NCBI RefSeq assembly: GCF_000374085.1 | Contig: NZ_KB893549.1 | Span: 1-64,000 of the forward strand | Direction of reading: 5' to 3' | DNA length: 64,000 nt | From: Spirosoma spitsbergense DSM 19989 | GTDB lineage: Bacteria; Bacteroidota; Bacteroidia; Cytophagales; Spirosomataceae | Shown here: positions 1-64,000 of the stretch, piece after piece | How positions within the stretch are numbered: position 1 is the stretch's first letter | How the letters are laid out: each line of letters opens with the position of its first letter | The notes under the pieces: generated by a model | Seen by the model: only the letters and a program-made list of their open reading frames with translations | Database searches by the model: none | Told to the model about the DNA's origin: nothing | Made by a program: the position numbers and the translations under genes

Positions 1-252
1 CTCTTGAATGGAATTGAGTTTAAGGGAAGTCAGCACAAAAATGAGTCGTTCGGCGTGGGTAGGCAGGGGACTGTTTTGGTACAAGACAAAGCGTCTGTAG
101 CCCTCTCTGGGCTTGCCATCAAGGTAAAATCGTTGAAGATAGTCATCATGGGCCTCTTCAAAGAAGGGCAAGAGTGCATCAAACTGCTCGATGGTATAGC
201 CTGTCATAGCCAAAAAACGAGTGGGGTTGGTTCGCCATTGGGTCGATTTCAT
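1..252 (-). CDS. IS transposase, N-terminal 84 residues (cut by window start)
   Basis: Reading the minus strand from an ATG at 252 gives 84 open codons running off the window edge. The start MKSTQWRTNPTRFLAMTGYT, followed by IEQFDALLPFFEEAH and then HAERLIFVLT, is the N-terminal helix-turn-helix region typical of small DDE transposases common in Bacteroidota. The catalytic DDE part would lie left of the window. The upstream (right) side of the gene is only about 50 bp from the broken lyase gene, as expected for an IS with a short 5' end. The family is recognised from memory of similar proteins, so the IS group is not assigned. Confidence 0.7.
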   Translation of the reverse strand, partial: MKSTQWRTNPTRFLAMTGYTIEQFDALLPFFEEAHDDYLQRFYLDGKPREGYRRFVLYQNSPLPTHAERLIFVLTSLKLNSIQE

Positions 253-303
253 CAGGCAAAGGTCGCGTGTGTAGATAAACAATCAAATTGACTTAATCTC
301 TAG
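1..303. mobile_element. Insertion sequence, partial (right end)
   Basis: The segment from the window start to about position 300 carries the 5' part of a transposase gene on the minus strand. It abuts a gene fragment (304-588) that has lost everything upstream, so an IS end must lie close to 292-303. I cannot define the terminal inverted repeat because the other end is outside the window. The exact junction and the target duplication are therefore unknown. Confidence 0.65.
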
Positions 304-588
304 TACACCGACCTGCTGAACCGAATAGCGGCTGCGCTCGATTTTCCCTGCGACCTGACCGTCGAGTTTATCAGTCACCGGTTCACGCCCGGTAGCAAAT
401 CCGTTCTGGAAACGTGGTATCCAAACACGAGTCTCGACATGGACGAACAGAGCCGGGCCGCGAAGCGAAATAAGTTTGGGGGCACGAAATATGTTTACCG
501 GCCCGATGAGATGAAGGCCCTACGTTCCTTCTTCTATACAGAATGGCAGCACCGGTTTCCTGATGCTCCCATTCTGTACTGGACTTAG
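304..588 (+). pseudogene. Spore photoproduct lyase-like protein, C-terminal fragment
   Basis: An open frame of 94 codons ends at TAG 586-588 with no start of its own; an in-frame TAG sits at 301-303, at the IS junction. The translation contains EFISHRFTPGSK, ETWYPNTSLDMDEQ, KFGGTKYVY and the terminal PDAPILYWT. This is the characteristic C-terminal region of the radical-SAM SplB family, which repairs the UV-induced spore photoproduct in DNA (family knowledge). The radical-SAM CxxxCxxC part is missing here and may survive on the far side of the IS. Non-spore-forming Bacteroidota do carry SplB-like genes. The reading frame itself is undamaged, so the disruption is probably recent. Confidence 0.75.
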
Positions 589-662
589 CCTTTTATGATG
601 CCGGTAAACCAGTAAAAAACAATCGCCTGATAACAAGCCCTACCCTTTTCAGTTAACTTCCT

Positions 663-1871
663 ATGCAAGCCCCAACCATGACCCCGCCCCGAAATAAGGT
701 AGATTCGTTCGAGTCGCCGGATTTCTATTGTATCGACGATTTGCTCACGGCCGAACACAAACTGGTTCGTTCGGCGGTACGCGATTTTGTAAAACGGGAG
801 ATTACTCCCATTGTGGAAGAGTACGCCCAGCGTGCTGAGTTCCCGAAGCAACTGGTCAAAAAGTTCGGTAAGATCGGTGCCTTCGGCGCTACCATCCCCA
901 CGGAATACGGCGGTGGCGGACTCGACCAGATTTCCTACGGCCTGATGACCCAGGAAATTGAGCGGGGCGATTCGGGTATGCGGTCGTGTGTATCGGTGCA
1001 GAACTCACTGGTGATGCACCCTATCCATGCGTTTGGCTCCGACGAACAGAAACAGAAATTCCTGCCCCGACTAGCCACGGGAGACCTCATTGGGTGTTTT
1101 GGCCTGACCGAGCCTAACCACGGGTCGGACCCCGGCAGTATGGAAACTAACTTCATCGAACGGAGCGATTACTACCTGCTGAACGGGTCGAAAATCTGGA
1201 TTACCAACGCTAACATTGCCGATATCGGTATCGTCTGGGCCAGAAGCGATCAGGGCAAAATAAGGGGGTTGATTCTGGAACGGGGGATGGAGGGCTTCAC
1301 CACCGCCGAGATAAAAAACAAATGGTCGCTGCGGGCCAGTACCACCGGCGAAATGGTTTTTCAGGATGTACAGGTGCCCAAAGCAAATATGCTACCCAAC
1401 GCGTTCGGGCTGAAAAGTGCCTTGAAGTGCCTGGAGCAGGCTCGTTACGGCATTAGCTGGGGAGCTGTAGGCGCGGCAATGGAATGCTACGAAGTGGCCC
1501 GCCGGTATTCGCTCGAACGCATTCAGTTCAATAAACCCATTGCCAGTTTTCAGTTGGTACAGAAAAAACTGGCCGAAATGCTGACCGAGATTACCAAGGC
1601 CCAACTGCTCTGCTGGCGGCTGGGAACCCTGATGAATGAGGGCCGGGCCACCAACGCGCAAATTTCACTCGCCAAACGAAACAACGTAGAAATAGCCCTG
1701 AACGTGGCCCGCGATGCCCGCCAGATTCTGGGCGCTATGGGTATCTCCGGCGAATACCCGATTATGCGCCATCTGATGAACCTCGAATCGGTGAGTACCT
1801 ACGAGGGAACGCACGACATTCAACTGCTGATTCTGGGTGCCGACATTACCGGTATTCCGGCGTTTAAGTGA
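663..1871 (+). CDS. gcdH: Acyl-CoA dehydrogenase, glutaryl-CoA dehydrogenase type
   Basis: A 402-residue flavoprotein of the usual acyl-CoA dehydrogenase length. It oxidises an acyl-CoA (probably glutaryl-CoA, lysine/tryptophan breakdown) and passes electrons to ETF in the cytoplasm. Visible motifs are GCFGLTEPNHGSDPGSM near residues 146-160 (FAD/substrate region), KIWITNA just after it, and STYEGTHDIQ near residue 380, which holds the catalytic glutamate of this clade. The EYGGGGLDQISYGL and RSCVSVQ segments match glutaryl-CoA dehydrogenases better than short-chain enzymes. ATG at 663 is used; a second ATG at 678 is possible. It stands alone, 74 bp after the broken lyase fragment. Substrate specificity is inferred. 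Confidence 0.85.
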   Translation: MQAPTMTPPRNKVDSFESPDFYCIDDLLTAEHKLVRSAVRDFVKREITPIVEEYAQRAEFPKQLVKKFGKIGAFGATIPTEYGGGGLDQISYGLMTQEIERGDSGMRSCVSVQNSLVMHPIHAFGSDEQKQKFLPRLATGDLIGCFGLTEPNHGSDPGSMETNFIERSDYYLLNGSKIWITNANIADIGIVWARSDQGKIRGLILERGMEGFTTAEIKNKWSLRASTTGEMVFQDVQVPKANMLPNAFGLKSALKCLEQARYGISWGAVGAAMECYEVARRYSLERIQFNKPIASFQLVQKKLAEMLTEITKAQLLCWRLGTLMNEGRATNAQISLAKRNNVEIALNVARDARQILGAMGISGEYPIMRHLMNLESVSTYEGTHDIQLLILGADITGIPAFK

Positions 1872-1990
1872 ACAAATACGGCGTTAGTGATAAAAAATAA
1901 CTTCAGGATTGCGTTCATGCCATGTCTGTTTGTGTAACCACCGTATGAAGGAACGCAAAAATTCTTTAGTTCACGTAACCTCCTTTACCC

Positions 1991-2401
1991 ATGAAAACAA
2001 ACTCAACCATATGGTTCACTGGAATCGCTGCGCTAAGCATCCTGAGTTGTCAGCCAAAATCAGACGTTACGCCTATCGTTGACCCACGCGACGCACGTGT
2101 TGGCTTGTATGCTTGTAACGTAAAGGTTGGAAACTTCCAGACGAAAGAGGTTTTTTCGTCCTATCAGGATACCGTAGAAGTAAGTAAACAGGGAGATACT
2201 GAGTTGTTGATTACCAGTCGGAAAAAGGTGCCATTGCCCAATCTTAAATCGATGGACGCTATTGGCCGCCAGTACGCTGGATTAGCCACCATTCTGGTTT
2301 TTAACCAGGGACAAACTGCTCTAACGGATGGCGGTGAGTTGGTTATGACCAGTGGTCCTGATGTCCGGTTCTACGAGTACAAAGGAAATAAGCTGAAGTG
2401 A
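1991..2401 (+). CDS. Hypothetical lipoprotein
   Basis: 136 residues beginning with a lysine-containing n-region, a hydrophobic stretch and LSILSCQP, a lipobox with the acylated cysteine near residue 20. It is predicted to be exported and lipid-anchored. The remainder is rich in beta-type sequence (QDTVEVSKQGDTELLITSR, GGELVMTSGPDVRFYEYKG), suggesting a small beta-sheet domain. I do not recognise the family. It converges on the WYL regulator gene. A weak 8-bp inverted repeat (1909-1916 with 1951-1958) lies in the 120 bp upstream. No partner suggests a role. Confidence 0.7.
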   Translation: MKTNSTIWFTGIAALSILSCQPKSDVTPIVDPRDARVGLYACNVKVGNFQTKEVFSSYQDTVEVSKQGDTELLITSRKKVPLPNLKSMDAIGRQYAGLATILVFNQGQTALTDGGELVMTSGPDVRFYEYKGNKLK

Positions 2402-2588
2402 CTCCGTTAACTGTATTTGCAATTACAGGAAGTTGACGCGTTACTTTTTGCTGGTCCGGCGCATACCAAAAACGGGCTTCAACCTGATTAGTCGAACCGG
2501 GTTCCAGTCTTTGCCATTGGTAGCGGAGGTAAGATCGCCCCGCGTAACGGACAGCCTCGTTCATCCGGCTATTGAGGTCAGGCAGAAG

Positions 2589-3548
2589 TCAACTGCTTAC
2601 TTTTTCGGCGTAATGGTCCCGCAGTGCTTCTACCAGTGTTTGCATTCGACTTTGCAGGGATTCAGGTTCCTCAATCGTAACCTCTTTGCCGAACATGAGC
2701 AACCAGCGGGCTATGCCCTCTACCCAGGGAGTCTGGAACCGCATCCGAATCCGGTCGCCCAAATCCTCTTCATCCTGAAAGCCAAAACTGTACTTCTGCT
2801 CCTGTAAGTGACGCACCACCGATTTCTGAAAAACAAGCACGACGTCGGTAACGGGCATATCGTTTCTACCAACCCGGTCGAGGTATTCCTGCAAAGAGAG
2901 CCGGTCTCGGCGCGAAAACGATTGTTTGGTATCGGTGAGCTGGCGAATGCGGTCAACCCGGAAATCGCGGTAGTCCTGACGGGTACGGCAGTAGCCAATC
3001 AGATGCCAGGCCATGTGGGTATGATAAAGTCCCACGGGTTCTACCTCGCGCTGGGTTTCGGTATCGTTATAGTGCGAATGATAATGAATCGCCAGTACAT
3101 GACGGCGGGCAATGGCATGTTGCAGCGAATTGAGCAAACCCGTAGCGTGAGGCTTTCGATAGGGTGGTTTGGCCACGTTGATGTGCGCATCCAAATCGTC
3201 CAGATGCTCCTGGTCGGGGCGTTTCAGTACTGATTTTATCTTGAATAGGGCGGACTCAAATTCGGTTTGCACGGACTCATCTGTCCACTTCTCAATCAGT
3301 TTACCCCCCATCATCAAGGCGCTGGCTTCGGCATTGGTGAACATAACGGGCGGTAGATGGTAATCGGTGAGAAAGTAGCCAACGCCCGCTTCAGCACCGA
3401 TAGGAACGCCCGCTTCCTCCAGCGAACGGACATCGCGGTACACGGTTCGCAGACTAATGCCGAATCGGCTGGCCAGTTCCTGCGCACGAACAACCCGCCT
3501 GGTTTGCAGATGAATCAGAATGGCGGTCAGGCGGTCGAGACGGTTCAT
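2589..3548 (-). CDS. WYL-domain transcriptional regulator (YafY type)
   Basis: 319 residues. The N-terminus MNRLDRLTAILIHLQTRRVV, then AQELASRFGISLRTVYRDVRSLEEAGVPI (about residues 22-50), is a DeoR-type winged helix-turn-helix. Residues about 140-230 (AIARRHVLAIHYHSH, VEPVGLYHTHMAWHLIGYCRTRQDYRDFRVDRI) form the WYL ligand-sensing domain, followed by the WCX-type C-terminus. Proteins of this architecture bind DNA and respond to nucleic-acid or small-molecule ligands (family knowledge). The gene is divergent from the acetyltransferase gene at 3647 across about 100 bp, so its operator could sit there. The target is unknown. The frame stays open for about 80 codons after the TGA stop, which I regard as chance. 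Confidence 0.88.
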   Translation of the reverse strand: MNRLDRLTAILIHLQTRRVVRAQELASRFGISLRTVYRDVRSLEEAGVPIGAEAGVGYFLTDYHLPPVMFTNAEASALMMGGKLIEKWTDESVQTEFESALFKIKSVLKRPDQEHLDDLDAHINVAKPPYRKPHATGLLNSLQHAIARRHVLAIHYHSHYNDTETQREVEPVGLYHTHMAWHLIGYCRTRQDYRDFRVDRIRQLTDTKQSFSRRDRLSLQEYLDRVGRNDMPVTDVVLVFQKSVVRHLQEQKYSFGFQDEEDLGDRIRMRFQTPWVEGIARWLLMFGKEVTIEEPESLQSRMQTLVEALRDHYAEKVSS

Positions 3549-3646
3549 GGGTGAAACGGGGAAGAAGTCCAGCGCAAATTAACGCAGTTCATTTGAACAA
3601 GTAGGCCTTTTTTGGTGTAAAGGGAGTAACAAATGCCTTAAAGTAC

Positions 3647-3952
3647 ATGAACACAACGCCCGTTAAAAACAACGCCCACCGGCACCGCTTCGAACTGGAT
3701 ACGGATGGTAAATTATCTGTTGTTGATTATCAGAATGTTGACGACGAAACGCTCGCGCTGGTACATACTGAAGTAGACGAAAGTCTGGAAGGGCAGGGTG
3801 TTGGCTCTCATCTGGTTGAAGGTGTTTTGCAGTATGTGGAGCAGAACAACCTGAAAATAGTGGCGGTCTGCCCATTTATTTCGGCCTACCTCAAACGCCA
3901 TCCCGATTGGAATCGGGTCGTATCTACGGCTTATACCACTACGGGGTTTTAA
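3647..3952 (+). CDS. Small GNAT-like N-acetyltransferase (Acetyltransf_CG type)
   Basis: 101 residues, the normal size for the one-domain YjdJ-like acetyltransferases. The acetyl-CoA site is seen as VDESLEGQGVGSHLVEGVLQ (about residues 45-64; Q/GxGxG/A type motif), preceded by the beta-strand pair around KLSVVDYQNVDDETLALVHTEV. The C-terminal CPFISAYLKRHPDW is typical of the family. The substrate is unknown. It ends 14 bp inside the 3' end of the converging barrel gene. Confidence 0.82.
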   Translation: MNTTPVKNNAHRHRFELDTDGKLSVVDYQNVDDETLALVHTEVDESLEGQGVGSHLVEGVLQYVEQNNLKIVAVCPFISAYLKRHPDWNRVVSTAYTTTGF

Positions 3953-4658
3953 GCGATTTTGCCTCGTGTGGCTGGGGAGGGCGCAAGGGAGAAATGCGAT
4001 CTTTTTTCCTGACCCACCGCCAGATATCCGTTACCAGAGCCGGATAAATCGTTACGCCAATGCTGTAATAACTGCCATTGAAATTCTGGTCGATAGCCGT
4101 TTGGAAGACTGATACGCGGTAGCCTAGCTGAGCACTCAGACCGACCCAGCGGGTCGCTTTCCACTGGCCGTAGGCACCCGCCTGAACGGGCACGAAGAAA
4201 TCCCGACGGCTTCGGTCGATGGGCGTATTCTGGCTCAGATTGAGGGGTAATGCGTATGCCACTCCTCCGCCAACCTCCACCGGTAGGCTAACCATCCACC
4301 GCTTGTTGTTCGTCATGTTCCACCAGTAAAGCAGACTCACATACCACATATCCGTTCGGGTGTAATACCCCAGATTGATGCGTTGGGCAGCATCACGTCG
4401 CCAGTCAATCAGCCGGAGGTAGGTGGCATAGTTAATCCAGTAATAGCCCAGCGTCAGTTGGTGTCGCTTTGGGCCGTACTCAATGCCCGCATTAACGCCC
4501 CAGACGTTAACATGCTGACGCTCAAGAAATGAATCCCGAAAGTCGAGGTTGAAGGCTGGCTTTAGCCCGAAGAGTACTGACCGGTTAGTATCCGAAGGGG
4601 CAACCGAGTCGGGCCGGGCCATCAGGAGCGAAAAAAAGAGTAGGTAAGCCGAGAGCAT
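3939..4658 (-). CDS. Putative outer-membrane beta-barrel protein
   Basis: 239 residues from ATG at 4658. The frame is open upstream to 4814, but that part encodes the tail of a response regulator, so I place the start at MLSAYLLFFSLLMARPDS, which reads as a signal peptide. The rest is made of alternating aromatic/polar strands (RHQLTLGYYWINYATYLRL, WYVSLLYWWNMTNNKRWMV, YYSIGVTIYPALVTDIW), as in small outer-membrane barrels of Bacteroidota. I recognise no specific family. It may originally have been part of the neighbouring metal/efflux locus. The highly charged C-terminus (RKKDRISPLRPP) suggests a short tail after the last strand. Confidence 0.6.
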   Translation of the reverse strand: MLSAYLLFFSLLMARPDSVAPSDTNRSVLFGLKPAFNLDFRDSFLERQHVNVWGVNAGIEYGPKRHQLTLGYYWINYATYLRLIDWRRDAAQRINLGYYTRTDMWYVSLLYWWNMTNNKRWMVSLPVEVGGGVAYALPLNLSQNTPIDRSRRDFFVPVQAGAYGQWKATRWVGLSAQLGYRVSVFQTAIDQNFNGSYYSIGVTIYPALVTDIWRWVRKKDRISPLRPPQPHEAKSLKTP

Positions 4659-4721
4659 AATGCCCTGAAAACCCGAAAAAGCAGCTGTTGGTTTACGGAT
4701 GCATACCCATTGCGTTCCTGC

Positions 4722-4957
4722 ATCGGCTTTAAGGAAATAGCCTGCACCCCTAGCCGTATGAATCAGTTTATGGTCAAAACCCCAGTCTGTTTTCTTCCGT
4801 AAAAGTTGACGCACACTGCCTCTTTGCTGGTATTGCAGGCCGTATGGCTATCCCATACTTTTTTAAGAATCTGTGTTTTCGTCACGGTTCGCCCCACACT
4901 GTCGGGTAGAAAAGAGAGTAATTGGAACCCACAGGCTGTCAGGTTGATGCGTTTACT
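4722..4957 (-). pseudogene. OmpR-family response regulator, degraded C-terminal domain
   Basis: On the minus strand one frame gives KRINLTACGFQLLSFL, then GRTVTKTQILKKVWDSH and SKEAVCVNF. The next frame gives LRKKTDWGFDHKLIHTARGAGYFLKAD. Together they spell the winged-helix DNA-binding domain of a CusR/OmpR-type regulator, broken at a run of T bases where one base appears lost (AACTTTTACGG where AAC-TTT-TTA-CGG is expected). A stop codon lies just upstream of KRINL and no receiver domain is present. The remnant is divergent from the TolC-type gene at 5137, where metal-efflux regulators normally sit. Its second half is fused in frame to the barrel gene, which misleads ORF callers. Confidence 0.8.
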
Positions 4958-5136
4958 GGCTCAGCAGGTAACTTTTTCGGCAATATTCTGTTCGAGATTA
5001 CCAACCCTACCCTGCATCCTTCGGTATTTACTTTGTCTTTTAAGGAATAATTAATAACTCTTTAATAGTGGATTAACCGCACGTCCGCTACTTGCATCCG
5101 AATCGGCTGAGTTTCCGTTTTTCGTGAATACACCTT

Positions 5137-6459
5137 ATGTCTTATTTTCGTTTTATTCCTTTTTGTAGCGTTGTATTGATTAGGCTGCTGATAGGCTCGC
5201 CCTCATCCGCTCAGGTAATACCTGCAACGGCCGTTGTCGATACCGTTCGCCAAAGTTTACCGCAGCTGGAACAGCAGTTTCTGGACCGTAACTTTCAGTT
5301 GCTGGCCCAGCGGTATCAAATCGACATTGCCGATGCTGCCATTACGCAGGCGGGTTTGCGGCCCAATCCAAATCTTTGGTTTCAGGGAAACCTCTATAAC
5401 CCACAAACCCACAAGTTGTTGCAATATGGGCGACCGTCTCAGGCCGATTTGGATGCGGGCGTTTACAATAGTGGCTATTACGCGGTACAACTGCAACAGG
5501 TGATTTTGCTGGCTGGCAAACGGAGTAAACTGGTTGCGCTGGCAGAAAGTAACCGGTCACTTACCCGGCTCGCCTTCCGCGATATTATGCGGACGCTGCA
5601 CTATCAGCTTTATACCACGTATGCCAATTTGTATTACGACATGCAGGTGCTACGACTGTTTACTGACGAACTGGGCCGGCAACGGCAACTCCTCGAATCG
5701 TACCGGGTTGCTTTGAGGGCGGGCGGGGTAGCTCCTTACGAAGTAACCCGGCTCGAAGTGGCGCTGCGCGACTTACAGGCTAATATTGCGAACTATCGAA
5801 CGCAAATTGCGGATGAACAGGCCACGTTGCGGGTACTGTTGCGGCAACCGGCCAACCAGTTTATCCTGCCAACTGAATTGCCTGCGCTGGCAAATACAGC
5901 GCCCCCACTGGCTACGGCACTGGATTCTGCCCTGACCAACCGGCCCGATATCAGCCTGTCGCAGGAGCAGATTAACAACGCGCAACGCAGTCTGACTCTG
6001 GAAAAAGCCAGAGCTACCCCCGACCTGACAACGGGGATTTTGTTCGAGAAATACGGGAATGCCTACAACAACTTTACTGGTTTGCAATTGTCGATGGATT
6101 TGCCGGTGCGCAATCGGAACCAGGGTGCTATCCGCTCGGCAGAAACGACGCTGAAGAGTGTAACGGGGGGGCTGGAAAACCAGCAGACGGTTGTGCAAAG
6201 TGAGGTGTTGAATACGTATGATAAACTAAACACCTATTACGAACAGTTGAACGGGCGGCCCGATGGCTATCTCGACCGGATTCAGACTATTTCCATTGAA
6301 GCCACCAAAGCCTATAATGCCCGTGCGATTAGCCTGCTGGATTATCTGGACAAAATCCGGACCTACCAACAGGCTCAGCTAAACCGTATTAACCTGCTCA
6401 ATAACCTCTTCAATACCCAGCAATTGCTTAATTACACAACCAACACACGATTCTTTTGA
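5137..6459 (+). CDS. TolC-family outer-membrane efflux channel (CusC-like)
   Basis: 440 residues with an N-terminal signal peptide (hydrophobic up to about SSAQ, residue 26). The long amphipathic helices are typical of the family: AITQAGLRPNPNLWFQGN, LYTTYANLYYDMQVLRLFTDELGRQ, RLEVALRDLQANIANYRTQIADEQ, and the duplicated C-terminal half with RATPDLTTGILFEKYG. Such proteins form trimeric exit ducts for RND or ABC efflux pumps. The inner-membrane pump and periplasmic adaptor expected downstream are absent. Upstream lies only the wrecked response regulator, so this looks like the surviving member of a metal or drug efflux operon. It may now serve a pump encoded elsewhere. Confidence 0.85.
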   Translation: MSYFRFIPFCSVVLIRLLIGSPSSAQVIPATAVVDTVRQSLPQLEQQFLDRNFQLLAQRYQIDIADAAITQAGLRPNPNLWFQGNLYNPQTHKLLQYGRPSQADLDAGVYNSGYYAVQLQQVILLAGKRSKLVALAESNRSLTRLAFRDIMRTLHYQLYTTYANLYYDMQVLRLFTDELGRQRQLLESYRVALRAGGVAPYEVTRLEVALRDLQANIANYRTQIADEQATLRVLLRQPANQFILPTELPALANTAPPLATALDSALTNRPDISLSQEQINNAQRSLTLEKARATPDLTTGILFEKYGNAYNNFTGLQLSMDLPVRNRNQGAIRSAETTLKSVTGGLENQQTVVQSEVLNTYDKLNTYYEQLNGRPDGYLDRIQTISIEATKAYNARAISLLDYLDKIRTYQQAQLNRINLLNNLFNTQQLLNYTTNTRFF

Positions 6460-6494
6460 GGCAGGTCTAAGTGCCTTGTAACAGGACCTCAGAC

Positions 6495-7361
6495 CTATTT
6501 GCTATTGGTGTTTCTAAGTTGTTTTGTCGTTTTTCGGGAGCCATCATGACTCCAGCCCGGAGGGCCGAACAGATAACCCAAAGCCACCCGCCACGAACCT
6601 GCCCGGCGCATGTCCTGCCCAATGGCCACCCACTCATGAAACGCAATGCGAACGGGATTGTGGGAGTTTATATTGGTGGTCAGGCCGTACGTTGGTCGGT
6701 GTCTTTCGGGCTCAAACGTACCGAACATACGGTCCCAGATGATGAGTACGCCCGCGTGGTTTTTATCCAGATAAGCCAAATCTGACCCGTGATGCACCCG
6801 GTGGTGGGAGGGGGTGTTGAAAATAAACTCAATGGGCGCCGGAAACCGGTTGATGTGTTCGGTATGAATCCAGAACTGGTATAGTAAACTAATGGCCTGC
6901 ATGGTCATGATGGCCACTGGCGAAAAGCCAACCAGGGGTAGCCAGATCCAGAAGATGAACGCCCCCGACAGGTTGCCCGTCCAGGTCTGCCGCAGGGCCG
7001 TGCCGAGGTTATATTTCATGGACGAATGATGGACTACGTGCGAGGCCCAGAAGTAGCGGCTGCTGTGGCTGATTCGGTGAAACCAGTAGTAGCTGAAATC
7101 GTCTACGAAGAATAGAATAATCCACGCCCACCACTGCGTCATATCGACCGTAAAAAACCGAAACTGATACACGAGCGTATACGCACCGAATACGATCGCC
7201 TTCCCCACAAAGCCAACGATCACATTCCCAATTCCCATTGCCAGGCTACCGGCTGTGTCTTTAGCATCATAATAGTCCTTCTGCTGCCGGGCCGTTACGA
7301 TTACCTCGGCAACCAGCAGGATAATAAAGCCCGGAATAGCATACTGAATCAGATCCTTCAT
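6495..7361 (-). CDS. Sterol desaturase / fatty acid hydroxylase family membrane protein
   Basis: 288 residues from ATG at 7361 (MKDLIQYAIPGFIILLVAEV); 12 further codons are open upstream, but this start directly precedes the first membrane helix. Three histidine clusters of the di-iron membrane hydroxylase superfamily are visible: HRISH near residue 95, HVVHHSS near 105 and HRVHHG near 190. An extra HTEH lies between them. Four to five hydrophobic segments flank them. Members introduce a hydroxyl group or double bond into sterols, carotenoids or fatty acids using di-iron and O2. The substrate cannot be told from the sequence. It converges with the TolC gene. Confidence 0.87.
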   Translation of the reverse strand: MKDLIQYAIPGFIILLVAEVIVTARQQKDYYDAKDTAGSLAMGIGNVIVGFVGKAIVFGAYTLVYQFRFFTVDMTQWWAWIILFFVDDFSYYWFHRISHSSRYFWASHVVHHSSMKYNLGTALRQTWTGNLSGAFIFWIWLPLVGFSPVAIMTMQAISLLYQFWIHTEHINRFPAPIEFIFNTPSHHRVHHGSDLAYLDKNHAGVLIIWDRMFGTFEPERHRPTYGLTTNINSHNPVRIAFHEWVAIGQDMRRAGSWRVALGYLFGPPGWSHDGSRKTTKQLRNTNSK

Positions 7362-7437
7362 GTTTTTTCTGACTTTCAGGCAATTTAACGACTCCATTAT
7401 TGATAATCAAGGCGACTATTTTGTGTCGTAAACAAAA

Positions 7438-7467
7438 CGGGGTGCCATTCAACTGAATGGCACCCCG
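7438..7467 (-). terminator. Rho-independent terminator of rho
   Basis: A 13-bp perfect stem (7438-7450 with 7455-7467, sequence CGGGGTGCCATTC) closes a 4-base AACT loop. On the minus strand it is followed by TTTTGTTTA. It lies 20 bp past the rho stop codon, so it should end the rho transcript. It is notable that the gene for termination factor Rho ends in a very strong intrinsic terminator. Confidence 0.85.
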
Positions 7468-7487
7468 TTGTTTTATAGAGGGATTTT

Positions 7488-9650
7488 TTATCGGTTCATT
7501 GAAATCAGGAACTCTTCGTTGTTGCGGGTTCCTTTCATACGGTCGAGCAGGAAATCCATTGATTCCATGGGGTTCATATCGGCCATGTGTTTCCGCAGGA
7601 TCCAGACGCGTTGCAGTGTTTCTTTGTCAAGCAACAAATCTTCCCGGCGGGTACTCGAAGCCAGTAAGTCGACCGCTGGATAGACCCGTTTGTTGGCCAG
7701 CTTACGGTCGAGTTGAAGTTCCATGTTACCGGTACCTTTAAATTCTTCAAAGATAACCTCGTCCATTTTAGAACCGGTATCGATCAATGCCGTAGCGATG
7801 ATCGTCAGTGAACCCCCGTTTTCGATGTTCCGGGCCGCTCCGAAGAAACGTTTTGGCCGGTGCAGGGCATTGGCATCCACACCACCCGACAGGATTTTAC
7901 CCGACGATGGAACGACCGTGTTGTAAGCGCGTGCCAGACGAGTAATGGAATCCAGCAGAATAACGACATCATGACCGCATTCGACCATCCGTTTGGCTTT
8001 TTCCAGCACCATGCTCGACACTTTTACGTGCCGGTCGGCCTGCTCATCGAAGGTAGAGGAAATAACTTCCGCATTCACGCTGCGGGCCATATCGGTTACT
8101 TCTTCCGGACGTTCGTCAATCAGCAGCACGATCAGGTACACCTCCGGGTGATTCCGGGTGATGGCGTTGGCTATTTCCTTTAGCAATACAGTTTTACCCG
8201 TTTTTGGCTGAGCCACAATCATACCCCGCTGGCCCTTACCAATGGGCGCAAACAAATCCAGCACCCGCGACGAATAATTTTCGGGCCGGTTGCTCAGGTG
8301 AAGTTGCTCTTCGGGAAAAAGGGGCGTCAGGTATTCGAAAGGAATCCTGTCGCGGATTTCCTCGGTTGTCTTTCCGTTTACGGTCGAAACCCGGAGCAGG
8401 GCAAAATACTTTTCTCCTTCTTTCGGTGGGCGAATGGCTCCGCGTACCGTATCGCCGGTTTTCAGGCCGAATAGTTTAATCTGCGATGGAGATACGTAAA
8501 TATCGTCGGGGCTGGCCAGATAGTTGTAATCGGCTGAGCGGAGGAACCCGTAGCCGCCATCCTGCATAATCTCCAGAACACCTTCATTGTCGATAATACC
8601 ATCGAATTCCCGAATATGCTGGTTGTACTGCCGGCGGATACGATTTTGGTACTCCTGCGCTTCCCGGCTAGCCTGCGCTTGCGGCTGGTTCGACTGTCCT
8701 GATTCAGATTCCTGGTCAGCCTGTCCTTCCTGGGGTGTTTCTGTTGGTTCAACAACGGCTTCCGTGGCTGTAGAGACGGGTTCCGTGCCCGGTTCCCGAT
8801 TGGCTGCCGTGTCTTCTGTTATAACCGTTGGTGTCAGAAATGCCTCGTCGGTTTGTCCACCGTAGTTCAGGGCCGACTCGTCCGAAACGGCGCGTGGCGT
8901 GCGTGGGCGTTGATCACGTCGCTGTGTATTCGTGTCCCGATCATTTCGGTCGCGGCTTCCGCCTTCCCGGTTGGAATCGAAACGGGCGCGCCCATCGCGC
9001 GGTACTTCGGTACGCTGATTACGCTGCTGATTTAGGTCGGGCCGTTGGGTACGATCTCTGTCTGTACGGGGTGTATTGGTCCGGTTGGTCCGCTCGATTG
9101 GTTCGGTTCCCTGGGTACTGGTGCGCTGATTACGGTCGGTCGGATTGGGCTGCCCGGTGCGTTGTGCCCCCTCGCGGTTGTCGCCGGACGGACGGGATGG
9201 TTGTATAGCATCACCTGCGGGTACATCAGCTGTTTCGGTGGGTGTAGTCTCGATGGCTATCGGCGTCGTCTCGGCCATTACCGGTGGCTGTGCTGGTAGT
9301 TCGGTTGTTTCGGCGTTGGGGCTAGCCGCCGGTTCGGCCGTTTCCCGCCGGTTTCGTGGTCGGGCGGGGGCAGCCGGAGCCTTTGCCAAACGAGCAGGGG
9401 CAGCGTCTAGCTGTTGGTTTTCCTTACTGGCAGCCGACGATACGACAGCCGCTTTTGGGGCGCGTTTAGCCCGCTTGGGGGCATCATCAGAAACTGTTTC
9501 TTCGCCCACAGGCCGTTCGGACTGCTGTTTTATGATTTCGTAAACCAGTTTTTCTTTGGTGAATTTGGAAATGGTACGAATGCCGAATTGCTCGGCAATG
9601 GGTTGAAGCTCCGAGAGAAGCTTACTATCTAATTCTTCTTTCTTGAACAT
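7488..9650 (-). CDS. rho: Transcription termination factor Rho
   Basis: 720 residues, against about 420 in E. coli. The N-terminal SAP-like Rho_N helices ([36 protein letters not shown] split over residues 1-45) are followed by about 300 residues of low-complexity sequence rich in P, T, R, N, Q and E (runs such as [20 protein letters not shown]). The cold-shock-like RNA-binding domain starts near residue 355 ([22 protein letters not shown]). The ATPase carries a P-loop near 480 ([12 protein letters not shown]), [12 protein letters not shown], and Walker [17 protein letters not shown]. It is a hexameric RNA helicase that releases transcripts. Long disordered insertions between Rho_N and the RNA-binding domain are common in Bacteroidota. 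It is followed by its own terminator. Confidence 0.97.
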
Positions 9651-10195
9651 AAAGATCAGGTTAGCAATAAACCTTGAAAGGGCCGCTTGGGCAGTAAAGA
9701 TGGAAATTGGAGATTATGGATGACTAAGAAACCGTTGGTTTGATGGGCCAATGAACGACCTGCGTTGGCCAGACGCGGGATGGCTGATTACGATACGGGT
9801 TAACCTCGACAGATTCAACTAATTACGCAATAAGATAAATCGAACAATTGTCAATTGGGGTGATTTGCCTTCTCCAAACGCAACCGTCTGGTGGGGCCAG
9901 ATGAGGTGGTTACTAAAACGTTTGGGAAACGGATGATCTGCTGCCGTTGCGGATGAACACTTTGTGAAAATCCTGCCTACCGGATTTATGTGAACAAATG
10001 TACTGCTTTGCTGGGATTATGTCAAGAGAACGTTATTCTTTAAAAAATGTTTCCATTTGCTTTATAAAAATCGCTTCAGGCGTTCACAATACGGCTTTGC
10101 CCTGGTAGTAAGGGGTGGACGCACAGGCTAAATAACCCGCTTACGTTAACCCGTAAAGGTAGGACCGGGGATGAATACGCTTTTTCGGTTTACGT
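9651..10195. other. Intergenic region between divergent rho and glycoside hydrolase genes
   Basis: 545 bp with no convincing gene; the longest open frames are short and do not look like protein. The strands diverge here, so both promoters must lie inside. A palindrome CAATTG-T-CAATTG sits at about 9845-9857. An A/T-rich stretch at 10030-10070 is the likeliest promoter zone for the rightward gene. I see no clear TAnnTTTG match. Confidence 0.5.
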
Positions 10196-12376
10196 ATGGA
10201 AAGAAGAGATTTTGTCAAAGCTACTGGTATCCTGGGAGGGTTATATACGCTTTCGGATGCGTACGCGTTGACCAGTGCCATTACCTCATCATATACAACG
10301 CCGGGCGAAGCGTTCTGGCTCGATGGACCCATGCGGTGGGCGCAACTCGCCTTTGTAGAACGGGATCCCGGCCATTATGACCCGGATTTCTGGCTGAATT
10401 ACTTCAAACGTATCCATGCCGATGGGGCGCTCCTTAGCGCAGGGGGCGTAGTGGCCTTTTATCCAACCAGCATTCCGCTCCACCACCGGAGTTCCTTCAT
10501 GGGCGATGCCGACACACTGGGGTATCTGGTGGCAGGGTGCCGGAAACAGGGGATGAAAATTATGCTCCGTACTGATCCCCATGCAACCCGGCAGGAGGTG
10601 TACGACGCACACCCCGACTGGATTGCGGTAACGGCCGATGGGCAGAAACGTCGGCACTGGGCTAACCCGGACCTGTGGGTAACCTGTGCGCTGGGGCCTT
10701 ATAATTTCGAGTTTATGCCCCGGGTAAACCGCGAAATAATGGAGCGCTACCAGCCCGAAGGAATTTTTTCCAACCGCTGGGCGGGTCATGATATTTGTTA
10801 CTGCGAGCACTGTCAGACAAATTTTAAGGCTTATTCAGGTCTTTCTTTACCGAAAAAAGCCGATAAACTGGACACCACTTACCGCAAATGGGCCGAATGG
10901 CGCGTTAAGCGGCTGCGGGAACTATGGGACTTGTGGGATTCGGGCATTCGGCAGGTTAAAGCTACATCGCGCTTTATTCCCAACGGCTTCCCCGATAAAG
11001 TTATGACCGGTCGGGAAGCCGACCTGTTTTTTGCCGACCAGCAGGCCCGCCGGGGACTGATGCCACCCTGGATTAATGGAAAAGGTGCCAAAGAACTCCG
11101 TTCCACCCTGGGCTTGAAACCGCTGATCGGTATTTTCAGCGTTGGTATTGAAGAGGAATATCGCTGGAAAGATTCTGTCCAGAGTGATGCCGAAATCAGG
11201 ATTTGGGTGGCCGAAGGGACGGCCAATGGCATGCGCCCCTGTTTCGTTAAGTTTGGGGGCAATATTTACGACAAACGGTGGATGGACGCTGTTGCCACGG
11301 TATATGAAGGGTATCATAAAAACGAACGGTATCTCCGCAATACCGCTTCACTAGCCCGCGTAGGCGTTGTTTACTCCGAGCAAACCGACCGTAATTACGG
11401 CGGTAAACCCTGGCAGCAAAAAAGCGGTGATCATCTGGATGGTATGTATCATGTCCTGGTAGAAAGCCGGATTCCGTTTGATATGGTCAATGATCAGCTG
11501 CTTACGCCCGAAGATCTAAGCCGGTTCAAGCTATTGATACTGCCGAATGTTGCTGCCCTGTCTGATACGCAGTGCCAGCAAGTACAGGCGTTTGTCAATA
11601 GGGGAGGGAGCGTAGTGGCTACGTTTGAAACGTCACTATATGACGAAGAAGGCAAGCCGCGTCCTGATTTTGGACTGGCTGGTTTGTTCGGCGTATCCTA
11701 CAATAAGAACGTGGAAGGCCCCCTGCGGAACAGCTATCTGCAACTTCATCCCGATGCCCAAAACAGCCAGACGAACCAAATTCTGGACGGACTGGAACAA
11801 ACACCCCGCATCATCAATGCCATTTACAAGGTAGATGTAAAACCCGTTGCTGATTTCTCCAGTCCCATCACGCTCATTCCAACCTACCCCGATTTGCCGA
11901 TGGAAGATGTGTATCCACGCGTGGCGGAAACCGATACGCGGGAGCTTTATGTACGGCAGGCGGGCAATGGACGGGTGGCCTACCTGCCCGGTGATTTGGA
12001 TCGGTCATTCTGGCAAATACTCAGTGTAGATCATGGTCAGTTGCTTCGCAATGTAGTTCACTGGGCACTCGACGAAGCCCCTATCGTTACGGTAAGCGGA
12101 CCCGGACTGATTGATGTAACCGTGTGGCGACAGTCGGCATCCATGACGGTGCATCTGGTCAATCTGACCAATCCTATGATGATGAAAGGACCATTCCGTG
12201 AACTCATTCCTGTATCGGCAACGGTCAGGGTCAACGTTCCGGCGGGTACTATTGTAACGGGGGTTACGCTTCTGATGAGCGGGCAGAAGTCTGTCTTTGA
12301 GAAAAAAGGCAATACCGTGATCGTATCCGTACCCAGCGTACTCGACCACGAGATCGTAGCGCTTGACCTGGCATAA
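10196..12376 (+). CDS. Putative glycoside hydrolase with beta-galactosidase trimerisation-like domain
   Basis: 726 residues. The start MERRDFVKATGILGG is a twin-arginine-like signal. The first about 340 residues resemble the (beta/alpha)8 barrel of hypothetical glycosyl hydrolase 6/alpha-amylase-like proteins (GMKIMLRTDPHATRQEVYDAHPDWIAV split across two strands; GIFSNRWAGHDICYCEHCQTNF with a CxxC pair). Residues about 390-600 fit a beta-galactosidase trimerisation/glutamine-amidotransferase-like domain (RIPFDMVNDQLLTPEDLSRF, LLILPNVAALSDTQC, FVNRGGSVVATFETSLYDE). A beta-sandwich closes the protein. The substrate is unknown. It lies 36 bp upstream of a lactate permease gene on the same strand, implying a shared transcript. 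Confidence 0.75.
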   Translation: MERRDFVKATGILGGLYTLSDAYALTSAITSSYTTPGEAFWLDGPMRWAQLAFVERDPGHYDPDFWLNYFKRIHADGALLSAGGVVAFYPTSIPLHHRSSFMGDADTLGYLVAGCRKQGMKIMLRTDPHATRQEVYDAHPDWIAVTADGQKRRHWANPDLWVTCALGPYNFEFMPRVNREIMERYQPEGIFSNRWAGHDICYCEHCQTNFKAYSGLSLPKKADKLDTTYRKWAEWRVKRLRELWDLWDSGIRQVKATSRFIPNGFPDKVMTGREADLFFADQQARRGLMPPWINGKGAKELRSTLGLKPLIGIFSVGIEEEYRWKDSVQSDAEIRIWVAEGTANGMRPCFVKFGGNIYDKRWMDAVATVYEGYHKNERYLRNTASLARVGVVYSEQTDRNYGGKPWQQKSGDHLDGMYHVLVESRIPFDMVNDQLLTPEDLSRFKLLILPNVAALSDTQCQQVQAFVNRGGSVVATFETSLYDEEGKPRPDFGLAGLFGVSYNKNVEGPLRNSYLQLHPDAQNSQTNQILDGLEQTPRIINAIYKVDVKPVADFSSPITLIPTYPDLPMEDVYPRVAETDTRELYVRQAGNGRVAYLPGDLDRSFWQILSVDHGQLLRNVVHWALDEAPIVTVSGPGLIDVTVWRQSASMTVHLVNLTNPMMMKGPFRELIPVSATVRVNVPAGTIVTGVTLLMSGQKSVFEKKGNTVIVSVPSVLDHEIVALDLA

Positions 12377-12412
12377 TACATATAAGATCACCATTACTAA
12401 CCTGAATACTCT

Positions 12413-14182
12413 ATGGTCTGGAAACAAGTTATTGACCCTTTCGGCCGTATTGGCGTATCGGTACTGGTCGCATCCTTACCGATTCTGTTTATTTTCTGGG
12501 CGTTGATCATCCGCAGGATGAAAGGCTACCAGGCCAGTATGATTGCTACCGCCATGGCGATAGCCATTGCGATCAGCGTGTATGGTATGCCCGTGAAACT
12601 GGCCTTCTTATCGGTAGCTCACGGCGCTTTATACGGATTGTTTCCTATCTGCTGGCTGGTAATCATGGCCGTATTTTTATTTAACATTACCGTTCGGAGT
12701 GGCCAGTTCGACATTATAAAACACTTCATGGCCTCTATCACGTCCGACCGGCGGTTGCAGGCATTGCTGATTGCCTTTTCGTTTGGTGCGTTTCTGGAAG
12801 GCACAGCCGGTTTCGGGGCACCCGTTGCCATTACGGCGGCCATGCTGGTTGGACTGGGTTTCAATCCGCTTTATGCGTCCGGTATCTGCCTGATTGCCAA
12901 TACGGCGCCCGTTGCTTTTGGTTCTATCGGTATCCCTATTACGGTAGCCTCGCAGGTATCCGGTATTCCGGAACTGCCCATTTCACAGATGGTGGGTCGT
13001 ACCCTGCCTATCCTGTCTGTTATGCTGCCTTTTTACCTGGTTAGCATCATTGCCGGGGTCAGGAAAGCGCGGGAAGTAGGCCCGGCCGTGTTGGTTTCGG
13101 GCGTTTCTTTTGCGTTGCTCCAGTATCTTTCGGCCAATTTTTTAGGCCCGGCACTGCCCGATGTTATCGCGGGCCTGGGATCGATTATCTGCCTGATGGT
13201 TTTTCTTCGATTCTGGAAACCGAAAACCATCTGGCGATTCGATAACGAACCAATGCCAGTGCTGCATACGGAAATGAGTTATACGACCGGGCAAACCATT
13301 CGGGCCTGGTCGCCTTTTATCGTGCTGACCATTATTGTCATTGCCTGGGGGCTACAGCCAATCAAAGACGTACTGAATGAATGGGGTATGGTGCAGGTGG
13401 AATTTCCGGGTTTGCACAACGTTATTCTGGGCCTCGATGGGAATCCAATCCCAAAACTATTCAAGCTGAATTATCTGTCGGCTGCCGGAACGGCCATCCT
13501 GCTGGCGACTCTGCTGTCTATTCCGTTGGTTGGCCTGGGCTATCGCGAAGGAATAAACGTTTTCGGCTCGACACTCAATCAGCTTAAATTTCCCATTCTG
13601 ACCATTGCGGCCGTGCTGGGGTTTGCCTACGTAATGAACGATTCGGGCATTACGCTTACGCTGGCTGCCGTGCTGGCTAATACAGGTCTTTTGTTTCCTT
13701 TTTTTGCACCCATACTAGGTTGGCTGGGCGTGTTCATTACCGGCTCCGATACATCGGCAAACGCGCTGTTCAGTAAGGTTCAATACGCTACGGCTCAATC
13801 TATTGGGGTCGATCCGGTGGTAACCGTAGCGGCTAACGTATCGGGAGGGGTAGTCGGGAAAATGATCTCTCCCCAGTCCATTGCGGTAGCGGCTGCGGCT
13901 GGTAATCTGGTGGGTCAGGAGTCGCAGTTGTTTCGCTTCACGGTAAAGCATAGTTTTATTATGCTGGGATTTATTTGTTTTCTTACGCTGGCGCAGGCTT
14001 ATGTCATCCAGTGGATCATTCCCGTGTACGAGCTGTTAAGTACCAAAAGCACGGCTGCCGTACCTGACATGACGACCGGATACGTCTATCTGATTGGACT
14101 GGCTTCCCTGCTGGTTGCTATTGCCGCTATTATACGGCTGACAGATCGAAAAAGGGAGTCAAGTCAGAAAGTGCCCAGCTGA
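12413..14182 (+). CDS. lctP: L-lactate permease (LctP family)
   Basis: 589 residues, twelve or more hydrophobic segments, the standard size of LctP/LldP/GlcA proton symporters for lactate and glycolate. The family signature is clear: LIAFSFGAFLEGTAGFGAPVAITAAML (about residues 119-145), NTAPVAFGSIGIPI, and the late FITGSDTSANALF with NVSGGVVGKMISPQSIAVA. It should bring 2-hydroxy-monocarboxylates across the inner membrane. It follows the glycoside hydrolase by 36 bp and precedes a broken D-2-hydroxyacid dehydrogenase, so the original operon probably imported and oxidised a hydroxy acid. Function is well supported; the exact substrate is not. Confidence 0.92.
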   Translation: MVWKQVIDPFGRIGVSVLVASLPILFIFWALIIRRMKGYQASMIATAMAIAIAISVYGMPVKLAFLSVAHGALYGLFPICWLVIMAVFLFNITVRSGQFDIIKHFMASITSDRRLQALLIAFSFGAFLEGTAGFGAPVAITAAMLVGLGFNPLYASGICLIANTAPVAFGSIGIPITVASQVSGIPELPISQMVGRTLPILSVMLPFYLVSIIAGVRKAREVGPAVLVSGVSFALLQYLSANFLGPALPDVIAGLGSIICLMVFLRFWKPKTIWRFDNEPMPVLHTEMSYTTGQTIRAWSPFIVLTIIVIAWGLQPIKDVLNEWGMVQVEFPGLHNVILGLDGNPIPKLFKLNYLSAAGTAILLATLLSIPLVGLGYREGINVFGSTLNQLKFPILTIAAVLGFAYVMNDSGITLTLAAVLANTGLLFPFFAPILGWLGVFITGSDTSANALFSKVQYATAQSIGVDPVVTVAANVSGGVVGKMISPQSIAVAAAAGNLVGQESQLFRFTVKHSFIMLGFICFLTLAQAYVIQWIIPVYELLSTKSTAAVPDMTTGYVYLIGLASLLVAIAAIIRLTDRKRESSQKVPS

Positions 14183-14241
14183 TTGTGTTTTCAATGAGTT
14201 GGATAGGGAAGATTCACCGATAAAAAGTTAGAAAAATACGT

Positions 14242-14630
14242 ATGAAGAGTGTCGTTTTAGAGGGCTAACTCTAAATCCGGGCAACTTCTCCTGGGAAGGG
14301 ATGGAGGCATTGGGAAAGGTAACGGTGTCCGTTCGTACACCGGCCGACAACGTTGTGGAACGGGCGAAGGATGCTGATGCTGTCTTCACCAACAAAGTGT
14401 CCTGGACCGAAGCCGATGCGCTAAACAACGGTGCTATTGCCGGCACCGGCATCAATGTCTTATCTGCTGAGCCCCCTGCTGCCGACAATCCACTTTTTAC
14501 GGCTGAAAATTACCTGATTACCCCGCACATTGCCTGGCCTACCCGGGAGGCCAGCAAGCGGTTGATGGCTATGACGGTAGAAAACCTGACTGCCTTTCTG
14601 AAGGGGTATCCAACCAATGTGGTTAATTAA
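14242..14630 (+). pseudogene. D-2-hydroxyacid dehydrogenase, internally deleted and frameshifted
   Basis: From ATG 14242 the frame reads MKSVVLEG and hits TAA. One base out of register the protein continues TLNPGNFSWEGMEALGKVTV, then PADNVVERAKDADAVFTNKV, then jumps to GAIAGTGINVLSAEPPAADNPLF and NYLITPHIAWPTREASKRLM. These are the first about 65 and last about 75 residues of a glycerate/D-lactate dehydrogenase-like enzyme of about 320 residues. Roughly 180 residues, including the whole NAD-binding fold, are gone. The join itself is in frame (NKVSWTEADALNNGAIAG). It ends the putative hydrolase-permease operon. A residual 109-codon frame from 14301 remains but cannot make a working enzyme. Confidence 0.85.
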
Positions 14631-14735
14631 GGACTTACTTTTCTTACGCCTTTTATTGTCTGCCCATTGGCCTGAACCCTACTAAGCGTGCTGATAAAAC
14701 AGTCGTATTTGCCAATGCCTGGCCTAAAAAACGGA

Positions 14736-14761
14736 AAGCCCCCTGAATTATCAGGAGGCTT
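14736..14761 (-). terminator. Terminator hairpin of the small lipoprotein gene
   Basis: Stem 14736-14746 with 14751-14761 (11 bp, one mismatch), loop ATTA. Reading the minus strand, the stem is followed by TTTCCGTTTTTT. It lies about 55 bp past the stop of the lipoprotein gene at 14816 and converges on the dehydrogenase remnant. Confidence 0.7.
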
Positions 14762-14815
14762 AAAACGTTTATAGCGTTGTCGGTAATATTACCGGCAGTT
14801 GTGCCTTAGCAAAAA

Positions 14816-15004
14816 TTACTTCGCGCTATCGGACATCATCATTGCAGAAGAATCAGTAGCCATCGTTGAGTCCGTAGCCATCATTGAAGACGAATCCGTC
14901 ATCATCGTGGTGGTCTCAGTGGTTTCGGTTTTCTTCGAGCTGCAAGAAGTGGCCAGGGCGATCATAGCCATGAAAAAGAAGGCAGATTTCGTGATTGCTT
15001 TCAT
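14816..15004 (-). CDS. Small lipoprotein with Met/Ser/Thr/Asp-rich repeat tail
   Basis: 62 residues from ATG 15004; the frame is open further upstream, but MKAITKSAFFFMAMIALATSCSS is a complete lipoprotein signal with cysteine near residue 21. The mature part is almost entirely a short-period repeat: KKTETTETTTMMTDSS, then units such as MATDS recurring, ending SDSAK. Such Met- and Asp-rich tails might bind metal ions or be flexible linkers; this is speculation. The gene is divergent from the ECF sigma factor (about 140 bp between starts), which may control it. I know no named family. Confidence 0.65.
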   Translation of the reverse strand: MKAITKSAFFFMAMIALATSCSSKKTETTETTTMMTDSSSMMATDSTMATDSSAMMMSDSAK

Positions 15005-15146
15005 AAATTTGGGGATGTTTTTGTTTAAGTGAAACTGATTAATGTCAACGTTAATACTCGATAGGGAAAAAGGTAACCCAACATTTTTATTTATTTTTTT
15101 TGGGTTACATCTTCTGTCATTTCGTATTAAGTAATGAATCAACTCA

Positions 15147-15737
15147 ATGAAGGAAAGCAGGCTGCCCGTATTAACTGACGAAGAGTTGCTGATGGGGTTG
15201 GCCGATGGCTCTGACGATGCATTGACGCACTTATACCAACGGTATTTTCCGATGGTGCTCTACTTCGTAACCAGCAACAGTGGTAGTGAAGACGACGCCA
15301 AGGATATCTATCAGGAGGTGTTGATTGTGTTGTATGAGAAGGTTAGAAGTGGGTCGCTCGAATTACATTGCCAGCTGAAAACCTATCTGTATTCAATAGG
15401 CAGACGGCTTTGGCTGAAGCAACTGGCTCAACGGAGCCGGTTTATGGTGCGCGATGTTGAAACGCCCGTTTCGGATGAGTTCGTTAACGGTCAGATCAGC
15501 GATGATTTAGCCGAACATGAAGAACGGGATCGTCAGTTTGACCTGATGGCCGACTCGTTAAACCGACTGGGTGAGCCTTGCCGGACGTTACTGGACGATT
15601 TCTATGTTCAGCATTTGAGTATGCAGGACATAACCGAAAAGTTTGGTTACACGAACACAGATAACGCCAAAACGCAGAAGTATAAGTGCCTGATGCGCCT
15701 GAAAAGACTGTTCTTTTCGGAGTACAAACAGGATTGA
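15147..15737 (+). CDS. ECF-type RNA polymerase sigma factor
   Basis: 196 residues. Region 2 is seen as ALTHLYQRYFPMVLYFVTSN with EDDAKDIYQEVLIVLYEKV (about residues 25-65). Region 4 is in GEPCRTLLDDFYVQHLSMQDITEKFGYTNTDNAKTQKYKCLMRLK (positions about 145-190), with the helix-turn-helix near TEKFGY. It directs RNA polymerase to a small regulon in response to an envelope signal. The next gene, 50 bp downstream on the same strand, encodes a membrane-anchored protease where an anti-sigma factor is usually found. The two are probably co-transcribed. Confidence 0.9.
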   Translation: MKESRLPVLTDEELLMGLADGSDDALTHLYQRYFPMVLYFVTSNSGSEDDAKDIYQEVLIVLYEKVRSGSLELHCQLKTYLYSIGRRLWLKQLAQRSRFMVRDVETPVSDEFVNGQISDDLAEHEERDRQFDLMADSLNRLGEPCRTLLDDFYVQHLSMQDITEKFGYTNTDNAKTQKYKCLMRLKRLFFSEYKQD

Positions 15738-15787
15738 TTTGACCAGATTCAGTACCCTGCTCCGGCAGAATCACTCCCTGATTAGCG

Positions 15788-16786
15788 ATGAACATGGACG
15801 AGGAAAAAGATATAGAAAATGCGCTTCGCACGTACAGCGAACGTATTCAGTTTAAACAGCGACTGGCCCGGATACAGGCCAGTGCCGACGTAAGCGCCTA
15901 CCCGGTCGAAACGGAGCAGTCGGGTCAGATTCGCGCTCTGTGGAGAACGTATCGCACTACGCTGGCGGTAGCTGCGTCGGCGGCTATCATCACTACGTTT
16001 GGCTCTATCTTTCTCTATCGGTCCTACCAGCAAAGCCATCAGCAGGAGCAGCAGTATCGGTTGCTAAGCAAAGAAATTCAGGCGGTCAAGTATTCTCAAC
16101 GCAAACTGTTGAGCGACCTGAATGGCCGGGGTCGTGCATTGAGCGTTAACCCTGCCCAGGTATCGGGTTCCGGGTTTATGCTTACCAGCGATGGGTACTT
16201 CGTTACCAACAACCACATCGTTCTTGGGGCCGATTCGGTATACGTACAAAGTACCAAAGGGGAAGTATACAAGGCCCGGGTTGTTTATAACGATCAGGCC
16301 CACGATCTGGCTTTTCTGCAACTTTGCGACGACAGTGCCTTCAGGCCGATGCCGTCGGTTCCCTACGGATTCAATGCCCGTCCGTCCGATCTTGGCGAGC
16401 GCGTATATACGCTCGGATTCCCGCGCGAAGAGATAGTTTACGGGGAGGGATATCTTAGTTCCGGTACGGGTTATCGGGGCGATTCAACAGCCTATCAGGT
16501 TGCTGTCGGCGTTAATCCGGGTAATTCGGGCGGTCCGCTTCTGGATGAGGGAGGAAATGTTATTGGCATTATAAGCGGTAAGCAAACAACCCTGGAGGGA
16601 GTGAGCTTTGCCATTAAAACCAATTACCTGCTCGATGCCATTAATGCCATTCCTGCCGAAGCGCTGAAGGGGCTGCCATTGCGGATCAACCGAAAAAGTG
16701 CTCTGGCGAATTTGTCCCGCAAACAGCAAATTAAGCGGATGCAGGATTACGTGTACCAGGTAAAAGTCTTTAAGCATAAAGAGTAG
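15788..16786 (+). CDS. Membrane-anchored trypsin-like serine protease (S1C/DegP-like), sigma-factor partner
   Basis: 332 residues. Residues 1-50 are a charged cytoplasmic segment (EEKDIENALRTYSERIQFKQ), about 56-76 a single membrane helix (TTLAVAASAAIITTFGSIFLY), about 78-105 a coiled coil, then a trypsin fold in the periplasm. The catalytic triad is visible as TNNHIV (His, about 142), HDLAFLQL (Asp, about 172) and VNPGNSGGPLLD (Ser, about 246). No PDZ domain follows. The topology (short N-terminal cytosolic part, one helix) copies that of ECF anti-sigma factors, and the position directly after the sigma gene fits. I infer, but cannot prove, that the N-terminus contacts the sigma factor. Confidence 0.85.
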   Translation: MNMDEEKDIENALRTYSERIQFKQRLARIQASADVSAYPVETEQSGQIRALWRTYRTTLAVAASAAIITTFGSIFLYRSYQQSHQQEQQYRLLSKEIQAVKYSQRKLLSDLNGRGRALSVNPAQVSGSGFMLTSDGYFVTNNHIVLGADSVYVQSTKGEVYKARVVYNDQAHDLAFLQLCDDSAFRPMPSVPYGFNARPSDLGERVYTLGFPREEIVYGEGYLSSGTGYRGDSTAYQVAVGVNPGNSGGPLLDEGGNVIGIISGKQTTLEGVSFAIKTNYLLDAINAIPAEALKGLPLRINRKSALANLSRKQQIKRMQDYVYQVKVFKHKE

Positions 16787-16849
16787 CGTATAGCGATAAA
16801 CAATTGATTCAATCCGCTGTTGTTGGGTAAACATATAAACTCGACAACA

Positions 16850-17131
16850 ATGAAAAAGACTATGGTACTGGCCGCTGCGCTGGTTTTTTCCGTCCTCGCT
16901 GTATCTGCTCAGGATACCAAAGAGAAAATGAAAGAGGTAGGTCACCAAACTAAAGAAACGACTAAAGCGGCTGGTAGAAAAGTAAGTCGCGAAACCAATA
17001 AGGCAGGGGACAAAATTTCGACAGCGGCTAAAAACACGAAGCAGGATGTTAAGGAGGGGACCAATAAAGCCCTCGACAAAACGGATCGTAAACTGAAGAA
17101 GGCCGAGCGAAAGATAAATAACTCGAATTGA
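16850..17131 (+). CDS. Secreted helical repeat protein, hypothetical
   Basis: 93 residues from ATG 16850 (MKKTMVLAAALVFSVLAVSAQ is a signal peptide cleaved after about residue 21). The mature protein is a highly charged amphipathic helix with an approximate 11-residue period: TKEKMKEVGHQTKETTKAAGRKV, then NKAGDKISTAAKNTKQDVKEG and NKALDKTDRKLKKAERK (shown in pieces). This is the composition of LEA-like or YtxH/apolipoprotein-like stress proteins. It follows the sigma-protease pair on the same strand and may belong to that regulon. It ends in a strong terminator. Function unknown. Confidence 0.7.
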   Translation: MKKTMVLAAALVFSVLAVSAQDTKEKMKEVGHQTKETTKAAGRKVSRETNKAGDKISTAAKNTKQDVKEGTNKALDKTDRKLKKAERKINNSN

Positions 17132-17136
17132 TGCTG

Positions 17137-17180
17137 GCATGAAGAAGGGTACGCCTGACAAGGGGTACCCTTCTTCATGC
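17137..17180 (+). terminator. Terminator with 16-bp perfect stem
   Basis: Arms 17137-17152 and 17165-17180 (GCATGAAGAAGGGTAC and its complement) enclose a 12-base loop, six bases after the stop of the helical repeat protein. It is followed by a short T stretch and an A-run. An ATG inside the stem opens a false N-terminal extension of moaD. Confidence 0.75.
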
Positions 17181-17252
17181 TTTATGAAAAAAGAGCGAAC
17201 TTCGGTTAGCCAGAATTGCGTTAGTGGTACATACCACTGCCTGTCTTTTCGC

Positions 17253-17501
17253 ATGGATTCATCTATTTCGGTACTCCTTTTTGGTATCACCCGTGATTTA
17301 ACGGGTCAGTCTGCAGTTTCGGTTTCTTTACAGGAAAACGCCAGCGTTGCGGATTTACTGGAACAACTACATCAGCAATTTCCCGCTTTAACGGGCATTC
17401 GATCCTTGCTCATCGCCGTCAATGGCGAGTATGCCGAAACCGATCAGGTACTCAGTCCTACCGACGAAATTGCCCTTATTCCACCCGTTAGCGGAGGGTA
17501 G
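17253..17501 (+). CDS. moaD: Molybdopterin synthase sulfur carrier subunit
   Basis: 82 residues from ATG 17253; the longer frame from 17139 runs through a terminator hairpin and is rejected. Ubiquitin-like fold: SISVLLFGITRDLTGQ, then SVADLLEQLHQQFPAL, IAVNGEYAETDQVLSPTDEIALIPPVSGG. The C-terminal Gly-Gly is the site that is adenylated and converted to a thiocarboxylate for dithiolene formation in molybdopterin. It precedes moaE by 99 bp. A 7-bp palindrome AGTGGTA-CA-TACCACT (17223-17238) sits just upstream and could be a regulatory site. Confidence 0.9.
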   Translation: MDSSISVLLFGITRDLTGQSAVSVSLQENASVADLLEQLHQQFPALTGIRSLLIAVNGEYAETDQVLSPTDEIALIPPVSGG

Positions 17502-17600
17502 TGAAATGAGTTGATTCGTAGTTCATGGTCCAGCCAACGAATTGAGTTACCGACGTACTGATTTATTAACGCATCACGCATTACCTGTAGAATCCCTGTT

Positions 17601-18011
17601 ATGGTTACCCTCACTAGCGAACCCATTGATGTATCAACCGCGCTGAACTATCTACAATCAGATCAGGCAGGAGCTATCGATCTGTTTCTTGGCGTTGTTC
17701 GTGATAACACGCAGGAACGACCGGTTGACCGGCTGGAATATGAAGCCTACGACCGCATGGCTATTTCCGAAATGCAGAAGATTGCGGATGAGGCCCAACG
17801 GCAGTGGCCCATACTGCGTTACGCCATTATTCATCGCAAGGGCACGTTGCAGATTGGCGAAATGGCCGTGCTGATTGGGGTTGCCACAGCGCACCGTGCC
17901 GACGCCTTTGACGCCTGTCGCTACATCATTGACACGATTAAAAAGACAGTGCCCATCTGGAAAAAAGAAGTATTCACTAGTGGGGAAGAATGGGTAAACG
18001 CCCATCCCTGA
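17601..18011 (+). CDS. moaE: Molybdopterin synthase catalytic subunit
   Basis: 136 residues, the usual MoaE size. Motifs include GAIDLFLGVVRDNTQ (about residues 27-41), LEYEAYDRMAISEMQKIADEA, AIIHRKGTLQIGEMAVLIGVATAHRADAFDACRYIID and the active-site lysines in KKTVPIWKKEVF. It forms a heterotetramer with MoaD and inserts two sulfurs into cyclic pyranopterin monophosphate. No other molybdenum-cofactor gene is in the window, so the rest of the pathway must be elsewhere. Confidence 0.94.
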   Translation: MVTLTSEPIDVSTALNYLQSDQAGAIDLFLGVVRDNTQERPVDRLEYEAYDRMAISEMQKIADEAQRQWPILRYAIIHRKGTLQIGEMAVLIGVATAHRADAFDACRYIIDTIKKTVPIWKKEVFTSGEEWVNAHP

Positions 18012-18016
18012 ACGAG

Positions 18017-18079
18017 GTAACAGGAGCGGGAAGTGAGGGCGAAACCAATACTTTCGTCCTCACTTCCCGCTCCTGTTAC
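18017..18079. terminator. Bidirectional terminator, 22-bp perfect stem
   Basis: Arms 18017-18038 and 18058-18079 are perfect complements (starting GTAACAGGAGCGGG), loop 19 bases. It lies between convergent moaE and the nuclease-family gene and overlaps the stop codon of the latter. The stem is longer than a normal terminator and resembles the other long intergenic hairpins in this window. Confidence 0.75.
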
Positions 18080-19188
18080 TTTACCAGATACGTTCCCACG
18101 ATTGGATAGTGGTCGGAATAGTCGACGTGGTTAATCGTTTCGAAGTTTGCCACGGGGAGTTCAGTACTGTGAAACTGATGATCGATGCGGATAAACCCCG
18201 GCAGGCGATTATAGGTAAAACCAAAACCGTGTCCTGCCTCTTCGAAGCTATTGGGCAACGTCCGGCGTAACCGCTCATACACCACTCCATATGGTGTATC
18301 ATTATGATCGCCCGTAACGATGACCGGGTAGGGGCTTTGGTGAATGTATGCTTCCAGCTTACGAACCTGTTCGTTTCGCTTGATAAAACCGATGCGCAGC
18401 GCACTTAAAACACCCCTTGTTTCGTGCTGAACCCCCTTCATTTGTTTCTGATTCAGCACCCTGCCCACGCGAATGCCCATGGAGTGTAAATGCACATTGA
18501 TAATCTTGATGGTGTCCGTACCTACCGTGACCGTAGCCCAAACGAGGCCATTGTGCGTTTCGAACACTTCCCGACCGGAATCAATGATGGGGTAAGTAGA
18601 AAATATGGCTACGCCAATGTCGCCATCCGGTACATGAGCCATTTCCGGATATAAAAGAGCCGAGTACGCGTAACCGGCTTTTTTAAACCGCTCAACCACA
18701 TCATAGTCCGGGTTCTTTGTTGACGTATAGAATTCCTGAAAACATTTGATGGGGGCATCGTACCGAAGTACATAGTTGAGTATGCGCCGAACAGTCGGTG
18801 AACTTTGCCTGCTTCCCGATAAATCCATTTCGCCAAATGAATGCACATTATAGCTGAATACTTTTAGGGGAAGGCCAGTGCCTGCCTGTGTATCGGAACC
18901 ATGCCAGGAAAAAGTTCGGGAACCAAACAGCAAAATACCCGCTATCACGAGCAGGCCAGACAGCCAGCTGCGCCAGGGACGGCTGGTAAGCCATAAACAA
19001 ATGACCACTACGTTCAGCACCCAAACGACCGGTATCGTGATCATAATCATCCCGGCCGACCAATGCTCGATTTGTAGACTATAAAGCAGCCAGTAAGCCA
19101 GACAGGTATAGGCTGCCAGCAGTAGGTTGAGCGACCATAGTAATGACCGAAAAAAGAAGGCAATAAATTTCCCAACAGGTATTCTCAT
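18076..19188 (-). CDS. Endonuclease/exonuclease/phosphatase family protein, membrane-anchored
   Basis: 370 residues from ATG 19188 (a TTG at 19230 would add 14). Three hydrophobic segments occupy about residues 8-95, then a periplasm- or cytosol-facing EEP domain. Metal and catalytic motifs are visible: VFSYNVHSFG (Asn), KCFQEFY (Glu), NVHLHSMG, VTGDHNDTPYG (Asp/Asn) and the terminal NHVDYSDHYPIVG (Asp-His). Bacteroidota have many such three-helix EEP proteins of uncertain substrate (nucleic acid, phosphoinositide or similar). It faces the rimP operon divergently. Confidence 0.88.
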   Translation of the reverse strand: MRIPVGKFIAFFFRSLLWSLNLLLAAYTCLAYWLLYSLQIEHWSAGMIMITIPVVWVLNVVVICLWLTSRPWRSWLSGLLVIAGILLFGSRTFSWHGSDTQAGTGLPLKVFSYNVHSFGEMDLSGSRQSSPTVRRILNYVLRYDAPIKCFQEFYTSTKNPDYDVVERFKKAGYAYSALLYPEMAHVPDGDIGVAIFSTYPIIDSGREVFETHNGLVWATVTVGTDTIKIINVHLHSMGIRVGRVLNQKQMKGVQHETRGVLSALRIGFIKRNEQVRKLEAYIHQSPYPVIVTGDHNDTPYGVVYERLRRTLPNSFEEAGHGFGFTYNRLPGFIRIDHQFHSTELPVANFETINHVDYSDHYPIVGTYLVK

Positions 19189-19285
19189 CGTTGTTTTAAC
19201 GCTTTTAAGCGAAACCGATATTCCTTTCAAGGGCCAAAATAAGGGAAAATGGCTTGTATGCGTGCAATTGCGCTAAAGTTGGGGC

Positions 19286-19316
19286 TTGTTATGCACACGG
19301 AAACGTATTATCTTTG
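19286..19316 (+). promoter_or_regulatory. Bacteroidota-type promoter of rimP-nusA-infB
   Basis: TTG at 19286-19288 and TATCTTTG at 19309-19316 are separated by 20 bp, matching the Bacteroidota -33 TTTG / -7 TAnnTTTG consensus. The predicted start near 19322 leaves a 5' leader of about 60 nt before rimP. Confidence 0.75.
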
Positions 19317-19343
19317 TGGCACAAAAACCATATGGCATTGATC

Positions 19344-19370
19344 AAAAAAGGGAGTCGCACTCCCTTTTTT
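19344..19370 (+). promoter_or_regulatory. Terminator-like hairpin in the rimP leader (possible attenuator)
   Basis: A 12-bp perfect stem, 19344-19355 (A6GGGAGT) with 19359-19370 (ACTCCCT6), closes a 3-base loop. The six T bases form the 3' arm, as in an intrinsic terminator. It lies between the promoter and the rimP start at 19385, so it would be transcribed first. Premature termination here, or anti-termination by NusA, would regulate the operon. This is inferred from position and shape only. Confidence 0.6.
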
Positions 19371-19384
19371 GTTAGCCTTACCTT

Positions 19385-19897
19385 ATGGACGACAAAGCCA
19401 AACTAACCGAATTAATTCAGCCATACCTCAACGACGGCCAACTCTACATAGTTGCTGTTCAGGTTGCCGGTCGCCAGGGAGGGCACATTAAAGTAACCGC
19501 GTTGCTGGATAGTGACATGGGTATTACCATTGACGAATGCGCTCAGGTTAGCCGAAAGCTGGGTGGGGAGATGGATGAGTTGAATTTCTTCGGAGAATCT
19601 CCGTTTACGCTCGAAGTGTCGTCGCCTGGAGTCGATTTTCCACTGACATTCCCCCGGCAGTTCGTTCGGAATCTGGGTCGGCAGTTAGTCGTTACGCTAG
19701 ATGATGGAACAACCCGGAAAGGTGTACTGGAGTCGGCGTCCGACGAGCAGATTATCCTGAACATTGAGCCGGAAAAAAAAGGAAAGAGTAAAAAGAAAAA
19801 AGAAACTGATTTAACGATAGAATCGGTGCCGACCGGCCCAACACCAATTCCGTTTGAGCAAATCAAAAAAGCAACAGTAGAAATATCATTCAAATAA
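19385..19897 (+). CDS. rimP: Ribosome maturation factor RimP
   Basis: 170 residues. RimP assists 30S subunit assembly. The N-terminal alpha/beta domain shows YIVAVQVAGRQGGHIKVTALLDSDMGITIDECAQVSRKLGGEMD (split) and SPFTLEVSSPGVDFPLTFPRQFVRNLGRQL, the family hallmark VSSPGxxxPL. The C-terminal SH3-like domain carries a lysine-rich insertion (EKKGKSKKKKET) and ends PIPFEQIKKATVEISF. The gene order rimP-nusA-infB is conserved in bacteria. Confidence 0.95.
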   Translation: MDDKAKLTELIQPYLNDGQLYIVAVQVAGRQGGHIKVTALLDSDMGITIDECAQVSRKLGGEMDELNFFGESPFTLEVSSPGVDFPLTFPRQFVRNLGRQLVVTLDDGTTRKGVLESASDEQIILNIEPEKKGKSKKKKETDLTIESVPTGPTPIPFEQIKKATVEISFK

Positions 19898-19898
19898 A

Positions 19899-19978
19899 GT
19901 TAGTCAACCAGTTGATTAGTCGGTTAGTAATAGCTGATGCATGTATCAACTGACCGACTGACCGACTAATCAACTAAC
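19899..19978. repeat. Imperfect palindromic repeat between rimP and nusA
   Basis: Perfect 14-bp arms 19911-19924 (GTTGATTAGTCGGT) and 19961-19974 are extended by imperfect pairing to 19899-19978. The arms are themselves built of short repeats (GACTGACC, GACCGACTAA). Part of the minus strand, AGTCGGTCAGTTGATAC, recurs with one change in the repeat at 47291. It interrupts an operon, so it may be an RNA processing or stabilising hairpin. Confidence 0.75.
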
Positions 19979-19982
19979 AAAA

Positions 19983-21227
19983 ATGACCAGTGGACTATTA
20001 ATCGAATCGTTTGCTGATTTTGCCCGGTCCAAAAATATTGACCGGCCCACCATGATTGCTATTCTGGAAGAAGTATTCCGGACAATGATTCGTAAAAAAT
20101 ACGGCACCGACGAAAACTTCGATGTGATTATCAATGCGGAAAGTGGCGATCTGGAAATGTGGCGGACCCGCGAAATCGTCGACGATAATTCGGAAGATAT
20201 TTGGGATTATGACAAAATTCCCCTCGTAGAAGCCCGGAAAATTCAGGATGACTTCGAGGTGGGCGAACAGGTTGCCGAAGAAGTGAAGCTGGAAGATTTT
20301 GGCCGTCGTGTTGTTCAAACAGCCCGGCAGACGCTCATCCAGAAGATAAAGGACATGGAGAAAGAACTCCTTTATCAAAAATACAAAGATCAGGTCGGCG
20401 ATTTGATTGGTGCTGAAGTATACCAGTTACTGAAACACGAAATTATTCTGGTCGATTCAGAGAACAACGAATTGAGTCTGCCCCGTACGGAACAAATTCC
20501 GAAAGATCGCTACCGCAAGGGCGAGGCCGTGAAGGCCGTGATTAGTCGGGTTGAAATGATCAATGGCACGCCTAAAATTGTTCTGTCGCGTACGTCGCCG
20601 ATATTTTTAGAGCGTCTGTTCGAGATTGAGGTGCCCGAAATTTACGACGGATTGATTTCGATCCGCAAAATTGTTCGGGAACCGGGCGAACGGGCAAAAG
20701 TTGCCGTTGAGTCGTACGATGACCGCATCGACCCTGTAGGAGCGTGTGTTGGCATGAAAGGCTCGCGTATTCATGGCATCGTGCGTGAGTTGGGCAATGA
20801 GAATATCGACGTAATCAACTACACCGAAAATCTTGAACTGCTCATTAGCCGTGCCCTCAGCCCGGCTAAAATCAGCACGATGACGATTGATCGGGACACC
20901 AAACGGGTATCGGTTTTTCTGAAGCCCGATCAGGTTTCGCTGGCTATCGGTAAAGGAGGCCAAAATATAAAACTGGCTGGTCGATTAGTAGATATGGAAA
21001 TCGACGTGTTCCGGGATAATGAAGGTCAGGAAGATGATGAAGACGTTGACCTGATGGAATTCTCCGACGAAATTGACGGTTGGATGATCAATGAACTCCG
21101 CAAAGTAGGGCTCGATACTGCCAAAAGCGTACTGGCCTGTAGCAAGGAGGAGCTTGTTCGTCGGACCGATCTGGAAGAAGATACCGTAGAAGAAATTCTG
21201 ACGATCCTGAAACAGGAATTTGAATAG
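19983..21227 (+). CDS. nusA: Transcription termination/antitermination factor NusA
   Basis: 414 residues. N-terminal RNA-polymerase-binding domain (IESFADFARSKNIDRPTMIAILEEVFRTMIRKKYG in residues about 5-40), S1 domain near 135-200 (GDLIGAEVYQLLKHEIILVD; KGEAVKAVISRVEM), then two KH domains (IVREPGERAKVAVESYDDRIDPVGACVGMKGSRIHGIVREL split; KPDQVSLAIGKGGQNIKLAGRL). The C-terminus has one short helix-hairpin-helix (LEEDTVEEILTILKQ) rather than the two acidic repeats of E. coli. It acts in pausing, termination and antitermination. Located in the rimP-nusA-infB operon. Confidence 0.96.
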   Translation: MTSGLLIESFADFARSKNIDRPTMIAILEEVFRTMIRKKYGTDENFDVIINAESGDLEMWRTREIVDDNSEDIWDYDKIPLVEARKIQDDFEVGEQVAEEVKLEDFGRRVVQTARQTLIQKIKDMEKELLYQKYKDQVGDLIGAEVYQLLKHEIILVDSENNELSLPRTEQIPKDRYRKGEAVKAVISRVEMINGTPKIVLSRTSPIFLERLFEIEVPEIYDGLISIRKIVREPGERAKVAVESYDDRIDPVGACVGMKGSRIHGIVRELGNENIDVINYTENLELLISRALSPAKISTMTIDRDTKRVSVFLKPDQVSLAIGKGGQNIKLAGRLVDMEIDVFRDNEGQEDDEDVDLMEFSDEIDGWMINELRKVGLDTAKSVLACSKEELVRRTDLEEDTVEEILTILKQEFE

Positions 21228-21236
21228 AGATCAGGA

Positions 21237-21300
21237 AGAAGTGAAGAATGTAGAATTGACATTCCCGAATTTATTCTACATTTTGCATTCTTCACGCTTC
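21237..21300. repeat. Hairpin between nusA and infB
   Basis: GTGAAGAATG (21241-21250) pairs with 21286-21295 and TAGAAT (21251-21256) with 21273-21278, with a 7-base bulge. Flanking GAAG/CTTC extend it outwards. It lacks a T-run on the plus strand, so it does not look like a terminator. It may mark a processing point within the operon. Confidence 0.65.
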
Positions 21301-21360
21301 ATTACTAAAGTGAGGGATTTTTATTGCCCAAACTGGTGTTCATACCATACCAATAACTAG

Positions 21361-21368
21361 TAAATTTG
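21361..21368 (+). promoter_or_regulatory. Possible internal promoter -7 element for infB
   Basis: TAAATTTG matches the Bacteroidota -7 consensus TAnnTTTG exactly, 18 bp before the infB ATG. I see no good TTG at the proper -33 distance, so this is weak. If used, the leader would be only about 12 nt. Confidence 0.35.
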
Positions 21369-21386
21369 CCGAATATAAACCGAAGT

Positions 21387-24300
21387 ATGGCAGAAGAAAA
21401 GTCAATGCGCCTAAGCCAAGTGGCAAAAATTCTCAACCAGGCAGCCGCCCGTGTTGTAGAACGTCTGTCTGCCAAAGGGTTTAAAGTCGATAGTAATCCT
21501 AACACCAAAATCAACACAGAACAGTTGGAGGTGTTAGCGAAGGAGTATAAAGCAATGGAACTCCTGAACGGAACTCGCCGGACCGAACCATCGGTAGCGG
21601 TTGCTGAGTCACCGCGTCCTCAGGAGGAGGATGTCGTTTTGTACCGTCGTGATGATGCCGGACGTCCAACTACCGAAAATAAGCCGGAACCCACCCCGGT
21701 CGATATACCGAAAGTTGATCCGGTGCAGGCTAAACCAGCTCCACAAACCGCCCAGACCGGTTTGCCAGGCTTGACGGTAATAGGCAAAATCGACTTGAAT
21801 GCCAAACCTTCTGTGCCACAGGCTAAAACTATGCCCCAGGCTAGAGTTACGCCCCCGCAGGAAGTTAAACCAGAGCCCAAACCAGAAGCTACCAGGCCAC
21901 TGGATAATCCAGTCCAGACAACCAGCGTACCAAAGCCGACTCCGGAGGTAGCGCAGCCGGTTATGGTTCAGCCCGAAAAGGAGGTACCAAAGCCCGTTCC
22001 TGCTCAACCCGTTGAAGCTAAAACTGCGCCCGTTCAGGCAGAAACGCCCAAGGTCGCTGTTGCTGTTGCTCCTGCTCCTGCTCCTGTGGTGACCGAAACC
22101 CCTAAGGAGTCAGTTGCGCCTGCCGTAGCTCCGACTCTTCCAGAGGTGGTTGCTTCACAACCGCAGGCTGAGCCGGTAAAAGCCGTTGGTCAAAAGCCAT
22201 CAGGTCGTACGGAGGTTGGTAAGCCAGTCACTACCGTCAAGCCGAAAACTCCTCAGCCTAAAAAGGCGGAAGGGGAAACGACGGATAATGATGAGGTCAA
22301 GGCGCCAACCGAAACCATTCGGGCAGCAGGTAGCCATCAGTTAGGTGGCCTGAAAATTCTTGGCAAAATAGAATTGCCTGTCAACAATCCCCGTCAGGGT
22401 GGTGGCAGCAATGCTGATAAGAAAAAACGCAAGCGTATTCGCGGTGGACGCGAAGGTGCTCTTGGTGGTAGTACCGCTCAGCCGGGTGGTCAGTCAGGAC
22501 AGGGCAACCGTCCGGACCGGCCACCGAGAGAGGGTGATCGTGGACCGGTCAACCGGGCTCCGGGTGACCGTCCAGCGGGAGATCGCAGTCAGGCGGGAGG
22601 TACCCGTGCTCCGGGTAATGCCCGCGAAGGAGATCGTACCGCCACACCTGCCAACCGTACTGGCACTGGTACTGGTACTACTGGTGGACAGGGTAGCGGA
22701 ACTGCTAACCGGGGTGGACAAACTGGCAACAACGCCGGTAACCGGCCAGGTGGTGGTGGTAATAGAACAGGTGGCGGTCGTGATCGGGGAGGCAATACGG
22801 CCAACCGGGGTACGGGCGGTCGTCGTGAAGCACCAACGCAGGCCGATGTTCGGAAAGCTATCCAGCAGACCAATGCCCGGATGCAGGGTAATACGCCCAA
22901 CCGGGGTGCCGACCGTCGGCGCGATCGTCGGAGCCAGCGGGAGGAAGATCGCCGGTTAATGAATGAACAGGAGGAACTGGAGGCTAAAATCCTGAAAGTT
23001 ACCGAGTTCGTATCGGCCAACGACCTGGCTTCGCTGATGGACGCAAATATCAATGAGGTGATTTCGGTCTGTCTCAATCTGGGTATGTTCGTTTCGATCA
23101 ACCAGCGTCTCGATGCCGAAGCAATAACCGTGATTGCCGATGAATTTGGCTATGATGTTCAGTTTATATCGGCAGAGGACGAAACCGAAGCGGGTATTGA
23201 CGTAGAAGACGACGATCCGGAAGATCTACAGCCCCGTGCACCGATTGTAACTATCATGGGTCACGTTGACCACGGTAAAACATCGTTGCTCGACTACATT
23301 CGCCGGGCCAAAGTGGCGGCCGGTGAAGCCGGTGGTATCACCCAGCACATTGGTGCTTACAGTGTGAAAACCACCGATAACCGGATGATTACTTTCCTGG
23401 ATACGCCGGGTCACGAAGCCTTTACGGCTATGCGGGCACGGGGTGCCAAGGTAACGGACGTCGTTATCATCGTGATTGCGGCCGACGATAGTGTCATGCC
23501 GCAGACCCGTGAGGCTATCAACCACGCCCAGGTGGCGGGTGTCCCCATCGTATTCGCTTTCTCAAAAGTAGACAAGCCGGGTGCTGATACGGAAAAAATA
23601 CGGAATGAACTGGCCACCATGAATCTCCTCGTTGAAGAATGGGGCGGTAAATATCAGGCGCAGGAAATATCGTCCAAGTCTGGTATGGGTGTGGACGAAT
23701 TGCTGGAAAAGGTACTGCTTGAAGCCGAACTGCTCGAACTGAAAGCGAATCCAGAGCGTCGTGCATTGGGTACAGTCATTGAAGCCTCGCTGGATAAAGG
23801 CCGGGGTTACGTGTCGACCGTACTGGTGGAAAATGGTACCCTGATGCAGGGAGACATTATGCTGGTTGGTGCGCACTACGGTCGTATCCGGGCTATGACG
23901 GATGATCGGGGGGAACGCATAAAAGAAGCGGGACCATCGACACCCGTTCAGATCCTTGGTTTACCGGGAGCACCGCAGGCGGGCGACAAGTTCAACGTGA
24001 TGGAAACGGATCGTGAGGCCCGCGAAATTGCGAACAAACGCGAACAGCTACTGCGCGAACAGACCCTGCGTACCCGCAAGCACATCACACTAGAAGAAAT
24101 TGGTCGCCGGAAGGCTATCGGTACATTCAAAGAGCTGAATGTTATTGTGAAAGGTGACGTGGATGGTTCGGTCGAAGCCTTATCCGACTCGTTACTGCAA
24201 CTGTCGACGGAAGAAGTTCAGGTGAATATCATTCACAAAGCCGTTGGTCAGATTTCCGAATCGGATGTACTGCTGGCGTCGGCATCGGACGCCGTGATTG

Positions 24301-24740
24301 TAGGCTTCCAGGTTCGGCCATCATCCAGTGCCCGCCGGTTGGCCGATCAGGAGCAGATCGAAATACGCCTTTACTCGATTATTTACGACGCTATCAATGA
24401 AGTTCGGGATGCCATGGAAGGCCTGCTTGCTCCTTCGGTAGAGGAAATAATCGTGGGTAATATCGAGGTGCGTGATGTGTTCAAGATCAGTAAGGTTGGT
24501 ACAGTGGCTGGTTGCTACGTGACAGAAGGTAATATCAAACGAAACAATAAAATCCGTATCATTCGTGACTTTATTGTGGTGCATACGGGTGAGATTAGCG
24601 CCTTGAAACGCTTTAAGGAAGATGTGAGCGAAGTGAAGTTCGGCTACGAATGTGGCTTGAGTATCAGAAACTTCAATGATATCGAAGTGGGTGACGTAAT
24701 CGAAAGCTTCGAATTGAAAGAAGTAAAACGGACCCTATAA
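21387..24740 (+). CDS. infB: Translation initiation factor IF-2
   Basis: 1117 residues from ATG 21387 (a TTG at 21366 is upstream). It delivers initiator tRNA to the 30S subunit. IF2_N ([21 protein letters not shown]) opens the protein. Then come about 250 residues rich in P, V, K, E, Q and about 170 rich in G, R, N (GGxRxGxNR-type), both likely disordered. The GTPase shows G1 [14 protein letters not shown] (about 625-638), G3 [15 protein letters not shown] and G4 SKVDKPGAD. Domains II, III and C2 follow, to [12 protein letters not shown]. The G4 motif has Ser where NKxD is usual. It is the last gene of the operon and is followed by a terminator. Confidence 0.97.
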
Positions 24741-24764
24741 GCTGATTATACTACTAATTATGTT

Positions 24765-24795
24765 GCCCCAACCAGAAGTGGTTGGGGCTTTTTTT
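24765..24795 (+). terminator. Rho-independent terminator after infB
   Basis: A 10-bp stem GCCCCAACCA (24765-24774) with 24779-24788, loop GAAG, followed by seven T bases (24789-24795). It closes the rimP-nusA-infB operon. Confidence 0.93.
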
Positions 24796-24814
24796 GTATC
24801 TTACTGAACAGAAA

Positions 24815-25525
24815 ATGCGTATGAATATCCTCACTATTAGTGACCTCCACGGTAGAACCGTGTGGCGGGAAGCCGACCTGACCCCGTACGACAAAGTTAT
24901 CTTTCTTGGCGATTACACCGACAGCTACGTAGTAGACGATGAGACGATCTATACCAACCTGCACGACATTATTCAGTTGAAACGGAAGAGTCCGAAAAAG
25001 TTTGTGCTGCTGATAGGTAACCATGATGCGCAGTACATGCACTTCCCGCACTACCGGTGTTCGGGCTTCAGGTCGTGGGCGCAACCGTCGTTGAGTAATC
25101 TGTTTGCCAAACATGACAGCCTGTTTCAGGTGGCTTACCAGCAGGGAGCGTATGTGTTCACCCACGCGGGCGTTACCAACCAGTGGCTGGCGCATGCGCA
25201 GATAAAGACCGGTAAGCACGCGGCTGCTGTACAGCCCGACTATGATCTGGCCGGATTTTTGAACGATATACACCGGCAACCACTCCAGGTAAGGAACCTG
25301 CTGTTTGAAGTGGGACCCAAACGGGGTGGTTACGATGCCTATAGCGGACCCGTTTGGGCCGACCGGTCCGAAACCAAAAAAGACTACCTGGCGGGGTTTC
25401 AGCAGATTGTCGGGCATACACCCGTTGATGATTTTGCTACGATTCAGGGTAAATCCGGCTCGATAACCTACACGGATGTACTACAAACGAAAACAGCATT
25501 TTACGAAATCACAATCCCTGACTAA
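24815..25525 (+). CDS. Calcineurin-like metallophosphoesterase
   Basis: 236 residues from ATG 24815 (MRMNILTISDLHGR); the longer TTG frame would start inside the infB terminator. All metal-binding motifs of the superfamily are seen: SDLHG, FLGDYTDSY, LLIGNHDAQ, FTHAGVT and VGHTPV. These bind two divalent metals. The spacing and HAG/GHTP motifs suggest the PPP/ApaH-like serine-threonine phosphatase or Ap4A hydrolase branch. The substrate is not determined. It appears monocistronic. Confidence 0.85.
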   Translation: MRMNILTISDLHGRTVWREADLTPYDKVIFLGDYTDSYVVDDETIYTNLHDIIQLKRKSPKKFVLLIGNHDAQYMHFPHYRCSGFRSWAQPSLSNLFAKHDSLFQVAYQQGAYVFTHAGVTNQWLAHAQIKTGKHAAAVQPDYDLAGFLNDIHRQPLQVRNLLFEVGPKRGGYDAYSGPVWADRSETKKDYLAGFQQIVGHTPVDDFATIQGKSGSITYTDVLQTKTAFYEITIPD

Positions 25526-25566
25526 CTTCGGCACGAAAGGCCTGTGCCGGGTCGTTACTTATGCAG

Positions 25567-25697
25567 TTGTCATTTAACGGTCATTTACTTTGTGTTATTC
25601 ATTACGTTGTCATTAATGGTCATTTGCTTTGCGTCATTAGTGTTCATTCGTTGCAGCAATACCTGACCATCAATGACGCACAGCAAATGGCCATCAA
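25567..25697. repeat. Direct and inverted repeat cluster in intergenic DNA
   Basis: A 28-29 bp unit beginning TTGTCATT and containing GGTCATTT[A/G]CTTTG occurs at 25567-25595 and again at 25607-25634 with few changes. An inverted, partly matching copy (ACGCACAGCAAATGG at 25676-25690, continuing CCATCAA) lies downstream, so the second unit and the inverted one can form a long hairpin. It sits between the metallophosphatase and the BatA-like gene. Confidence 0.7.
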
Positions 25698-25727
25698 GGA
25701 CTATTAAATGACTCTTCCTGATTCTGA

Positions 25728-27824
25728 ATGAATTTCCTGTATCCTTCCTTCCTGTTTGGCCTGATGGCCGTTTCGGTTCCGGTTGCCATTCACCTGTTTA
25801 ATTTCCGGCGAACACGGCGCGTGTTTTTTACCAATGTGGCCCTGCTCCGCAACGTTCAGACTGAAACCAAGTCATTTCGACGGTTGAAGCACTGGCTTAT
25901 ACTGGCGTGCCGCTGCCTTTTTCTAGCCTGTCTGGTGCTGGCTTTTGCCCAGCCCTTCATTCCCAGCAAAAATAAACTGGGGTTATCCCGTCAGGGTGTT
26001 ACGAGCTTATACGTCGATAACTCGTATAGTATGCAGAACGAGCGCAATGCAAAACGTTATCTGGATATTGCCATCAGTAAGCTGGATGAATTACTGACGT
26101 TGTTTCGCAACGCGACATCGCTTCAACTACTAACCAACGATTTTTCGGCGGCCGAGCAACAGGCTGGCACCGCCGAACTGGTTCGCGACCGGGTAGCGTC
26201 TATCCGCTTTGCTCATACGCCCCGCACGCTCGAAACGGTTTACCGGCGGCAGCGTAATCTGCTCAGTTCGCTGAATCCGGGTGGCCGCAACCAGCTGTTC
26301 TGGTTCTCCGATTTCCAGAAAAGTACCGCTGGTGATCTGTCCCGGCTGAAAATTGATACGACCGATCAGCTCTTTATTGTTCCGCTGGATGCCCAGTCTA
26401 CCAAAAATATTTATGTCGATTCGGTTTGGCTCAGTACGCCCTTTATTCGGGAAATGCAGAATAACAGCCTGAATGTAAAACTGACCAATGCCGGGAAGGA
26501 AGCCGTTAAAAATTTACCGATCCGGTTGTATCTGGATGATACCCAAACATCAACGGCTTCGGCCGTACTGGCTCCGGGCGGTTCGTCGACGGTTTCGCTT
26601 AATTTCAATGTTATTTCGAAAGGCTACCACCGGGGGCGGATTGTTTTTGAAGATTTCCCGATTACGTTCGATAATCAGTATTTTTTCGTTATTGAAGCAT
26701 CACCGGCTGTTCGGATCGTTCATCTGTACGACCAGAAAGCCAGCCCATCCAACGGTGCCCTGGGGTATATTGACGCTGTTTATTCAAACGATAGCCTGTT
26801 TGTCCGGCGAAGTTTCAATGCTCAGAACTTCGATGTTGGTCAATTGAAAGAAACGGACCTGGTGGTGCTGGAAGGCGTTACCGGGGTAAACGGCACCCTC
26901 CGCACGGAGCTGGAAAACTTTGTGCGGCAGGGGGGAAGTCTGGCCATCATTCCGCCTGCTAATCCCGATGCTGGTTCGTACGGTCCTTTCCTGCGTACAC
27001 TAGGCGTTGGAAGCATTCAGATTACGTCCACACCGGGTAGTACCCCAAGCCCGATACCTCTGGCTGAACCCGATAAGAGAAATCCGTTTTTCCGGGATGT
27101 GTTTCAGCAGGGTTACCAGTCAGAACCACTGAATTTGCCGTCAGAATCGCCCGTTTGGCGGTGGAGTGCGGGGGCGCGTTTGCTGACGCTGCGTGATGGC
27201 AGTCCGTTGCTGACCCAGTCGAAAGGGGGAGGGAAATCGGCGGGAAACGTTTACATGATGGCCAGTCCGTTATCAACGGCGTATGGTAATCTGGCCGAAC
27301 ACGCCCTGTTTGTACCCGTCATGTACAAGATGGCTGCTGCCAGCGTTCGGGCGCAACAAACAGCCTACTCCTTCGACGATAACCTGATTACGATTCCGGT
27401 GAGCAATCCATCCGAACGGTCGGTGTATAAGTTGAAGCGGGATAAACTGGAAATTATTCCGGTACAGCGCGTGGTAGGCAACCAGCTACTGCTCGAAATG
27501 CCCAAAAGCAACGAACTGGCAGTGGGTCAGGAAATTGAAGCGGGCTACTACGCCCTGCAAAACAGTGCGGGGAAAACTGAACAGCTACTGGCGTTCAACC
27601 ACGGTAATCAGGAATCGGCCATGGATTATTACTCGGCCGATGAACTGCGCCGAATCTTTGCCAATCAGCCCGGCGTTGAGGTGTTCGACAGTATTCAGGA
27701 TGGTGATTTTGTGCAGGTACTGGAAGAGCAGAATCTGGGAAAAAGTCTGTGGAAGTATTTTCTGCTGGCCGCTCTGGCCTTTTTGCTGCTGGAAGTTGGC
27801 CTGGTGCGGTTCATGAAAAGTTGA
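25728..27824 (+). CDS. BatA domain-containing membrane protein
   Basis: 698 residues. The N-terminus MNFLYPSFLFGLMAVSVPVAIHLFNFRR, then RRVFFTNVALLRNV and a second helix (LKHWLILACRCLFLACLVLAFAQPF), is the BatA/aerotolerance-type domain (two membrane helices). It continues into a vWA-like region (SLYVDNSYSMQNE, with DxSxS-like residues) and ends in a third helix (YFLLAALAFLLLEVGLVRF). Bacteroidota carry several such proteins in or near bat/MoxR loci; no other bat gene is present here. The middle part (VLEGVTGVNGTLRTELENFVRQGGSLAII) resembles a glutamine-amidotransferase-like fold. Role in envelope stress is inferred only. Confidence 0.82.
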   Translation: MNFLYPSFLFGLMAVSVPVAIHLFNFRRTRRVFFTNVALLRNVQTETKSFRRLKHWLILACRCLFLACLVLAFAQPFIPSKNKLGLSRQGVTSLYVDNSYSMQNERNAKRYLDIAISKLDELLTLFRNATSLQLLTNDFSAAEQQAGTAELVRDRVASIRFAHTPRTLETVYRRQRNLLSSLNPGGRNQLFWFSDFQKSTAGDLSRLKIDTTDQLFIVPLDAQSTKNIYVDSVWLSTPFIREMQNNSLNVKLTNAGKEAVKNLPIRLYLDDTQTSTASAVLAPGGSSTVSLNFNVISKGYHRGRIVFEDFPITFDNQYFFVIEASPAVRIVHLYDQKASPSNGALGYIDAVYSNDSLFVRRSFNAQNFDVGQLKETDLVVLEGVTGVNGTLRTELENFVRQGGSLAIIPPANPDAGSYGPFLRTLGVGSIQITSTPGSTPSPIPLAEPDKRNPFFRDVFQQGYQSEPLNLPSESPVWRWSAGARLLTLRDGSPLLTQSKGGGKSAGNVYMMASPLSTAYGNLAEHALFVPVMYKMAAASVRAQQTAYSFDDNLITIPVSNPSERSVYKLKRDKLEIIPVQRVVGNQLLLEMPKSNELAVGQEIEAGYYALQNSAGKTEQLLAFNHGNQESAMDYYSADELRRIFANQPGVEVFDSIQDGDFVQVLEEQNLGKSLWKYFLLAALAFLLLEVGLVRFMKS

Positions 27825-27841
27825 GCGTGGAAGTCATAATC

Positions 27842-27891
27842 GTCGTAAGTGGCTGACGCAAAATAAATACGATGCGTCAGCCACTTACGAC
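27842..27891. terminator. Bidirectional terminator, 19-bp perfect stem
   Basis: Arms 27842-27860 (GTCGTAAGTGGCTGACGCA) and 27873-27891 are perfectly complementary, loop 12 bases, between the convergent BatA-like and CheB genes. No long T-run follows on either side, so it may act with Rho or as an RNA-stabilising hairpin. Confidence 0.7.
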
Positions 27892-27904
27892 TTCTGCTGC
27901 TCAC

Positions 27905-28918
27905 TTACCGACTGTTTTCGCTCCACTGCTCCTGCCTGAATACGAACGAATGTGCCTGCCGTGCCTGCTCCTTCGCTTCGCGGGATTTCTGGGCAAACTT
28001 TTCAGCCGCAGCCTTGTTGTCGCCTTCTTCAAAATGTTTGCTCGACTGATCCAGCAAAATAACCGTTTCTTCCAGCGCACGAATGCCTTTCCAGAACGAT
28101 TCTTCCACCACTTTGGTCGTTTCGGCCAGCAGCGAACTGGCCGTATAGGCATGACCGGTATGGCACCGGTAGCGGATGAGCTTGCCTTCCTTAATATTGA
28201 CCAGTACACCATTACACTCGGGGCAGGTAAGGGGAGTTAGTTCACCCATGTCTAATATACCCATATCGAAAGCGTTGTCCTGTGCGGCAATGTTTACTTC
28301 GGTTTCTAATTGCTTCAACTCCTCCGGCACCAGGTTTGGTTTGTCGGGTACCAACTCCGTAATCAGATCGCTCAACAGCATAGCCATTTTGGCCATAGGA
28401 ACAACAAAATCTACCGCTACATATTCCATTACGTGATTGGGCATACTGGCATACATAGCCTCTTCCGGCTCCTGAACGACGCAGATGCCGCCCAATCGCT
28501 TTACAGACCACATGCCCGATGTTCCATCATCGAGCATGCCGGTCAGCACAATGCCAATAACCCGGGGGCCGTAGGTATACGCTGCCGACCGGAACAGGGC
28601 ATCGATAGATGGCCGAAACCGGTTTTCCTTAGGCCCTTTTTTTACAATGACCTGGTCGTATTCAATCAGCAGGTGGTGATCGGGAGGGGCTATATAAATC
28701 CTGCCCGACTGAATAAGCTCCCCATCTTTAGGATGAACCGCTTTAAGTGGCCCCGCGTGGTTCAGAATTTCGGGGAGGTAACTCGGCGAATGCGGGGATA
28801 TGTGAACCACCAGAAAAATTGTTGCGTCGAAATCTGGCGGGAGCGATTTTGCTAACTCTTGCAGCGCATACACACCTCCCGCAGAAGCACCAATAACGAT
28901 AATATTACGTTTTGCCAT
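27905..28918 (-). CDS. Stand-alone CheB-type methylesterase with C-terminal zinc-ribbon and helical tail
   Basis: 337 residues with no receiver domain. The catalytic triad of CheB is intact: Ser12 (GASAGG), His39 (VVHISPHSP) and Asp131 (LTGMLDDGTSGM). After residue about 190 comes a helical linker, then LTCPECNGVL and RYRCHTGHAYTASSLL, which provide CxxC and CxxxH ligands for a likely zinc site, and a long helical C-terminus. CheB removes methyl groups from chemoreceptors, but no receptor, CheA or CheW is nearby. Its neighbour (divergent, 214 bp) is the CheB-CheR-PAS-kinase fusion, so both probably serve a non-chemotactic signalling pathway. Confidence 0.9.
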   Translation of the reverse strand: MAKRNIIVIGASAGGVYALQELAKSLPPDFDATIFLVVHISPHSPSYLPEILNHAGPLKAVHPKDGELIQSGRIYIAPPDHHLLIEYDQVIVKKGPKENRFRPSIDALFRSAAYTYGPRVIGIVLTGMLDDGTSGMWSVKRLGGICVVQEPEEAMYASMPNHVMEYVAVDFVVPMAKMAMLLSDLITELVPDKPNLVPEELKQLETEVNIAAQDNAFDMGILDMGELTPLTCPECNGVLVNIKEGKLIRYRCHTGHAYTASSLLAETTKVVEESFWKGIRALEETVILLDQSSKHFEEGDNKAAAEKFAQKSREAKEQARQAHSFVFRQEQWSENSR

Positions 28919-29132
28919 CCTATTGATTTTCTACGAATGCAGTTGACTGAGTAAAACTATATCTTTCTCCAGTGAGAAGGTGGAATAAAGAGAGAAATAA
29001 TTAGTTTACTTTTATATGAAGTTGTGTTGTTCGTAAATACGTGATTACGTACAATTTTAATTAACTAATTCTATCTTCGGAGGTTCTTAACAGTAACTGA
29101 TATACTGCCCGTTCGTTCGGTAAAATTTTGGA

Positions 29133-32100
29133 ATGGCAAAGGGAAAACATACGTCTGAACAGACTGAATCAACTGAAAATGAATTGCCTGTCATACCTGT
29201 CGTTGCCATTGGGGCATCGGCAGGAGGGATGGAATCTATGTTGGAATTGCTGGAAAACCTGTCGCCCGTTACGAACATGGCCTACGTCTATATTCAGCAT
29301 CTGGACCCCAATGCCCACAGCCATCTTACCCATATCCTGAGCCGGGCTACCGTAATGCCCGTTCGGGAAGCCGAAGACCAGTTGCGAATTGAGCCTAATC
29401 ATGTCTATGTCATTCCATCCAATCAGGATATGGAAGTGATGGATGGTGTGCTGGTGCTTTTACCCCGCCAGGCAGACGCCCGTCATATGCCAATCGACCA
29501 GTTCTTTATCTCGCTGGCTAACCGCCAGAAGGAAGCTGCGATTGCCGTAATCCTATCGGGTATGGCCAATGACGGGACGCTGGGATTCCGGGCCATCAAA
29601 CAGGCTGGTGGCGTTACGTTTGTTCAGAACGATACCGCCCGGTTTCAGAGTATGCCCAAATCCGCCATTGCCGAGGGCTTAGTCGACTGGGTTCTACCGC
29701 CTGCCGAAATTGCCCGGGAACTGGAACGGATAAGCCGGAAGCCCGAATTTTTTCAACAAACAGAACTGGCTGAAACCAACGAGGAAGCCGAAGCCGATGA
29801 GGATATAAAAGTAATTATTCAACTGGTCAGGAAGGCGGTTGGCGTTAATTTCAGTAACTACAAAATCACTACCATTCGCCGTCGCATTATCCGCCGGATG
29901 TTGCTCTTCAAACTGGAGACCCTGAAAGAGTACATTGCCTATATCCGGCAGCAACCGGAAGAAATGCCGCAACTTTACAGCGACCTGCTCATCAATGTCA
30001 CTACGTTCTTCCGCGATCAGGATACCATGACGTACCTGAGTAAAGTCCTGTTTCCCCGGATTATTGAAGAAAAAGCCCCGCGCGAACCCTTCCGTATCTG
30101 GGTACCCGCCTGCTCAACCGGGCAGGAAGCGTATTCGCTGGCTATGCTGCTGATTGAGGCACTGGGCGATAAGGCTTCGAGCGTTACTATTCAGATTTTT
30201 GCCACCGACCTCAGCGAAACAGCCGTGGCCAAAGCCCGGCAGGGAAGCTATACTAAGGGGGAGGTGATGGACGTATCGCCCCGGCGGCTACAACGATTTT
30301 TTACCAAAACGGATGATTATTACCGCATTAACCGGGCCGTGCGGGATTTATGCGTGTTTGCCCCGCATAATATCCTGAAAGACCCCCCCTTTTCTCGGCT
30401 CGACTTAATTAGTTGCCGGAACCTGCTGATCTATCTGGGCAGCGTGTACCAGCGCAAAGCCATTGCCATGTTTCACTACGGCCTTAACCCCAGTGGCTAT
30501 CTGTTGCTGGGGAAATCGGAAACGATTGGTAGCCTGACAGCACTCTTTTCTCAGATCGAAAAAAAATATAAGGTATATGTGCGTAAAAATGACGTTGTTA
30601 GCCGGGCATCGTTTGAGATGAGCCCCCGTTTTGGGTTCGACCGTTCGGGGTCGGAGACTGCGGAAGTGGACGAAAACAAGGTCAAAGCTGGCTCACCTGC
30701 CGATAGCAGACAACGTAACGCTGGCCTTAAAACTGATTTTCTGGTGGGTGATTTAGAGAAAATAGTCGATGAGTTACTGCTCCGTCAGTACGTACCCGCC
30801 AGCGTGGTGGTCGATAACGACCTGGATATCCTGCGCTTTCGTGGGTCGACCAGCATGTTTCTGGAGCCTTCACCTGGTAAAGCCAGCCTGAACCTACTCA
30901 AAATGGCCCGGCCCGCGCTGGTCTTTGAGTTGCGGAATACGGTTCATAAGGCCCGTCAGTCGGGCCAGCCCGTTCGTAAGTCCGGCCTGGAAGTGAAAAT
31001 TAAAGGGGTAGCGCATCAGGTAACTATTGAAGTGGTGCCACTCAACATGGATACGGAAAATCCGCTATACTTAGTGCTTTTTGAGGAAGTTGAAGCTACG
31101 CTGCCGTTAGAGGTCGATCTGACAGAAAAGCGGAATTTGCGAATAAAGCAACTGGAAGCGGAACTGGCCACCCTGCGTGATGACATGCGCTCCATTGTGG
31201 AAGAACAGGAAGCTAATAATGAAGAACTGCAATCGGCCAATGAGGAAATAATCAGCAGCAACGAAGAATTGCAGAGTATCAACGAAGAACTCGAAACGAG
31301 TAAGGAAGAAATTGAATCGACCAACGAAGAACTGCTGACCATCAATCAGGAATTGCAGGTACGCAACGATCAGCTCTCGGAAGCCAACGAGTTTTCGGAA
31401 ATTATTTTCGCTACCATCCGCGAAGCCACCCTGGTACTCGACGATAACCTGCGAATAAAGAGTGCCAACAAAACATTCTATACGCTCTTTCGGGTTGATG
31501 AAGAACAAACGGAAGGGCGGCTTATCTACGAAATCGGGAACCGACAGTGGGATATTCCCAAGTTGAGACTGTTGCTGACCGATGTGATACGGCGTAACAT
31601 TCAGGTCGATGCCTTCGAGATAACACATACCTTCGACAATATTGGCGAAAAAGTGCTGCTGGTCAACGCCCGCCGGGTTGTGAGGCAGGAGGAAGCCATT
31701 TTGCTGGCTTTTGAAGATATTACCGACCACCGACGGGCACAGCGGCTACTGGCCGAACGGGAAGCCTGGCTACACGACCTGGTCGATAATGCCCCCGTAC
31801 TCATCTGGGTATCGAATGCCGACGGGAAATACACCTTTTTTAACCGGGCCTGGCTCGATTATACGGGGCATTCGCTGGAGGAAACCATTGACCGGGGCTG
31901 GATGGAGGATATTCATCCCGACGACCGGCAGGCCTTCGTCGCTACATTTACCAGTGCCCTGGCAAAACGGCTACCCTTTCAACTGGAGTTGCGGCTAAAA
32001 CGCCATCAGAATGCCCTTCAGACCGAAGTCTTCCCGCCCGATGATTACCACTGGATGCTGATGAACGCCAGTCCTACATTTTTATCGGACGGCCGTGGCC

Positions 32101-33812
32101 AATTCTCGGAAAGCAGACTATTCGTTCACCCGGCAGGCGAACCGGCTGGTGTTTTTAGTGGATTTATCGGTACGTGTGCCGAAATTTATAGTCAGAAAAC
32201 CCTGATTCAGGCATTGGATCTGCGTGCCCAGCAGCGTATGCAAAAGGTGTTTTCAATCAATGCCATGGTTGTACATGCCCAGCAGGTGTTATCGCAAACA
32301 CAAGCCAGCGATGGCAGTCGTGAAAAGGCGCAGGAGAATCTGAAGCAGCACGAAAACGACCTGAAGCTGTTTGTCGATTCTACCTCCGACGTTATTACCC
32401 GCTGGTCGCCCGACCTTCGGTTGTTGTATGCTAACCCGGCCTTCGAGAAAATATGGGGTGTACCTGTTCATGAGCTGTTAGGGAAGACCAGTCAGGAAAT
32501 GGGCCAGCCTGTTGAAATAGCCCTGCCCTACATGAACAAGCTACAGCAGGTTTTTGACACGGGCCTGTTGCAAAACCATTATAATTCATTTCCAACGGCG
32601 GATGGCCTGGTTTATTACTATTCCCGACTGGTACCCGAACTGGATATGGATGGTTCGGTAAAAAGCGTGCTGGCTATTGCCCAGGATATTGGCAGTTTGC
32701 AGCTGGTGGAAGAAATTCAGCAAACAGCCGTCAATTTACAGGCTGTTCTGGATAGCTCGTCGGCCGCTATTGGTTTGCTGCAGGCCGTTCGTAACGAAAA
32801 GTATGAGCTTATGGATTTTGAACTGACGGTTTGCAACCAGCGATTTGCCACCATGGTTCGTCAGCCCATTGACCAAATGCCGGGTTTATCCCTGAAACAC
32901 ATGGCCGAAGCCTTGTGGCAGGATGGGACTTTTGATAACCTGGAAAAAGTGCTGCTTAGTGGCCAGCGAATGTACATCGAAAAGCAGGTGCAGCGCGAAG
33001 GCCGTGACCAGTGGATTGGCATGTCCATCACCAAACATAATGACGGTGTTGTGTTATCGGGGATGGATATTACGGCCCTCAAAAAAGCAGAACAGGATAA
33101 GAAAATCTGGCTAACCGAACTGGAACAATCAAGCCAATCGGTTGAAGTACTGGAGCAGATTCGGCAGCAGATGCAGGGCGAGTTTTTACGCTCTACCTCA
33201 CACGACCTGCGGGGTAATCTGGGCATCATTCAGGGAGCTGTTTCTATGCTGGATATGGCGGATACCGACGAGGAGCGAAACCAGATGATGGCTATGCTCC
33301 AGCGAAACATACGGCAGGCCACCCAGATGCTGACCGAACTGCTGGACTATTCCCGGTTGGAGGCCGGGCAGGAGGAACGTAATATTAGTTCGGTCAATAT
33401 CAATGAATTGATAGAGGCATTGGTAGACAGTGCCCGACCCCTGGCCGAGGAGCGTGGTTTGTGGCTGAACCACGAAAGTCCTGAAACCCTGGTTGTGGCT
33501 GGTGATGCCGTCAAGATTAGCCGAATTGCCCAGAATTTGCTGCTCAATGCCCTTAAATACACTCATAAGGGAGGAGTAACGGTAAGCTGGGGGGAACTGG
33601 ATGATGACAATTGGCAGTTTACAGTGACTGATACGGGGCCGGGTCTATTATGGCCGGTACCCAAAAAGGCCGCAGACACACAGGGCGAAGGAATTGGCTT
33701 GTTTATTGTCAGGCAGTTGTGCGAATTTCTTGGCGGGCGGGTATCGGTTGACAGTGAACCAAAGAAAGGTACCCGTTTTCAGGTAGTATTACCCCGGCAT
33801 TATTCCGATTAG
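29133..33812 (+). CDS. CheB-CheR-PAS-histidine kinase fusion protein
   Basis: 1559 residues. In order: CheB methylesterase with Ser29 (GASAGG), His56 (QHLDP) and Asp in LSGMANDGTLGF; CheR methyltransferase about 225-490 (TTIRRRIIRRM, NVTTFFRD, WVPACSTGQEAYSLAM, SCRNLLIYL); a long coiled coil about 660-750 with repeated NEEL/ELQS heptads; PAS domains at about 755-865, 875-1000, 1080-1190 and 1200-1320; then HisKA with phospho-acceptor His1357 (TSHDLRGN), and HATPase with N box (NLLLNALKY), G1 (DTGPGL) and G2 (GEGIGLFIV). No receiver domain follows; the single-domain receiver encoded convergently 21 bp away is the obvious partner. It is cytoplasmic, with no membrane helix seen. Confidence 0.93.
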   Translation: MAKGKHTSEQTESTENELPVIPVVAIGASAGGMESMLELLENLSPVTNMAYVYIQHLDPNAHSHLTHILSRATVMPVREAEDQLRIEPNHVYVIPSNQDMEVMDGVLVLLPRQADARHMPIDQFFISLANRQKEAAIAVILSGMANDGTLGFRAIKQAGGVTFVQNDTARFQSMPKSAIAEGLVDWVLPPAEIARELERISRKPEFFQQTELAETNEEAEADEDIKVIIQLVRKAVGVNFSNYKITTIRRRIIRRMLLFKLETLKEYIAYIRQQPEEMPQLYSDLLINVTTFFRDQDTMTYLSKVLFPRIIEEKAPREPFRIWVPACSTGQEAYSLAMLLIEALGDKASSVTIQIFATDLSETAVAKARQGSYTKGEVMDVSPRRLQRFFTKTDDYYRINRAVRDLCVFAPHNILKDPPFSRLDLISCRNLLIYLGSVYQRKAIAMFHYGLNPSGYLLLGKSETIGSLTALFSQIEKKYKVYVRKNDVVSRASFEMSPRFGFDRSGSETAEVDENKVKAGSPADSRQRNAGLKTDFLVGDLEKIVDELLLRQYVPASVVVDNDLDILRFRGSTSMFLEPSPGKASLNLLKMARPALVFELRNTVHKARQSGQPVRKSGLEVKIKGVAHQVTIEVVPLNMDTENPLYLVLFEEVEATLPLEVDLTEKRNLRIKQLEAELATLRDDMRSIVEEQEANNEELQSANEEIISSNEELQSINEELETSKEEIESTNEELLTINQELQVRNDQLSEANEFSEIIFATIREATLVLDDNLRIKSANKTFYTLFRVDEEQTEGRLIYEIGNRQWDIPKLRLLLTDVIRRNIQVDAFEITHTFDNIGEKVLLVNARRVVRQEEAILLAFEDITDHRRAQRLLAEREAWLHDLVDNAPVLIWVSNADGKYTFFNRAWLDYTGHSLEETIDRGWMEDIHPDDRQAFVATFTSALAKRLPFQLELRLKRHQNALQTEVFPPDDYHWMLMNASPTFLSDGRGQFSESRLFVHPAGEPAGVFSGFIGTCAEIYSQKTLIQALDLRAQQRMQKVFSINAMVVHAQQVLSQTQASDGSREKAQENLKQHENDLKLFVDSTSDVITRWSPDLRLLYANPAFEKIWGVPVHELLGKTSQEMGQPVEIALPYMNKLQQVFDTGLLQNHYNSFPTADGLVYYYSRLVPELDMDGSVKSVLAIAQDIGSLQLVEEIQQTAVNLQAVLDSSSAAIGLLQAVRNEKYELMDFELTVCNQRFATMVRQPIDQMPGLSLKHMAEALWQDGTFDNLEKVLLSGQRMYIEKQVQREGRDQWIGMSITKHNDGVVLSGMDITALKKAEQDKKIWLTELEQSSQSVEVLEQIRQQMQGEFLRSTSHDLRGNLGIIQGAVSMLDMADTDEERNQMMAMLQRNIRQATQMLTELLDYSRLEAGQEERNISSVNINELIEALVDSARPLAEERGLWLNHESPETLVVAGDAVKISRIAQNLLLNALKYTHKGGVTVSWGELDDDNWQFTVTDTGPGLLWPVPKKAADTQGEGIGLFIVRQLCEFLGGRVSVDSEPKKGTRFQVVLPRHYSD

Positions 33813-33833
33813 CCAAACAGGCAATTATGAACG

Positions 33834-34289
33834 CTACCTGTATTTTGGTAAGGTAACAGCATTCCACCAGTAATGCCGGAACGAACCAATGCAATCGAGC
33901 CATTTCTGGTAATGGGTAGGCTTTACAATGTATGAGTTAATCCGAAGGGAATACGATTCTGCAATATCCTCTTTATCATTGGACTGGCTAAGCATAATGA
34001 CGGGTATTTCGCGGTACAGGTAATGGGTTTTAACCGCTTCCAGTAAACTCCAGCCCTGTTGCCGGTCGGGTAGGTATAAATCCATCAGGATCAGCCTGGG
34101 CAACGAAAGCTTTTTCTCGCAGGATTCCAGATAGACAAGTGCTTCCGTTGCTTCCCGCGCCCAGATGGCCTCTACTTCCGGAAACTGCTGTTGAAGTGCC
34201 CATCGAATAATGAACCACTGATCGGCATTATCCTCAACAACGAGAATTTTAGCTTTACGTGATTTTCGGGTAGTTGTCGTGCTGTTCAT
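33834..34289 (-). CDS. Single-domain response regulator (receiver only)
   Basis: 151 residues from ATG 34289 (a TTG two codons upstream is less likely). AKILVVEDNADQWFIIRWAL supplies the acidic pair, Asp70 in LILMDLYLP is the phospho-acceptor, MLSQS the switch Ser, and YIVKP the conserved Lys. Nothing but a short tail follows, so output must be through protein contacts, as with CheY or Rcp1-type regulators. It converges on the CheB-CheR-kinase gene with 21 bp between stops, which suggests it receives phosphate from that kinase. Confidence 0.9.
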   Translation of the reverse strand: MNSTTTTRKSRKAKILVVEDNADQWFIIRWALQQQFPEVEAIWAREATEALVYLESCEKKLSLPRLILMDLYLPDRQQGWSLLEAVKTHYLYREIPVIMLSQSNDKEDIAESYSLRINSYIVKPTHYQKWLDCIGSFRHYWWNAVTLPKYR

Positions 34290-34480
34290 GAACAATAGAG
34301 ATAGTAGAGTATGTGAACATACACCATTTCTACTAAAAATAAAACTAATGTATGTTCTTTTTTTATTTTAAAAACTCCTGATTGACAGGCAGTAATTGGC
34401 AGTTTCATGGAGATGATGAAGCCGCTTTTCCCCGTTCGTGCCCGAAACCGATTCGTGCAAATCCTGCAAAAAAAACCGGT
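34290..34480. other. Intergenic segment upstream of the lone receiver gene
   Basis: About 190 bp with no recognisable gene; AT-rich around 34320-34375, probably the promoter region of the receiver gene. Its right boundary at 34481 is the exact start of the duplicated 198-bp segment. Confidence 0.5.
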
Positions 34481-34678
34481 TTTCATAAAACTACCTGCTG
34501 CGCAAACAAACGTGTTTACACAGCAGGTAGACCAAGTTTCTGATGTTACTTATCGTCTTTCAGCGTCGAAAGGAAGCTGACCACATCCCGGATTTCCCGC
34601 TTTGTCAGCAGGTACTTCATTTCGGGCATGCTGGATGGCGAGTTTATGCGTTTGGCAATCTGGTTTTTCGGGATGGCA
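34481..34678 (-). repeat. 198-bp direct repeat copy A: duplicated 3' end of the dehydrogenase/cytochrome c gene
   Basis: This stretch matches 37811-38008 with six substitutions in 198 bp and no gaps. It contains the last 43 codons of the large cytochrome gene in an unbroken frame (differences: Gln to Pro, Leu to Ile, Glu to Asp) plus its stop codon and terminator hairpin. It begins 9 bp after the stop codon of the histidine kinase, so the kinase transcript would run into this borrowed terminator. Together with copy B it brackets about 3.1 kb of unrelated DNA. Confidence 0.92.
34491..34530 (-). terminator. Terminator hairpin (copy A)
   Basis: Stem CTACCTGCTG (34491-34500) with CAGCAGGTAG (34521-34530), inner part partly paired (AAAC/GTTT). 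On the minus strand it is followed by TTTTATG. Identical to the hairpin at 37821-37860. Confidence 0.75.
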
Positions 34679-34687
34679 GTCCTATGG

Positions 34688-36673
34688 TCATTCTGTCGTA
34701 ATAGGTAACTTTATCGTAAACGCTGTCTCTTCACCCGGTATGCTCTCCATGGTCAGTGTTCCCCCATGTCCCTTGTCGATAATGTCATAACTCAATGACA
34801 GTCCCAACCCCGTTCCTTCGCCTGTGGGCTTGGTGGTGAAAAAGGGTTGGAAGATTTTGGCTTTCACCGCGTCGCGTATACCCGTGCCGTTGTCCCGTAC
34901 CTGAATCTCTACCGTTTGCTCCCTTCGTTTAGTACTTACCCAAATGAAGGGTTTATACGTTGGTTGAGTATCCTGGCTTTTTACCCGTTCCCCAACGGCG
35001 TAGAAGGCGTTATTGAACAGGTTGAGCAGCACCCGCCCAATCTCCTGAGGAACTACCTCAACCAAGCCCAATGTGGGGTCGAAATCAGTGGTTAGTTCGC
35101 AGTTAAGCTCCTTGTTTTTAACGCGAAAGCCCTGATAGGCCAGCCGTAAATACTCATCGGTTAAGGCGTTCAAATCGGTAGATTGTCGTTCGCCGGTGCT
35201 GGTACGGGAATGTTCCAACATGCCTTTGACGATGCTACTGGCCCGGCTGCCGTGGTGGGTGATCTTCTGGAGGTTTTGTTTAAGATCCCCCAGCAGTTCG
35301 TTTTCAAAGTCGGCATCCCGGTTGGGCTTTTGCTGTTCTTCCTGAAGTTCATCGACCAGTTCGGTTGACACTTCGGAGAAGTTATTGACGAAGTTTAATG
35401 GGTTCTGGATTTCGTGGGCAATACCCGCCGTGAGCTCGCCCAGACTGGCCATTTTTTCAGATTGTATGAGTTGGGTCTGAGTAGATTTTAGTTTTGATAG
35501 TGTTAATTGTATTTCTTCGTTTTTACCTTGTAAAATTACATTTGCCTTCTGTTTTTGGTGATTATTTCGCAAGAGAAAGAATGCAACTAACAGTAACATG
35601 CCTAAACCAGTTAATAGGGTATAAAGCTTATATTGATTTTCTTTTTTAATCCTTTCAGTTTCAATTCCACGTAGGCGATGTTGCTCATTAAAAAGTGTTT
35701 TTTGTAGTTCCTGAACTTTCTTTGCACCATATAGTTCGTCATTAACTGACATCGCCAACTGTAAATAGTAATTTGCCAATTTAAGGTCTTTATGATAATA
35801 AAGTTCTGATAATAATTTACTTATTTCTAATATATTTAATTTGTAACCAATCGCTTGTGCATCAAAAAGTCCTTTTTTTGCATAGTATATAGCAGAATCG
35901 GGCTGGCTCATTTCCTTGAAAAAGAAAGCCATGAATTTATAAGCATCACTATTGGTATTTTGGTCATTATTCTTTTTAAGTAATTCAATGCTTTGATGTA
36001 AGTAATTTAAGGCTATCTGGCGTTTACCCTGTTTAAATATCACTTCTGATAAATACGTTAAAGCAACTGGGTGCATTATTTTATCTGTTGATGTTAAATC
36101 GTAATTTTTTTTCAAATAAATAAAAGCAGAATCTAATTTATTTAATTTTGAATAGGAAGTGCCAATAAATAAGTTTATCAAAATGCTTAAGTCATAATAC
36201 TTCTTGTCATTTTTTATAGTTTCATTAAGTCTAAGCCCTCTTTTACAAAAAATAATTGATTGGGGGTAGTCCTTTAAATTCCAGTAAACATCACCAATAT
36301 TCTCAAGACACAAGGCTGTTTCAAAAATGTAGTGCTTTTCTTCTGCTATTTGTAACGCTTTATACAATAACTCCAATGATTCTGGTATCTCCCCTTTTTG
36401 TCTTAGCGAACTACTCAAACCAGCCAGAGTTCTCACTTCACCCCTAAAAAAATTAATTTTCTGTGATAATAATAACCCTTGATTGCCAAATATAACAGCG
36501 GAATCAACATTGAAATAATGATATAAATCACACAGTTCTACTAAAATTAAGACTTCGCTGGTATCATTTTTAGTACTAGCTAATGCGTGTTTTAAACTGT
36601 CTATTCGCCTGTCTTGTGCAAAGCCAAAACTACAGATAACTGCAAGAAAGAAGGTAAAGCTTAGTTTTTTCAC
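34688..36673 (-). CDS. TPR-sensor histidine kinase
   Basis: 661 residues from GTG 36673. A signal peptide (MKKLSFTFFLAVICSFGFAQ), TPR-like helical repeats in residues about 30-320 (EIPESLELLYKALQIAEEK, LDSAFIYLKKNYDL, RQIALNYLHQSIELLKK), one membrane helix about 350-370 and a coiled coil. HisKA has His420 (GIAHEIQNPLNF), and HATPase shows GRVLLNLFNNAFYAV, DNGTGI and GEGTGLGLSLSYDI. The TPR part should be periplasmic and the kinase cytoplasmic. The first 390 codons are conspicuously AT-rich, whereas the kinase half has normal composition. The GTG overlaps the TGA of an upstream kinase remnant, suggesting former translational coupling. No response regulator is adjacent. Confidence 0.88.
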   Translation of the reverse strand: MKKLSFTFFLAVICSFGFAQDRRIDSLKHALASTKNDTSEVLILVELCDLYHYFNVDSAVIFGNQGLLLSQKINFFRGEVRTLAGLSSSLRQKGEIPESLELLYKALQIAEEKHYIFETALCLENIGDVYWNLKDYPQSIIFCKRGLRLNETIKNDKKYYDLSILINLFIGTSYSKLNKLDSAFIYLKKNYDLTSTDKIMHPVALTYLSEVIFKQGKRQIALNYLHQSIELLKKNNDQNTNSDAYKFMAFFFKEMSQPDSAIYYAKKGLFDAQAIGYKLNILEISKLLSELYYHKDLKLANYYLQLAMSVNDELYGAKKVQELQKTLFNEQHRLRGIETERIKKENQYKLYTLLTGLGMLLLVAFFLLRNNHQKQKANVILQGKNEEIQLTLSKLKSTQTQLIQSEKMASLGELTAGIAHEIQNPLNFVNNFSEVSTELVDELQEEQQKPNRDADFENELLGDLKQNLQKITHHGSRASSIVKGMLEHSRTSTGERQSTDLNALTDEYLRLAYQGFRVKNKELNCELTTDFDPTLGLVEVVPQEIGRVLLNLFNNAFYAVGERVKSQDTQPTYKPFIWVSTKRREQTVEIQVRDNGTGIRDAVKAKIFQPFFTTKPTGEGTGLGLSLSYDIIDKGHGGTLTMESIPGEETAFTIKLPITTE

Positions 36674-37258
36674 GTTCGATTAGTTTTCATAGGTAATGTA
36701 ATAACAAATGTGCTTCCTTCACCGTCTTTCAACTTCCAGTAGGGCTTTCTTATAAAATCTCGTAGGGATGTAATCTTTGTAGAATTGGGCAAGTACGGTC
36801 CCGGAGAACTCCGTAGGAGTGATATCTTAGTGTAGAGATGTCACTCCTACGGAGTTCTTGGAGGGAGATGCGGGGTTATCATGTACAAAGATGTCTCCTC
36901 TATGAGGTTATGAAGTTTTATAAGAAAACCCTGTAACTTCCAAAGTACTCCCGTGACCTTTGGTGATAATGTCATAACTCAATGACAGTCCCACCCCTGT
37001 CCCGTGCCCTGTGGGTTTTGTGGTGAGAAAGGGCTGGAATACTTTGGCTTTTACCGTGTCGGGAATGCCCATACTATTATCACGTACCCGAATGTTCACT
37101 ATATTCTTCCTTCCTCTCGTACTCACCCAAACGAGGGGTTTATACGTTTCTTCAGGTAGCCCACTCACGGCCAGTTACCCAATCGCCTGGAAGGCATTAT
37201 TATGTAGATTCAACAACACCCGGCCTATCTCCTGCAATTGCTGGGTTGAGCGTTGGAA
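36670..37258 (-). pseudogene. Second histidine kinase, HATPase remnant interrupted by a MITE
   Basis: On the minus strand from about 37258: QEIGRVLLNLHNNAFQAIG, a TAA stop, then PEETYKPLVWVSTRGR, VRDNSMGIPDTVKAKVFQPFLTTKPTG, GTGVGLSLSYDIITKGHGSTLEV. After a 196-bp insertion comes KDGEGSTFVITLPMKTNRT and TGA at 36672-36670. It is clearly a paralogue of the intact kinase next door. It lacks the sensor, HisKA and membrane parts, has an internal stop, and the frames either side of the insertion do not match even after removing it. It is non-functional as a kinase. Confidence 0.88.
36731..36942. mobile_element. MITE-like palindromic element with 8-bp target duplication
   Basis: The element occupies 36739-36934 (196 bp) and is flanked by perfect direct repeats AACTTCCA at 36731-36738 and 36935-36942. 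Its ends are inverted repeats of about 21 bp (GTAGGGCTTTCTTATAAAAT against ACAGGGTTTTCTTATAAAAC on the other strand). A nested pair ATCTTTGTA/TACAAAGAT and a central 17-bp perfect palindrome (36806-36822 with 36841-36857, GAACTCCGTAGGAGTGA) lie inside. No ORF is present, so it needs a transposase from elsewhere. It splits the HATPase remnant. Confidence 0.88.
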
Positions 37259-37810
37259 TACACTGGTCCTTATTCGTAGCGCCAATGAATACCGTCTGGG
37301 AACGAAACGCTACGGAGTATACAGCCCAAGCCGCCAGCCGGTACTGCCCTGGTTGAACGTAGTCAGTAAAACCGGACGGACAATATTCCTTATTTTTAGG
37401 TGAAACGGGCATTAGATTTCAGGCCAAATGTGTTCGTATTTAGGCCATTGGCTACAAGTTAGTAGAATGGAACTGAGAATGTATATCTATTTCCTAACTA
37501 CAGCATGCTGACTTCTACTGCCCTTTTGTATGAGTTTGATCCTGAGTTATTTAGGTAATAATACTTGCCTGATTAATTGGTTGCACGCGCTGAAAAACAA
37601 AAAAACTTGAATTCTGAAAGTAGCCTGCTCACGTTATTTTGACTATCTCTATCGGTAGATCAGGTGGTATGGAATTAATTGGGCGAGCCGACTTTATAGG
37701 TTCCCTACAGGGCCGAATCAAGAAAATACGTGCCGTCATATGGGGTACTAATCAGGCGTTCGGCTGGCAGACACAGCAAGAGGGTGTGACTCATACCGAA
37801 CAAACCGATC
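37259..37810. other. Unassigned DNA between kinase remnant and repeat copy B
   Basis: About 550 bp with no gene I can name. The left part is open on the minus strand (includes QYRLAAWAVYSVAFRSQTVF), overlapping in another frame the kinase remnant, and may be a fragment of another gene. CGTAGCG (37275-37281) and CGCTACG (37308-37314) form an inverted repeat. A 49-codon plus-strand frame at 37669 (MELIGRADFIGSLQGRIKKI) is unrecognised. It looks like decayed or imported DNA. Confidence 0.45.
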
Positions 37811-38008
37811 TTTCATAAAACTACCTGCTGCGCAAACAAACGTGTTTACACAGCAGGTAGACCAAGTTTCTGATGTTACTTATCCTCTTTCAGCGTCGAG
37901 AGAAAGCTGACCACATCCCGGATTTCCCGCTTTGTCAGCAGGTACTTCATTTCGGGCATGCTGGATGGCGAGTTTAGCCGTTTGGCAATCTGGTTTTTCT
38001 GGATGGCC
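37811..38008 (-). repeat. 198-bp direct repeat copy B (in the intact gene)
   Basis: The original counterpart of copy A (34481-34678): the last 44 codons of the cytochrome gene plus downstream terminator. Beyond 38008 the two sequences diverge abruptly, as they do before 37811. Confidence 0.92.
37821..37860 (-). terminator. Terminator hairpin (copy B)
   Basis: Same 10-bp stem CTACCTGCTG/CAGCAGGTAG as at 34491, 16 bp after the stop codon of the dehydrogenase/cytochrome gene, followed by TTTTATG on the minus strand. Confidence 0.75.
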
Positions 38009-41000
38009 CTATCGGGCTGGTCACCTACTTTCACGTTCACCTCCGTAGCTGTTTCGTTCTGCAAAATACCACTGACCGTTTTTCCGTTTTTGAGCGTCAG
38101 GTTTACCGTACCATAGCCCGGAGCCAGGCGGGCACTGGGGTTAACCAGGGCTTCCAGAAGTTGGTCGCGGGTGAGTCGGCTGGCCACCCCGTTCAGGCGG
38201 GGACCGGCATTGCCGCCCAAATCATCGTAAGAATGGCAACGAATGCACTGGGCCGTCTGATGCCGGAAGAAGATACGCCGACCTAAATCCGGCTCACCAC
38301 CCAGCAAACTCCCTTTGTACGTAGCGGCCAGCGCATCGGGCGATAGTTTAGCCGTTATGGCTTTGTAGCGGGCGGTTAGTTTGGGGGAGTGCGCATTGTC
38401 AATGGCTTCTTCCAGCTCCAGCTGGAGTTCGGGCGACAGGGTACCCGCCGACATCTTGTCCAGCAACGGATCGAAGGCTTTTTGCGAATTGACAACGGGT
38501 AGTTTACCCAGCGTGAGCAGGGCGGCCTGTTTTTCTTCCGTTGTGCGATTGTTGATTACCTCCGACAACAGGGTCACCATGCGATCTTTGGGCATGTTCG
38601 ATTTAGCCAGCAAATCCAGCCCGGCTACCCGAACGCTTTTTTCATTATCGGCCAGGGCCGTTTCGATGGCTTTACTGACGTTTTTATCATTCATCGACGC
38701 CAGTGTTCGCAGAGCCGCCACCCGCACAACGGGTTCTTTATCCGTTTCCAGCCGACTGAACAACGGTTCGGACGCACTCGTCAGGTTCAGCTGGGCAATT
38801 GCCTTGATGGCACTCAGCCGCAGCGTCTTCTCCGGATGGGATAGCAGGTTGGTGTACAGGTCAGCGGTTTTGCTTTTAAGCAGGGCCGGATCGCGCTCAA
38901 TAACGCCCCGATAGCGCCCATCAACCCGGTCCAGCACCGACGGTTTAGCCCAGGTACTCAGGGCTTCCAAGGCTTCGGCCCGCATCGCCAGCGGACTGCC
39001 TTCCTGCTGGGCGTAGTCGATCAGGATTTGCATGGCTTCCGGCGTACCGACCCGCAGGTTTGCATTGATTGACCGGCGGAGCAGGGCTTCGTTCGTGAAA
39101 CTCGTCTTTTGCATCACCTTACCCAGCGCAGGCAGGGCGGCCGGAATGGACAGGTCATCATTGATACCCCGGGCCGCTTCGGTCACGATAAATTCGTCTT
39201 TATCGGCCAGAAAAGCCGCGATGCCCGGATCACTCATGCGCCGAAGGGCCACCACGGCCGCAATGCGAACCCCACGAGACGGGTGACTGGCCAGCGCCAC
39301 AACGGGGGCCGCTTTGCCAATACGGGCCAGGGCCAGACTCCCCGCATGTCGAATGTAGGCGTCCTCGTCATTGTTGGCCTCCAGCAGTTGAATAATTGGT
39401 TGAATGGCCGGTTCATAGGCAATACGCCCCAGTGCTTCAGCGGCAAAGAACCGCGCCCGGCTGTTCGCGTCTTTCAATAAGGGCATCAGAGCCGCACCCG
39501 CTTCTTTATAGCGAATGTCGCCCAGCCATTTAGCAGCCTGCGCCCGAATTTCCGGGTCGCTGTCCTGCAATAAAGGCAGTAGCAGCGTGGCGTATTGCTT
39601 ATCCTGCCGGGCCAGTTGGCTAATGCCCCAGATGCCGTGAACACGAGCCAGTTGATTATCGGTCTGTTTGGTGGAGGTCGTAAACACAGCGGCTCCTTTC
39701 TGCCCCCGTTTCGCCAGTTCGAACTGCGCTTTCTGCCGAACCCGCATGTCCGGGTTCTTCAATAACTCGCCCAAATCGGTTTCGGAACGGGTTCCAAATT
39801 TTTCGGCCAGCAATGTTTTAGTACGCTGCCGGTCGGCCCAGGCGGCTCCTGCCTTATCATCCATTTTCCAGATGCGGCCATAGTCTTTGGCATCCCAGCC
39901 ATTTATCCAGTCGGCTATATACAAGGCACCGTCGGGGCCAAAGTCGATACCGGTTGCCAGCACATTACTCAGAATCTTTTTCTGTTCGCCGAGTTCAAAC
40001 GAAGCACCCTTTGGCTTTAGCTTGAACGCATGAATACCCGATTTGGCGGGATTACCCACAAATTCGGCAACGAAAAAGGTGTTTTTATAGGCCGGACTCA
40101 GGGCTGTTCCCGGATTGTAGCGCATACCCGCCGGGCCACTCACGAAGTTGGCAATGGTAGGCGTGATGTAGGCCGCCTGCCCTTCGAAGCGGGGCTTGTA
40201 CATCTGCTCATCCATCCAGACCTTATAGGTATTGTTGTTTGGGTCGCGGTATTTGCCGTACTGCCAGTTGCTGCGCCAGCCCGTATCGGAGCCGTTTGTG
40301 ATATACACCAGCCGCTCTTTTTCGCCCGGATGGTCGCCGTCGTTATCCTCGCTGATGAGGTTGCCGTATTCATCAAAAATGAACTCGTGGGTGTTCCGGA
40401 CACCGTGGGCAAACACCTCAAAATCGCTGCCATCGGGGTTAGAACGCACAATAACGCCACTGTTGGGGTGTTCCCACTTTTTCCCGTCCGGTCCTTTTCC
40501 ACTGAAACCAATATCGCCGATCTGCCAGTAGATTTTACCATCCGGCCCCATCTCGATACCCGACATGCCGTGACCGCCAAAGCCTACGTGAATACCATAG
40601 CCGTGCGAAATTGACGTTTTTGTTTCGGCAATACCGTCCCCGTCCTTATCCTGCATCCGCCACAAATCGGGGGCTACGGCTACGTACAGATCATTACCAT
40701 TGATCATAACGCCCCCGGCCACGTCGGTCACTTCATCATGGAAATCATCGACTACCAACTGCGACATATCGGCAACGCCATCGCCGGAAGTATCTTCAAT
40801 GCGATAGACGTTTTCTTTCTCGACGGTCATATCCCGCCAATCGTGGGAGCCATCCCCGTTCAGGTCTTTCAGCCACTCATTTTTCTTGCTGTTTGCAGGC
40901 GCCAGTACCCGGTGCAGGAAGGCCCGTTTGTCTTCGATGCTTTGCAGGTGATTCGATTCGATTTCCCAATCCTGGTGCCCCCGGATGTCGAATTCTGAAT

Positions 41001-41304
41001 TCTTCTGCCGGTTTGTCCGGGTATAATAAAGCCGGCCATTATCGTCAATGTCAATGGCAATTGGGTCGGCCACCAGCGAATCCACGCCCCACACATTCAG
41101 GGTTAGCCCGTCGGCCAGTTCGGGGGTTACCGTGGCTTCAATTTCTTTGGCCAGCTGAGCGGCTTTTTCGGGCGCCATGCGCTTGATACGCCGGTCGATA
41201 GGGTCTTTTGCTGTTTGATAGCTGACTGAAAAAAGCAGGGGAGCCAGGGCGAAGAGCCAGATGACTTTCTTGTTTTTCAGTAAACGCAGGTTTCCTTTTT
41301 TCAT
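37876..41304 (-). CDS. Membrane-bound dehydrogenase-like beta-propeller with HEAT repeats and cytochrome c domain
   Basis: 1142 residues. A signal/anchor helix (VIWLFALAPLLFSVSYQ) leads into a PQQ/sugar-dehydrogenase-like beta-propeller (about 60-500) with DxDxDG calcium loops (DLNGDGSHDW, DTSGDGVADM, DKDGDGIAE) and FAHGVRNTHEFIFDEYGN. Residues about 520-960 are HEAT repeats (DSDPEIRAQAAKWLGDI, DANSRARFFAAEALGRI, DNEKSVRVAGLDLLAK). The C-terminus is a cytochrome c with heme site CIRCHSYDDLGG and axial methionine candidates (SSMPEMKYLL). This PVC-type architecture is widespread in Planctomycetes and Bacteroidota and probably oxidises a sugar or sugar alcohol in the periplasm, passing electrons to its own heme. 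Its 3' end is duplicated at 34481. Confidence 0.9.
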   Translation of the reverse strand: MKKGNLRLLKNKKVIWLFALAPLLFSVSYQTAKDPIDRRIKRMAPEKAAQLAKEIEATVTPELADGLTLNVWGVDSLVADPIAIDIDDNGRLYYTRTNRQKNSEFDIRGHQDWEIESNHLQSIEDKRAFLHRVLAPANSKKNEWLKDLNGDGSHDWRDMTVEKENVYRIEDTSGDGVADMSQLVVDDFHDEVTDVAGGVMINGNDLYVAVAPDLWRMQDKDGDGIAETKTSISHGYGIHVGFGGHGMSGIEMGPDGKIYWQIGDIGFSGKGPDGKKWEHPNSGVIVRSNPDGSDFEVFAHGVRNTHEFIFDEYGNLISEDNDGDHPGEKERLVYITNGSDTGWRSNWQYGKYRDPNNNTYKVWMDEQMYKPRFEGQAAYITPTIANFVSGPAGMRYNPGTALSPAYKNTFFVAEFVGNPAKSGIHAFKLKPKGASFELGEQKKILSNVLATGIDFGPDGALYIADWINGWDAKDYGRIWKMDDKAGAAWADRQRTKTLLAEKFGTRSETDLGELLKNPDMRVRQKAQFELAKRGQKGAAVFTTSTKQTDNQLARVHGIWGISQLARQDKQYATLLLPLLQDSDPEIRAQAAKWLGDIRYKEAGAALMPLLKDANSRARFFAAEALGRIAYEPAIQPIIQLLEANNDEDAYIRHAGSLALARIGKAAPVVALASHPSRGVRIAAVVALRRMSDPGIAAFLADKDEFIVTEAARGINDDLSIPAALPALGKVMQKTSFTNEALLRRSINANLRVGTPEAMQILIDYAQQEGSPLAMRAEALEALSTWAKPSVLDRVDGRYRGVIERDPALLKSKTADLYTNLLSHPEKTLRLSAIKAIAQLNLTSASEPLFSRLETDKEPVVRVAALRTLASMNDKNVSKAIETALADNEKSVRVAGLDLLAKSNMPKDRMVTLLSEVINNRTTEEKQAALLTLGKLPVVNSQKAFDPLLDKMSAGTLSPELQLELEEAIDNAHSPKLTARYKAITAKLSPDALAATYKGSLLGGEPDLGRRIFFRHQTAQCIRCHSYDDLGGNAGPRLNGVASRLTRDQLLEALVNPSARLAPGYGTVNLTLKNGKTVSGILQNETATEVNVKVGDQPDRAIQKNQIAKRLNSPSSMPEMKYLLTKREIRDVVSFLSTLKEDK

Positions 41305-41635
41305 ATTGAATGAACGTTAACGGGTATTATTGCCAGCAACCGGGTTGGACTTATCGATATATAACGAATTGTTCAGGCTGATTACCTGCTTTCAAAGGAA
41401 AAAAAAACAGGATGTTACTTTAAAAAGGAGATAATAATATACCGGAATCGGCACTAAGGACAGTGTTGATACAGGAAGTATAGGCTACCGTTCCAACACG
41501 GTACAATCTGTATGGAATACGGCAGGACTCTACCGTATTTATAACAACTGGGCCCTGTAGTGGTTATTATTAGTAATGAAAGCAGTCTGTTACCACTAAG
41601 CAGACATACGCTCCCTTACTACGAATACTACGTTC
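41305..41635. other. Divergent intergenic region with two small hairpins
   Basis: 331 bp between the divergent dehydrogenase and YihY genes, without a gene. Two short inverted repeats stand out: TACCG/CGGTA at 41486-41502 and AATACGG (41517-41523) with CCGTATT (41533-41539). They could be operators or part of a leader RNA. Confidence 0.45.
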
Positions 41636-42691
41636 ATGCCTAACCTACTGAAACGATTCTACAAGGGATTATTCGCCGATTCAATTCCGCTACCGATGCC
41701 CACTAATACGACTAATACTCCTGAAAAACCTGCCAGTGAGACCGAAGGATTCTTTGCCAACGCCAAAGTTATATTGAGCGACTCATTCAGCGGTTTCATG
41801 GATGACCGCTGCCTGAAGATGAGTGCGGCCCTGGCCTATTATACTATCTTTTCACTGGCCCCGCTGCTGGTGCTGATTATGTCGCTGGCCAGTCTTTTTC
41901 TGGGTGAAGAAGCCATTCGTGGTGAGCTTTTTGGCCAGCTAAGCGGACTGCTGGGAAATGAAGCGGCCGGACAGATTCAGACCATGATCAAGAATATGGA
42001 ATTGTCCGGCAAAACGACGTCTGCCCTGGCCATTGGCGTCGTTACCCTGCTGCTTGGTGCTACCACTATTTTTATTGAGATTCAGGATTCGGTAAACCAG
42101 ATATGGCGGGTGAAAGCCAAACCAAAACGGGGATGGCTCAAGCTGCTAAAAGACCGGCTACGGTCATCTTCTCTGGTTGTCAGCCTTGGTTTTTTACTGT
42201 TGGTGTCGCTGGTTATCAACGGTATTGTGCTGGCCCTGAGTGAGCAGATAAACCGGTTATTGCCCGGATTAGGCGTTTATATTATTAGTGCTATCAATTT
42301 TGCGATCAGCACGGCTGTTGTTACGGTACTGTTTGCCGTAATATTCAAAGTACTGCCCGATGCGAAAATTGCCTGGAAAGATGTGCGCTGGGGTGCCATT
42401 TTTACAGCCTTACTTTTTATGCTTGGCCGCTATCTGATCGGGTTATATATCGAGACCACCGGCACTGAATCGACGTATGGAGCGGCTGGTTCGCTCATCG
42501 TTATTTTGACCTGGATATACTACATTTCGGCCATTCTGTATTTTGGGGCCGAGTTCACACAGGCATATGCCAATAATGTTGGTGCCCGGATTGAACCGGC
42601 CGACCACGCTGTGTACATAGAACGAACCGAGCGGGAACGCGAAGTATCCGTAATTCCTACACAAAAGAAAGCAGCGGAAGCCAGCAAATAA
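41636..42691 (+). CDS. YihY/virulence factor BrkB family membrane protein
   Basis: 351 residues with about six membrane helices. Family signatures include KVILSDSFSGFMDDRCLKMSAALAYYTIFSLAPLLVLIMSL (split over residues 41-80), IEIQDSVNQIWRVKAKPKRGW, and GRYLIGLYIETTGTESTYGAAGSLIVILTWIYYISAILYFGAEFTQAYA (split). Once thought to be RNase BN, these are now considered transporters or envelope proteins of unknown substrate. A long soluble N-terminus precedes the first helix. It ends in a bidirectional terminator. Confidence 0.88.
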   Translation: MPNLLKRFYKGLFADSIPLPMPTNTTNTPEKPASETEGFFANAKVILSDSFSGFMDDRCLKMSAALAYYTIFSLAPLLVLIMSLASLFLGEEAIRGELFGQLSGLLGNEAAGQIQTMIKNMELSGKTTSALAIGVVTLLLGATTIFIEIQDSVNQIWRVKAKPKRGWLKLLKDRLRSSSLVVSLGFLLLVSLVINGIVLALSEQINRLLPGLGVYIISAINFAISTAVVTVLFAVIFKVLPDAKIAWKDVRWGAIFTALLFMLGRYLIGLYIETTGTESTYGAAGSLIVILTWIYYISAILYFGAEFTQAYANNVGARIEPADHAVYIERTEREREVSVIPTQKKAAEASK

Positions 42692-42709
42692 GTCTCTGCT
42701 GGCTTCCGC
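42674..42709. terminator. Bidirectional terminator between YihY and ACP-like genes
   Basis: Perfect 13-bp arms GCGGAAGCCAGCA (42674-42686) and 42697-42709, loop 10 bases. It overlaps the last codons and the stop of the YihY-family gene and faces the converging ACP-like gene. Confidence 0.75.
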
Positions 42710-42716
42710 GCGCTGC

Positions 42717-42998
42717 CTAAGCAGCCACTTTTCTGGTCATCAGGGGTAACGGCGTAATACCTTCCGGTTTGTATTGGGCAATGAGGGAGCAAAGGTGCTC
42801 AACCGTCAGGGTAGGAACGAGCACTTCGTCGGGTAGAGTCATGCCAAATAATGTTTCCAGGTGCGCCACAACTTCCATAAACTCCCATTCATTGAGTCCA
42901 AGGTCCCGTTGTAGTTGCTCACCGGGCGCTATATCGGCACTTTTCAGGGTAAATGTACGATTGAGAAAATGGCGGAGGTGGGTGTAAACGATTTGCAT
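42717..42998 (-). CDS. Acyl carrier protein-like, without phosphopantetheine serine
   Basis: 93 residues from ATG 42998 (MQIVYTHLRHFLNRTF). The four-helix ACP pattern is recognisable: SADIAPGEQLQRDLGLNEWEFMEVVAHLETLFGMTLPDEVL (split), LTVEHLCSLIAQY. In true carriers helix II begins DSL/DSV and the Ser carries the 4'-phosphopantetheine. Here the motif is LGLNEWEF, with Asn-Glu in place of Asp-Ser, so it should not be modified at the usual site. It could be a structural or regulatory paralogue. No fatty-acid or polyketide gene is nearby. Confidence 0.7.
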   Translation of the reverse strand: MQIVYTHLRHFLNRTFTLKSADIAPGEQLQRDLGLNEWEFMEVVAHLETLFGMTLPDEVLVPTLTVEHLCSLIAQYKPEGITPLPLMTRKVAA

Positions 42999-43659
42999 GA
43001 TAGTAGCATTTTTCAATGATGCATGTTTTATTCGTATTACGATGATTGTCGGTCGTGTTTTAAATCCTGCTTCCCTGTTTTTGTTATTTTGTATTTCTTA
43101 AGGGGGTAAAAACACAGTTTCTGGAAATCGTAATTCCTTTGTAAATACATACGTCAACAACGTTCAATCTGTTGCAGTTCTCAATTAAAATAGAATTAAA
43201 CTACTTTTTTGCTTAATAGTTAAGTCAAGTTATTCAATAAGTAGTTTTCCTTATATCCGTTGATGGGGAAGGTTGGCAGAAACAAAAATAATTTCAGTAG
43301 AAACCTTCAGCCATTCCCCCATGAATATGGCGTGGAAACAGGTTGATGATTTGGCTGAAGGGCTTTTTTACAGGCTTGCGAACGAACATATCCCGAGCCG
43401 CAACAGCAGGCAAAGATTGCGCTGCCGGCGCGGTACTTTCCGTGCTGTTACGGCTCGATCAACGGTTTTCCTGACGTTTCGGCGACCCACTCCTGACCGG
43501 TGTAGCTCCTGTCCACTTCCGGCGGGTAATCCGTTTAGATACGTTAGCCTGGCATTCTGCGGTTGTTATAGCCGACTGTTGCCTGGGTTCCACCATTTCT
43601 TCATTAGGTAACGTACGCAAACGGGTACTTTCTATCCGTCTTTTAGTTCGAATAATTAC
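42999..43659. other. Intergenic region with a possible terminator; no gene identified
   Basis: 661 bp. 43017-43260 is AT-rich and holds the promoter side of the ACP-like gene. CCTTCAGCCA (43304-43313) pairs with 43352-43361 and is followed by six T bases (43364-43369), like a plus-strand terminator with a long loop, though no plus-strand gene precedes it. The minus strand from 43659 to about 43290 is open apart from one TGA, in frame with the peptidase stop, but its translation looks like no protein I know. Confidence 0.45.
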
Positions 43660-46143
43660 TCACAACCGCTCTTCAAACAGCTTTAGAATCCGTTTGTATT
43701 CGTCCATCCAGCTAGTGGGTTCTACGAAGCCGTGGTCTTCGAGGGGGTAGGCGGCTGCTTCCCAGTTTTCTTTCCGAAGTTCAATTAATCGCTGAATGAG
43801 CCGGACGGTGTCCTGGTAGTGGACATTCACATCCACCATGCCGTGACAGATGAGCAGGTAGTTCTTTAACCCTTCGGCAAAGTAAATCGGTGATGACCGG
43901 TTGTAAGACAGGGAATCCAGTTGCGGTTCATTCAGGATGTTGGCGGTGTAGGGGTGGTTATAAGCGGCCCAGTCCGTTACGGGCCGGAGGGCGGCCCCAG
44001 CCTTGAACACATCAGGTGTGGTGAACATAGCCATCAGGGTAATGAAGCCGCCGTACGAGCCCCCATATACGCCAATCCGTTTGGCATCGACTCCCTGCGT
44101 CTGTACCAGCCATCTGGCGGCATCGACGTGATCTTCCAGGTCTTTGCCGCCCATAAACCGGTAGATACCCGTGCGCCAGTCGCGGCCGTAGCCCGCACTG
44201 GCCCGGTAGTCAATGTCGAGCACGGTATAGCCCTTATCGACCAGCAGGTTATTGAACATGTATTCGCGGAAATACTGGCTCCACCACTTATGGGCGTTCT
44301 GCAAATACCCCGCACCATGCACGAATACTACGGCTTTGCCCGTGGCACCCGTGGCTGGTTTGTACAAACGGGCGTAAATGGGCTGGCCATCGCGGGCGGG
44401 GATGGTAACCAGCGTTGGCTCGCGCCAGGGGTAGCTTTTAAACTGGTCCGTTTGGGAATCCGTCAGTTTAAGAGCCGGAGAACTGGCCGACTGCTGCGTT
44501 TTACCGGACTGTTTTCCGGTCGCGGATAACGGCTCACTGACGTACAACTCCCAGGGCTGGGTAGTGGATGAGTAGCGGATGGCCATTCGGGTCTCGTCGG
44601 GCGAGAGGGTTACATCGTTAGCACCCGTCATGCTGGTGAGCCGGGTACGGAGCGGTCCGTCGTTACGGCCACCGGTGACGGCCATTTTGTAGTAATGCTG
44701 CTCGCCGGGGTGAACTTCGTTGGTTTGCAGATAGAAATGCGTTTTGTCCTTCGATAACAGCACTTCCTGCACCTCGAATTTACCCGATGTCAGTTGCTTC
44801 TTTTCGCCCGGATTCAGGACATTGATGGTGTAGATGTGTGAGTAGCCCGAAGCTTCCGACTGAAACCAGAGGGTGTGGTTGTCGGCCAGAAAATTCATGT
44901 TGCCCATCGAGTTAGCCGAACCAATCCCCGGTCCGCCCACCCACGCATCGTCGTGCTGCCGGTCGAGGAGGGTAAGTTTCTGACTTTCAGGCTCCAATCG
45001 TGCAATCCAGCGGTCTTTGTTGTCCAGCGACCGCACCACAACCACGCACAATTTGCCATCCTCAGACCAGAGGGGGCCGTTGATGACCACCGCCCGCATT
45101 TTTTTCGTCGTGTCCGCTTTGGCTTTTTTACTGGTATCCGGTTTGAGGTATGTCATTTTGTCGGCAATACCCGGCAGGCCTTTTACCGATACGGCCCGAA
45201 CGGTATCCTTTGTCCGGTCATACACAAAAAACTCCTGTGTCGATGCGGGAGCACCCACTTTGGTGCGGGCCGTCAGTTGTTCCGTAAAACCCGATTCGGT
45301 CACGTAGGTAGGAACCTGCGCCGTTTTGGCATCGGCAGCCCGCTTGCTGAGTCGGTAGGTCACAAACCGCCCATCCGGGCTGAGTTGCGGATTGGAAAGT
45401 TGTTTGTCGTCGAGGTAAATTTCCTTCGGCCGGTCGGGGCGGTTGGCCTTGGTGATGCGCTCGCCTTCGTCCTTTTTTTCTTTCCGCTCCTTCAGCACGG
45501 TCGATAGTCGTACCTGATCTTTTTTGAGAAACTTATCCTGGTCGGTGAGTTTGGGTTCGGCTTTTTTGGTGCCGGTATGGAAATCAGTGAGCTGCGTCAG
45601 TTCGCCGGTGATCAGGTCGATACTGAACAGATTCGTCCCGCTACCCCCGCGCCGGAATACGACCCGCTGCTCATCGCCCGAGAAAACGGGGTCGGTTTCA
45701 GCCTCCACCGTGTTGGTCAGTTGCCGGACCTTACCCGATTTCAGGTCGATCAAGAACAAATCATCATCCCGTTCAAACAGGCGCTTTGTGTAGGTTTTGT
45801 TATAGCCTGATGTGGGGGGCGATGGCAGGTTCCGGCGTTCGGCGGGCGTAACTTTTAGTGGCTTCGACGCGGTGAGTTGTTTGCCTTTCACCGGCCGGGT
45901 GAACGTTACTTTATAGAGGGAGTCGCTTTTGGCCCGATCGGGATTCCAGTTGAAGTAGAGCGTCTGCGAATCATCGGACCAGAATGGGCTGGAGGGGGAA
46001 GTGCCGACCGCTAGTTTGGGGTCCTGCATAATGGACTCGACAGTGAGTTGTGGACGAGCTATCGGATTCGTCGGTTTAGGGGCAGGCTGCGCCAGAACAG
46101 AGGCCGTCAATAAGGCCAGTGGCCAGCAGAAAACTGATTTCAT
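43660..46143 (-). CDS. S9 family prolyl oligopeptidase (DPP IV/acylaminoacyl type)
   Basis: 827 residues with a signal peptide (MKSVFCWPLALLTASVLAQ). The N-terminal part is a seven-bladed propeller with WD40/TolB-like repeats (SPFWSDDSQTLYFNWNPDR, TDPVFSGDEQRVVFRRGGSG, NPQLSPDGRFVTYRLS). The C-terminal alpha/beta hydrolase has VDIDYRASAGYGRDWR-like sequence (LDIDYRASAGYG), the nucleophile Ser696 in YGGSYGGF, Asp in CHGMVDVNV and His in LEDHGFVEP. It should cleave peptides in the periplasm. It appears monocistronic and divergent from the MNT/HEPN pair. Confidence 0.93.
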   Translation of the reverse strand: MKSVFCWPLALLTASVLAQPAPKPTNPIARPQLTVESIMQDPKLAVGTSPSSPFWSDDSQTLYFNWNPDRAKSDSLYKVTFTRPVKGKQLTASKPLKVTPAERRNLPSPPTSGYNKTYTKRLFERDDDLFLIDLKSGKVRQLTNTVEAETDPVFSGDEQRVVFRRGGSGTNLFSIDLITGELTQLTDFHTGTKKAEPKLTDQDKFLKKDQVRLSTVLKERKEKKDEGERITKANRPDRPKEIYLDDKQLSNPQLSPDGRFVTYRLSKRAADAKTAQVPTYVTESGFTEQLTARTKVGAPASTQEFFVYDRTKDTVRAVSVKGLPGIADKMTYLKPDTSKKAKADTTKKMRAVVINGPLWSEDGKLCVVVVRSLDNKDRWIARLEPESQKLTLLDRQHDDAWVGGPGIGSANSMGNMNFLADNHTLWFQSEASGYSHIYTINVLNPGEKKQLTSGKFEVQEVLLSKDKTHFYLQTNEVHPGEQHYYKMAVTGGRNDGPLRTRLTSMTGANDVTLSPDETRMAIRYSSTTQPWELYVSEPLSATGKQSGKTQQSASSPALKLTDSQTDQFKSYPWREPTLVTIPARDGQPIYARLYKPATGATGKAVVFVHGAGYLQNAHKWWSQYFREYMFNNLLVDKGYTVLDIDYRASAGYGRDWRTGIYRFMGGKDLEDHVDAARWLVQTQGVDAKRIGVYGGSYGGFITLMAMFTTPDVFKAGAALRPVTDWAAYNHPYTANILNEPQLDSLSYNRSSPIYFAEGLKNYLLICHGMVDVNVHYQDTVRLIQRLIELRKENWEAAAYPLEDHGFVEPTSWMDEYKRILKLFEERL

Positions 46144-46215
46144 TGATGAGTGATGAGAATGAATAATGGAAGGCCTGAAATTAGGAAGAAAAGGTCGAAA
46201 CGCTTACTTTTCGGT

Positions 46216-46551
46216 ATGAAATCCCCCATCAATCCGGTAATTGAGCCTATTGTCCGGGAGTTTAAAGCCACGCTGCAAACTCTGTACGGCGACTGTCTGC
46301 GCGATGTTGTTCTGTATGGTTCCTATGCCCGTGGTGACTATGATGAGGAGTCGGACATCGACCTAATGGTCTTGCTAAACGACGATAAGGTGAATACCTA
46401 CGCAGAGATACGCAGAATTGCCGAAGTGGAAACAGCATTTTTGTTAAAATTTGGACTTGTTATTTCCCCTTTCCCCGTAGCCTATAAAAAGTACAGTGTG
46501 TCGTATCGAGGAGTGTATCAGGAGGCTCGCAAGGATGGATTAATTGTATGA
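46216..46551 (+). CDS. MNT-type nucleotidyltransferase, likely antitoxin of a HEPN/MNT pair
   Basis: 111 residues from ATG 46216 (MKSPINPVIEPI); the frame is open 22 codons further but without protein-like sequence. The minimal nucleotidyltransferase motif GSYARGDYDEESDIDLMV (about residues 34-51) holds the GS and the DxD metal ligands. Its last codons overlap the start of the HEPN gene (ATGA at 46548-46551), so the two are translated together. In characterised pairs the MNT protein neutralises the HEPN RNase by AMPylating it (family knowledge). Confidence 0.85.
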   Translation: MKSPINPVIEPIVREFKATLQTLYGDCLRDVVLYGSYARGDYDEESDIDLMVLLNDDKVNTYAEIRRIAEVETAFLLKFGLVISPFPVAYKKYSVSYRGVYQEARKDGLIV

Positions 46552-46937
46552 AGGAACAAATAAAGCGTTTTGTTGAACGTGCCGAAGATGCACTGGGCGA
46601 TGCCCGTCATTTGTATCAGAATGAACGGGTACTGGCAGTAGCCAACAGGGCCTATTATACTGTCTTTTACTGCGTTTGTGCATTGCTGGCCTCGGAAGGA
46701 ATTTACCCGGATAAGCATCAGACAGCACGGGCAAAGTTCAGTGAGTTCTTTATAGAAAATGCTCGTTTCGACGTGCAGGCCAGTAAAATTGTAGGAAATA
46801 GTTTTGCTGCCCGTCAGGCTGCTGATTATGACCTGGATGCTTTCATAAGTGATGCCGAAGCCCGGTTACTACTTGATGATGCTAAAACCTTTTACGACCT
46901 TACGCTGACTTATTTTGCCCAAAATCCGGTAGCCTGA
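46548..46937 (+). CDS. HEPN domain protein, likely toxin of a HEPN/MNT pair
   Basis: 129 residues, all-helical. The HEPN core is seen in FVERAEDALGDARHLYQNER, VANRAYYTVFYCVCALLASEG and RQAADYDLDAFISDAEARLLLDDAKTFYDLTL (split). The ANRAYYxxFY segment is typical of the UPF0332-like HEPN branch. The R-x4-6-H active-site motif of HepT RNases is not obvious, so activity is uncertain. It overlaps the nucleotidyltransferase gene by four bases and ends within a terminator stem. Confidence 0.82.
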   Translation: MKEQIKRFVERAEDALGDARHLYQNERVLAVANRAYYTVFYCVCALLASEGIYPDKHQTARAKFSEFFIENARFDVQASKIVGNSFAARQAADYDLDAFISDAEARLLLDDAKTFYDLTLTYFAQNPVA

Positions 46938-46959
46938 CCTTGCACGGCTACCGGATTTT
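46921..46959 (+). terminator. Terminator of the HEPN/MNT operon
   Basis: 14-bp perfect arms AAAATCCGGTAGCC (46921-46934) and 46946-46959, loop 11 bases, ending in TTTT. The HEPN stop codon lies in the loop. Confidence 0.8.
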
Positions 46960-46994
46960 GGTACCTTGCTTCGTTAAAATCCTGTACTGAAATT

Positions 46995-47282
46995 ATGCAA
47001 TACGTTATACATGCATACGACCATACCGGTCCTGATGCACTTGACCGGCGGATGGCTGCCCGCCCGGCCCACCTGGCCTATGTAGCCCGGTTAAAAGAAA
47101 AAGGACAATTCCTGCTGGGGGGTTCCCTTCTCGACCCCGATGGAAAAATGATGGGTTCCATGCTCATGCTCGACATGGAAACCGAAGACCAGCTGAACGA
47201 GTACCTCCGGTCTGACCCCTACATTGTGCAGGGAGTATGGGATAAAATAGATGTAAAACCTTTTCGTCAGGCGCAGGTGTAA
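46995..47282 (+). CDS. YciI family protein
   Basis: 95 residues, the normal length. MQYVIHAYDHTGPDALDRRMAARPAHLAYVARLKEKGQFLLGGSLLD (in two parts) and the following DPDGKMMGSMLMLDMETEDQLNEYLRSDPYI show the ferredoxin-like fold with the conserved His (RPAHL) and Asp (DPY) of the family, whose members can act as small dehalogenase-like or stress proteins. The function here is unknown. Followed by a palindromic repeat. Confidence 0.88.
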   Translation: MQYVIHAYDHTGPDALDRRMAARPAHLAYVARLKEKGQFLLGGSLLDPDGKMMGSMLMLDMETEDQLNEYLRSDPYIVQGVWDKIDVKPFRQAQV

Positions 47283-47290
47283 AGCAGTCA

Positions 47291-47338
47291 GTTAGTGGGT
47301 CAGTTGATACCGTTATCCGTGAGGACTGACCCACTAAC
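47291..47338. repeat. Palindromic intergenic repeat related to the rimP-nusA repeat
   Basis: 14-bp perfect arms GTTAGTGGGTCAGT (47291-47304) and 47325-47338, loop 20 bases. The plus strand contains AGTGGGTCAGTTGATAC, which equals the minus strand of the 19899 repeat except for one base. It separates YciI and the HAD phosphatase gene. Confidence 0.75.
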
Positions 47339-47364
47339 CCGCTAATCAATTAGCCAACCAGATT

Positions 47365-48036
47365 TTGATACAAGCTGCAATATTTGATATGGACGGACTG
47401 CTGGTGGACTCAGAACCCCACTGGCGGGCCATGGAACGCGAGGTGTTTGCCACCGTTGGGCTATACCTGACCGACGACGAATGCAAACAGACCACCGGCA
47501 TGCCCATACCGGAAGTGATTCGTTACTGGTATGCCCGCGCTCCCTGGGTCGATATGCCGGAGCGCAGCCACCAGGCCCTTGCCGAAGCCATTACCGAAGG
47601 CGTTCATCTGCGCATTGCTCAACTGGCCGAACCCATGCCCGGGGCACTGGAGGCACTCGCGTTTTTTGCCAGTCAGGGTATCCCAACCGCTATTGCGTCG
47701 GCCTCACCCATGAGTTTGATCGACGTTGTGGTCGATCGGCTGGGTATTCGGGATTTGCTGACGCTCTGGCACTCCGCTACGCTGGAAGCCCGCAACAAAC
47801 CCGCTCCGGATGTGTACCTGGGAACGGCCCGGCAACTCGGCGTGTTACCGGCAAACTGTCTGGCCTTCGAAGATTCCGGGAGTGGCCTGCGGTCGGCTTA
47901 TGACGCAGGGATGCAAACCGTAGCTGTACCGGCTGCTTTTGAATATAATGACCCTAAATTTGCTATTGCCGATCTGATTTTGCCGTCGCTAAAGGCACTC
48001 ACGGCAGACATTATTGCTACGTTGCCACTGTCATAA
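47365..48036 (+). CDS. HAD-IA sugar phosphatase (YniC/2-deoxyglucose-6-phosphatase type)
   Basis: 223 residues starting with TTG at 47365; no ATG is available upstream and the nucleophile motif FDMDGLLVDSEPHW begins at residue 7, so TTG is the likely true start. Motif II is IASASPMS, motif III around ARNKPAPDVYL, motif IV FEDSGSGLRSAYDAGM. The cap-domain helices (TTGMPIPEVIRYWY) match HxpB/YniC hexitol and 2-deoxysugar phosphatases. It acts in the cytoplasm on small phospho-sugars. Confidence 0.88.
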   Translation: MIQAAIFDMDGLLVDSEPHWRAMEREVFATVGLYLTDDECKQTTGMPIPEVIRYWYARAPWVDMPERSHQALAEAITEGVHLRIAQLAEPMPGALEALAFFASQGIPTAIASASPMSLIDVVVDRLGIRDLLTLWHSATLEARNKPAPDVYLGTARQLGVLPANCLAFEDSGSGLRSAYDAGMQTVAVPAAFEYNDPKFAIADLILPSLKALTADIIATLPLS

Positions 48037-48086
48037 TTACATTCCTAAACCGTAAGAGGTGCCTGAGCACCCACAAATCACCTACT

Positions 48087-48938
48087 ATGCGTATTTACCA
48101 GCTCGATGCCTTTACCGACCATTTATTCGCCGGTAATCCGGCTGCCGTTGTACCCCTGACCGACTGGTTGCCCGATGAACTGATGCAGCAGATTGCCGCC
48201 GAAAATAATCTGGCCGAAACGGCTTTTTACGTCAGGACAGCGGAAGAAAATCACTACCACATCCGCTGGTTTACGCCTACGGTAGAGGTAGACCTGTGTG
48301 GTCATGCGACTCTGGCTACCGGCCACGTTATTTTCTTTCTGAAAAAGCCCGCAACGGAAGGGGAGGAGGCAAGCCAAACGGATGTAATCTATTTCGACTC
48401 CCGCAGTGGCCGGTTGAAAGTATGCCGGGGTGAAGATGGCTGGCTGACCCTCGACTTCCCCGCCGATGCGTTGCAGATCGCTACCTTGCAGCCGCCTGCC
48501 CTGCTGGCCAGTCTGCATGAAAAACCGCTGGCCGTGTTTAAAGGGAAAACAGACTATTTAGTCGTTTATGAATCGCAGGAACAGATCGAAGCGCTGAATC
48601 CTGATTTTCGGGAAATGAGTTCTATTCCTGCCCGGGGTATTATCGTTACCGCTCCGGGAAAGGCAGAAATGAGTGATGGATTGGAACCCGTTGATTTTGT
48701 CTCGCGGTTTTTTGGCCCACAGTCGGGTGTTGATGAAGACCCCGTGACCGGATCGGCTCATACGACACTGGTGCCCTATTGGGCGGAGAAACTTGGCAAA
48801 AAGGAACTTACCGCCCGTCAGCTTTCCCGGCGGGGAGGATTTCTTCGGTGTAAACTGAATGACGATGGCACAAATCCAGCCCGCGTCGATATATCGGGTC
48901 AGGTAAAACTCTACCTGACGGGCGAGATTACGGTGTAG
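48087..48938 (+). CDS. PhzF family isomerase/epimerase
   Basis: 283 residues. The diaminopimelate-epimerase-like fold is marked by YQLDAFTDHLFAGNPAAVVPL (split after FAGN), AAENNLAETAF with the conserved Glu, IRWFTPTVEVDLCGHATLA and, in the second half, SGVDEDPVTGSAHTTLVPYW. PhzF itself isomerises a phenazine precursor; most bacterial paralogues have unknown substrates, and no phenazine gene is present. It follows the HAD gene by 50 bp and may be co-transcribed. Confidence 0.9.
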   Translation: MRIYQLDAFTDHLFAGNPAAVVPLTDWLPDELMQQIAAENNLAETAFYVRTAEENHYHIRWFTPTVEVDLCGHATLATGHVIFFLKKPATEGEEASQTDVIYFDSRSGRLKVCRGEDGWLTLDFPADALQIATLQPPALLASLHEKPLAVFKGKTDYLVVYESQEQIEALNPDFREMSSIPARGIIVTAPGKAEMSDGLEPVDFVSRFFGPQSGVDEDPVTGSAHTTLVPYWAEKLGKKELTARQLSRRGGFLRCKLNDDGTNPARVDISGQVKLYLTGEITV

Positions 48939-48966
48939 GCCGGTTCCGGCTTCTGATAAGCACTTG

Positions 48967-49764
48967 TTACCGGCACCCAAATGTGAGGCTGCCCCAGTAG
49001 CTGTGCCAGTCGGCTTCGGCGGGGTTATTGTGCGGTATCATCCTGACCGCGCTCACCATATTGGCACCGGCCCGTAGGGTGAACCGGACGGTACCCTGCG
49101 CATTGGAACGCTGTTTTTCTTCGGTTACGTGGTTAGCCGCATCCCGGTTCCAGTACCGTACCAACGCCCCTGCCAGCGGTTTACCGTCAAATAAGATACG
49201 GAACGCTGCCGTTTGGCCGGGGTGCTGACCATAAGGGTTTTTGGTGGGACTGATTTCCAGCATCAGGCCCGTATTTTTGGCGAAGGTATCGTCGAATTTG
49301 TTGTCTACCTGCACCAGTGTTTTTACACAACGCTGATACACTTCCCGACTGGGTTTATCCGTGTTGCCCTGTTTTTTTCTCGCTTCTATCACGTTATCCA
49401 AACCGTCTTCTTCCAGGTAAAGCAGGAAACTGTCTGGTTTCATGGCCAGAAACTTGGGCGTGTTGGCAAAGCTGATGAGGTGCGTGCCGGGTGTTTTGAG
49501 CCGAACGGTCACATCACCGTACGAATCGCCCAGGAGGGTAGGTGAGAGCTCTTCGGTACCCGTAGCGGTGTAGTGGCGGTACTGAGTCAGCCGATTTTTT
49601 TTGCCTTCCGACCGTTCGCCGGTGAAGTTTTCCCCGACCAGTATCTGCACCCGAATCGACTCGCCGACACGGGCATAAAACTGCGTTGGCTCCAGCCAGA
49701 ACTCATGCCCGAAGGCTACGCTGACCAGGATACTCAATCCTGTAATCAATGAACGTTTTTTCAT
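48967..49764 (-). CDS. DUF4198 domain secreted protein
   Basis: 265 residues with a signal peptide (MKKRSLITGLSILVSVAFG) immediately followed by HEFWLEPTQFYARVGESIRV, the DUF4198 hallmark (HxFWLxP). The next part has beta-strands (GDVTVRLKTPGTHLISFANTP), and the end has an Ig-like domain (GQTAAFRILFDGKPLAGALVRYW, GTVRFTLRAGANMVSAVRM). Relatives occur near nickel or cobalt uptake systems; nothing of the sort is here. It is probably a periplasmic or surface protein. It converges with phzF. Confidence 0.85.
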   Translation of the reverse strand: MKKRSLITGLSILVSVAFGHEFWLEPTQFYARVGESIRVQILVGENFTGERSEGKKNRLTQYRHYTATGTEELSPTLLGDSYGDVTVRLKTPGTHLISFANTPKFLAMKPDSFLLYLEEDGLDNVIEARKKQGNTDKPSREVYQRCVKTLVQVDNKFDDTFAKNTGLMLEISPTKNPYGQHPGQTAAFRILFDGKPLAGALVRYWNRDAANHVTEEKQRSNAQGTVRFTLRAGANMVSAVRMIPHNNPAEADWHSYWGSLTFGCR

Positions 49765-49772
49765 GAATTTTA

Positions 49773-49803
49773 TTTGTAATGAATCTAAACAGCTGTACCT
49801 TTG
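49773..49803 (+). promoter_or_regulatory. Bacteroidota-type promoter for the small Cys/Lys-rich gene
   Basis: TTTG at 49773-49776 and TACCTTTG at 49796-49803 with 19 bp between match the consensus fully. The start would be near 49810, 15 nt before the ATG at 49825. Confidence 0.75.
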
Positions 49804-49824
49804 CCGGTATAACTCGACGTACCC

Positions 49825-49980
49825 ATGACGACTGATTTTGATAACCTAATAACGGTTTCGTTCGGAAATGACGGTAAATCCCTGATTCAGAACAACCCTT
49901 TTGCCAGTCAGGCGTGTATCCTGAAAAAGTGCTGCAAGAAGTATAAAAAGGGGAAGCGGTGCAAGAAATGCCCGGATTGA
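49825..49980 (+). CDS. Small Cys/Lys-rich protein
   Basis: 51 residues, too short for usual gene cut-offs. After a polar N-terminus (MTTDFDNLITVSFGNDGK) the end reads CILKKCCKKYKKGKRCKKCPD, with five cysteines in 21 residues. The CCxKYKKGKxCKxCP tail is familiar from small conserved Bacteroidota proteins of unknown role, and could bind zinc or nucleic acid. A full-consensus promoter lies directly upstream, and a GNAT gene follows after 37 bp. Confidence 0.7.
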   Translation: MTTDFDNLITVSFGNDGKSLIQNNPFASQACILKKCCKKYKKGKRCKKCPD

Positions 49981-50017
49981 TTACCCTTAATTCGGGCTCA
50001 ACCGCCATCTTTACCCG

Positions 50018-50470
50018 ATGGAAATTCAGTACCAGTTTTACCATACGCTTCCGCTGGAACCTCAGTTAACGGCCCTGCTAAACCTGCTGACTGATGTGTT
50101 CGACAATGAATCCCCGTCCGATTTGCGGGCAAAACTCATTAACCGGCAACGCCAGACGGGCATATATACCGGATTAGCATTGAGCGACGGCGTTGTGGTA
50201 GGTTGCAAACTGGGTTACGAACGCAGACCGGGCCACTTTTATAGCTGGCTGGGCTGTGTTGCCCCGGCCTTTCGCGGAAACGGTATTGCTGCCGAACTGA
50301 TGCGTCGGCAACACGAGTGGTGCCGCCGGCATAACTACCAAACCGTTCGGACGCAGACCTACAATCAATGGCGTTCGATGTTGATCCTCAATCTCAGAGC
50401 GGGTTTCGATATTATTGGTACCATGCAGGGGAAACACGGTCTGACCATTGTACTGGAGAAAACCTTCTGA
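50018..50470 (+). CDS. GNAT family N-acetyltransferase
   Basis: 150 residues. The acetyl-CoA binding region reads WLGCVAPAFRGNGIAAELMRRQHEWCRR (about residues 77-104), with the RxxGxA/G motif as RGNGIA. The upstream strands are GIYTGLALSDGVVVGCKLGYERR, and the C-terminal AGFDIIGTMQGKHGLTIVLEK is typical. The substrate is unknown. It probably shares a transcript with the small protein upstream, and hemW starts 38 bp downstream. Confidence 0.85.
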   Translation: MEIQYQFYHTLPLEPQLTALLNLLTDVFDNESPSDLRAKLINRQRQTGIYTGLALSDGVVVGCKLGYERRPGHFYSWLGCVAPAFRGNGIAAELMRRQHEWCRRHNYQTVRTQTYNQWRSMLILNLRAGFDIIGTMQGKHGLTIVLEKTF

Positions 50471-50507
50471 AGGAACCCATTACCCTGCTACGTTGTCAAT
50501 ACGACAC

Positions 50508-51653
50508 ATGCATCTTTACCTGCACATCCCTTTTTGCAAACAGGCCTGCCACTACTGCGATTTTCACTTCAGCACCAGTATGGGCCAGAAATCTGCCCTG
50601 GTCGATGCCCTCTGTACAGAAATGAAGCTCCAGAAAGCGTATCTGCCAACGCCTGAGTTACAGACGATTTATCTGGGTGGCGGTACGCCTTCTTTATTGA
50701 CGGAACGGGAACTGGAACAGCTTTTTACGGCCATTCACACGCAGTTTACGGTAGACTCCACGGCTGAAATCACCCTCGAAGCGAACCCGGACGACCTCAC
50801 CGCCGATAAACTCCGGTTGCTGCGCCGATACGTCAATCGCCTGAGTATCGGGATTCAGACGTTCGATGAAGCCACGCTGCGCTGGATGAACCGGGCGCAC
50901 ACGGCCACCGAAGCCGAAGCCTGCGTCGGGCTGGCGCGGGAAGCGGGATTTGAGAACATGAGCGTCGATCTGATTTATGGACTTCCCAACCGCGACGCAT
51001 CACGCTGGCACTACGACCTGGAGAAAATCATTGCGCTCAACGTACCCCACCTATCGGCCTACGCCCTCACGATTGAACCCGATACGGCATTTGGACGATG
51101 GCAGCAGAAAGGGAAACTTCCGCCCGTCGATGAAGAACTGGCCGCCGGTCAGTTTGAGGAGTTGACCAGGTTGCTGACGGGTACGGGTGGTGCCGGCAAA
51201 GCATCGTCCGGTTATGAACACTACGAAATCTCGAACTTTGCGCGTCCTGGTCAGTACGCCCGGCATAATACCGCCTATTGGCAGCGAAAACCGTATCTGG
51301 GCATCGGCCCCAGTGCCCACTCGTACAACGGCCACTCCCGGCAATACAATATTGCCAATAATACACGTTATATCGCTGCTATCCGGCAGGGTAGGGTACC
51401 CGCCGAAATGGAGGTGCTGACCACTGCCGACCAGGTGAATGAGTACCTGCTGACGGGCCTCAGAACCCAGTGGGGTTGCTCCCTCGCCGAACTGACTACG
51501 CTGTTGGGTGCCGACTTTGCCCGGCAACAGGAAAGCGACCTGGCAACCCTGTACGCATCGGGCTGGCTCGTGTGCGATGGGGACCAACTTCGGCTGACGA
51601 ACGCCGGAAAACTTTTCGCCGACCGGGTAGCGGCTACCCTGTTTGTTGGGTAA
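50508..51653 (+). CDS. hemW: Radical SAM protein HemW (heme chaperone, HemN-like)
   Basis: 381 residues from ATG 50508; a TTG at 50448 would overlap the GNAT gene. The radical-SAM cluster is Cys10, Cys14 and Cys17 (CKQACHYC), preceded by LYLHIPF, as in HemW rather than HemN. Further motifs are YLGGGTPSLL, ITLEANPDDL, RLSIGIQTFDEATLRWMNR, MSVDLIYGLPNR and the C-terminal HemN_C region. HemW binds heme and delivers it to cytochromes; it is not a coproporphyrinogen oxidase despite older names. Confidence 0.92.
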   Translation: MHLYLHIPFCKQACHYCDFHFSTSMGQKSALVDALCTEMKLQKAYLPTPELQTIYLGGGTPSLLTERELEQLFTAIHTQFTVDSTAEITLEANPDDLTADKLRLLRRYVNRLSIGIQTFDEATLRWMNRAHTATEAEACVGLAREAGFENMSVDLIYGLPNRDASRWHYDLEKIIALNVPHLSAYALTIEPDTAFGRWQQKGKLPPVDEELAAGQFEELTRLLTGTGGAGKASSGYEHYEISNFARPGQYARHNTAYWQRKPYLGIGPSAHSYNGHSRQYNIANNTRYIAAIRQGRVPAEMEVLTTADQVNEYLLTGLRTQWGCSLAELTTLLGADFARQQESDLATLYASGWLVCDGDQLRLTNAGKLFADRVAATLFVG

Positions 51654-51770
51654 GCTACGGGTTTCGTGTACCGTCGTGCCTCGTTTTTTTGGGGATTTTT
51701 CGGGTTATATGGGCTGATAATCGGTTTTAACCGGTGCTTACTATTATTTTCGCGGAATGCTCTTACGTTT

Positions 51771-52631
51771 ATGAACCCTCAGCGACCCGTTAATAAATTT
51801 CGTACCAATACTCCTCAGCAACCCCGCCCGAAGGTATCCCGGTCTTTTACCGAGCGGGGTCCGAACGAACAGCGGCCCCCGGCTAAGTCCGATCCGTCAC
51901 GCTGGCAGCAGATGCGTCGTTTCATCCGGAACAGGCCCATACTGGAACAGGTATACCGGTTTTGCATCAGGGTTTTTCTATGGTTGTTCTTCGGTTCGCT
52001 GGGGTACGTCATTGCGCTGAAGTACGTGCCGGTTTTCGTAACGCCCCTCGTCGTTTCGCGCTGGCTGGATACGTTCGGTACCGATGAAAATAGCCACGTG
52101 TATAAAAAATGGCGGTCGTACGAGGCTATCAGTAAAGAAGCGGCCCTGGCGGTGGTAGCCTCCGAAGATCAGGATTTCCCCCGGCACTGGGGGTTCGACT
52201 TCGATGAAATTCAGGATGCTATCAAGGAAAATAAAACGCGCAAACGGGTGCGCGGGGCCAGTACTATTTCGCAGCAGGTTGCCAAAAACGTGTTTCTGTG
52301 GAATGGTCGCAGTTACCTTCGGAAAGGGCTGGAAGTATATTTTACGGTGCTGATCGAGTTTATCTGGGGTAAAGAGCGCATTCTGGAAGTGTACCTCAAC
52401 GTAGCCGAAACGGGGCCGATGACGTTTGGGGTCGAAGCTGCCTCGCAGCGATACTACGGCCACCCGGCGGCCACCCTCTCGCGGACGGAAGCCGCCCGGA
52501 TAGCCGCCGTACTCCCTAACCCGCGCCTGTTCTCGATCAAAAACCCATCGAATTACATCCAACGAAGAACCGCCCAGATTTCCCGGCAAATGCGGTATCT
52601 GGGCGGTCAGAAGTACATCAGGAATCTTTAA
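51771..52631 (+). CDS. mtgA: Monofunctional peptidoglycan glycosyltransferase
   Basis: 286 residues from ATG 51771 (MNPQRPVNKFRT); the GTG frame from 51666 is an unlikely extension. A basic proline-rich N-terminus is followed by one membrane helix (about 60-85) and a GT51 domain: VASEDQDFPRHWGFDFDEI with the catalytic Glu, RGASTISQQVAKNVFLW, GKERILEVYLNVAETG and EAASQRYYGHPAATLSRTEAARIAAVLPNP (in parts). It polymerises lipid II into glycan strands in the periplasm. Confidence 0.93.
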   Translation: MNPQRPVNKFRTNTPQQPRPKVSRSFTERGPNEQRPPAKSDPSRWQQMRRFIRNRPILEQVYRFCIRVFLWLFFGSLGYVIALKYVPVFVTPLVVSRWLDTFGTDENSHVYKKWRSYEAISKEAALAVVASEDQDFPRHWGFDFDEIQDAIKENKTRKRVRGASTISQQVAKNVFLWNGRSYLRKGLEVYFTVLIEFIWGKERILEVYLNVAETGPMTFGVEAASQRYYGHPAATLSRTEAARIAAVLPNPRLFSIKNPSNYIQRRTAQISRQMRYLGGQKYIRNL

Positions 52632-52641
52632 CGGGAGGGGA

Positions 52642-53256
52642 CTACTTCTCCTCCACCAAACTCGGCGTCATCCACCGCTGGGCTACGTTCAGGGTGTAGT
52701 CTACAAAGGCTCTTGCCGTCCGTTCGTACACCTCATGGCCGATAAAATGGCCCTGTTCGTCCAGGTTATCGGCTGTTTCGTGCGACTCGTACAACTTGGG
52801 CGATATGATGGAGTAGCTGTTGGTGAAACTGATGATTTTGTTGACGACCGTCGTCATATCCAGTGCGGGCTGCCGACCACCGCGCCCGTTAGAAATACCC
52901 ACCATCGCAAAAACCTTGTTGTCGAACAGGTGCTTAAATACAGGTCCCCCCAATTGGTGAATCGCATTGGTGGCCTGCGGGGGGGCGGTCCAGTTGTATT
53001 CAGGCATCGCGAAAAAGACCAGATCGGCCGATTCCCAGGTGTTTATCAGTTCTTCCTGAAAGGGGGTAAGTGCCTCTTTCCGTACTGAACCCTGACCAAC
53101 CAGGGGCATATCATAGTCCTCAAACGTTACGACAGAAACCTCATGCCGGGCATCGCTATGCTGGGTGCCTTCAGTCAGGATGAGCCGGAGGTAATTGACA
53201 AAACGCAGCGAATTGCTGTTTTTGCGCGATGAAGTGGAAATTAGGGCAATTCTCAT
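52642..53256 (-). CDS. NAD(P)H-dependent FMN reductase family protein
   Basis: 204 residues, flavodoxin-like. MRIALISTSSRKNSNSLRF is the FMN phosphate-binding start, FFAMPEYNWTAPPQATNAIHQ the conserved flavin-edge motif, and VFAMVGISNGRGGRQPALDM the third signature. Such proteins reduce FMN, quinones or azo dyes using NAD(P)H. It converges on mtgA with 10 bp between stops. It is upstream of nothing obvious. Confidence 0.87.
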   Translation of the reverse strand: MRIALISTSSRKNSNSLRFVNYLRLILTEGTQHSDARHEVSVVTFEDYDMPLVGQGSVRKEALTPFQEELINTWESADLVFFAMPEYNWTAPPQATNAIHQLGGPVFKHLFDNKVFAMVGISNGRGGRQPALDMTTVVNKIISFTNSYSIISPKLYESHETADNLDEQGHFIGHEVYERTARAFVDYTLNVAQRWMTPSLVEEK

Positions 53257-53335
53257 TTGTTAGGTTGATTCAATTTACTGACAAAACCCCGTCGTTTGGG
53301 CTTTAGTTTCCGACCGTAAACAGGTCTGTTATCCG

Positions 53336-54454
53336 CTACTTCAACGCCTGCGCCAGATCATCGAGTAAGTCCTCCGCGTGCTCCAGCCCTACTGAAATGC
53401 GCAGCAGGTTTTTAGGGGTAGTTGAATGGGGCCCTTCCGAACTGGCCCGGTGTTCGATCAGGCTCTCTACGCCCCCCAAACTGGTGGCCCGCGTAAACAG
53501 GGTAAGTTTACCAATAAACCGAATCGCTTCCTCAGCCCCCCCTTTCACCTGAACGGACAACATGGCACCGGGGCCGTTCATCTGTTGCTGAACCAGATCG
53601 TAATGCTGATGCGTGGGCAGGCCCGGATAATGCACTTGCTCCACGGCTGGGTGGTCGGCCAGGAAATTGGCAATGGTCTGGGCCGTCAGGCTTTGGGCGC
53701 GTACCCGCACGCCCAGCGTTTTAATACCCCGGCTTACCAGCCAGCAATCGAATGGGGAAGGCACCGCGCCGGATAGCCCTTGCAATTGCCGCACCCGCTG
53801 AGTAAATTCGTTGTCGTGTTTGAAAATCAGGGCCCCGCCCAACACATCACTATGTCCGCTCAGGTATTTGGTGGTCGAGTGCATCACCACGTCGCAGTTC
53901 AGGTCAAGCGGGCGTTGCAGAACGGGTGTGGCCCAGGTGTTGTCGCACACGCAGATAGCACCGGCCTCGTGCGCCATCTGACTGACCAGGAGTAAATCCG
54001 TGATTTGTAATAAGGGGTTAGACGGTGTTTCGCACCAGACAACCCGCGTGTTTTCGTGAATAGAAGCCTTGACCGCGTCGAGGTCGCTCATGTCTACCCG
54101 CGTATAAGTAAGGCCCCAGGGGTGAAATACCTGTTCCAGCAGGGCGGGGGTACCGTAGTAAGCGTCAGTGGACAGTAACACATGGTCGCCGGGCGAAAGG
54201 GCCTGAAACAGCGTCATGGTGGCCGCCTGACCCGACCCGAACGCTATGCCGGTGGCTCCGCCTTCCAGCATAGCCAACGCTCTTTCCAGGGCTTCACGCG
54301 TGGGGTTGTTGGGACGGGTATAAAGAAAGTCGGCCGGTAATTCATTGGCTTCGTTACGGGCATACGTCGTTGACAGGTAGAGGGGGGGCACAACCGACCC
54401 GGTTACGGAGTCGGGCTGATGGGTGGCACGGAGGGCGAGGGTATCGAAGTTCAT
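53336..54454 (-). CDS. Cys/Met-metabolism PLP enzyme (cystathionine gamma-synthase/lyase type)
   Basis: 372 residues. The signature is MHSTTKYLSGHSDVLGGAL, whose Lys forms the aldimine with PLP, near residue 193. Other landmarks are LALRATHQPDSVTGSVVPPLYLSTTY (split), FGSGQAATMTLFQAL, VVWCETPSNPLLQITDL and SLGGVESLIEHRASSEGPHSTT. It acts on homoserine esters, cystathionine or methionine; which cannot be decided. The gene faces the DUF1800 gene divergently. Confidence 0.9.
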   Translation of the reverse strand: MNFDTLALRATHQPDSVTGSVVPPLYLSTTYARNEANELPADFLYTRPNNPTREALERALAMLEGGATGIAFGSGQAATMTLFQALSPGDHVLLSTDAYYGTPALLEQVFHPWGLTYTRVDMSDLDAVKASIHENTRVVWCETPSNPLLQITDLLLVSQMAHEAGAICVCDNTWATPVLQRPLDLNCDVVMHSTTKYLSGHSDVLGGALIFKHDNEFTQRVRQLQGLSGAVPSPFDCWLVSRGIKTLGVRVRAQSLTAQTIANFLADHPAVEQVHYPGLPTHQHYDLVQQQMNGPGAMLSVQVKGGAEEAIRFIGKLTLFTRATSLGGVESLIEHRASSEGPHSTTPKNLLRISVGLEHAEDLLDDLAQALK

Positions 54455-54580
54455 AGGGGGTAAGAACCAGTAACTGGCTCATTTTTTGTTCGTCCTGGTT
54501 TATGGTTTCTATTGGTAATACGGTAATGATTGCCAAAAAGTTGGTCACTCGTTCATTTTTAACGCGTTTGGAGCAAGACA

Positions 54581-56218
54581 ATGGCTGATCTGGACCCATA
54601 CACAACTGTATTGACCGCTAAAACAGCCGCGCATCTGCTGCGCCGGGCAACGTTTGGTCCCACGCAGGCCGAAATCGCCAGCTTTACGGGCCTGACGGCG
54701 GCTCAGGCGGTGCAGCAGCTTATCAGCAACGCTGATTATTCCCCCCCACCCCCGGTCGATCTGGATCAGTACAGCCGCACGGCCGGGCAACCGTTTCTGG
54801 ATAAACCATTCAACCACGCCCGAAATTTTGATCTGGGCCATTACCTGCGCTGCTGGTGGCTGGGGCTGATGACTGCGCAAACGGCTCCGCCCAGCCTGCT
54901 CGACAAGCTGACCCTGTTCTGGCAGAACCACTTCGTCGCGACCCGCGAAGGCGTGGGCGATTATCGGTTCATGAATCAGTATCTGCTCCTGCTGCGGAAT
55001 AATGCGCTGGGTAATTTCCGAACGCTGGTGACGCAGATAACCAAAGATCCCGCCATGCTGCGCTACCTGAACGGGAACGAAAACGAGGTGGGCAAGCCCA
55101 ACGAAAACTACGCCCGTGAGTTGCAGGAGCTGTTTACGGTGGGCGCCGTCGATTTAGCGGGGAATAAAAACTACACGGAAGATGACGTAAAAGCGGCCGC
55201 ACGGGCCCTAACGGGCTGGCAGTATACGAACTATGAAGTGGATGGCTCTACCAGCTTTACCACCCTTTTCGCCGATGCCAAACACGACACGACCAACAAG
55301 GTTTTTTCGGCGCACTACAACAATACCGTCATCACCGGGCGGGCGCCTTCCCCGCCGGGTACTCCATCTGCCGGGGATCTGGAACTGGCCGACCTGATCA
55401 CGATGGTGCTGGCGCATCCTCATTCACCCCGGTTCATTTGCCGGAAACTGTACCGCTGGTACGTGAATCCGAACGTGACCCAAACCATCGAAGATAATGT
55501 CATTATCCCGCTGGCCCAGTATTTCCTGGCCAATAACCACAACATTCAGCCGGTCATCGTCAAACTCCTGACGAGTCAGGTCTTTTTTAATGCGGCCAAC
55601 ATCGGAGCCATCGTCAAATCGCCCGTCGAACTGGCTGTGGGGTCGATGCGATTTTTCAATCAGGCTGTACCCGTGTTGCCCGCCGACTACGCGGCCTTTA
55701 AAACCTACTTCGACTTCGTGTTTTACCGGATGCAGGACATGCAGATGCCCATTCTGGATCAGTCGTCGGTGCAGGGGTACGAAGCCTACTACCAGACCGG
55801 CTATTCCAAAACCTGGATTAATACCACGACTATCGGTTTTCGGTACGACTACACCGATGCCTATGTGTACCGCTTTCTTCAGGTGCGGCCCGATTACCTG
55901 ATGGGGATCGACGTGCTGGCCTGGGCCACCTCATTACAACCTAATTTTTCGGATGTGTCGGGTACCCTGGCCCTGTCGTGCGTGGAAGTGCTCAATGGAT
56001 TTACCAAAAATCTGTTTGTGTATGACCTTTTTCCGACCCAGCAGGATTTTCTGATCGATACCATCATGATGGAAGGGCTTCCGCGTACTTCCTGGACGTT
56101 TCAGTGGAATGCCTACCGCCGGAACCCTACCGATCCCGGTAGCCGGTATGAGGTGTTATATCGGTTGCAGAATCTGATGAAATTCATGCTGCGGATGGCT
56201 GAATACCACGTTTTCTGA
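54581..56218 (+). CDS. DUF1800 domain protein, first of a tandem pair
   Basis: 545 residues, no signal peptide seen. Family motifs are AAHLLRRATFGPTQAEI (about residues 13-29), LDKLTLFWQNHFVATRE, LRYLNGNENEVGKPNENYARELQELFTVG, YTEDDVKAAARALTGW and FICRKLYRWYVNP. DUF1800 proteins are nearly always coded next to DUF1501 proteins, as here, and are suspected to act in an exported complex. It is a close duplicate of the next gene over its whole length. Confidence 0.9.
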   Translation: MADLDPYTTVLTAKTAAHLLRRATFGPTQAEIASFTGLTAAQAVQQLISNADYSPPPPVDLDQYSRTAGQPFLDKPFNHARNFDLGHYLRCWWLGLMTAQTAPPSLLDKLTLFWQNHFVATREGVGDYRFMNQYLLLLRNNALGNFRTLVTQITKDPAMLRYLNGNENEVGKPNENYARELQELFTVGAVDLAGNKNYTEDDVKAAARALTGWQYTNYEVDGSTSFTTLFADAKHDTTNKVFSAHYNNTVITGRAPSPPGTPSAGDLELADLITMVLAHPHSPRFICRKLYRWYVNPNVTQTIEDNVIIPLAQYFLANNHNIQPVIVKLLTSQVFFNAANIGAIVKSPVELAVGSMRFFNQAVPVLPADYAAFKTYFDFVFYRMQDMQMPILDQSSVQGYEAYYQTGYSKTWINTTTIGFRYDYTDAYVYRFLQVRPDYLMGIDVLAWATSLQPNFSDVSGTLALSCVEVLNGFTKNLFVYDLFPTQQDFLIDTIMMEGLPRTSWTFQWNAYRRNPTDPGSRYEVLYRLQNLMKFMLRMAEYHVF

Positions 56219-56349
56219 CGGGTAGTCGGGTATGATTTTTGCCCGGTGTTTGCTGGTTTTATTATGTGTAGATCGGCTAAACGGTAAATACTGTGCGTTA
56301 GCCCGAATGAGTATAGACTTGTGTTGTCAATCTATAGTATATTGATCGA

Positions 56350-57993
56350 ATGCCTTATCTGGACCCGTATATTGCCGTGTTGACGGCCAAAACAGCCGCA
56401 CACCTGCTGCGCCGGGCTACGTTTGGTCCTACGCAGGCCGATATCACCAGTTTTACGGGTTTGACGGCTTCTCAGGCGGTGCAGCAACTCATCAGCAACG
56501 CCGATTATTCGCCCCCGCCCCCGGTCGATCTGGAGAGTACTCAGCCCACAGCGGGGCAAACCTATCTGGATAAACCATTCAACGGCGACCGAAACTTTGA
56601 TTTTGGTCATTATCTGCGCTATTGGTGGCTGGGGCTGATGACCGCCCAAACGGCTCCGCCCAGCCTGCTCGACAAGCTGACCCTATTCTGGCAGAACCAC
56701 TTCGTAACCACCCGCGAGGTGGTAGATGACTACCGGTTTGTTGCCCAGTATCTGTTTCTGCTGCGTACCAATGCGCTGGGTAATTTCCGAACGCTGGTGA
56801 CGAAAATAACGAAGGAGCCTGCTATGCTGCGCTACCTGAACGGGAATGAGAACGAGGTGGGCAAGCCCAATGAAAACTACGCCCGCGAGTTGCAGGAACT
56901 GTTTACGGTGGGCGCCGTCGATTTTGCGGGGAATAAAAACTATACCGAGGATGATGTGAAAGCGGCCGCCCGTGTCCTGACGGGCTGGACATACACCAAT
57001 TTCTGGGTGGTTGGTTCCACCAGCTTTACCACCACGTTTACGCTGTCTAAACACGACACGACTAACAAGTCGTTTTCGGCTTCTTACGGTAACACGGCCA
57101 TAACGGGCCGATCCACTAACCCGTCGGCAACCGTTACGGCGGGTGATGCAGAACTGGATGATCTGGTCACGATGTTGCTGAACCACCCGCAAACGGCCCG
57201 CTTCATCTGCCGGAAGTTATACCGCTGGTATGTGAATCCGAACGTGACCCAAAGTATTGAAGATAACGTCATTATTCCGCTGGCTCAGTTTCTGGCGAGT
57301 ACGGCTAATAACTGGGCCATTCAGCCGGTCATCGTAAAGCTACTGACGAGCCAGATTTTTTTCGACGATGCCAACCGGGCGGCCATTGTTAAATCGCCGG
57401 TTGACCTGGCTGTTGGCACGATGCGCTTCTTCAACCAGCCCGTTCCCGATATGAAGACCGATTATGCGGCTTTCAACACGTATTTCAGCTTTATTTTCTG
57501 GCGAATACGCGACATGCAGATGCCGCTGCTGGATCAGCCGTCGGTGTTTGGGTACGAACCTTTCTACCAGACCGGCTACTCGAAAATATGGATGAATACC
57601 ACCACCATTGCGCTGCGGAGCGACTATACGGATGCCTACATCTGGCGGTGGCTAGAGGTTAAGCCGGGCTACAAAATGGGGATCGATCTGCTGGCCTGGG
57701 CTACGGCGTTACAGCCTAACTTTGCCGATGCGTCGGGCACACCGGCTATTTCCTGCGTGGATGTGCAAACTGCTTTTACCAAAAATCTATTTGCCACTGA
57801 TCTGTTTCAATCGCAGCAGGATTTTCTGATAGACACGGTGATGATGCAGGGCATTCCCCGTTCCTCCTGGACGTTTGAGTGGAATGCGTACCGCTCGGCA
57901 CCGACCAATACCAACAAGAAGAATGCGGTGACGTACCGGTTACAGAACCTAATGAAATTTATGCTGCGTATGGCCGAATACCACCTTTGTTAA
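56350..57993 (+). CDS. DUF1800 domain protein, second of a tandem pair
   Basis: 547 residues, collinear with the previous protein. The N-terminal 120 residues are nearly identical, as are the LRYLNGNENEVGKPNENYAREL and FICRKLYRWYVNP blocks. Variation is concentrated around residues 218-262 (YGNTAITGRSTNPSATV against the other copy's YNNTVITGRAPSPPGTP) and near the C-terminus. The two copies are separated by 131 bp. The DUF1501 partner follows 83 bp downstream, beyond a hairpin. Confidence 0.9.
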   Translation: MPYLDPYIAVLTAKTAAHLLRRATFGPTQADITSFTGLTASQAVQQLISNADYSPPPPVDLESTQPTAGQTYLDKPFNGDRNFDFGHYLRYWWLGLMTAQTAPPSLLDKLTLFWQNHFVTTREVVDDYRFVAQYLFLLRTNALGNFRTLVTKITKEPAMLRYLNGNENEVGKPNENYARELQELFTVGAVDFAGNKNYTEDDVKAAARVLTGWTYTNFWVVGSTSFTTTFTLSKHDTTNKSFSASYGNTAITGRSTNPSATVTAGDAELDDLVTMLLNHPQTARFICRKLYRWYVNPNVTQSIEDNVIIPLAQFLASTANNWAIQPVIVKLLTSQIFFDDANRAAIVKSPVDLAVGTMRFFNQPVPDMKTDYAAFNTYFSFIFWRIRDMQMPLLDQPSVFGYEPFYQTGYSKIWMNTTTIALRSDYTDAYIWRWLEVKPGYKMGIDLLAWATALQPNFADASGTPAISCVDVQTAFTKNLFATDLFQSQQDFLIDTVMMQGIPRSSWTFEWNAYRSAPTNTNKKNAVTYRLQNLMKFMLRMAEYHLC

Positions 57994-58003
57994 TGAGCGA
58001 AAG

Positions 58004-58069
58004 AGCGAAAGAATGAAAGAGCAATATGGCTCTTGAAATTTCGCTCTTTCACTCTTTCATTCTTTCGCT
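58004..58069. repeat. Hairpin of GAAAGA-type repeats between DUF1800 and DUF1501 genes
   Basis: 18-bp perfect arms 58004-58021 (AGCGAAAGAATGAAAGAG) and 58052-58069, loop 30 bases. Each arm is a purine- or pyrimidine-only near-repeat (GAAAGA). It ends 8 bases before the DUF1501 ATG and so could mask its ribosome-binding site. Confidence 0.75.
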
Positions 58070-58076
58070 TTTTTCT

Positions 58077-59585
58077 ATGAAACGGAGAGACTTTTTAACG
58101 GCGGCTTCGGCGAGTTTGCTACCCGTCATGCTCGATGGCTTCGGGCTGAAAGCCATGTCCCGCCAGTCGGCGCTGGTGCAGTCGCTGCTGAACACGACGG
58201 CCCTGGCCAGTGACCGGGTGCTGGTGATCGTTTACCTCAACGGGGGAAACGATGGGCTGAACACCGTTATTCCGCTCGACCAGTACGCCCTATACACGGG
58301 CCTCCGCAGCAACATTGCCATTCCGCAAAGTTCCGTACTGGGGCTGGATGGCAACCCCGCTACGGGCCTGCACCCCGCCATGACGGGGATGCGAAACCTG
58401 TATAATAGCGGAAAGCTTTCCATCGTCCATTCCGTGTCGTACCCCAACCCCGACCAGTCCCACTACCGGGCTACCGATATCTGGATGACGGCCGTCGATT
58501 CCACGCAGACGTCCGTTTCGGGTTGGGCTGGGCGTTACCTCGAAAACCGGTTTCCGGGTTACCCCACCGGCTATCCTAACGCGCAGATGGAAGACCCGCT
58601 GGCCATCCAGATCGGTTATCTGACCTCAACGGCCCTGCTGGGAAGTCAGCAGTCGATGGGGATTGCGCTGAATGACCCCGATAGTTTTTACCAGCTGGTC
58701 GGTTCGGGTGGCGCCACCTCTCCCGGCGATTTACCCTGCTGCGATGCCGGTGACCTGATCGCGTACATCCGTAAGCAACAGGCCTTATCGGTGGGGTATG
58801 CGGGGGAGATAAAGCGGGCCGCCGATGCGGGGCAGAATATGGCTACCTACCCGGCGGCAGCAGCAAAAAACTCCCTGGCCGATCAGTTGAAAATTGTGGC
58901 CCGGCTCATTCACGGAGGCTTAAAAACGAAAATATATTTCGTGTCCCTTAATGGCTTCGATACGCACTCTGGTCAGGTCGATACTACCGATGTGCGACTG
59001 GGTAGCCATGCTGATTTACTGGGTAAACTATCGACGGCTATCGAGACCTTCCAGCAGGATTTGACGCTACAGGGTATTGAAGACAAAGTGGTGGGCATGA
59101 CTTTTTCGGAGTTTGGCCGACGGGCTAATTCCAACAACTCCAAGGGTACCGATCACGGCGTAGCGGCTCCCATGTTTGTGTTCGGTAGCAATGTAAAACA
59201 CCGTACAATCGGCCAGAACCCCGATCTGGCTAACCTGACCGGACAGGCGGGGAGTAAAGAAATTACCATGCAGATTGATTTCCGGCGGGTGTACACCGAC
59301 ATCCTGAACGACTGGTTTGGCACCCAGCATACGACCACAAATGCGTTGCTCTTTCGCGAATTCCCGACGGTCTCCCTGTTTTCGGATACGGTAGAAACCG
59401 TAGCATCGGGCAACTGGCAGGATCGTAATGTGTGGACCGTGGGACGGGTGCCCTTCGCCAGTGAATACGTCAAAGTCAACGCGGGGCATACCCTTACGAT
59501 AGACCGGTCGGTTTCGGTCAAGAATATCCGGCTGGAAGGCAAGCTTATGTACACCGGCCCGTACTCGATTCAGATGACTGGGTAG
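58077..59585 (+). CDS. DUF1501 domain protein, Tat-exported
   Basis: 502 residues from ATG 58077 (MKRRDFLTAASASLLPVML, a twin-arginine signal with RRDFL); an upstream in-frame ATG at 58026 lies inside the hairpin. Motifs of the alkaline-phosphatase/sulfatase-like DUF1501 fold are VLVIVYLNGGNDGLNTVIPL, GLHPAMTGMRNLYNSGKL, SHYRATDIWMTA, FDTHSGQ and GMTFSEFGRRANSNNSKGTDHG. The last about 65 residues (SGNWQDRNVWTVGRVP, AGHTLTIDRSV) form a small beta domain seen at the ends of cell-surface Bacteroidota proteins. It works with the DUF1800 partners (inferred from constant co-occurrence). Confidence 0.9.
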   Translation: MKRRDFLTAASASLLPVMLDGFGLKAMSRQSALVQSLLNTTALASDRVLVIVYLNGGNDGLNTVIPLDQYALYTGLRSNIAIPQSSVLGLDGNPATGLHPAMTGMRNLYNSGKLSIVHSVSYPNPDQSHYRATDIWMTAVDSTQTSVSGWAGRYLENRFPGYPTGYPNAQMEDPLAIQIGYLTSTALLGSQQSMGIALNDPDSFYQLVGSGGATSPGDLPCCDAGDLIAYIRKQQALSVGYAGEIKRAADAGQNMATYPAAAAKNSLADQLKIVARLIHGGLKTKIYFVSLNGFDTHSGQVDTTDVRLGSHADLLGKLSTAIETFQQDLTLQGIEDKVVGMTFSEFGRRANSNNSKGTDHGVAAPMFVFGSNVKHRTIGQNPDLANLTGQAGSKEITMQIDFRRVYTDILNDWFGTQHTTTNALLFREFPTVSLFSDTVETVASGNWQDRNVWTVGRVPFASEYVKVNAGHTLTIDRSVSVKNIRLEGKLMYTGPYSIQMTG

Positions 59586-59607
59586 GGTGTAACCTAATCA
59601 GTTTTTT

Positions 59608-60525
59608 TTACCGGGTCAATTCTTTGAAGATAGTTTCCAGGGAGTTTTCCTGTTGCCGGAGCCCCACGAGGGTTAAATTCTGGTCGGCGGCAAGGCGGAA
59701 AATGGCGGCTCTCAAATCTGTGTTAGGGGTGGCTGTAATTCGATACTGCCCGGCACTGATTCGTTCCACCTGTTCTACCCCCGAAACAGCCATCAGCACG
59801 TCCGGGTTTGGGAGGTCATTCTCAAATTCGGCTACCACTACTACGCCCGCACCCGTCGAGGCATTTCGGAGTTGACTCAGCGGACCATCCGCCACAATAT
59901 GGCCCCGGTTGATAATCACGACCCGGTCGCAGATGGCTTCCACCTCCTGCATGATGTGGGTGGAGAAAAGTACCGTCTTGTCGCGACCCGCTTCCCGGAT
60001 CACCTGCCTGATTTCGGCCAGCTGGTTGGGGTCGAGACCCGTAGTTGGTTCATCCAGAATCAGTACGGGCGGGTTATGCAGCAGGGCCTGCGCCAGCCCT
60101 ACCCGCTGACGGTACCCTTTGGAGAGCTGCCCGATGCGCTTATGCTGTTCCAGCCCCAGCCCAACCCGGTCAATCATATCCGCTATCCGCCGACTCAGTT
60201 CCGCGCCACGCAGTCCGTGCAGCGAGCCTGCAAAGCGGAGGTATTCTTTTACGTACAAATCCAGGTACAGCGGATTGTGCTCCGGCAGGTAGCCAACGCT
60301 CCGGCGCACGTCCATGGAATGTGTACGCACATCGAACCCGTTTACTTCCACCGTGCCGTCGGTCGGTTGCAGGTAGCCCGTCGCAATTTTCATCGTCGTG
60401 GATTTGCCCGCTCCGTTGGGTCCGAGGAAACCAACAATTTCACCCGGCTGCACCGTCAAGGATATCTGATCGACAGCCCGTTGCTGTTTATATTCTTTTG
60501 TAAGATTCTGAACCTGGATAGACAT
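59608..60525 (-). CDS. gldA: Gliding-type ABC transporter ATP-binding protein GldA
   Basis: 305 residues from ATG 60525 (MSIQVQNLTKEYK); 25 more codons are open upstream. Walker A is GFLGPNGAGKST (about residues 33-44), the signature LSKGYRQRVGLAQALL, Walker B VLILDEPTTGLDP, and the switch His in LFSTHIMQEV. The C-terminal about 80 residues (GVEQVERISAGQYRITATPN, NSLETIFKEL) match GldA, which energises the GldFG transporter needed for gliding in flavobacteria; gldF/gldG are not here. Similar ATPases serve other exporters. A TAGCTTTG (minus strand of 60585-60592) could be its -7 element. Confidence 0.85.
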   Translation of the reverse strand: MSIQVQNLTKEYKQQRAVDQISLTVQPGEIVGFLGPNGAGKSTTMKIATGYLQPTDGTVEVNGFDVRTHSMDVRRSVGYLPEHNPLYLDLYVKEYLRFAGSLHGLRGAELSRRIADMIDRVGLGLEQHKRIGQLSKGYRQRVGLAQALLHNPPVLILDEPTTGLDPNQLAEIRQVIREAGRDKTVLFSTHIMQEVEAICDRVVIINRGHIVADGPLSQLRNASTGAGVVVVAEFENDLPNPDVLMAVSGVEQVERISAGQYRITATPNTDLRAAIFRLAADQNLTLVGLRQQENSLETIFKELTR

Positions 60526-60668
60526 TTTGGGAAGTATGTATTGACCGATAACGTAAAATTTGCCCTTTTTGCATAGACTGTCCGCAAAGCTAACAGACAA
60601 AAAGCCGGAAAGAATAGCTATTTTTAGCCGTTTAACCCCAGCAAACGTTGGTTTTTTGCCATTTTACT

Positions 60669-62333
60669 ATGTCCCTATTTCGTAAAAAGACCGTAACCCA
60701 AATACTGAGTGATGCCGAAACTGGTGAATCGGGCAAGCTGGTCAAGACACTGGGTGTCCGTGATTTAACCTCGTTTGGTATTGCGGCTATTATTGGTGCC
60801 GGTATATTCAGTACCATCGGTATTGCCAGTTATAATGGCGGTCCGGCGGTATCGCTGCTGTTCGTGTTTACGGCGATTGCCTGCGTGTTTACGGCCCTGA
60901 GCTATGCACAGTTTGCCAGTACCGTGCCTGTGAGCGGCAGTGCCTATACCTATGCCTACGTGGCGTTCGGCGAAATTTTTGCCTGGGTCATCGGCTGGGC
61001 ACTCATTCTGGAATATGCCGTTAGCAACATGGTGGTCGCCATCTCGTGGTCGGAGTATTTTACGTCGATGTTGAGTGGGTTCGGGATCATATTCCCTAAA
61101 TACTTTGCCACCGACTACGGTTCGGCATCCCGCGCCTTCGATGTAGTGGAGCAGACCCGGCAGGCAGGTACGGCCCTGAGCACGTTGCCCGAGAGTACCC
61201 GGATACTGGCCGACGCGTACGCGAATGCCCCGATGCTGGGCGACCTTAAACTGATTGCCAATCTGCCCGCTGGTGCCATAACCGTATTGATAACGGCACT
61301 GGTGTATATCGGTATCAAAGAATCACGCACGGCGAGCAACATTCTGGTGGTGCTTAAACTGGCCGTCATTGGGCTGGTCATTGGCGTAGGGGCCTTTTAC
61401 GTGAAGCCTGCCAACTGGTCGCCGTTTGCACCGAACGGGGTATCCGGCGTTTTGAGTGGGGTAGCCTCGGTCTTTTTTGCCTTTATCGGGTTCGACTCGA
61501 TCTCGACAACCGCCGAAGAATGTAAAAACCCTCAGCGCGACCTGCCCCGTGCCATGCTGTACTGTCTGGCCATTTGCACCGTGCTGTACGTGCTGATTAC
61601 GCTCGTTCTGACCGGCATGGTTAGTTACAAAGAACTGAATGTCAGTGACCCGCTTGCCTACGTGTTTACGAAAATAAACCTGGACTTTGTGGCGGGTGTA
61701 ATCTCGGTGAGCGCCGTAGTAGCGATTACGAGTGCGCTGCTGGTCTATCAACTGGGGCAGCCGCGCATCTGGATGACGATGAGCCGCGACGGGCTGTTGT
61801 GGAAACGGTTTTCCCGGATTCACCCCACCTACAAGACGCCTTCCTTCGCGACGATTGTAACGGGTTTTCTGGTAGCTATTCCATCTCTGTTTATGGATCT
61901 GAACTTCTTTGTGGACCTGACCAGTGTAGGGACATTCTTCGCGTTCATCCTCGTTTGCGGGGGGATTTTGTTTCTGGATGCCAAAGGGTTGACGGCCCAG
62001 TCGAAGTTTAAGGTGCCCTATATCAACGGTAAGTACATTATTGGCCTGGTGCTGCTGGGGGTATCGGCCTACGCCCTAACAACGGGCAACCTGATGCAGA
62101 CGCTGGAAAGTAAACCACTCCTGTTTGTATTCTGGGGTGTGTGGCTGATACTGGCCGTGCAGGGTTTCCGGTACAACTTTTCGCTGCTGCCGGTTATTGG
62201 TGTGCTGACCAATCTATACCTGATGACGGAACTGGGCGCCAGCAACTGGCTGATTTTCGTTATCTGGCTGGTGATTGGACTGGCTATTTACTTCTCATAC
62301 GGCTTTCGAAAGAGTAAACTGGCCGGGCAGTAA
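60669..62333 (+). CDS. APC family amino-acid permease (cationic amino-acid transporter type)
   Basis: 554 residues from ATG 60669. The charged N-terminus (SLFRKKTVTQILSDAETGESGKLVKTLGV) leads to helix I with FGIAAIIGAGIFSTIGIASYNGGPA, the unwound GAGIF substrate motif. About 14 helices follow, with FFAFIGFDSISTTAEECKNPQRDLPRAML (split), a strong CAT-subfamily marker. It imports amino acids with protons across the inner membrane. It is divergent from gldA and no enzyme nearby points to the substrate. Confidence 0.9.
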   Translation: MSLFRKKTVTQILSDAETGESGKLVKTLGVRDLTSFGIAAIIGAGIFSTIGIASYNGGPAVSLLFVFTAIACVFTALSYAQFASTVPVSGSAYTYAYVAFGEIFAWVIGWALILEYAVSNMVVAISWSEYFTSMLSGFGIIFPKYFATDYGSASRAFDVVEQTRQAGTALSTLPESTRILADAYANAPMLGDLKLIANLPAGAITVLITALVYIGIKESRTASNILVVLKLAVIGLVIGVGAFYVKPANWSPFAPNGVSGVLSGVASVFFAFIGFDSISTTAEECKNPQRDLPRAMLYCLAICTVLYVLITLVLTGMVSYKELNVSDPLAYVFTKINLDFVAGVISVSAVVAITSALLVYQLGQPRIWMTMSRDGLLWKRFSRIHPTYKTPSFATIVTGFLVAIPSLFMDLNFFVDLTSVGTFFAFILVCGGILFLDAKGLTAQSKFKVPYINGKYIIGLVLLGVSAYALTTGNLMQTLESKPLLFVFWGVWLILAVQGFRYNFSLLPVIGVLTNLYLMTELGASNWLIFVIWLVIGLAIYFSYGFRKSKLAGQ

Positions 62334-62371
62334 CTTTTATACAGATTTGATAGCCTGTTAATGCTGATGAT

Positions 62372-62590
62372 ATGGAAGCAACCATAATGGAGACCGCTCG
62401 TTCGCTCTGGGTTATATACCAGCAAATGCCTGCTGCCGTCAAGGAAGAGTTCAGGAAATTGCTGGAGCATGAAGAAGAGGATACAACGGGTTGGATGCGA
62501 CTAACCGAAGAAGCCCTTCGGGATGATTGGGAGGCTCCTGAAAACGACGTATGGGACGAGTTTTATGCCAAGCAACACCCTACAAACTGA
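62372..62590 (+). CDS. Small acidic protein, probable antitoxin
   Basis: 72 residues, strongly acidic (LLEHEEEDTTGWMRLTEEALRDDWEAPENDVWDEF in parts). The N-terminus (TARSLWVIYQQMPAAVKEEFRKLL) is a predicted helix pair. I do not recognise a named antitoxin family, but it overlaps the MazF-like gene by 26 bp and lies directly upstream, the usual position of an antitoxin. The acidic tail could wrap the toxin. Confidence 0.65.
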   Translation: MEATIMETARSLWVIYQQMPAAVKEEFRKLLEHEEEDTTGWMRLTEEALRDDWEAPENDVWDEFYAKQHPTN

Positions 62591-62906
62591 TCTTATTCAG
62601 GGAAACATTGTCTGGGCACATTATCCGCTTACCGATAAAACTGACAAAGCTAAACGAAGACCTGTATTGATTATAAGCAACAGCTATTCTAGTGACCTGG
62701 ATAACGACTACATTGTTCTGCCCATAACCAAGGCGGTTCGCTCGGAATCATTTTCGATTATTATTGATCCTGACGAAGTGGAAGGAGACTTGCCCGTTAG
62801 AAGCGAACTTCAATGTAACAAACCATTTACTTTACGAAGCAATCTGATTGCAGAAACTATTGGTTTATTAGACCAAAATCAACTTGAGCAGGCGGTCAAC
62901 GTATGA
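62565..62906 (+). CDS. MazF/PemK-like mRNA interferase toxin
   Basis: 113 residues from ATG 62565; the upstream ATG at 62523 lies deep inside the antitoxin gene. The fold is marked by QGNIVWAHYPLTDKTDKAKRRPVLIIS (in parts: GNIVWAHYPLTD, RRPVLIISN), DYIVLPITKAV, LPVRSELQCNKPFTLRSNLIAETIG (split). The arginine in RRPV and the Ser/Thr after the ITK strand correspond to the RNA-binding pocket of MazF. It should cut mRNA when the antitoxin is degraded. A short out-of-frame ATG follows at the stop codon (ATGA) but gives only 12 codons. Confidence 0.85.
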   Translation: MPSNTLQTDLIQGNIVWAHYPLTDKTDKAKRRPVLIISNSYSSDLDNDYIVLPITKAVRSESFSIIIDPDEVEGDLPVRSELQCNKPFTLRSNLIAETIGLLDQNQLEQAVNV

Positions 62907-62971
62907 ACGAGGCTGCGAAGATCGTAGCTAAACTACAGTAGGCGTCAATTGAGGCAGGTGATGTTTTTGTC

Positions 62972-63703
62972 TTACCTCCCGAAAAACATGATGTGCTGTT
63001 GCGGGAGCCGGTCGTCGTTTTTCAGGAGTTTAAGCCCCACAGCTTTCATCTCTTTGGTTGCCTGGGCTACACTTAGTTTGTGAAGTTCTTTGATGGGTAC
63101 GTTCGGATCTTCGGCGCGGTACTCGACCAGCACGATCCGTCCGCCCGGTTTAAGAGCGGCCACCAGATGCTGTATCATTTCGCGGGGGTACGAAAACTCG
63201 TGGTACGCATCAATCATAATCGCCATATCGATGCTCTTGGCATCCAGCTTCGGGTCCGATTCAGTGCTGAGGATGGGGGTTACGTTGGGCATCTTCCGTT
63301 TTGCTTTTCCCTGGTTCAGGTACGTAATCATTTCGGGCTGGATATCCACGGCCAGGACTTTCCCCTGCGGTAGTTTCGGCGCTATCTGAAACGTAAGAAA
63401 GCCGGTTCCGGCACCAATATCCGCTACTACATCGGTGGGTTTGAGGGAAAGGGCTTTCAGCAGTAAATCGGTGCGTTCCTCCTGTTCCCGCTCGGGGCGT
63501 TCGAGCCACGACGCGCCGAGGTGACCCATCACATGCGCTATTTCGCGGCCCATGTACCGCTTGCCAATGCCATCCCGACTGGCATCCCTGAATTCGTACA
63601 CCGACGATGAATCGGTTGTTTGGGTGGTGGCAGGTGCCTGTTGCGAAGCCCCCCGGCAGGAGATAAAGAGTAATGTGATGAGCAGTAATAGGATACGAGG
63701 CAT
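62972..63703 (-). CDS. SAM-dependent methyltransferase with lipoprotein signal
   Basis: 243 residues from ATG 63703. MPRILLLLITLLFISCRGAS is a convincing lipoprotein signal with the cysteine near 16. After a linker comes GKRYMGREIAHVMGHLGASWLERPERE, then a class I methyltransferase: motif I VVADIGAGTGFLTFQIA (about residues 92-108), acidic VLAVDIQPEMI, IDMAIMIDAYHEF and LKPGGRIVLVEYR. If truly exported, it would meet no SAM, so the periplasmic location is puzzling. It resembles secreted-methyltransferase-like proteins of Bacteroidota and Planctomycetes. Substrate unknown. Confidence 0.85.
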   Translation of the reverse strand: MPRILLLLITLLFISCRGASQQAPATTQTTDSSSVYEFRDASRDGIGKRYMGREIAHVMGHLGASWLERPEREQEERTDLLLKALSLKPTDVVADIGAGTGFLTFQIAPKLPQGKVLAVDIQPEMITYLNQGKAKRKMPNVTPILSTESDPKLDAKSIDMAIMIDAYHEFSYPREMIQHLVAALKPGGRIVLVEYRAEDPNVPIKELHKLSVAQATKEMKAVGLKLLKNDDRLPQQHIMFFGR

Positions 63704-63779
63704 GACGATTGGGTTTGTATTCAGTATAAACCATCGTGACCCGAAACAGTTGTCTAAAAGAACCAATTACACCCTGTTT

Positions 63780-64000
63780 ATGAATCTCATCCTACACGTA
63801 TTACTCGATGCGGCCGTCATTTTTGGTTTGGCGTATTTCCTGCCCCAGATTGACGTTAAAAGCTTTGGAACGGCTATTGTTATCGCGCTGGTGCTTGGCC
63901 TGCTCAACTTTCTGGTTGGCTGGCTCATTCGCTTTCCGCTCAATCTGGTCACTTTCTTTCTGTTGACAGGACTTGTCCGTATTGTCGTTACGGCATTGCT
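63780..64000 (+). CDS. Phage holin family IV-like membrane protein, partial
   Basis: 73 codons before the window ends, from ATG 63780. MNLILHVLLDAAVIFGLAYFLPQIDVKSFGTAIVIALVLGLLNFLVG (in pieces) and FPLNLVTFFLLTGLVRIVV are membrane helices of the four-helix superfamily IV holin (PF04020 type). These proteins are chromosomal and widespread, and are usually not phage genes. It is divergent from the methyltransferase. The C-terminus is outside the window. Confidence 0.82.
   Translation, partial: MNLILHVLLDAAVIFGLAYFLPQIDVKSFGTAIVIALVLGLLNFLVGWLIRFPLNLVTFFLLTGLVRIVVTAL

Follow-up and report, generated by a model that had tools for sequence, protein, structure and literature searches.

The window, that is the whole 64,000-nucleotide stretch of DNA analyzed here, carries on its minus strand an intact cytochrome gene, a gene for a sensor histidine kinase (kinase A) and, between the two, the remnants of a second kinase gene (kinase B) and of an outer-membrane beta-barrel gene (Table 1). 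The kinase A ORF takes up 1986 of the about 3130 bp of this segment, which is bracketed by two direct copies of the 3' end of the cytochrome gene (units 1 and 2).

Table 1. Features of the duplicated gene end, the segment enclosed by it, and the flanking DNA (window coordinates).
Feature	Position	Strand	Description
CheB/CheR/PAS/kinase hybrid	29133..33812	+	Left flank, also present in the closest relative examined
Response regulator	33834..34295	-	Left neighbor of the cytochrome gene, also in the closest relative examined
Unit 1	34481..34677	-	Displaced copy: last 43 codons of the cytochrome gene, stop and terminator, downstream of kinase A
Terminator-like hairpin, unit 1	34491..34530	-	18 pairs (two G-U) followed by TTTTATGAAA; fold z -6.6
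Kinase A	34688..36673	-	Intact 661-aa sensor histidine kinase; TPR sensor (GC 0.31), HisKA + HATPase_c core (GC 0.50)
Kinase B remnant	36674..37234	-	C-terminal HATPase_c part only; 211 nt match the kinase A core at 77%
MITE-like insertion	36741..36936		196-bp repeat within kinase B, with an internal hairpin and terminal inverted repeats; flanked on either side by AACTTCCA
Outer-membrane beta-barrel gene remnant (N-terminal region)	37239..37358	-	52.5% over 40 aa to L079 13458-13577
Conserved upstream motif GGCCAAATGTGTTCGTATTTAGGCC	37422..37446		Precedes both the barrel gene and a DUF3500 gene in G005
Right-end DNA	37448..37810		363 bp; no match in 221 other family genomes
Unit 2	37811..38007	-	Same stretch as unit 1; forms the 3' end of the intact cytochrome gene
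Terminator-like hairpin, unit 2	37821..37860	-	Identical to the unit 1 hairpin; after the cytochrome gene
Cytochrome gene	37876..41304	-	1142-aa PVC-type haem-binding, HEAT-repeat protein; intact; 96.5% identical to that of the closest relative examined

The two units are 97% identical, with 6 differences in 197 bp and a spacing of 3330. A first-pass annotation of this DNA had described 198-bp repeats with six differences and sharp ends; the six differences are correct, the 198th base is a seventh mismatch and the unit is therefore 197 bp, and a gapped self-alignment runs on to 34470-34677 / 37799-38007 (95.7% identity), which makes the left edge a little more diffuse than described. The added stretch was equaled by 3/300 shuffles in an anchored test. 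As it had also stated, each copy holds the last cytochrome codons and the terminator (43 codons plus stop, and the 18-pair hairpin in both). A residue is changed in 3 of the 44 codons between the gene ends of the two units, and the peptides are nearly the same. Only two copies of the unit were found in the genome examined, a draft of 237 contigs. Fragmentation of this kind leaves room for an assembly artefact, which is nevertheless extremely improbable, as each copy runs into unique DNA at either end and the six scattered base differences argue against an assembly copy.

Terminator patterns were not raised across 33800-38100 (4 against a shuffle mean of 3.7); the terminator claim is based on the fold. 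The unit 1 hairpin lies on the same strand as kinase A, 158 bp past its stop, and it is plausible, as first proposed, that the repeated putative terminator also ends the kinase A transcript. Both units carry the same terminator version, unlike that of the closest relative, which indicates that both come from this species or a very close one.

The segment had been called foreign in composition and full of remnants. The former holds for the sensor half of kinase A (GC 0.307) and not elsewhere (0.42–0.50, compared with 0.51 for the window); the latter holds for the kinase B and barrel-gene remnants and not for the intact kinase ORF. Kinase A is probably a hybrid of an AT-rich sensor and a core resembling those of this genus. 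On our reading, the kinase B stop codon overlaps the GTG start of kinase A. The L079 ORF matched by the barrel-gene remnant has CarboxypepD_reg and OMP_b-brl_3 domains (Pfam), and this G005 relative of the barrel gene stands directly before a kinase gene; here, an internal deletion fuses the barrel and kinase B remnants. A scan of the genome's contigs returned two distant loci, both irrelevant, and none of the listed titles on Spirosoma and histidine kinases concerned kinase arrays.

The closest relative examined (G011, about 86% identical in DNA, about 14% diverged) has an empty site: a single unit is present, the flanks are joined and the segment is absent, with window positions 28002-34677 and 37875-43212 aligning to overlapping stretches of its contig L023 that contain one unit. 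One unit is what the first-pass annotation had predicted for strains lacking the segment. Across the 36 genus genomes surveyed, two copies were found only here, and one copy was found in 33/33 others having the gene end. Neither of the two findings that the first-pass annotation had named as refuting it, both copies in all relatives with ancient divergence or an assembly duplication, was thus made. At the six differing bases G011 has the unit 2 base at five and the unit 1 base at one; because the 18 further relatives listed are variable at these positions too, the polarity of the units was taken from G011 only. This agreement at 5/6 sites supports an insertion later than the split from G011, with unit 1 seeming to be the drifting copy. 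The opposite history, in which the pair of copies is ancestral and recombined in G011 to delete the segment, would be easy through a 197-bp repeat. It is very unlikely, as the units share a terminator version that G011 lacks and differ by 3%, compared with a difference of 0.30 at fourfold sites of the cytochrome gene between the two species; 32 genomes beyond G011 have a single copy, and gene conversion would need to be invoked. A recombination tract within the cytochrome gene was also sought; no switch in identity to G011 was visible along the gene in 300-bp bins, which counts against the one-sided insertion considered below.

The window was then considered for a mobile element, since the first-pass annotation had offered an element integrating at a gene 3' end as one reading, and an integrase or plasmid with the same segment as a check. 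None of the 46 genes predicted in the window has an integrase or transposase domain, no tRNA was found, and the segment ORFs had no replication or mobilization domain. The phage collection gave no match to the segment, and the plasmid collection included no record with the segment, its matches being confined to the kinase core. Neither an IS nor terminal inverted repeats were found at the segment ends, the sole MITE-like repeat being inside the kinase B remnant; a composite transposon or IS-bracketed unit, which would have such ends and a short target duplication, is therefore not indicated. A remnant of an integrative element that used the gene 3' end as attachment site and brought along a replacement 3' end would be alike in anatomy (duplicated gene end, gene restored), yet it is highly improbable given the missing integrase domain, phage match and tRNA; none of the 33 other genus genomes that have this gene end showed a second unit copy, and 197 bp is long for an att site. 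Two further candidates were rejected. A transposon target-site duplication does not fit, as the repeat ends lack terminal repeats and 197 bp is beyond the size limit of such duplications. RNA-mediated copying, hinted at by the end of the repeat ~10 bp beyond the terminator stem, needs a pre-existing transcript of segment plus unit. The insertion looks like an ordinary DNA recombination scar, with no mobile element evident.

A survey for direct repeats (cut-offs of >=85% identity and spacing <15 kb) covered 447,059 bp, about 6% of the genome, from 5 of the 237 contigs (two in full). The unit pair was the sole direct repeat of such size in the DNA surveyed, the remaining 3 matches having 87–109 columns and spacings of 467–660 bp, and within these 447,059 bp there was no sign of a recurrent mechanism. 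In an anchored test, the segment's right end was compared with its own intergenic left flank (3/300 shuffles equaled the score under strict and 1/300 under lenient settings) and with the flank of G011 (48/300 and 14/300, respectively), and the homology of right end and left flank was treated as a short similarity, nothing more. This slight similarity at junction 37810/37811, together with the position of the junction 10 bp from the 18-pair hairpin, a plausible fork-stalling site, would suit an origin within the genome itself, by template switching in replication or by tandem duplication then deletion, with the unit copied twice and the kinase DNA taken from the same genome. Such an origin is nonetheless unlikely. 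Its source was not found in the genome examined (a draft, from which the source may be lost); the kinase A sensor half and the 363-bp end are each single-copy there, an argument against their having been copied from another place in this genome, and its own kinase cores, among the matches listed, are 67–72% identical in DNA.

A single event after the split from G011 may well have introduced the 3.33-kb surplus (segment plus one unit), through one-sided, homology-facilitated illegitimate recombination with DNA from a close relative, and we adopt this reading tentatively. The incoming DNA would have comprised the 3' part of a cytochrome gene with its terminator and, behind them, a decayed operon ending in kinase A. 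At one end it would have crossed over with the host cytochrome gene; its other end, ~10 bp past the kinase A stop, would have been joined illegitimately to the host gene 43 codons before the end of that gene. The old 3' end (unit 1) would be displaced behind the newcomer, the host gene would remain complete with the incoming copy (unit 2) as its new 3' end, and kinase A would come to lie upstream of a ready-made terminator. One junction lies within homologous DNA, i.e. the duplicated gene end. At 34677/34678, sequence extension was no better than chance (133/300 shuffles as good). We infer an external source for the DNA, with 37810/37811 as a junction already native to the donor and 34677/34678 as the illegitimate junction. 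The donor arrangement was sought at 27 cytochrome-gene loci in 19 genomes of other species, with flanks of <=1.5 kb at 19 loci and about 9 kb at 8; none had a match to the kinase A core or sensor (E 1e-8), and two (L024 and L027) had other kinase-like matches. In favor of this reading, ComEC-type and DprA-type proteins are present in the genome, although such proteins are widespread, occurring in 10/14 and 11/14 control genomes, respectively.

The first-pass annotation had also suggested single-crossover integration. Its insertion duplicating a gene 3' end is confirmed by the empty site in G011, and single crossover is one possible route to it, but a one-sided insertion gives the same product and needs no circle. 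In Campbell-type integration, a circle, or a linear molecule closed by end joining, with both segment and unit would recombine through the 197-bp homology and yield exactly the observed product, two direct copies around the insert and an intact gene. This identity of product counts against singling out the one-sided insertion. We regard Campbell-type integration as possible but somewhat unlikely, as it requires a prior circle with both parts, and neither the searches of the two collections nor the domains of the segment ORFs pointed to one.

The locus preserves well the traces of a gene acquisition in which no mobile element is visible: the empty site and the displaced gene end are still legible, as is the undamaged state of the host gene. 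It leaves a probably hybrid sensor kinase upstream of a second-hand putative terminator. Existing knowledge on the origin of such insertions is unchanged by it. A wider reading, that gene 3' ends with strong terminators are recurrent docking sites for incoming DNA in the genus, newcomers landing between two terminator copies, has very little probability; if true, newcomers would be transcriptionally insulated from the outset, and the host gene would be spared.

Among known systems, genomic islands that enter gene 3' ends via tyrosine recombinases also duplicate the 3' end and restore the gene; here, in contrast, no integrase was found, the repeat is long, and use of the site was not seen in relatives. 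Insertion-duplication (single-crossover) integration flanks its insert with direct repeats of a gene fragment, as at the present locus, but no vector or replicon part was found in the insert. Homology-facilitated illegitimate recombination is known from naturally transformable bacteria, and it is described also for E. coli conjugation (PMC3240628). It shares with this locus a non-homologous insert beside a single homologous anchor, with one junction homologous and the other illegitimate, and no need of a recombinase, whereas the event here is old and natural, and its illegitimate junction is inferred and showed no microhomology beyond chance. The same mechanism has been proposed for displaced 3' ends behind newly gained modules in the T6SS clusters of Vibrio cholerae and for 'orphaned' 3' regions of Rhs loci (PMC5361080). 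Incoming DNA there is likewise anchored in a conserved gene and the old 3' end is moved downstream of new genes; the gene ends are variable and displaced immunity genes are retained, whereas here the two ends code for almost the same peptide and the displaced one looks idle.

Two directly repeated units (97% identity, 6 differences in 197 bp, spacing 3330 bp) bracket the segment, which lies behind the 3' end of the intact cytochrome gene. Each carries the last 43 codons and stop of that gene, followed by a hairpin of 18 pairs (2 G-U) and TTTTATGAAA (fold z -6.6), likely a terminator by its predicted fold, and ends ~10 bp beyond the stem. Other matches to the terminator pattern in the region were no more frequent than in shuffles. 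Unit 2 forms the end of the intact gene. Unit 1 lacks a gene body and lies on the same strand behind a histidine kinase (kinase A) with its stop at 34688. The first-pass annotation, which described a repeated gene end around a segment, was right overall; of its 198-bp repeat both copies are real, but base 198 is a seventh mismatch, leaving 197 bp. Gapped alignment lengthens the repeat leftward by ~11 bp, an extension matched by 3 of 300 shuffles. Chance is no candidate explanation for the repeat, and no further unit copy was found in the draft genome (7.55 Mb, 237 contigs).

Window 28002-34677 and 37875-43212 align to 16434-9692 and 9824-4413, respectively, of the cytochrome locus (L023) of the closest relative compared, G011, each at ~86%. 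As both flanks align to overlapping stretches, G011 carries a single unit, shares the left neighbours (response regulator and CheB/CheR hybrid) and lacks the segment. With the best 15 candidates per genome scored, the gene end was present in 34 of 36 genus genomes, the window's own included, and a second unit copy only in the latter; G020 and G025 gave no match to the cytochrome gene end in this search, and the additional matches in G005, G016 and G021 were just 28-43 bp long. Which gene stands behind the cytochrome gene varies, and among eight relatives' loci (L023-L030) only that of G011 has the window's left neighbours.

Features of the segment, its flanks and other parts of the window
Feature	Position	Strand	Description
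CheB/CheR hybrid	29133-33812		left neighbour, also in G011
Response regulator	33834-34295		left neighbour, also in G011
Unit 1	34481-34677		
Kinase A	34688-36673	-	661 aa, intact; TPR sensor, HisKA, HATPase_c
Kinase B remnant	36674-37234	-	C-terminal end of second kinase; 77% to kinase A core over 211 nt
MITE-like element	36741-36936		196 bp, inside kinase B remnant
Barrel-gene remnant	37239-37358		directly beside kinase B remnant; resembles N-terminal region of 807-aa G005 gene
Upstream motif GGCCNAATGNGTTCGTNTTTAGGCC	37422-37446		25 bp; also L079 7140-7164 and 13867-13891
Unit 2	37811-38007		
Cytochrome gene	37876-41304	-	1142-aa PVC-type haem-binding protein, HEAT repeats
Gene pair	46150-46934		nucleotidyltransferase + HEPN
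DUF1800 genes, DUF1501 gene	54581-59585		
Toxin-domain protein	62523-62906		PemK/MazF-like

At the six differing bases (three of which change the encoded residue), G011 agrees with unit 2 at five and with unit 1 at one, and unit 1 seems from this comparison to be the copy that changed more, as expected of an idle copy. In the 18 other relatives listed, the same six sites are also variable, so the polarity is that given by the comparison with G011. Between the units the terminator part is identical, and it differs from that of G011 by substitutions and indels; being common to both units and unlike that of G011, it places the origin of both copies in this species or one very close to it. At fourfold sites, the cytochrome gene differs from that of G011 by 0.297 (JC 0.378). 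Set against ~0.19 per lineage, 5 changes in 197 bp crudely suggest that the event fell in about the most recent eighth of the period after the G011 split; should the donor have been a slightly divergent strain, that figure is a maximum.

GC content of kinase A is 0.307 in the sensor half and 0.495 in the core (window 0.51) and changes abruptly near residue 390; the window's lowest-GC 1173-bp stretch falls in the sensor half. Core DNA matches genus kinases at ~70-72% over 740-770 bp (shorter pieces up to 84%), and sensor DNA matches only as 31-62 bp fragments. For the sensor protein (best 8 candidates scored per genome), the best matches among those listed were 41-44% in other family genera, and the best full-length own-genus match was 36%. 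In trees with midpoint roots, the core of kinase A was placed among 37 rows that are mostly of its own genus (90/96), and the cores of L090, L092, L093 and L094, the kinases with the nearest sensors among those open to comparison, belonged to a different group, of five members (95/90; core tree bootstrap not settled); its sensor grouped with L090 (another genus) and L103 (own genus) (82/96). Kinase A is likely a hybrid of an AT-rich TPR sensor closest to other family genera and an own-genus-like core. At L080 and L081, histidine kinase genes stand in a row, with cores similar in DNA to that of kinase A and sensors mostly without a match to its sensor; from these rows, exchange of kinase cores is possible.

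Upstream, the kinase B reading has a stop that overlaps the GTG start of kinase A, an operon-like arrangement. The MITE-like element belongs to a family of ~196 bp (copies at L084 2781-2976, L085 4944-5136 and L086 4804-4999) with CAGGG/CCCTG-like ends, an internal hairpin and duplications of 8-10 bp at the flanks; its relatives reach 88-89% in the own genome, with weaker matches in 5 other genus genomes. We take the ends to be reminiscent of the ISAs1 family. The 807-aa G005 gene, an outer-membrane beta-barrel protein by Pfam, immediately precedes a two-component propeller kinase gene (L079 7201-13778). Given this context, G005 and the window have the motif, the barrel gene and the kinase in a common order, and the window lost several kb between the first and last of these; the barrel remnant reads as fused to the kinase B remnant by an internal deletion of that size. 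Across 36 genomes the motif was located at 3 places; G005 has two of these, one preceding the barrel gene and the other a DUF3500 gene. It is possibly a regulatory site. Positions 37448-37810 (363 bp) had no match in 221 other family genomes (best 3 candidates scored per genome).

No tRNA, Rfam match or phage match was found, and plasmid matches were to the kinase core only. Neither the sensor half nor the 363-bp end has a second copy in the own draft genome. Elsewhere in the window, two DUF1800 genes stand side by side (74-85% DNA identity) before a DUF1501 gene, a tandem gene duplication; the nucleotidyltransferase and HEPN genes are likely an MNT/HEPN toxin-antitoxin pair.

To give this product, two junctions must have formed: one at 34677/34678, within the old cytochrome gene and ~10 bp beyond the kinase A stop, and one at 37810/37811, right behind the terminator. 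Most likely, incoming DNA in the order cytochrome end, terminator, kinase operon would have entered by one homologous crossover within the cytochrome gene and one illegitimate join at 34677/34678, a single event that would displace the old 3' end and keep the cytochrome gene whole. ComEC-type and DprA-type proteins, encoded in the genome, permit DNA uptake and are common. A circle integrated by single crossover yields the same product and is a possible alternative, and to this extent the earlier interpretation (single-crossover integration, or an element integrating at a gene's 3' end) is partly right; its integrating element found no counterpart, as integrase and transposase domains were absent from the window's 46 predicted genes (at least 110 aa) and three shorter ORFs. 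Against the crossover with illegitimate join, the donor arrangement was not found, no kinase A match lay beside the cytochrome gene at 27 loci of 19 other genomes (E 1e-8; flanks up to 1.5 kb in 19 loci, ~9 kb in 8), microhomology looked for at 34677/34678 was not shown, and no ancestry switch was visible along the cytochrome gene at G011's distance.

The cytochrome protein is unharmed (96.5% identity to that of G011), and kinase A has a same-strand putative terminator (unit 1) and possibly the upstream motif GGCCNAATGNGTTCGTNTTTAGGCC. The case is an ordinary, legible gene-acquisition scar. Its proposed origin by crossover and illegitimate join follows the scheme of homology-facilitated illegitimate recombination, which PMC5361080 proposes for gene ends in T6SS and Rhs loci. 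Pneumococcal transformation also makes duplications, via pairing of donor repeats, but those described in PMC3784515 span ~100 to 900 kb.
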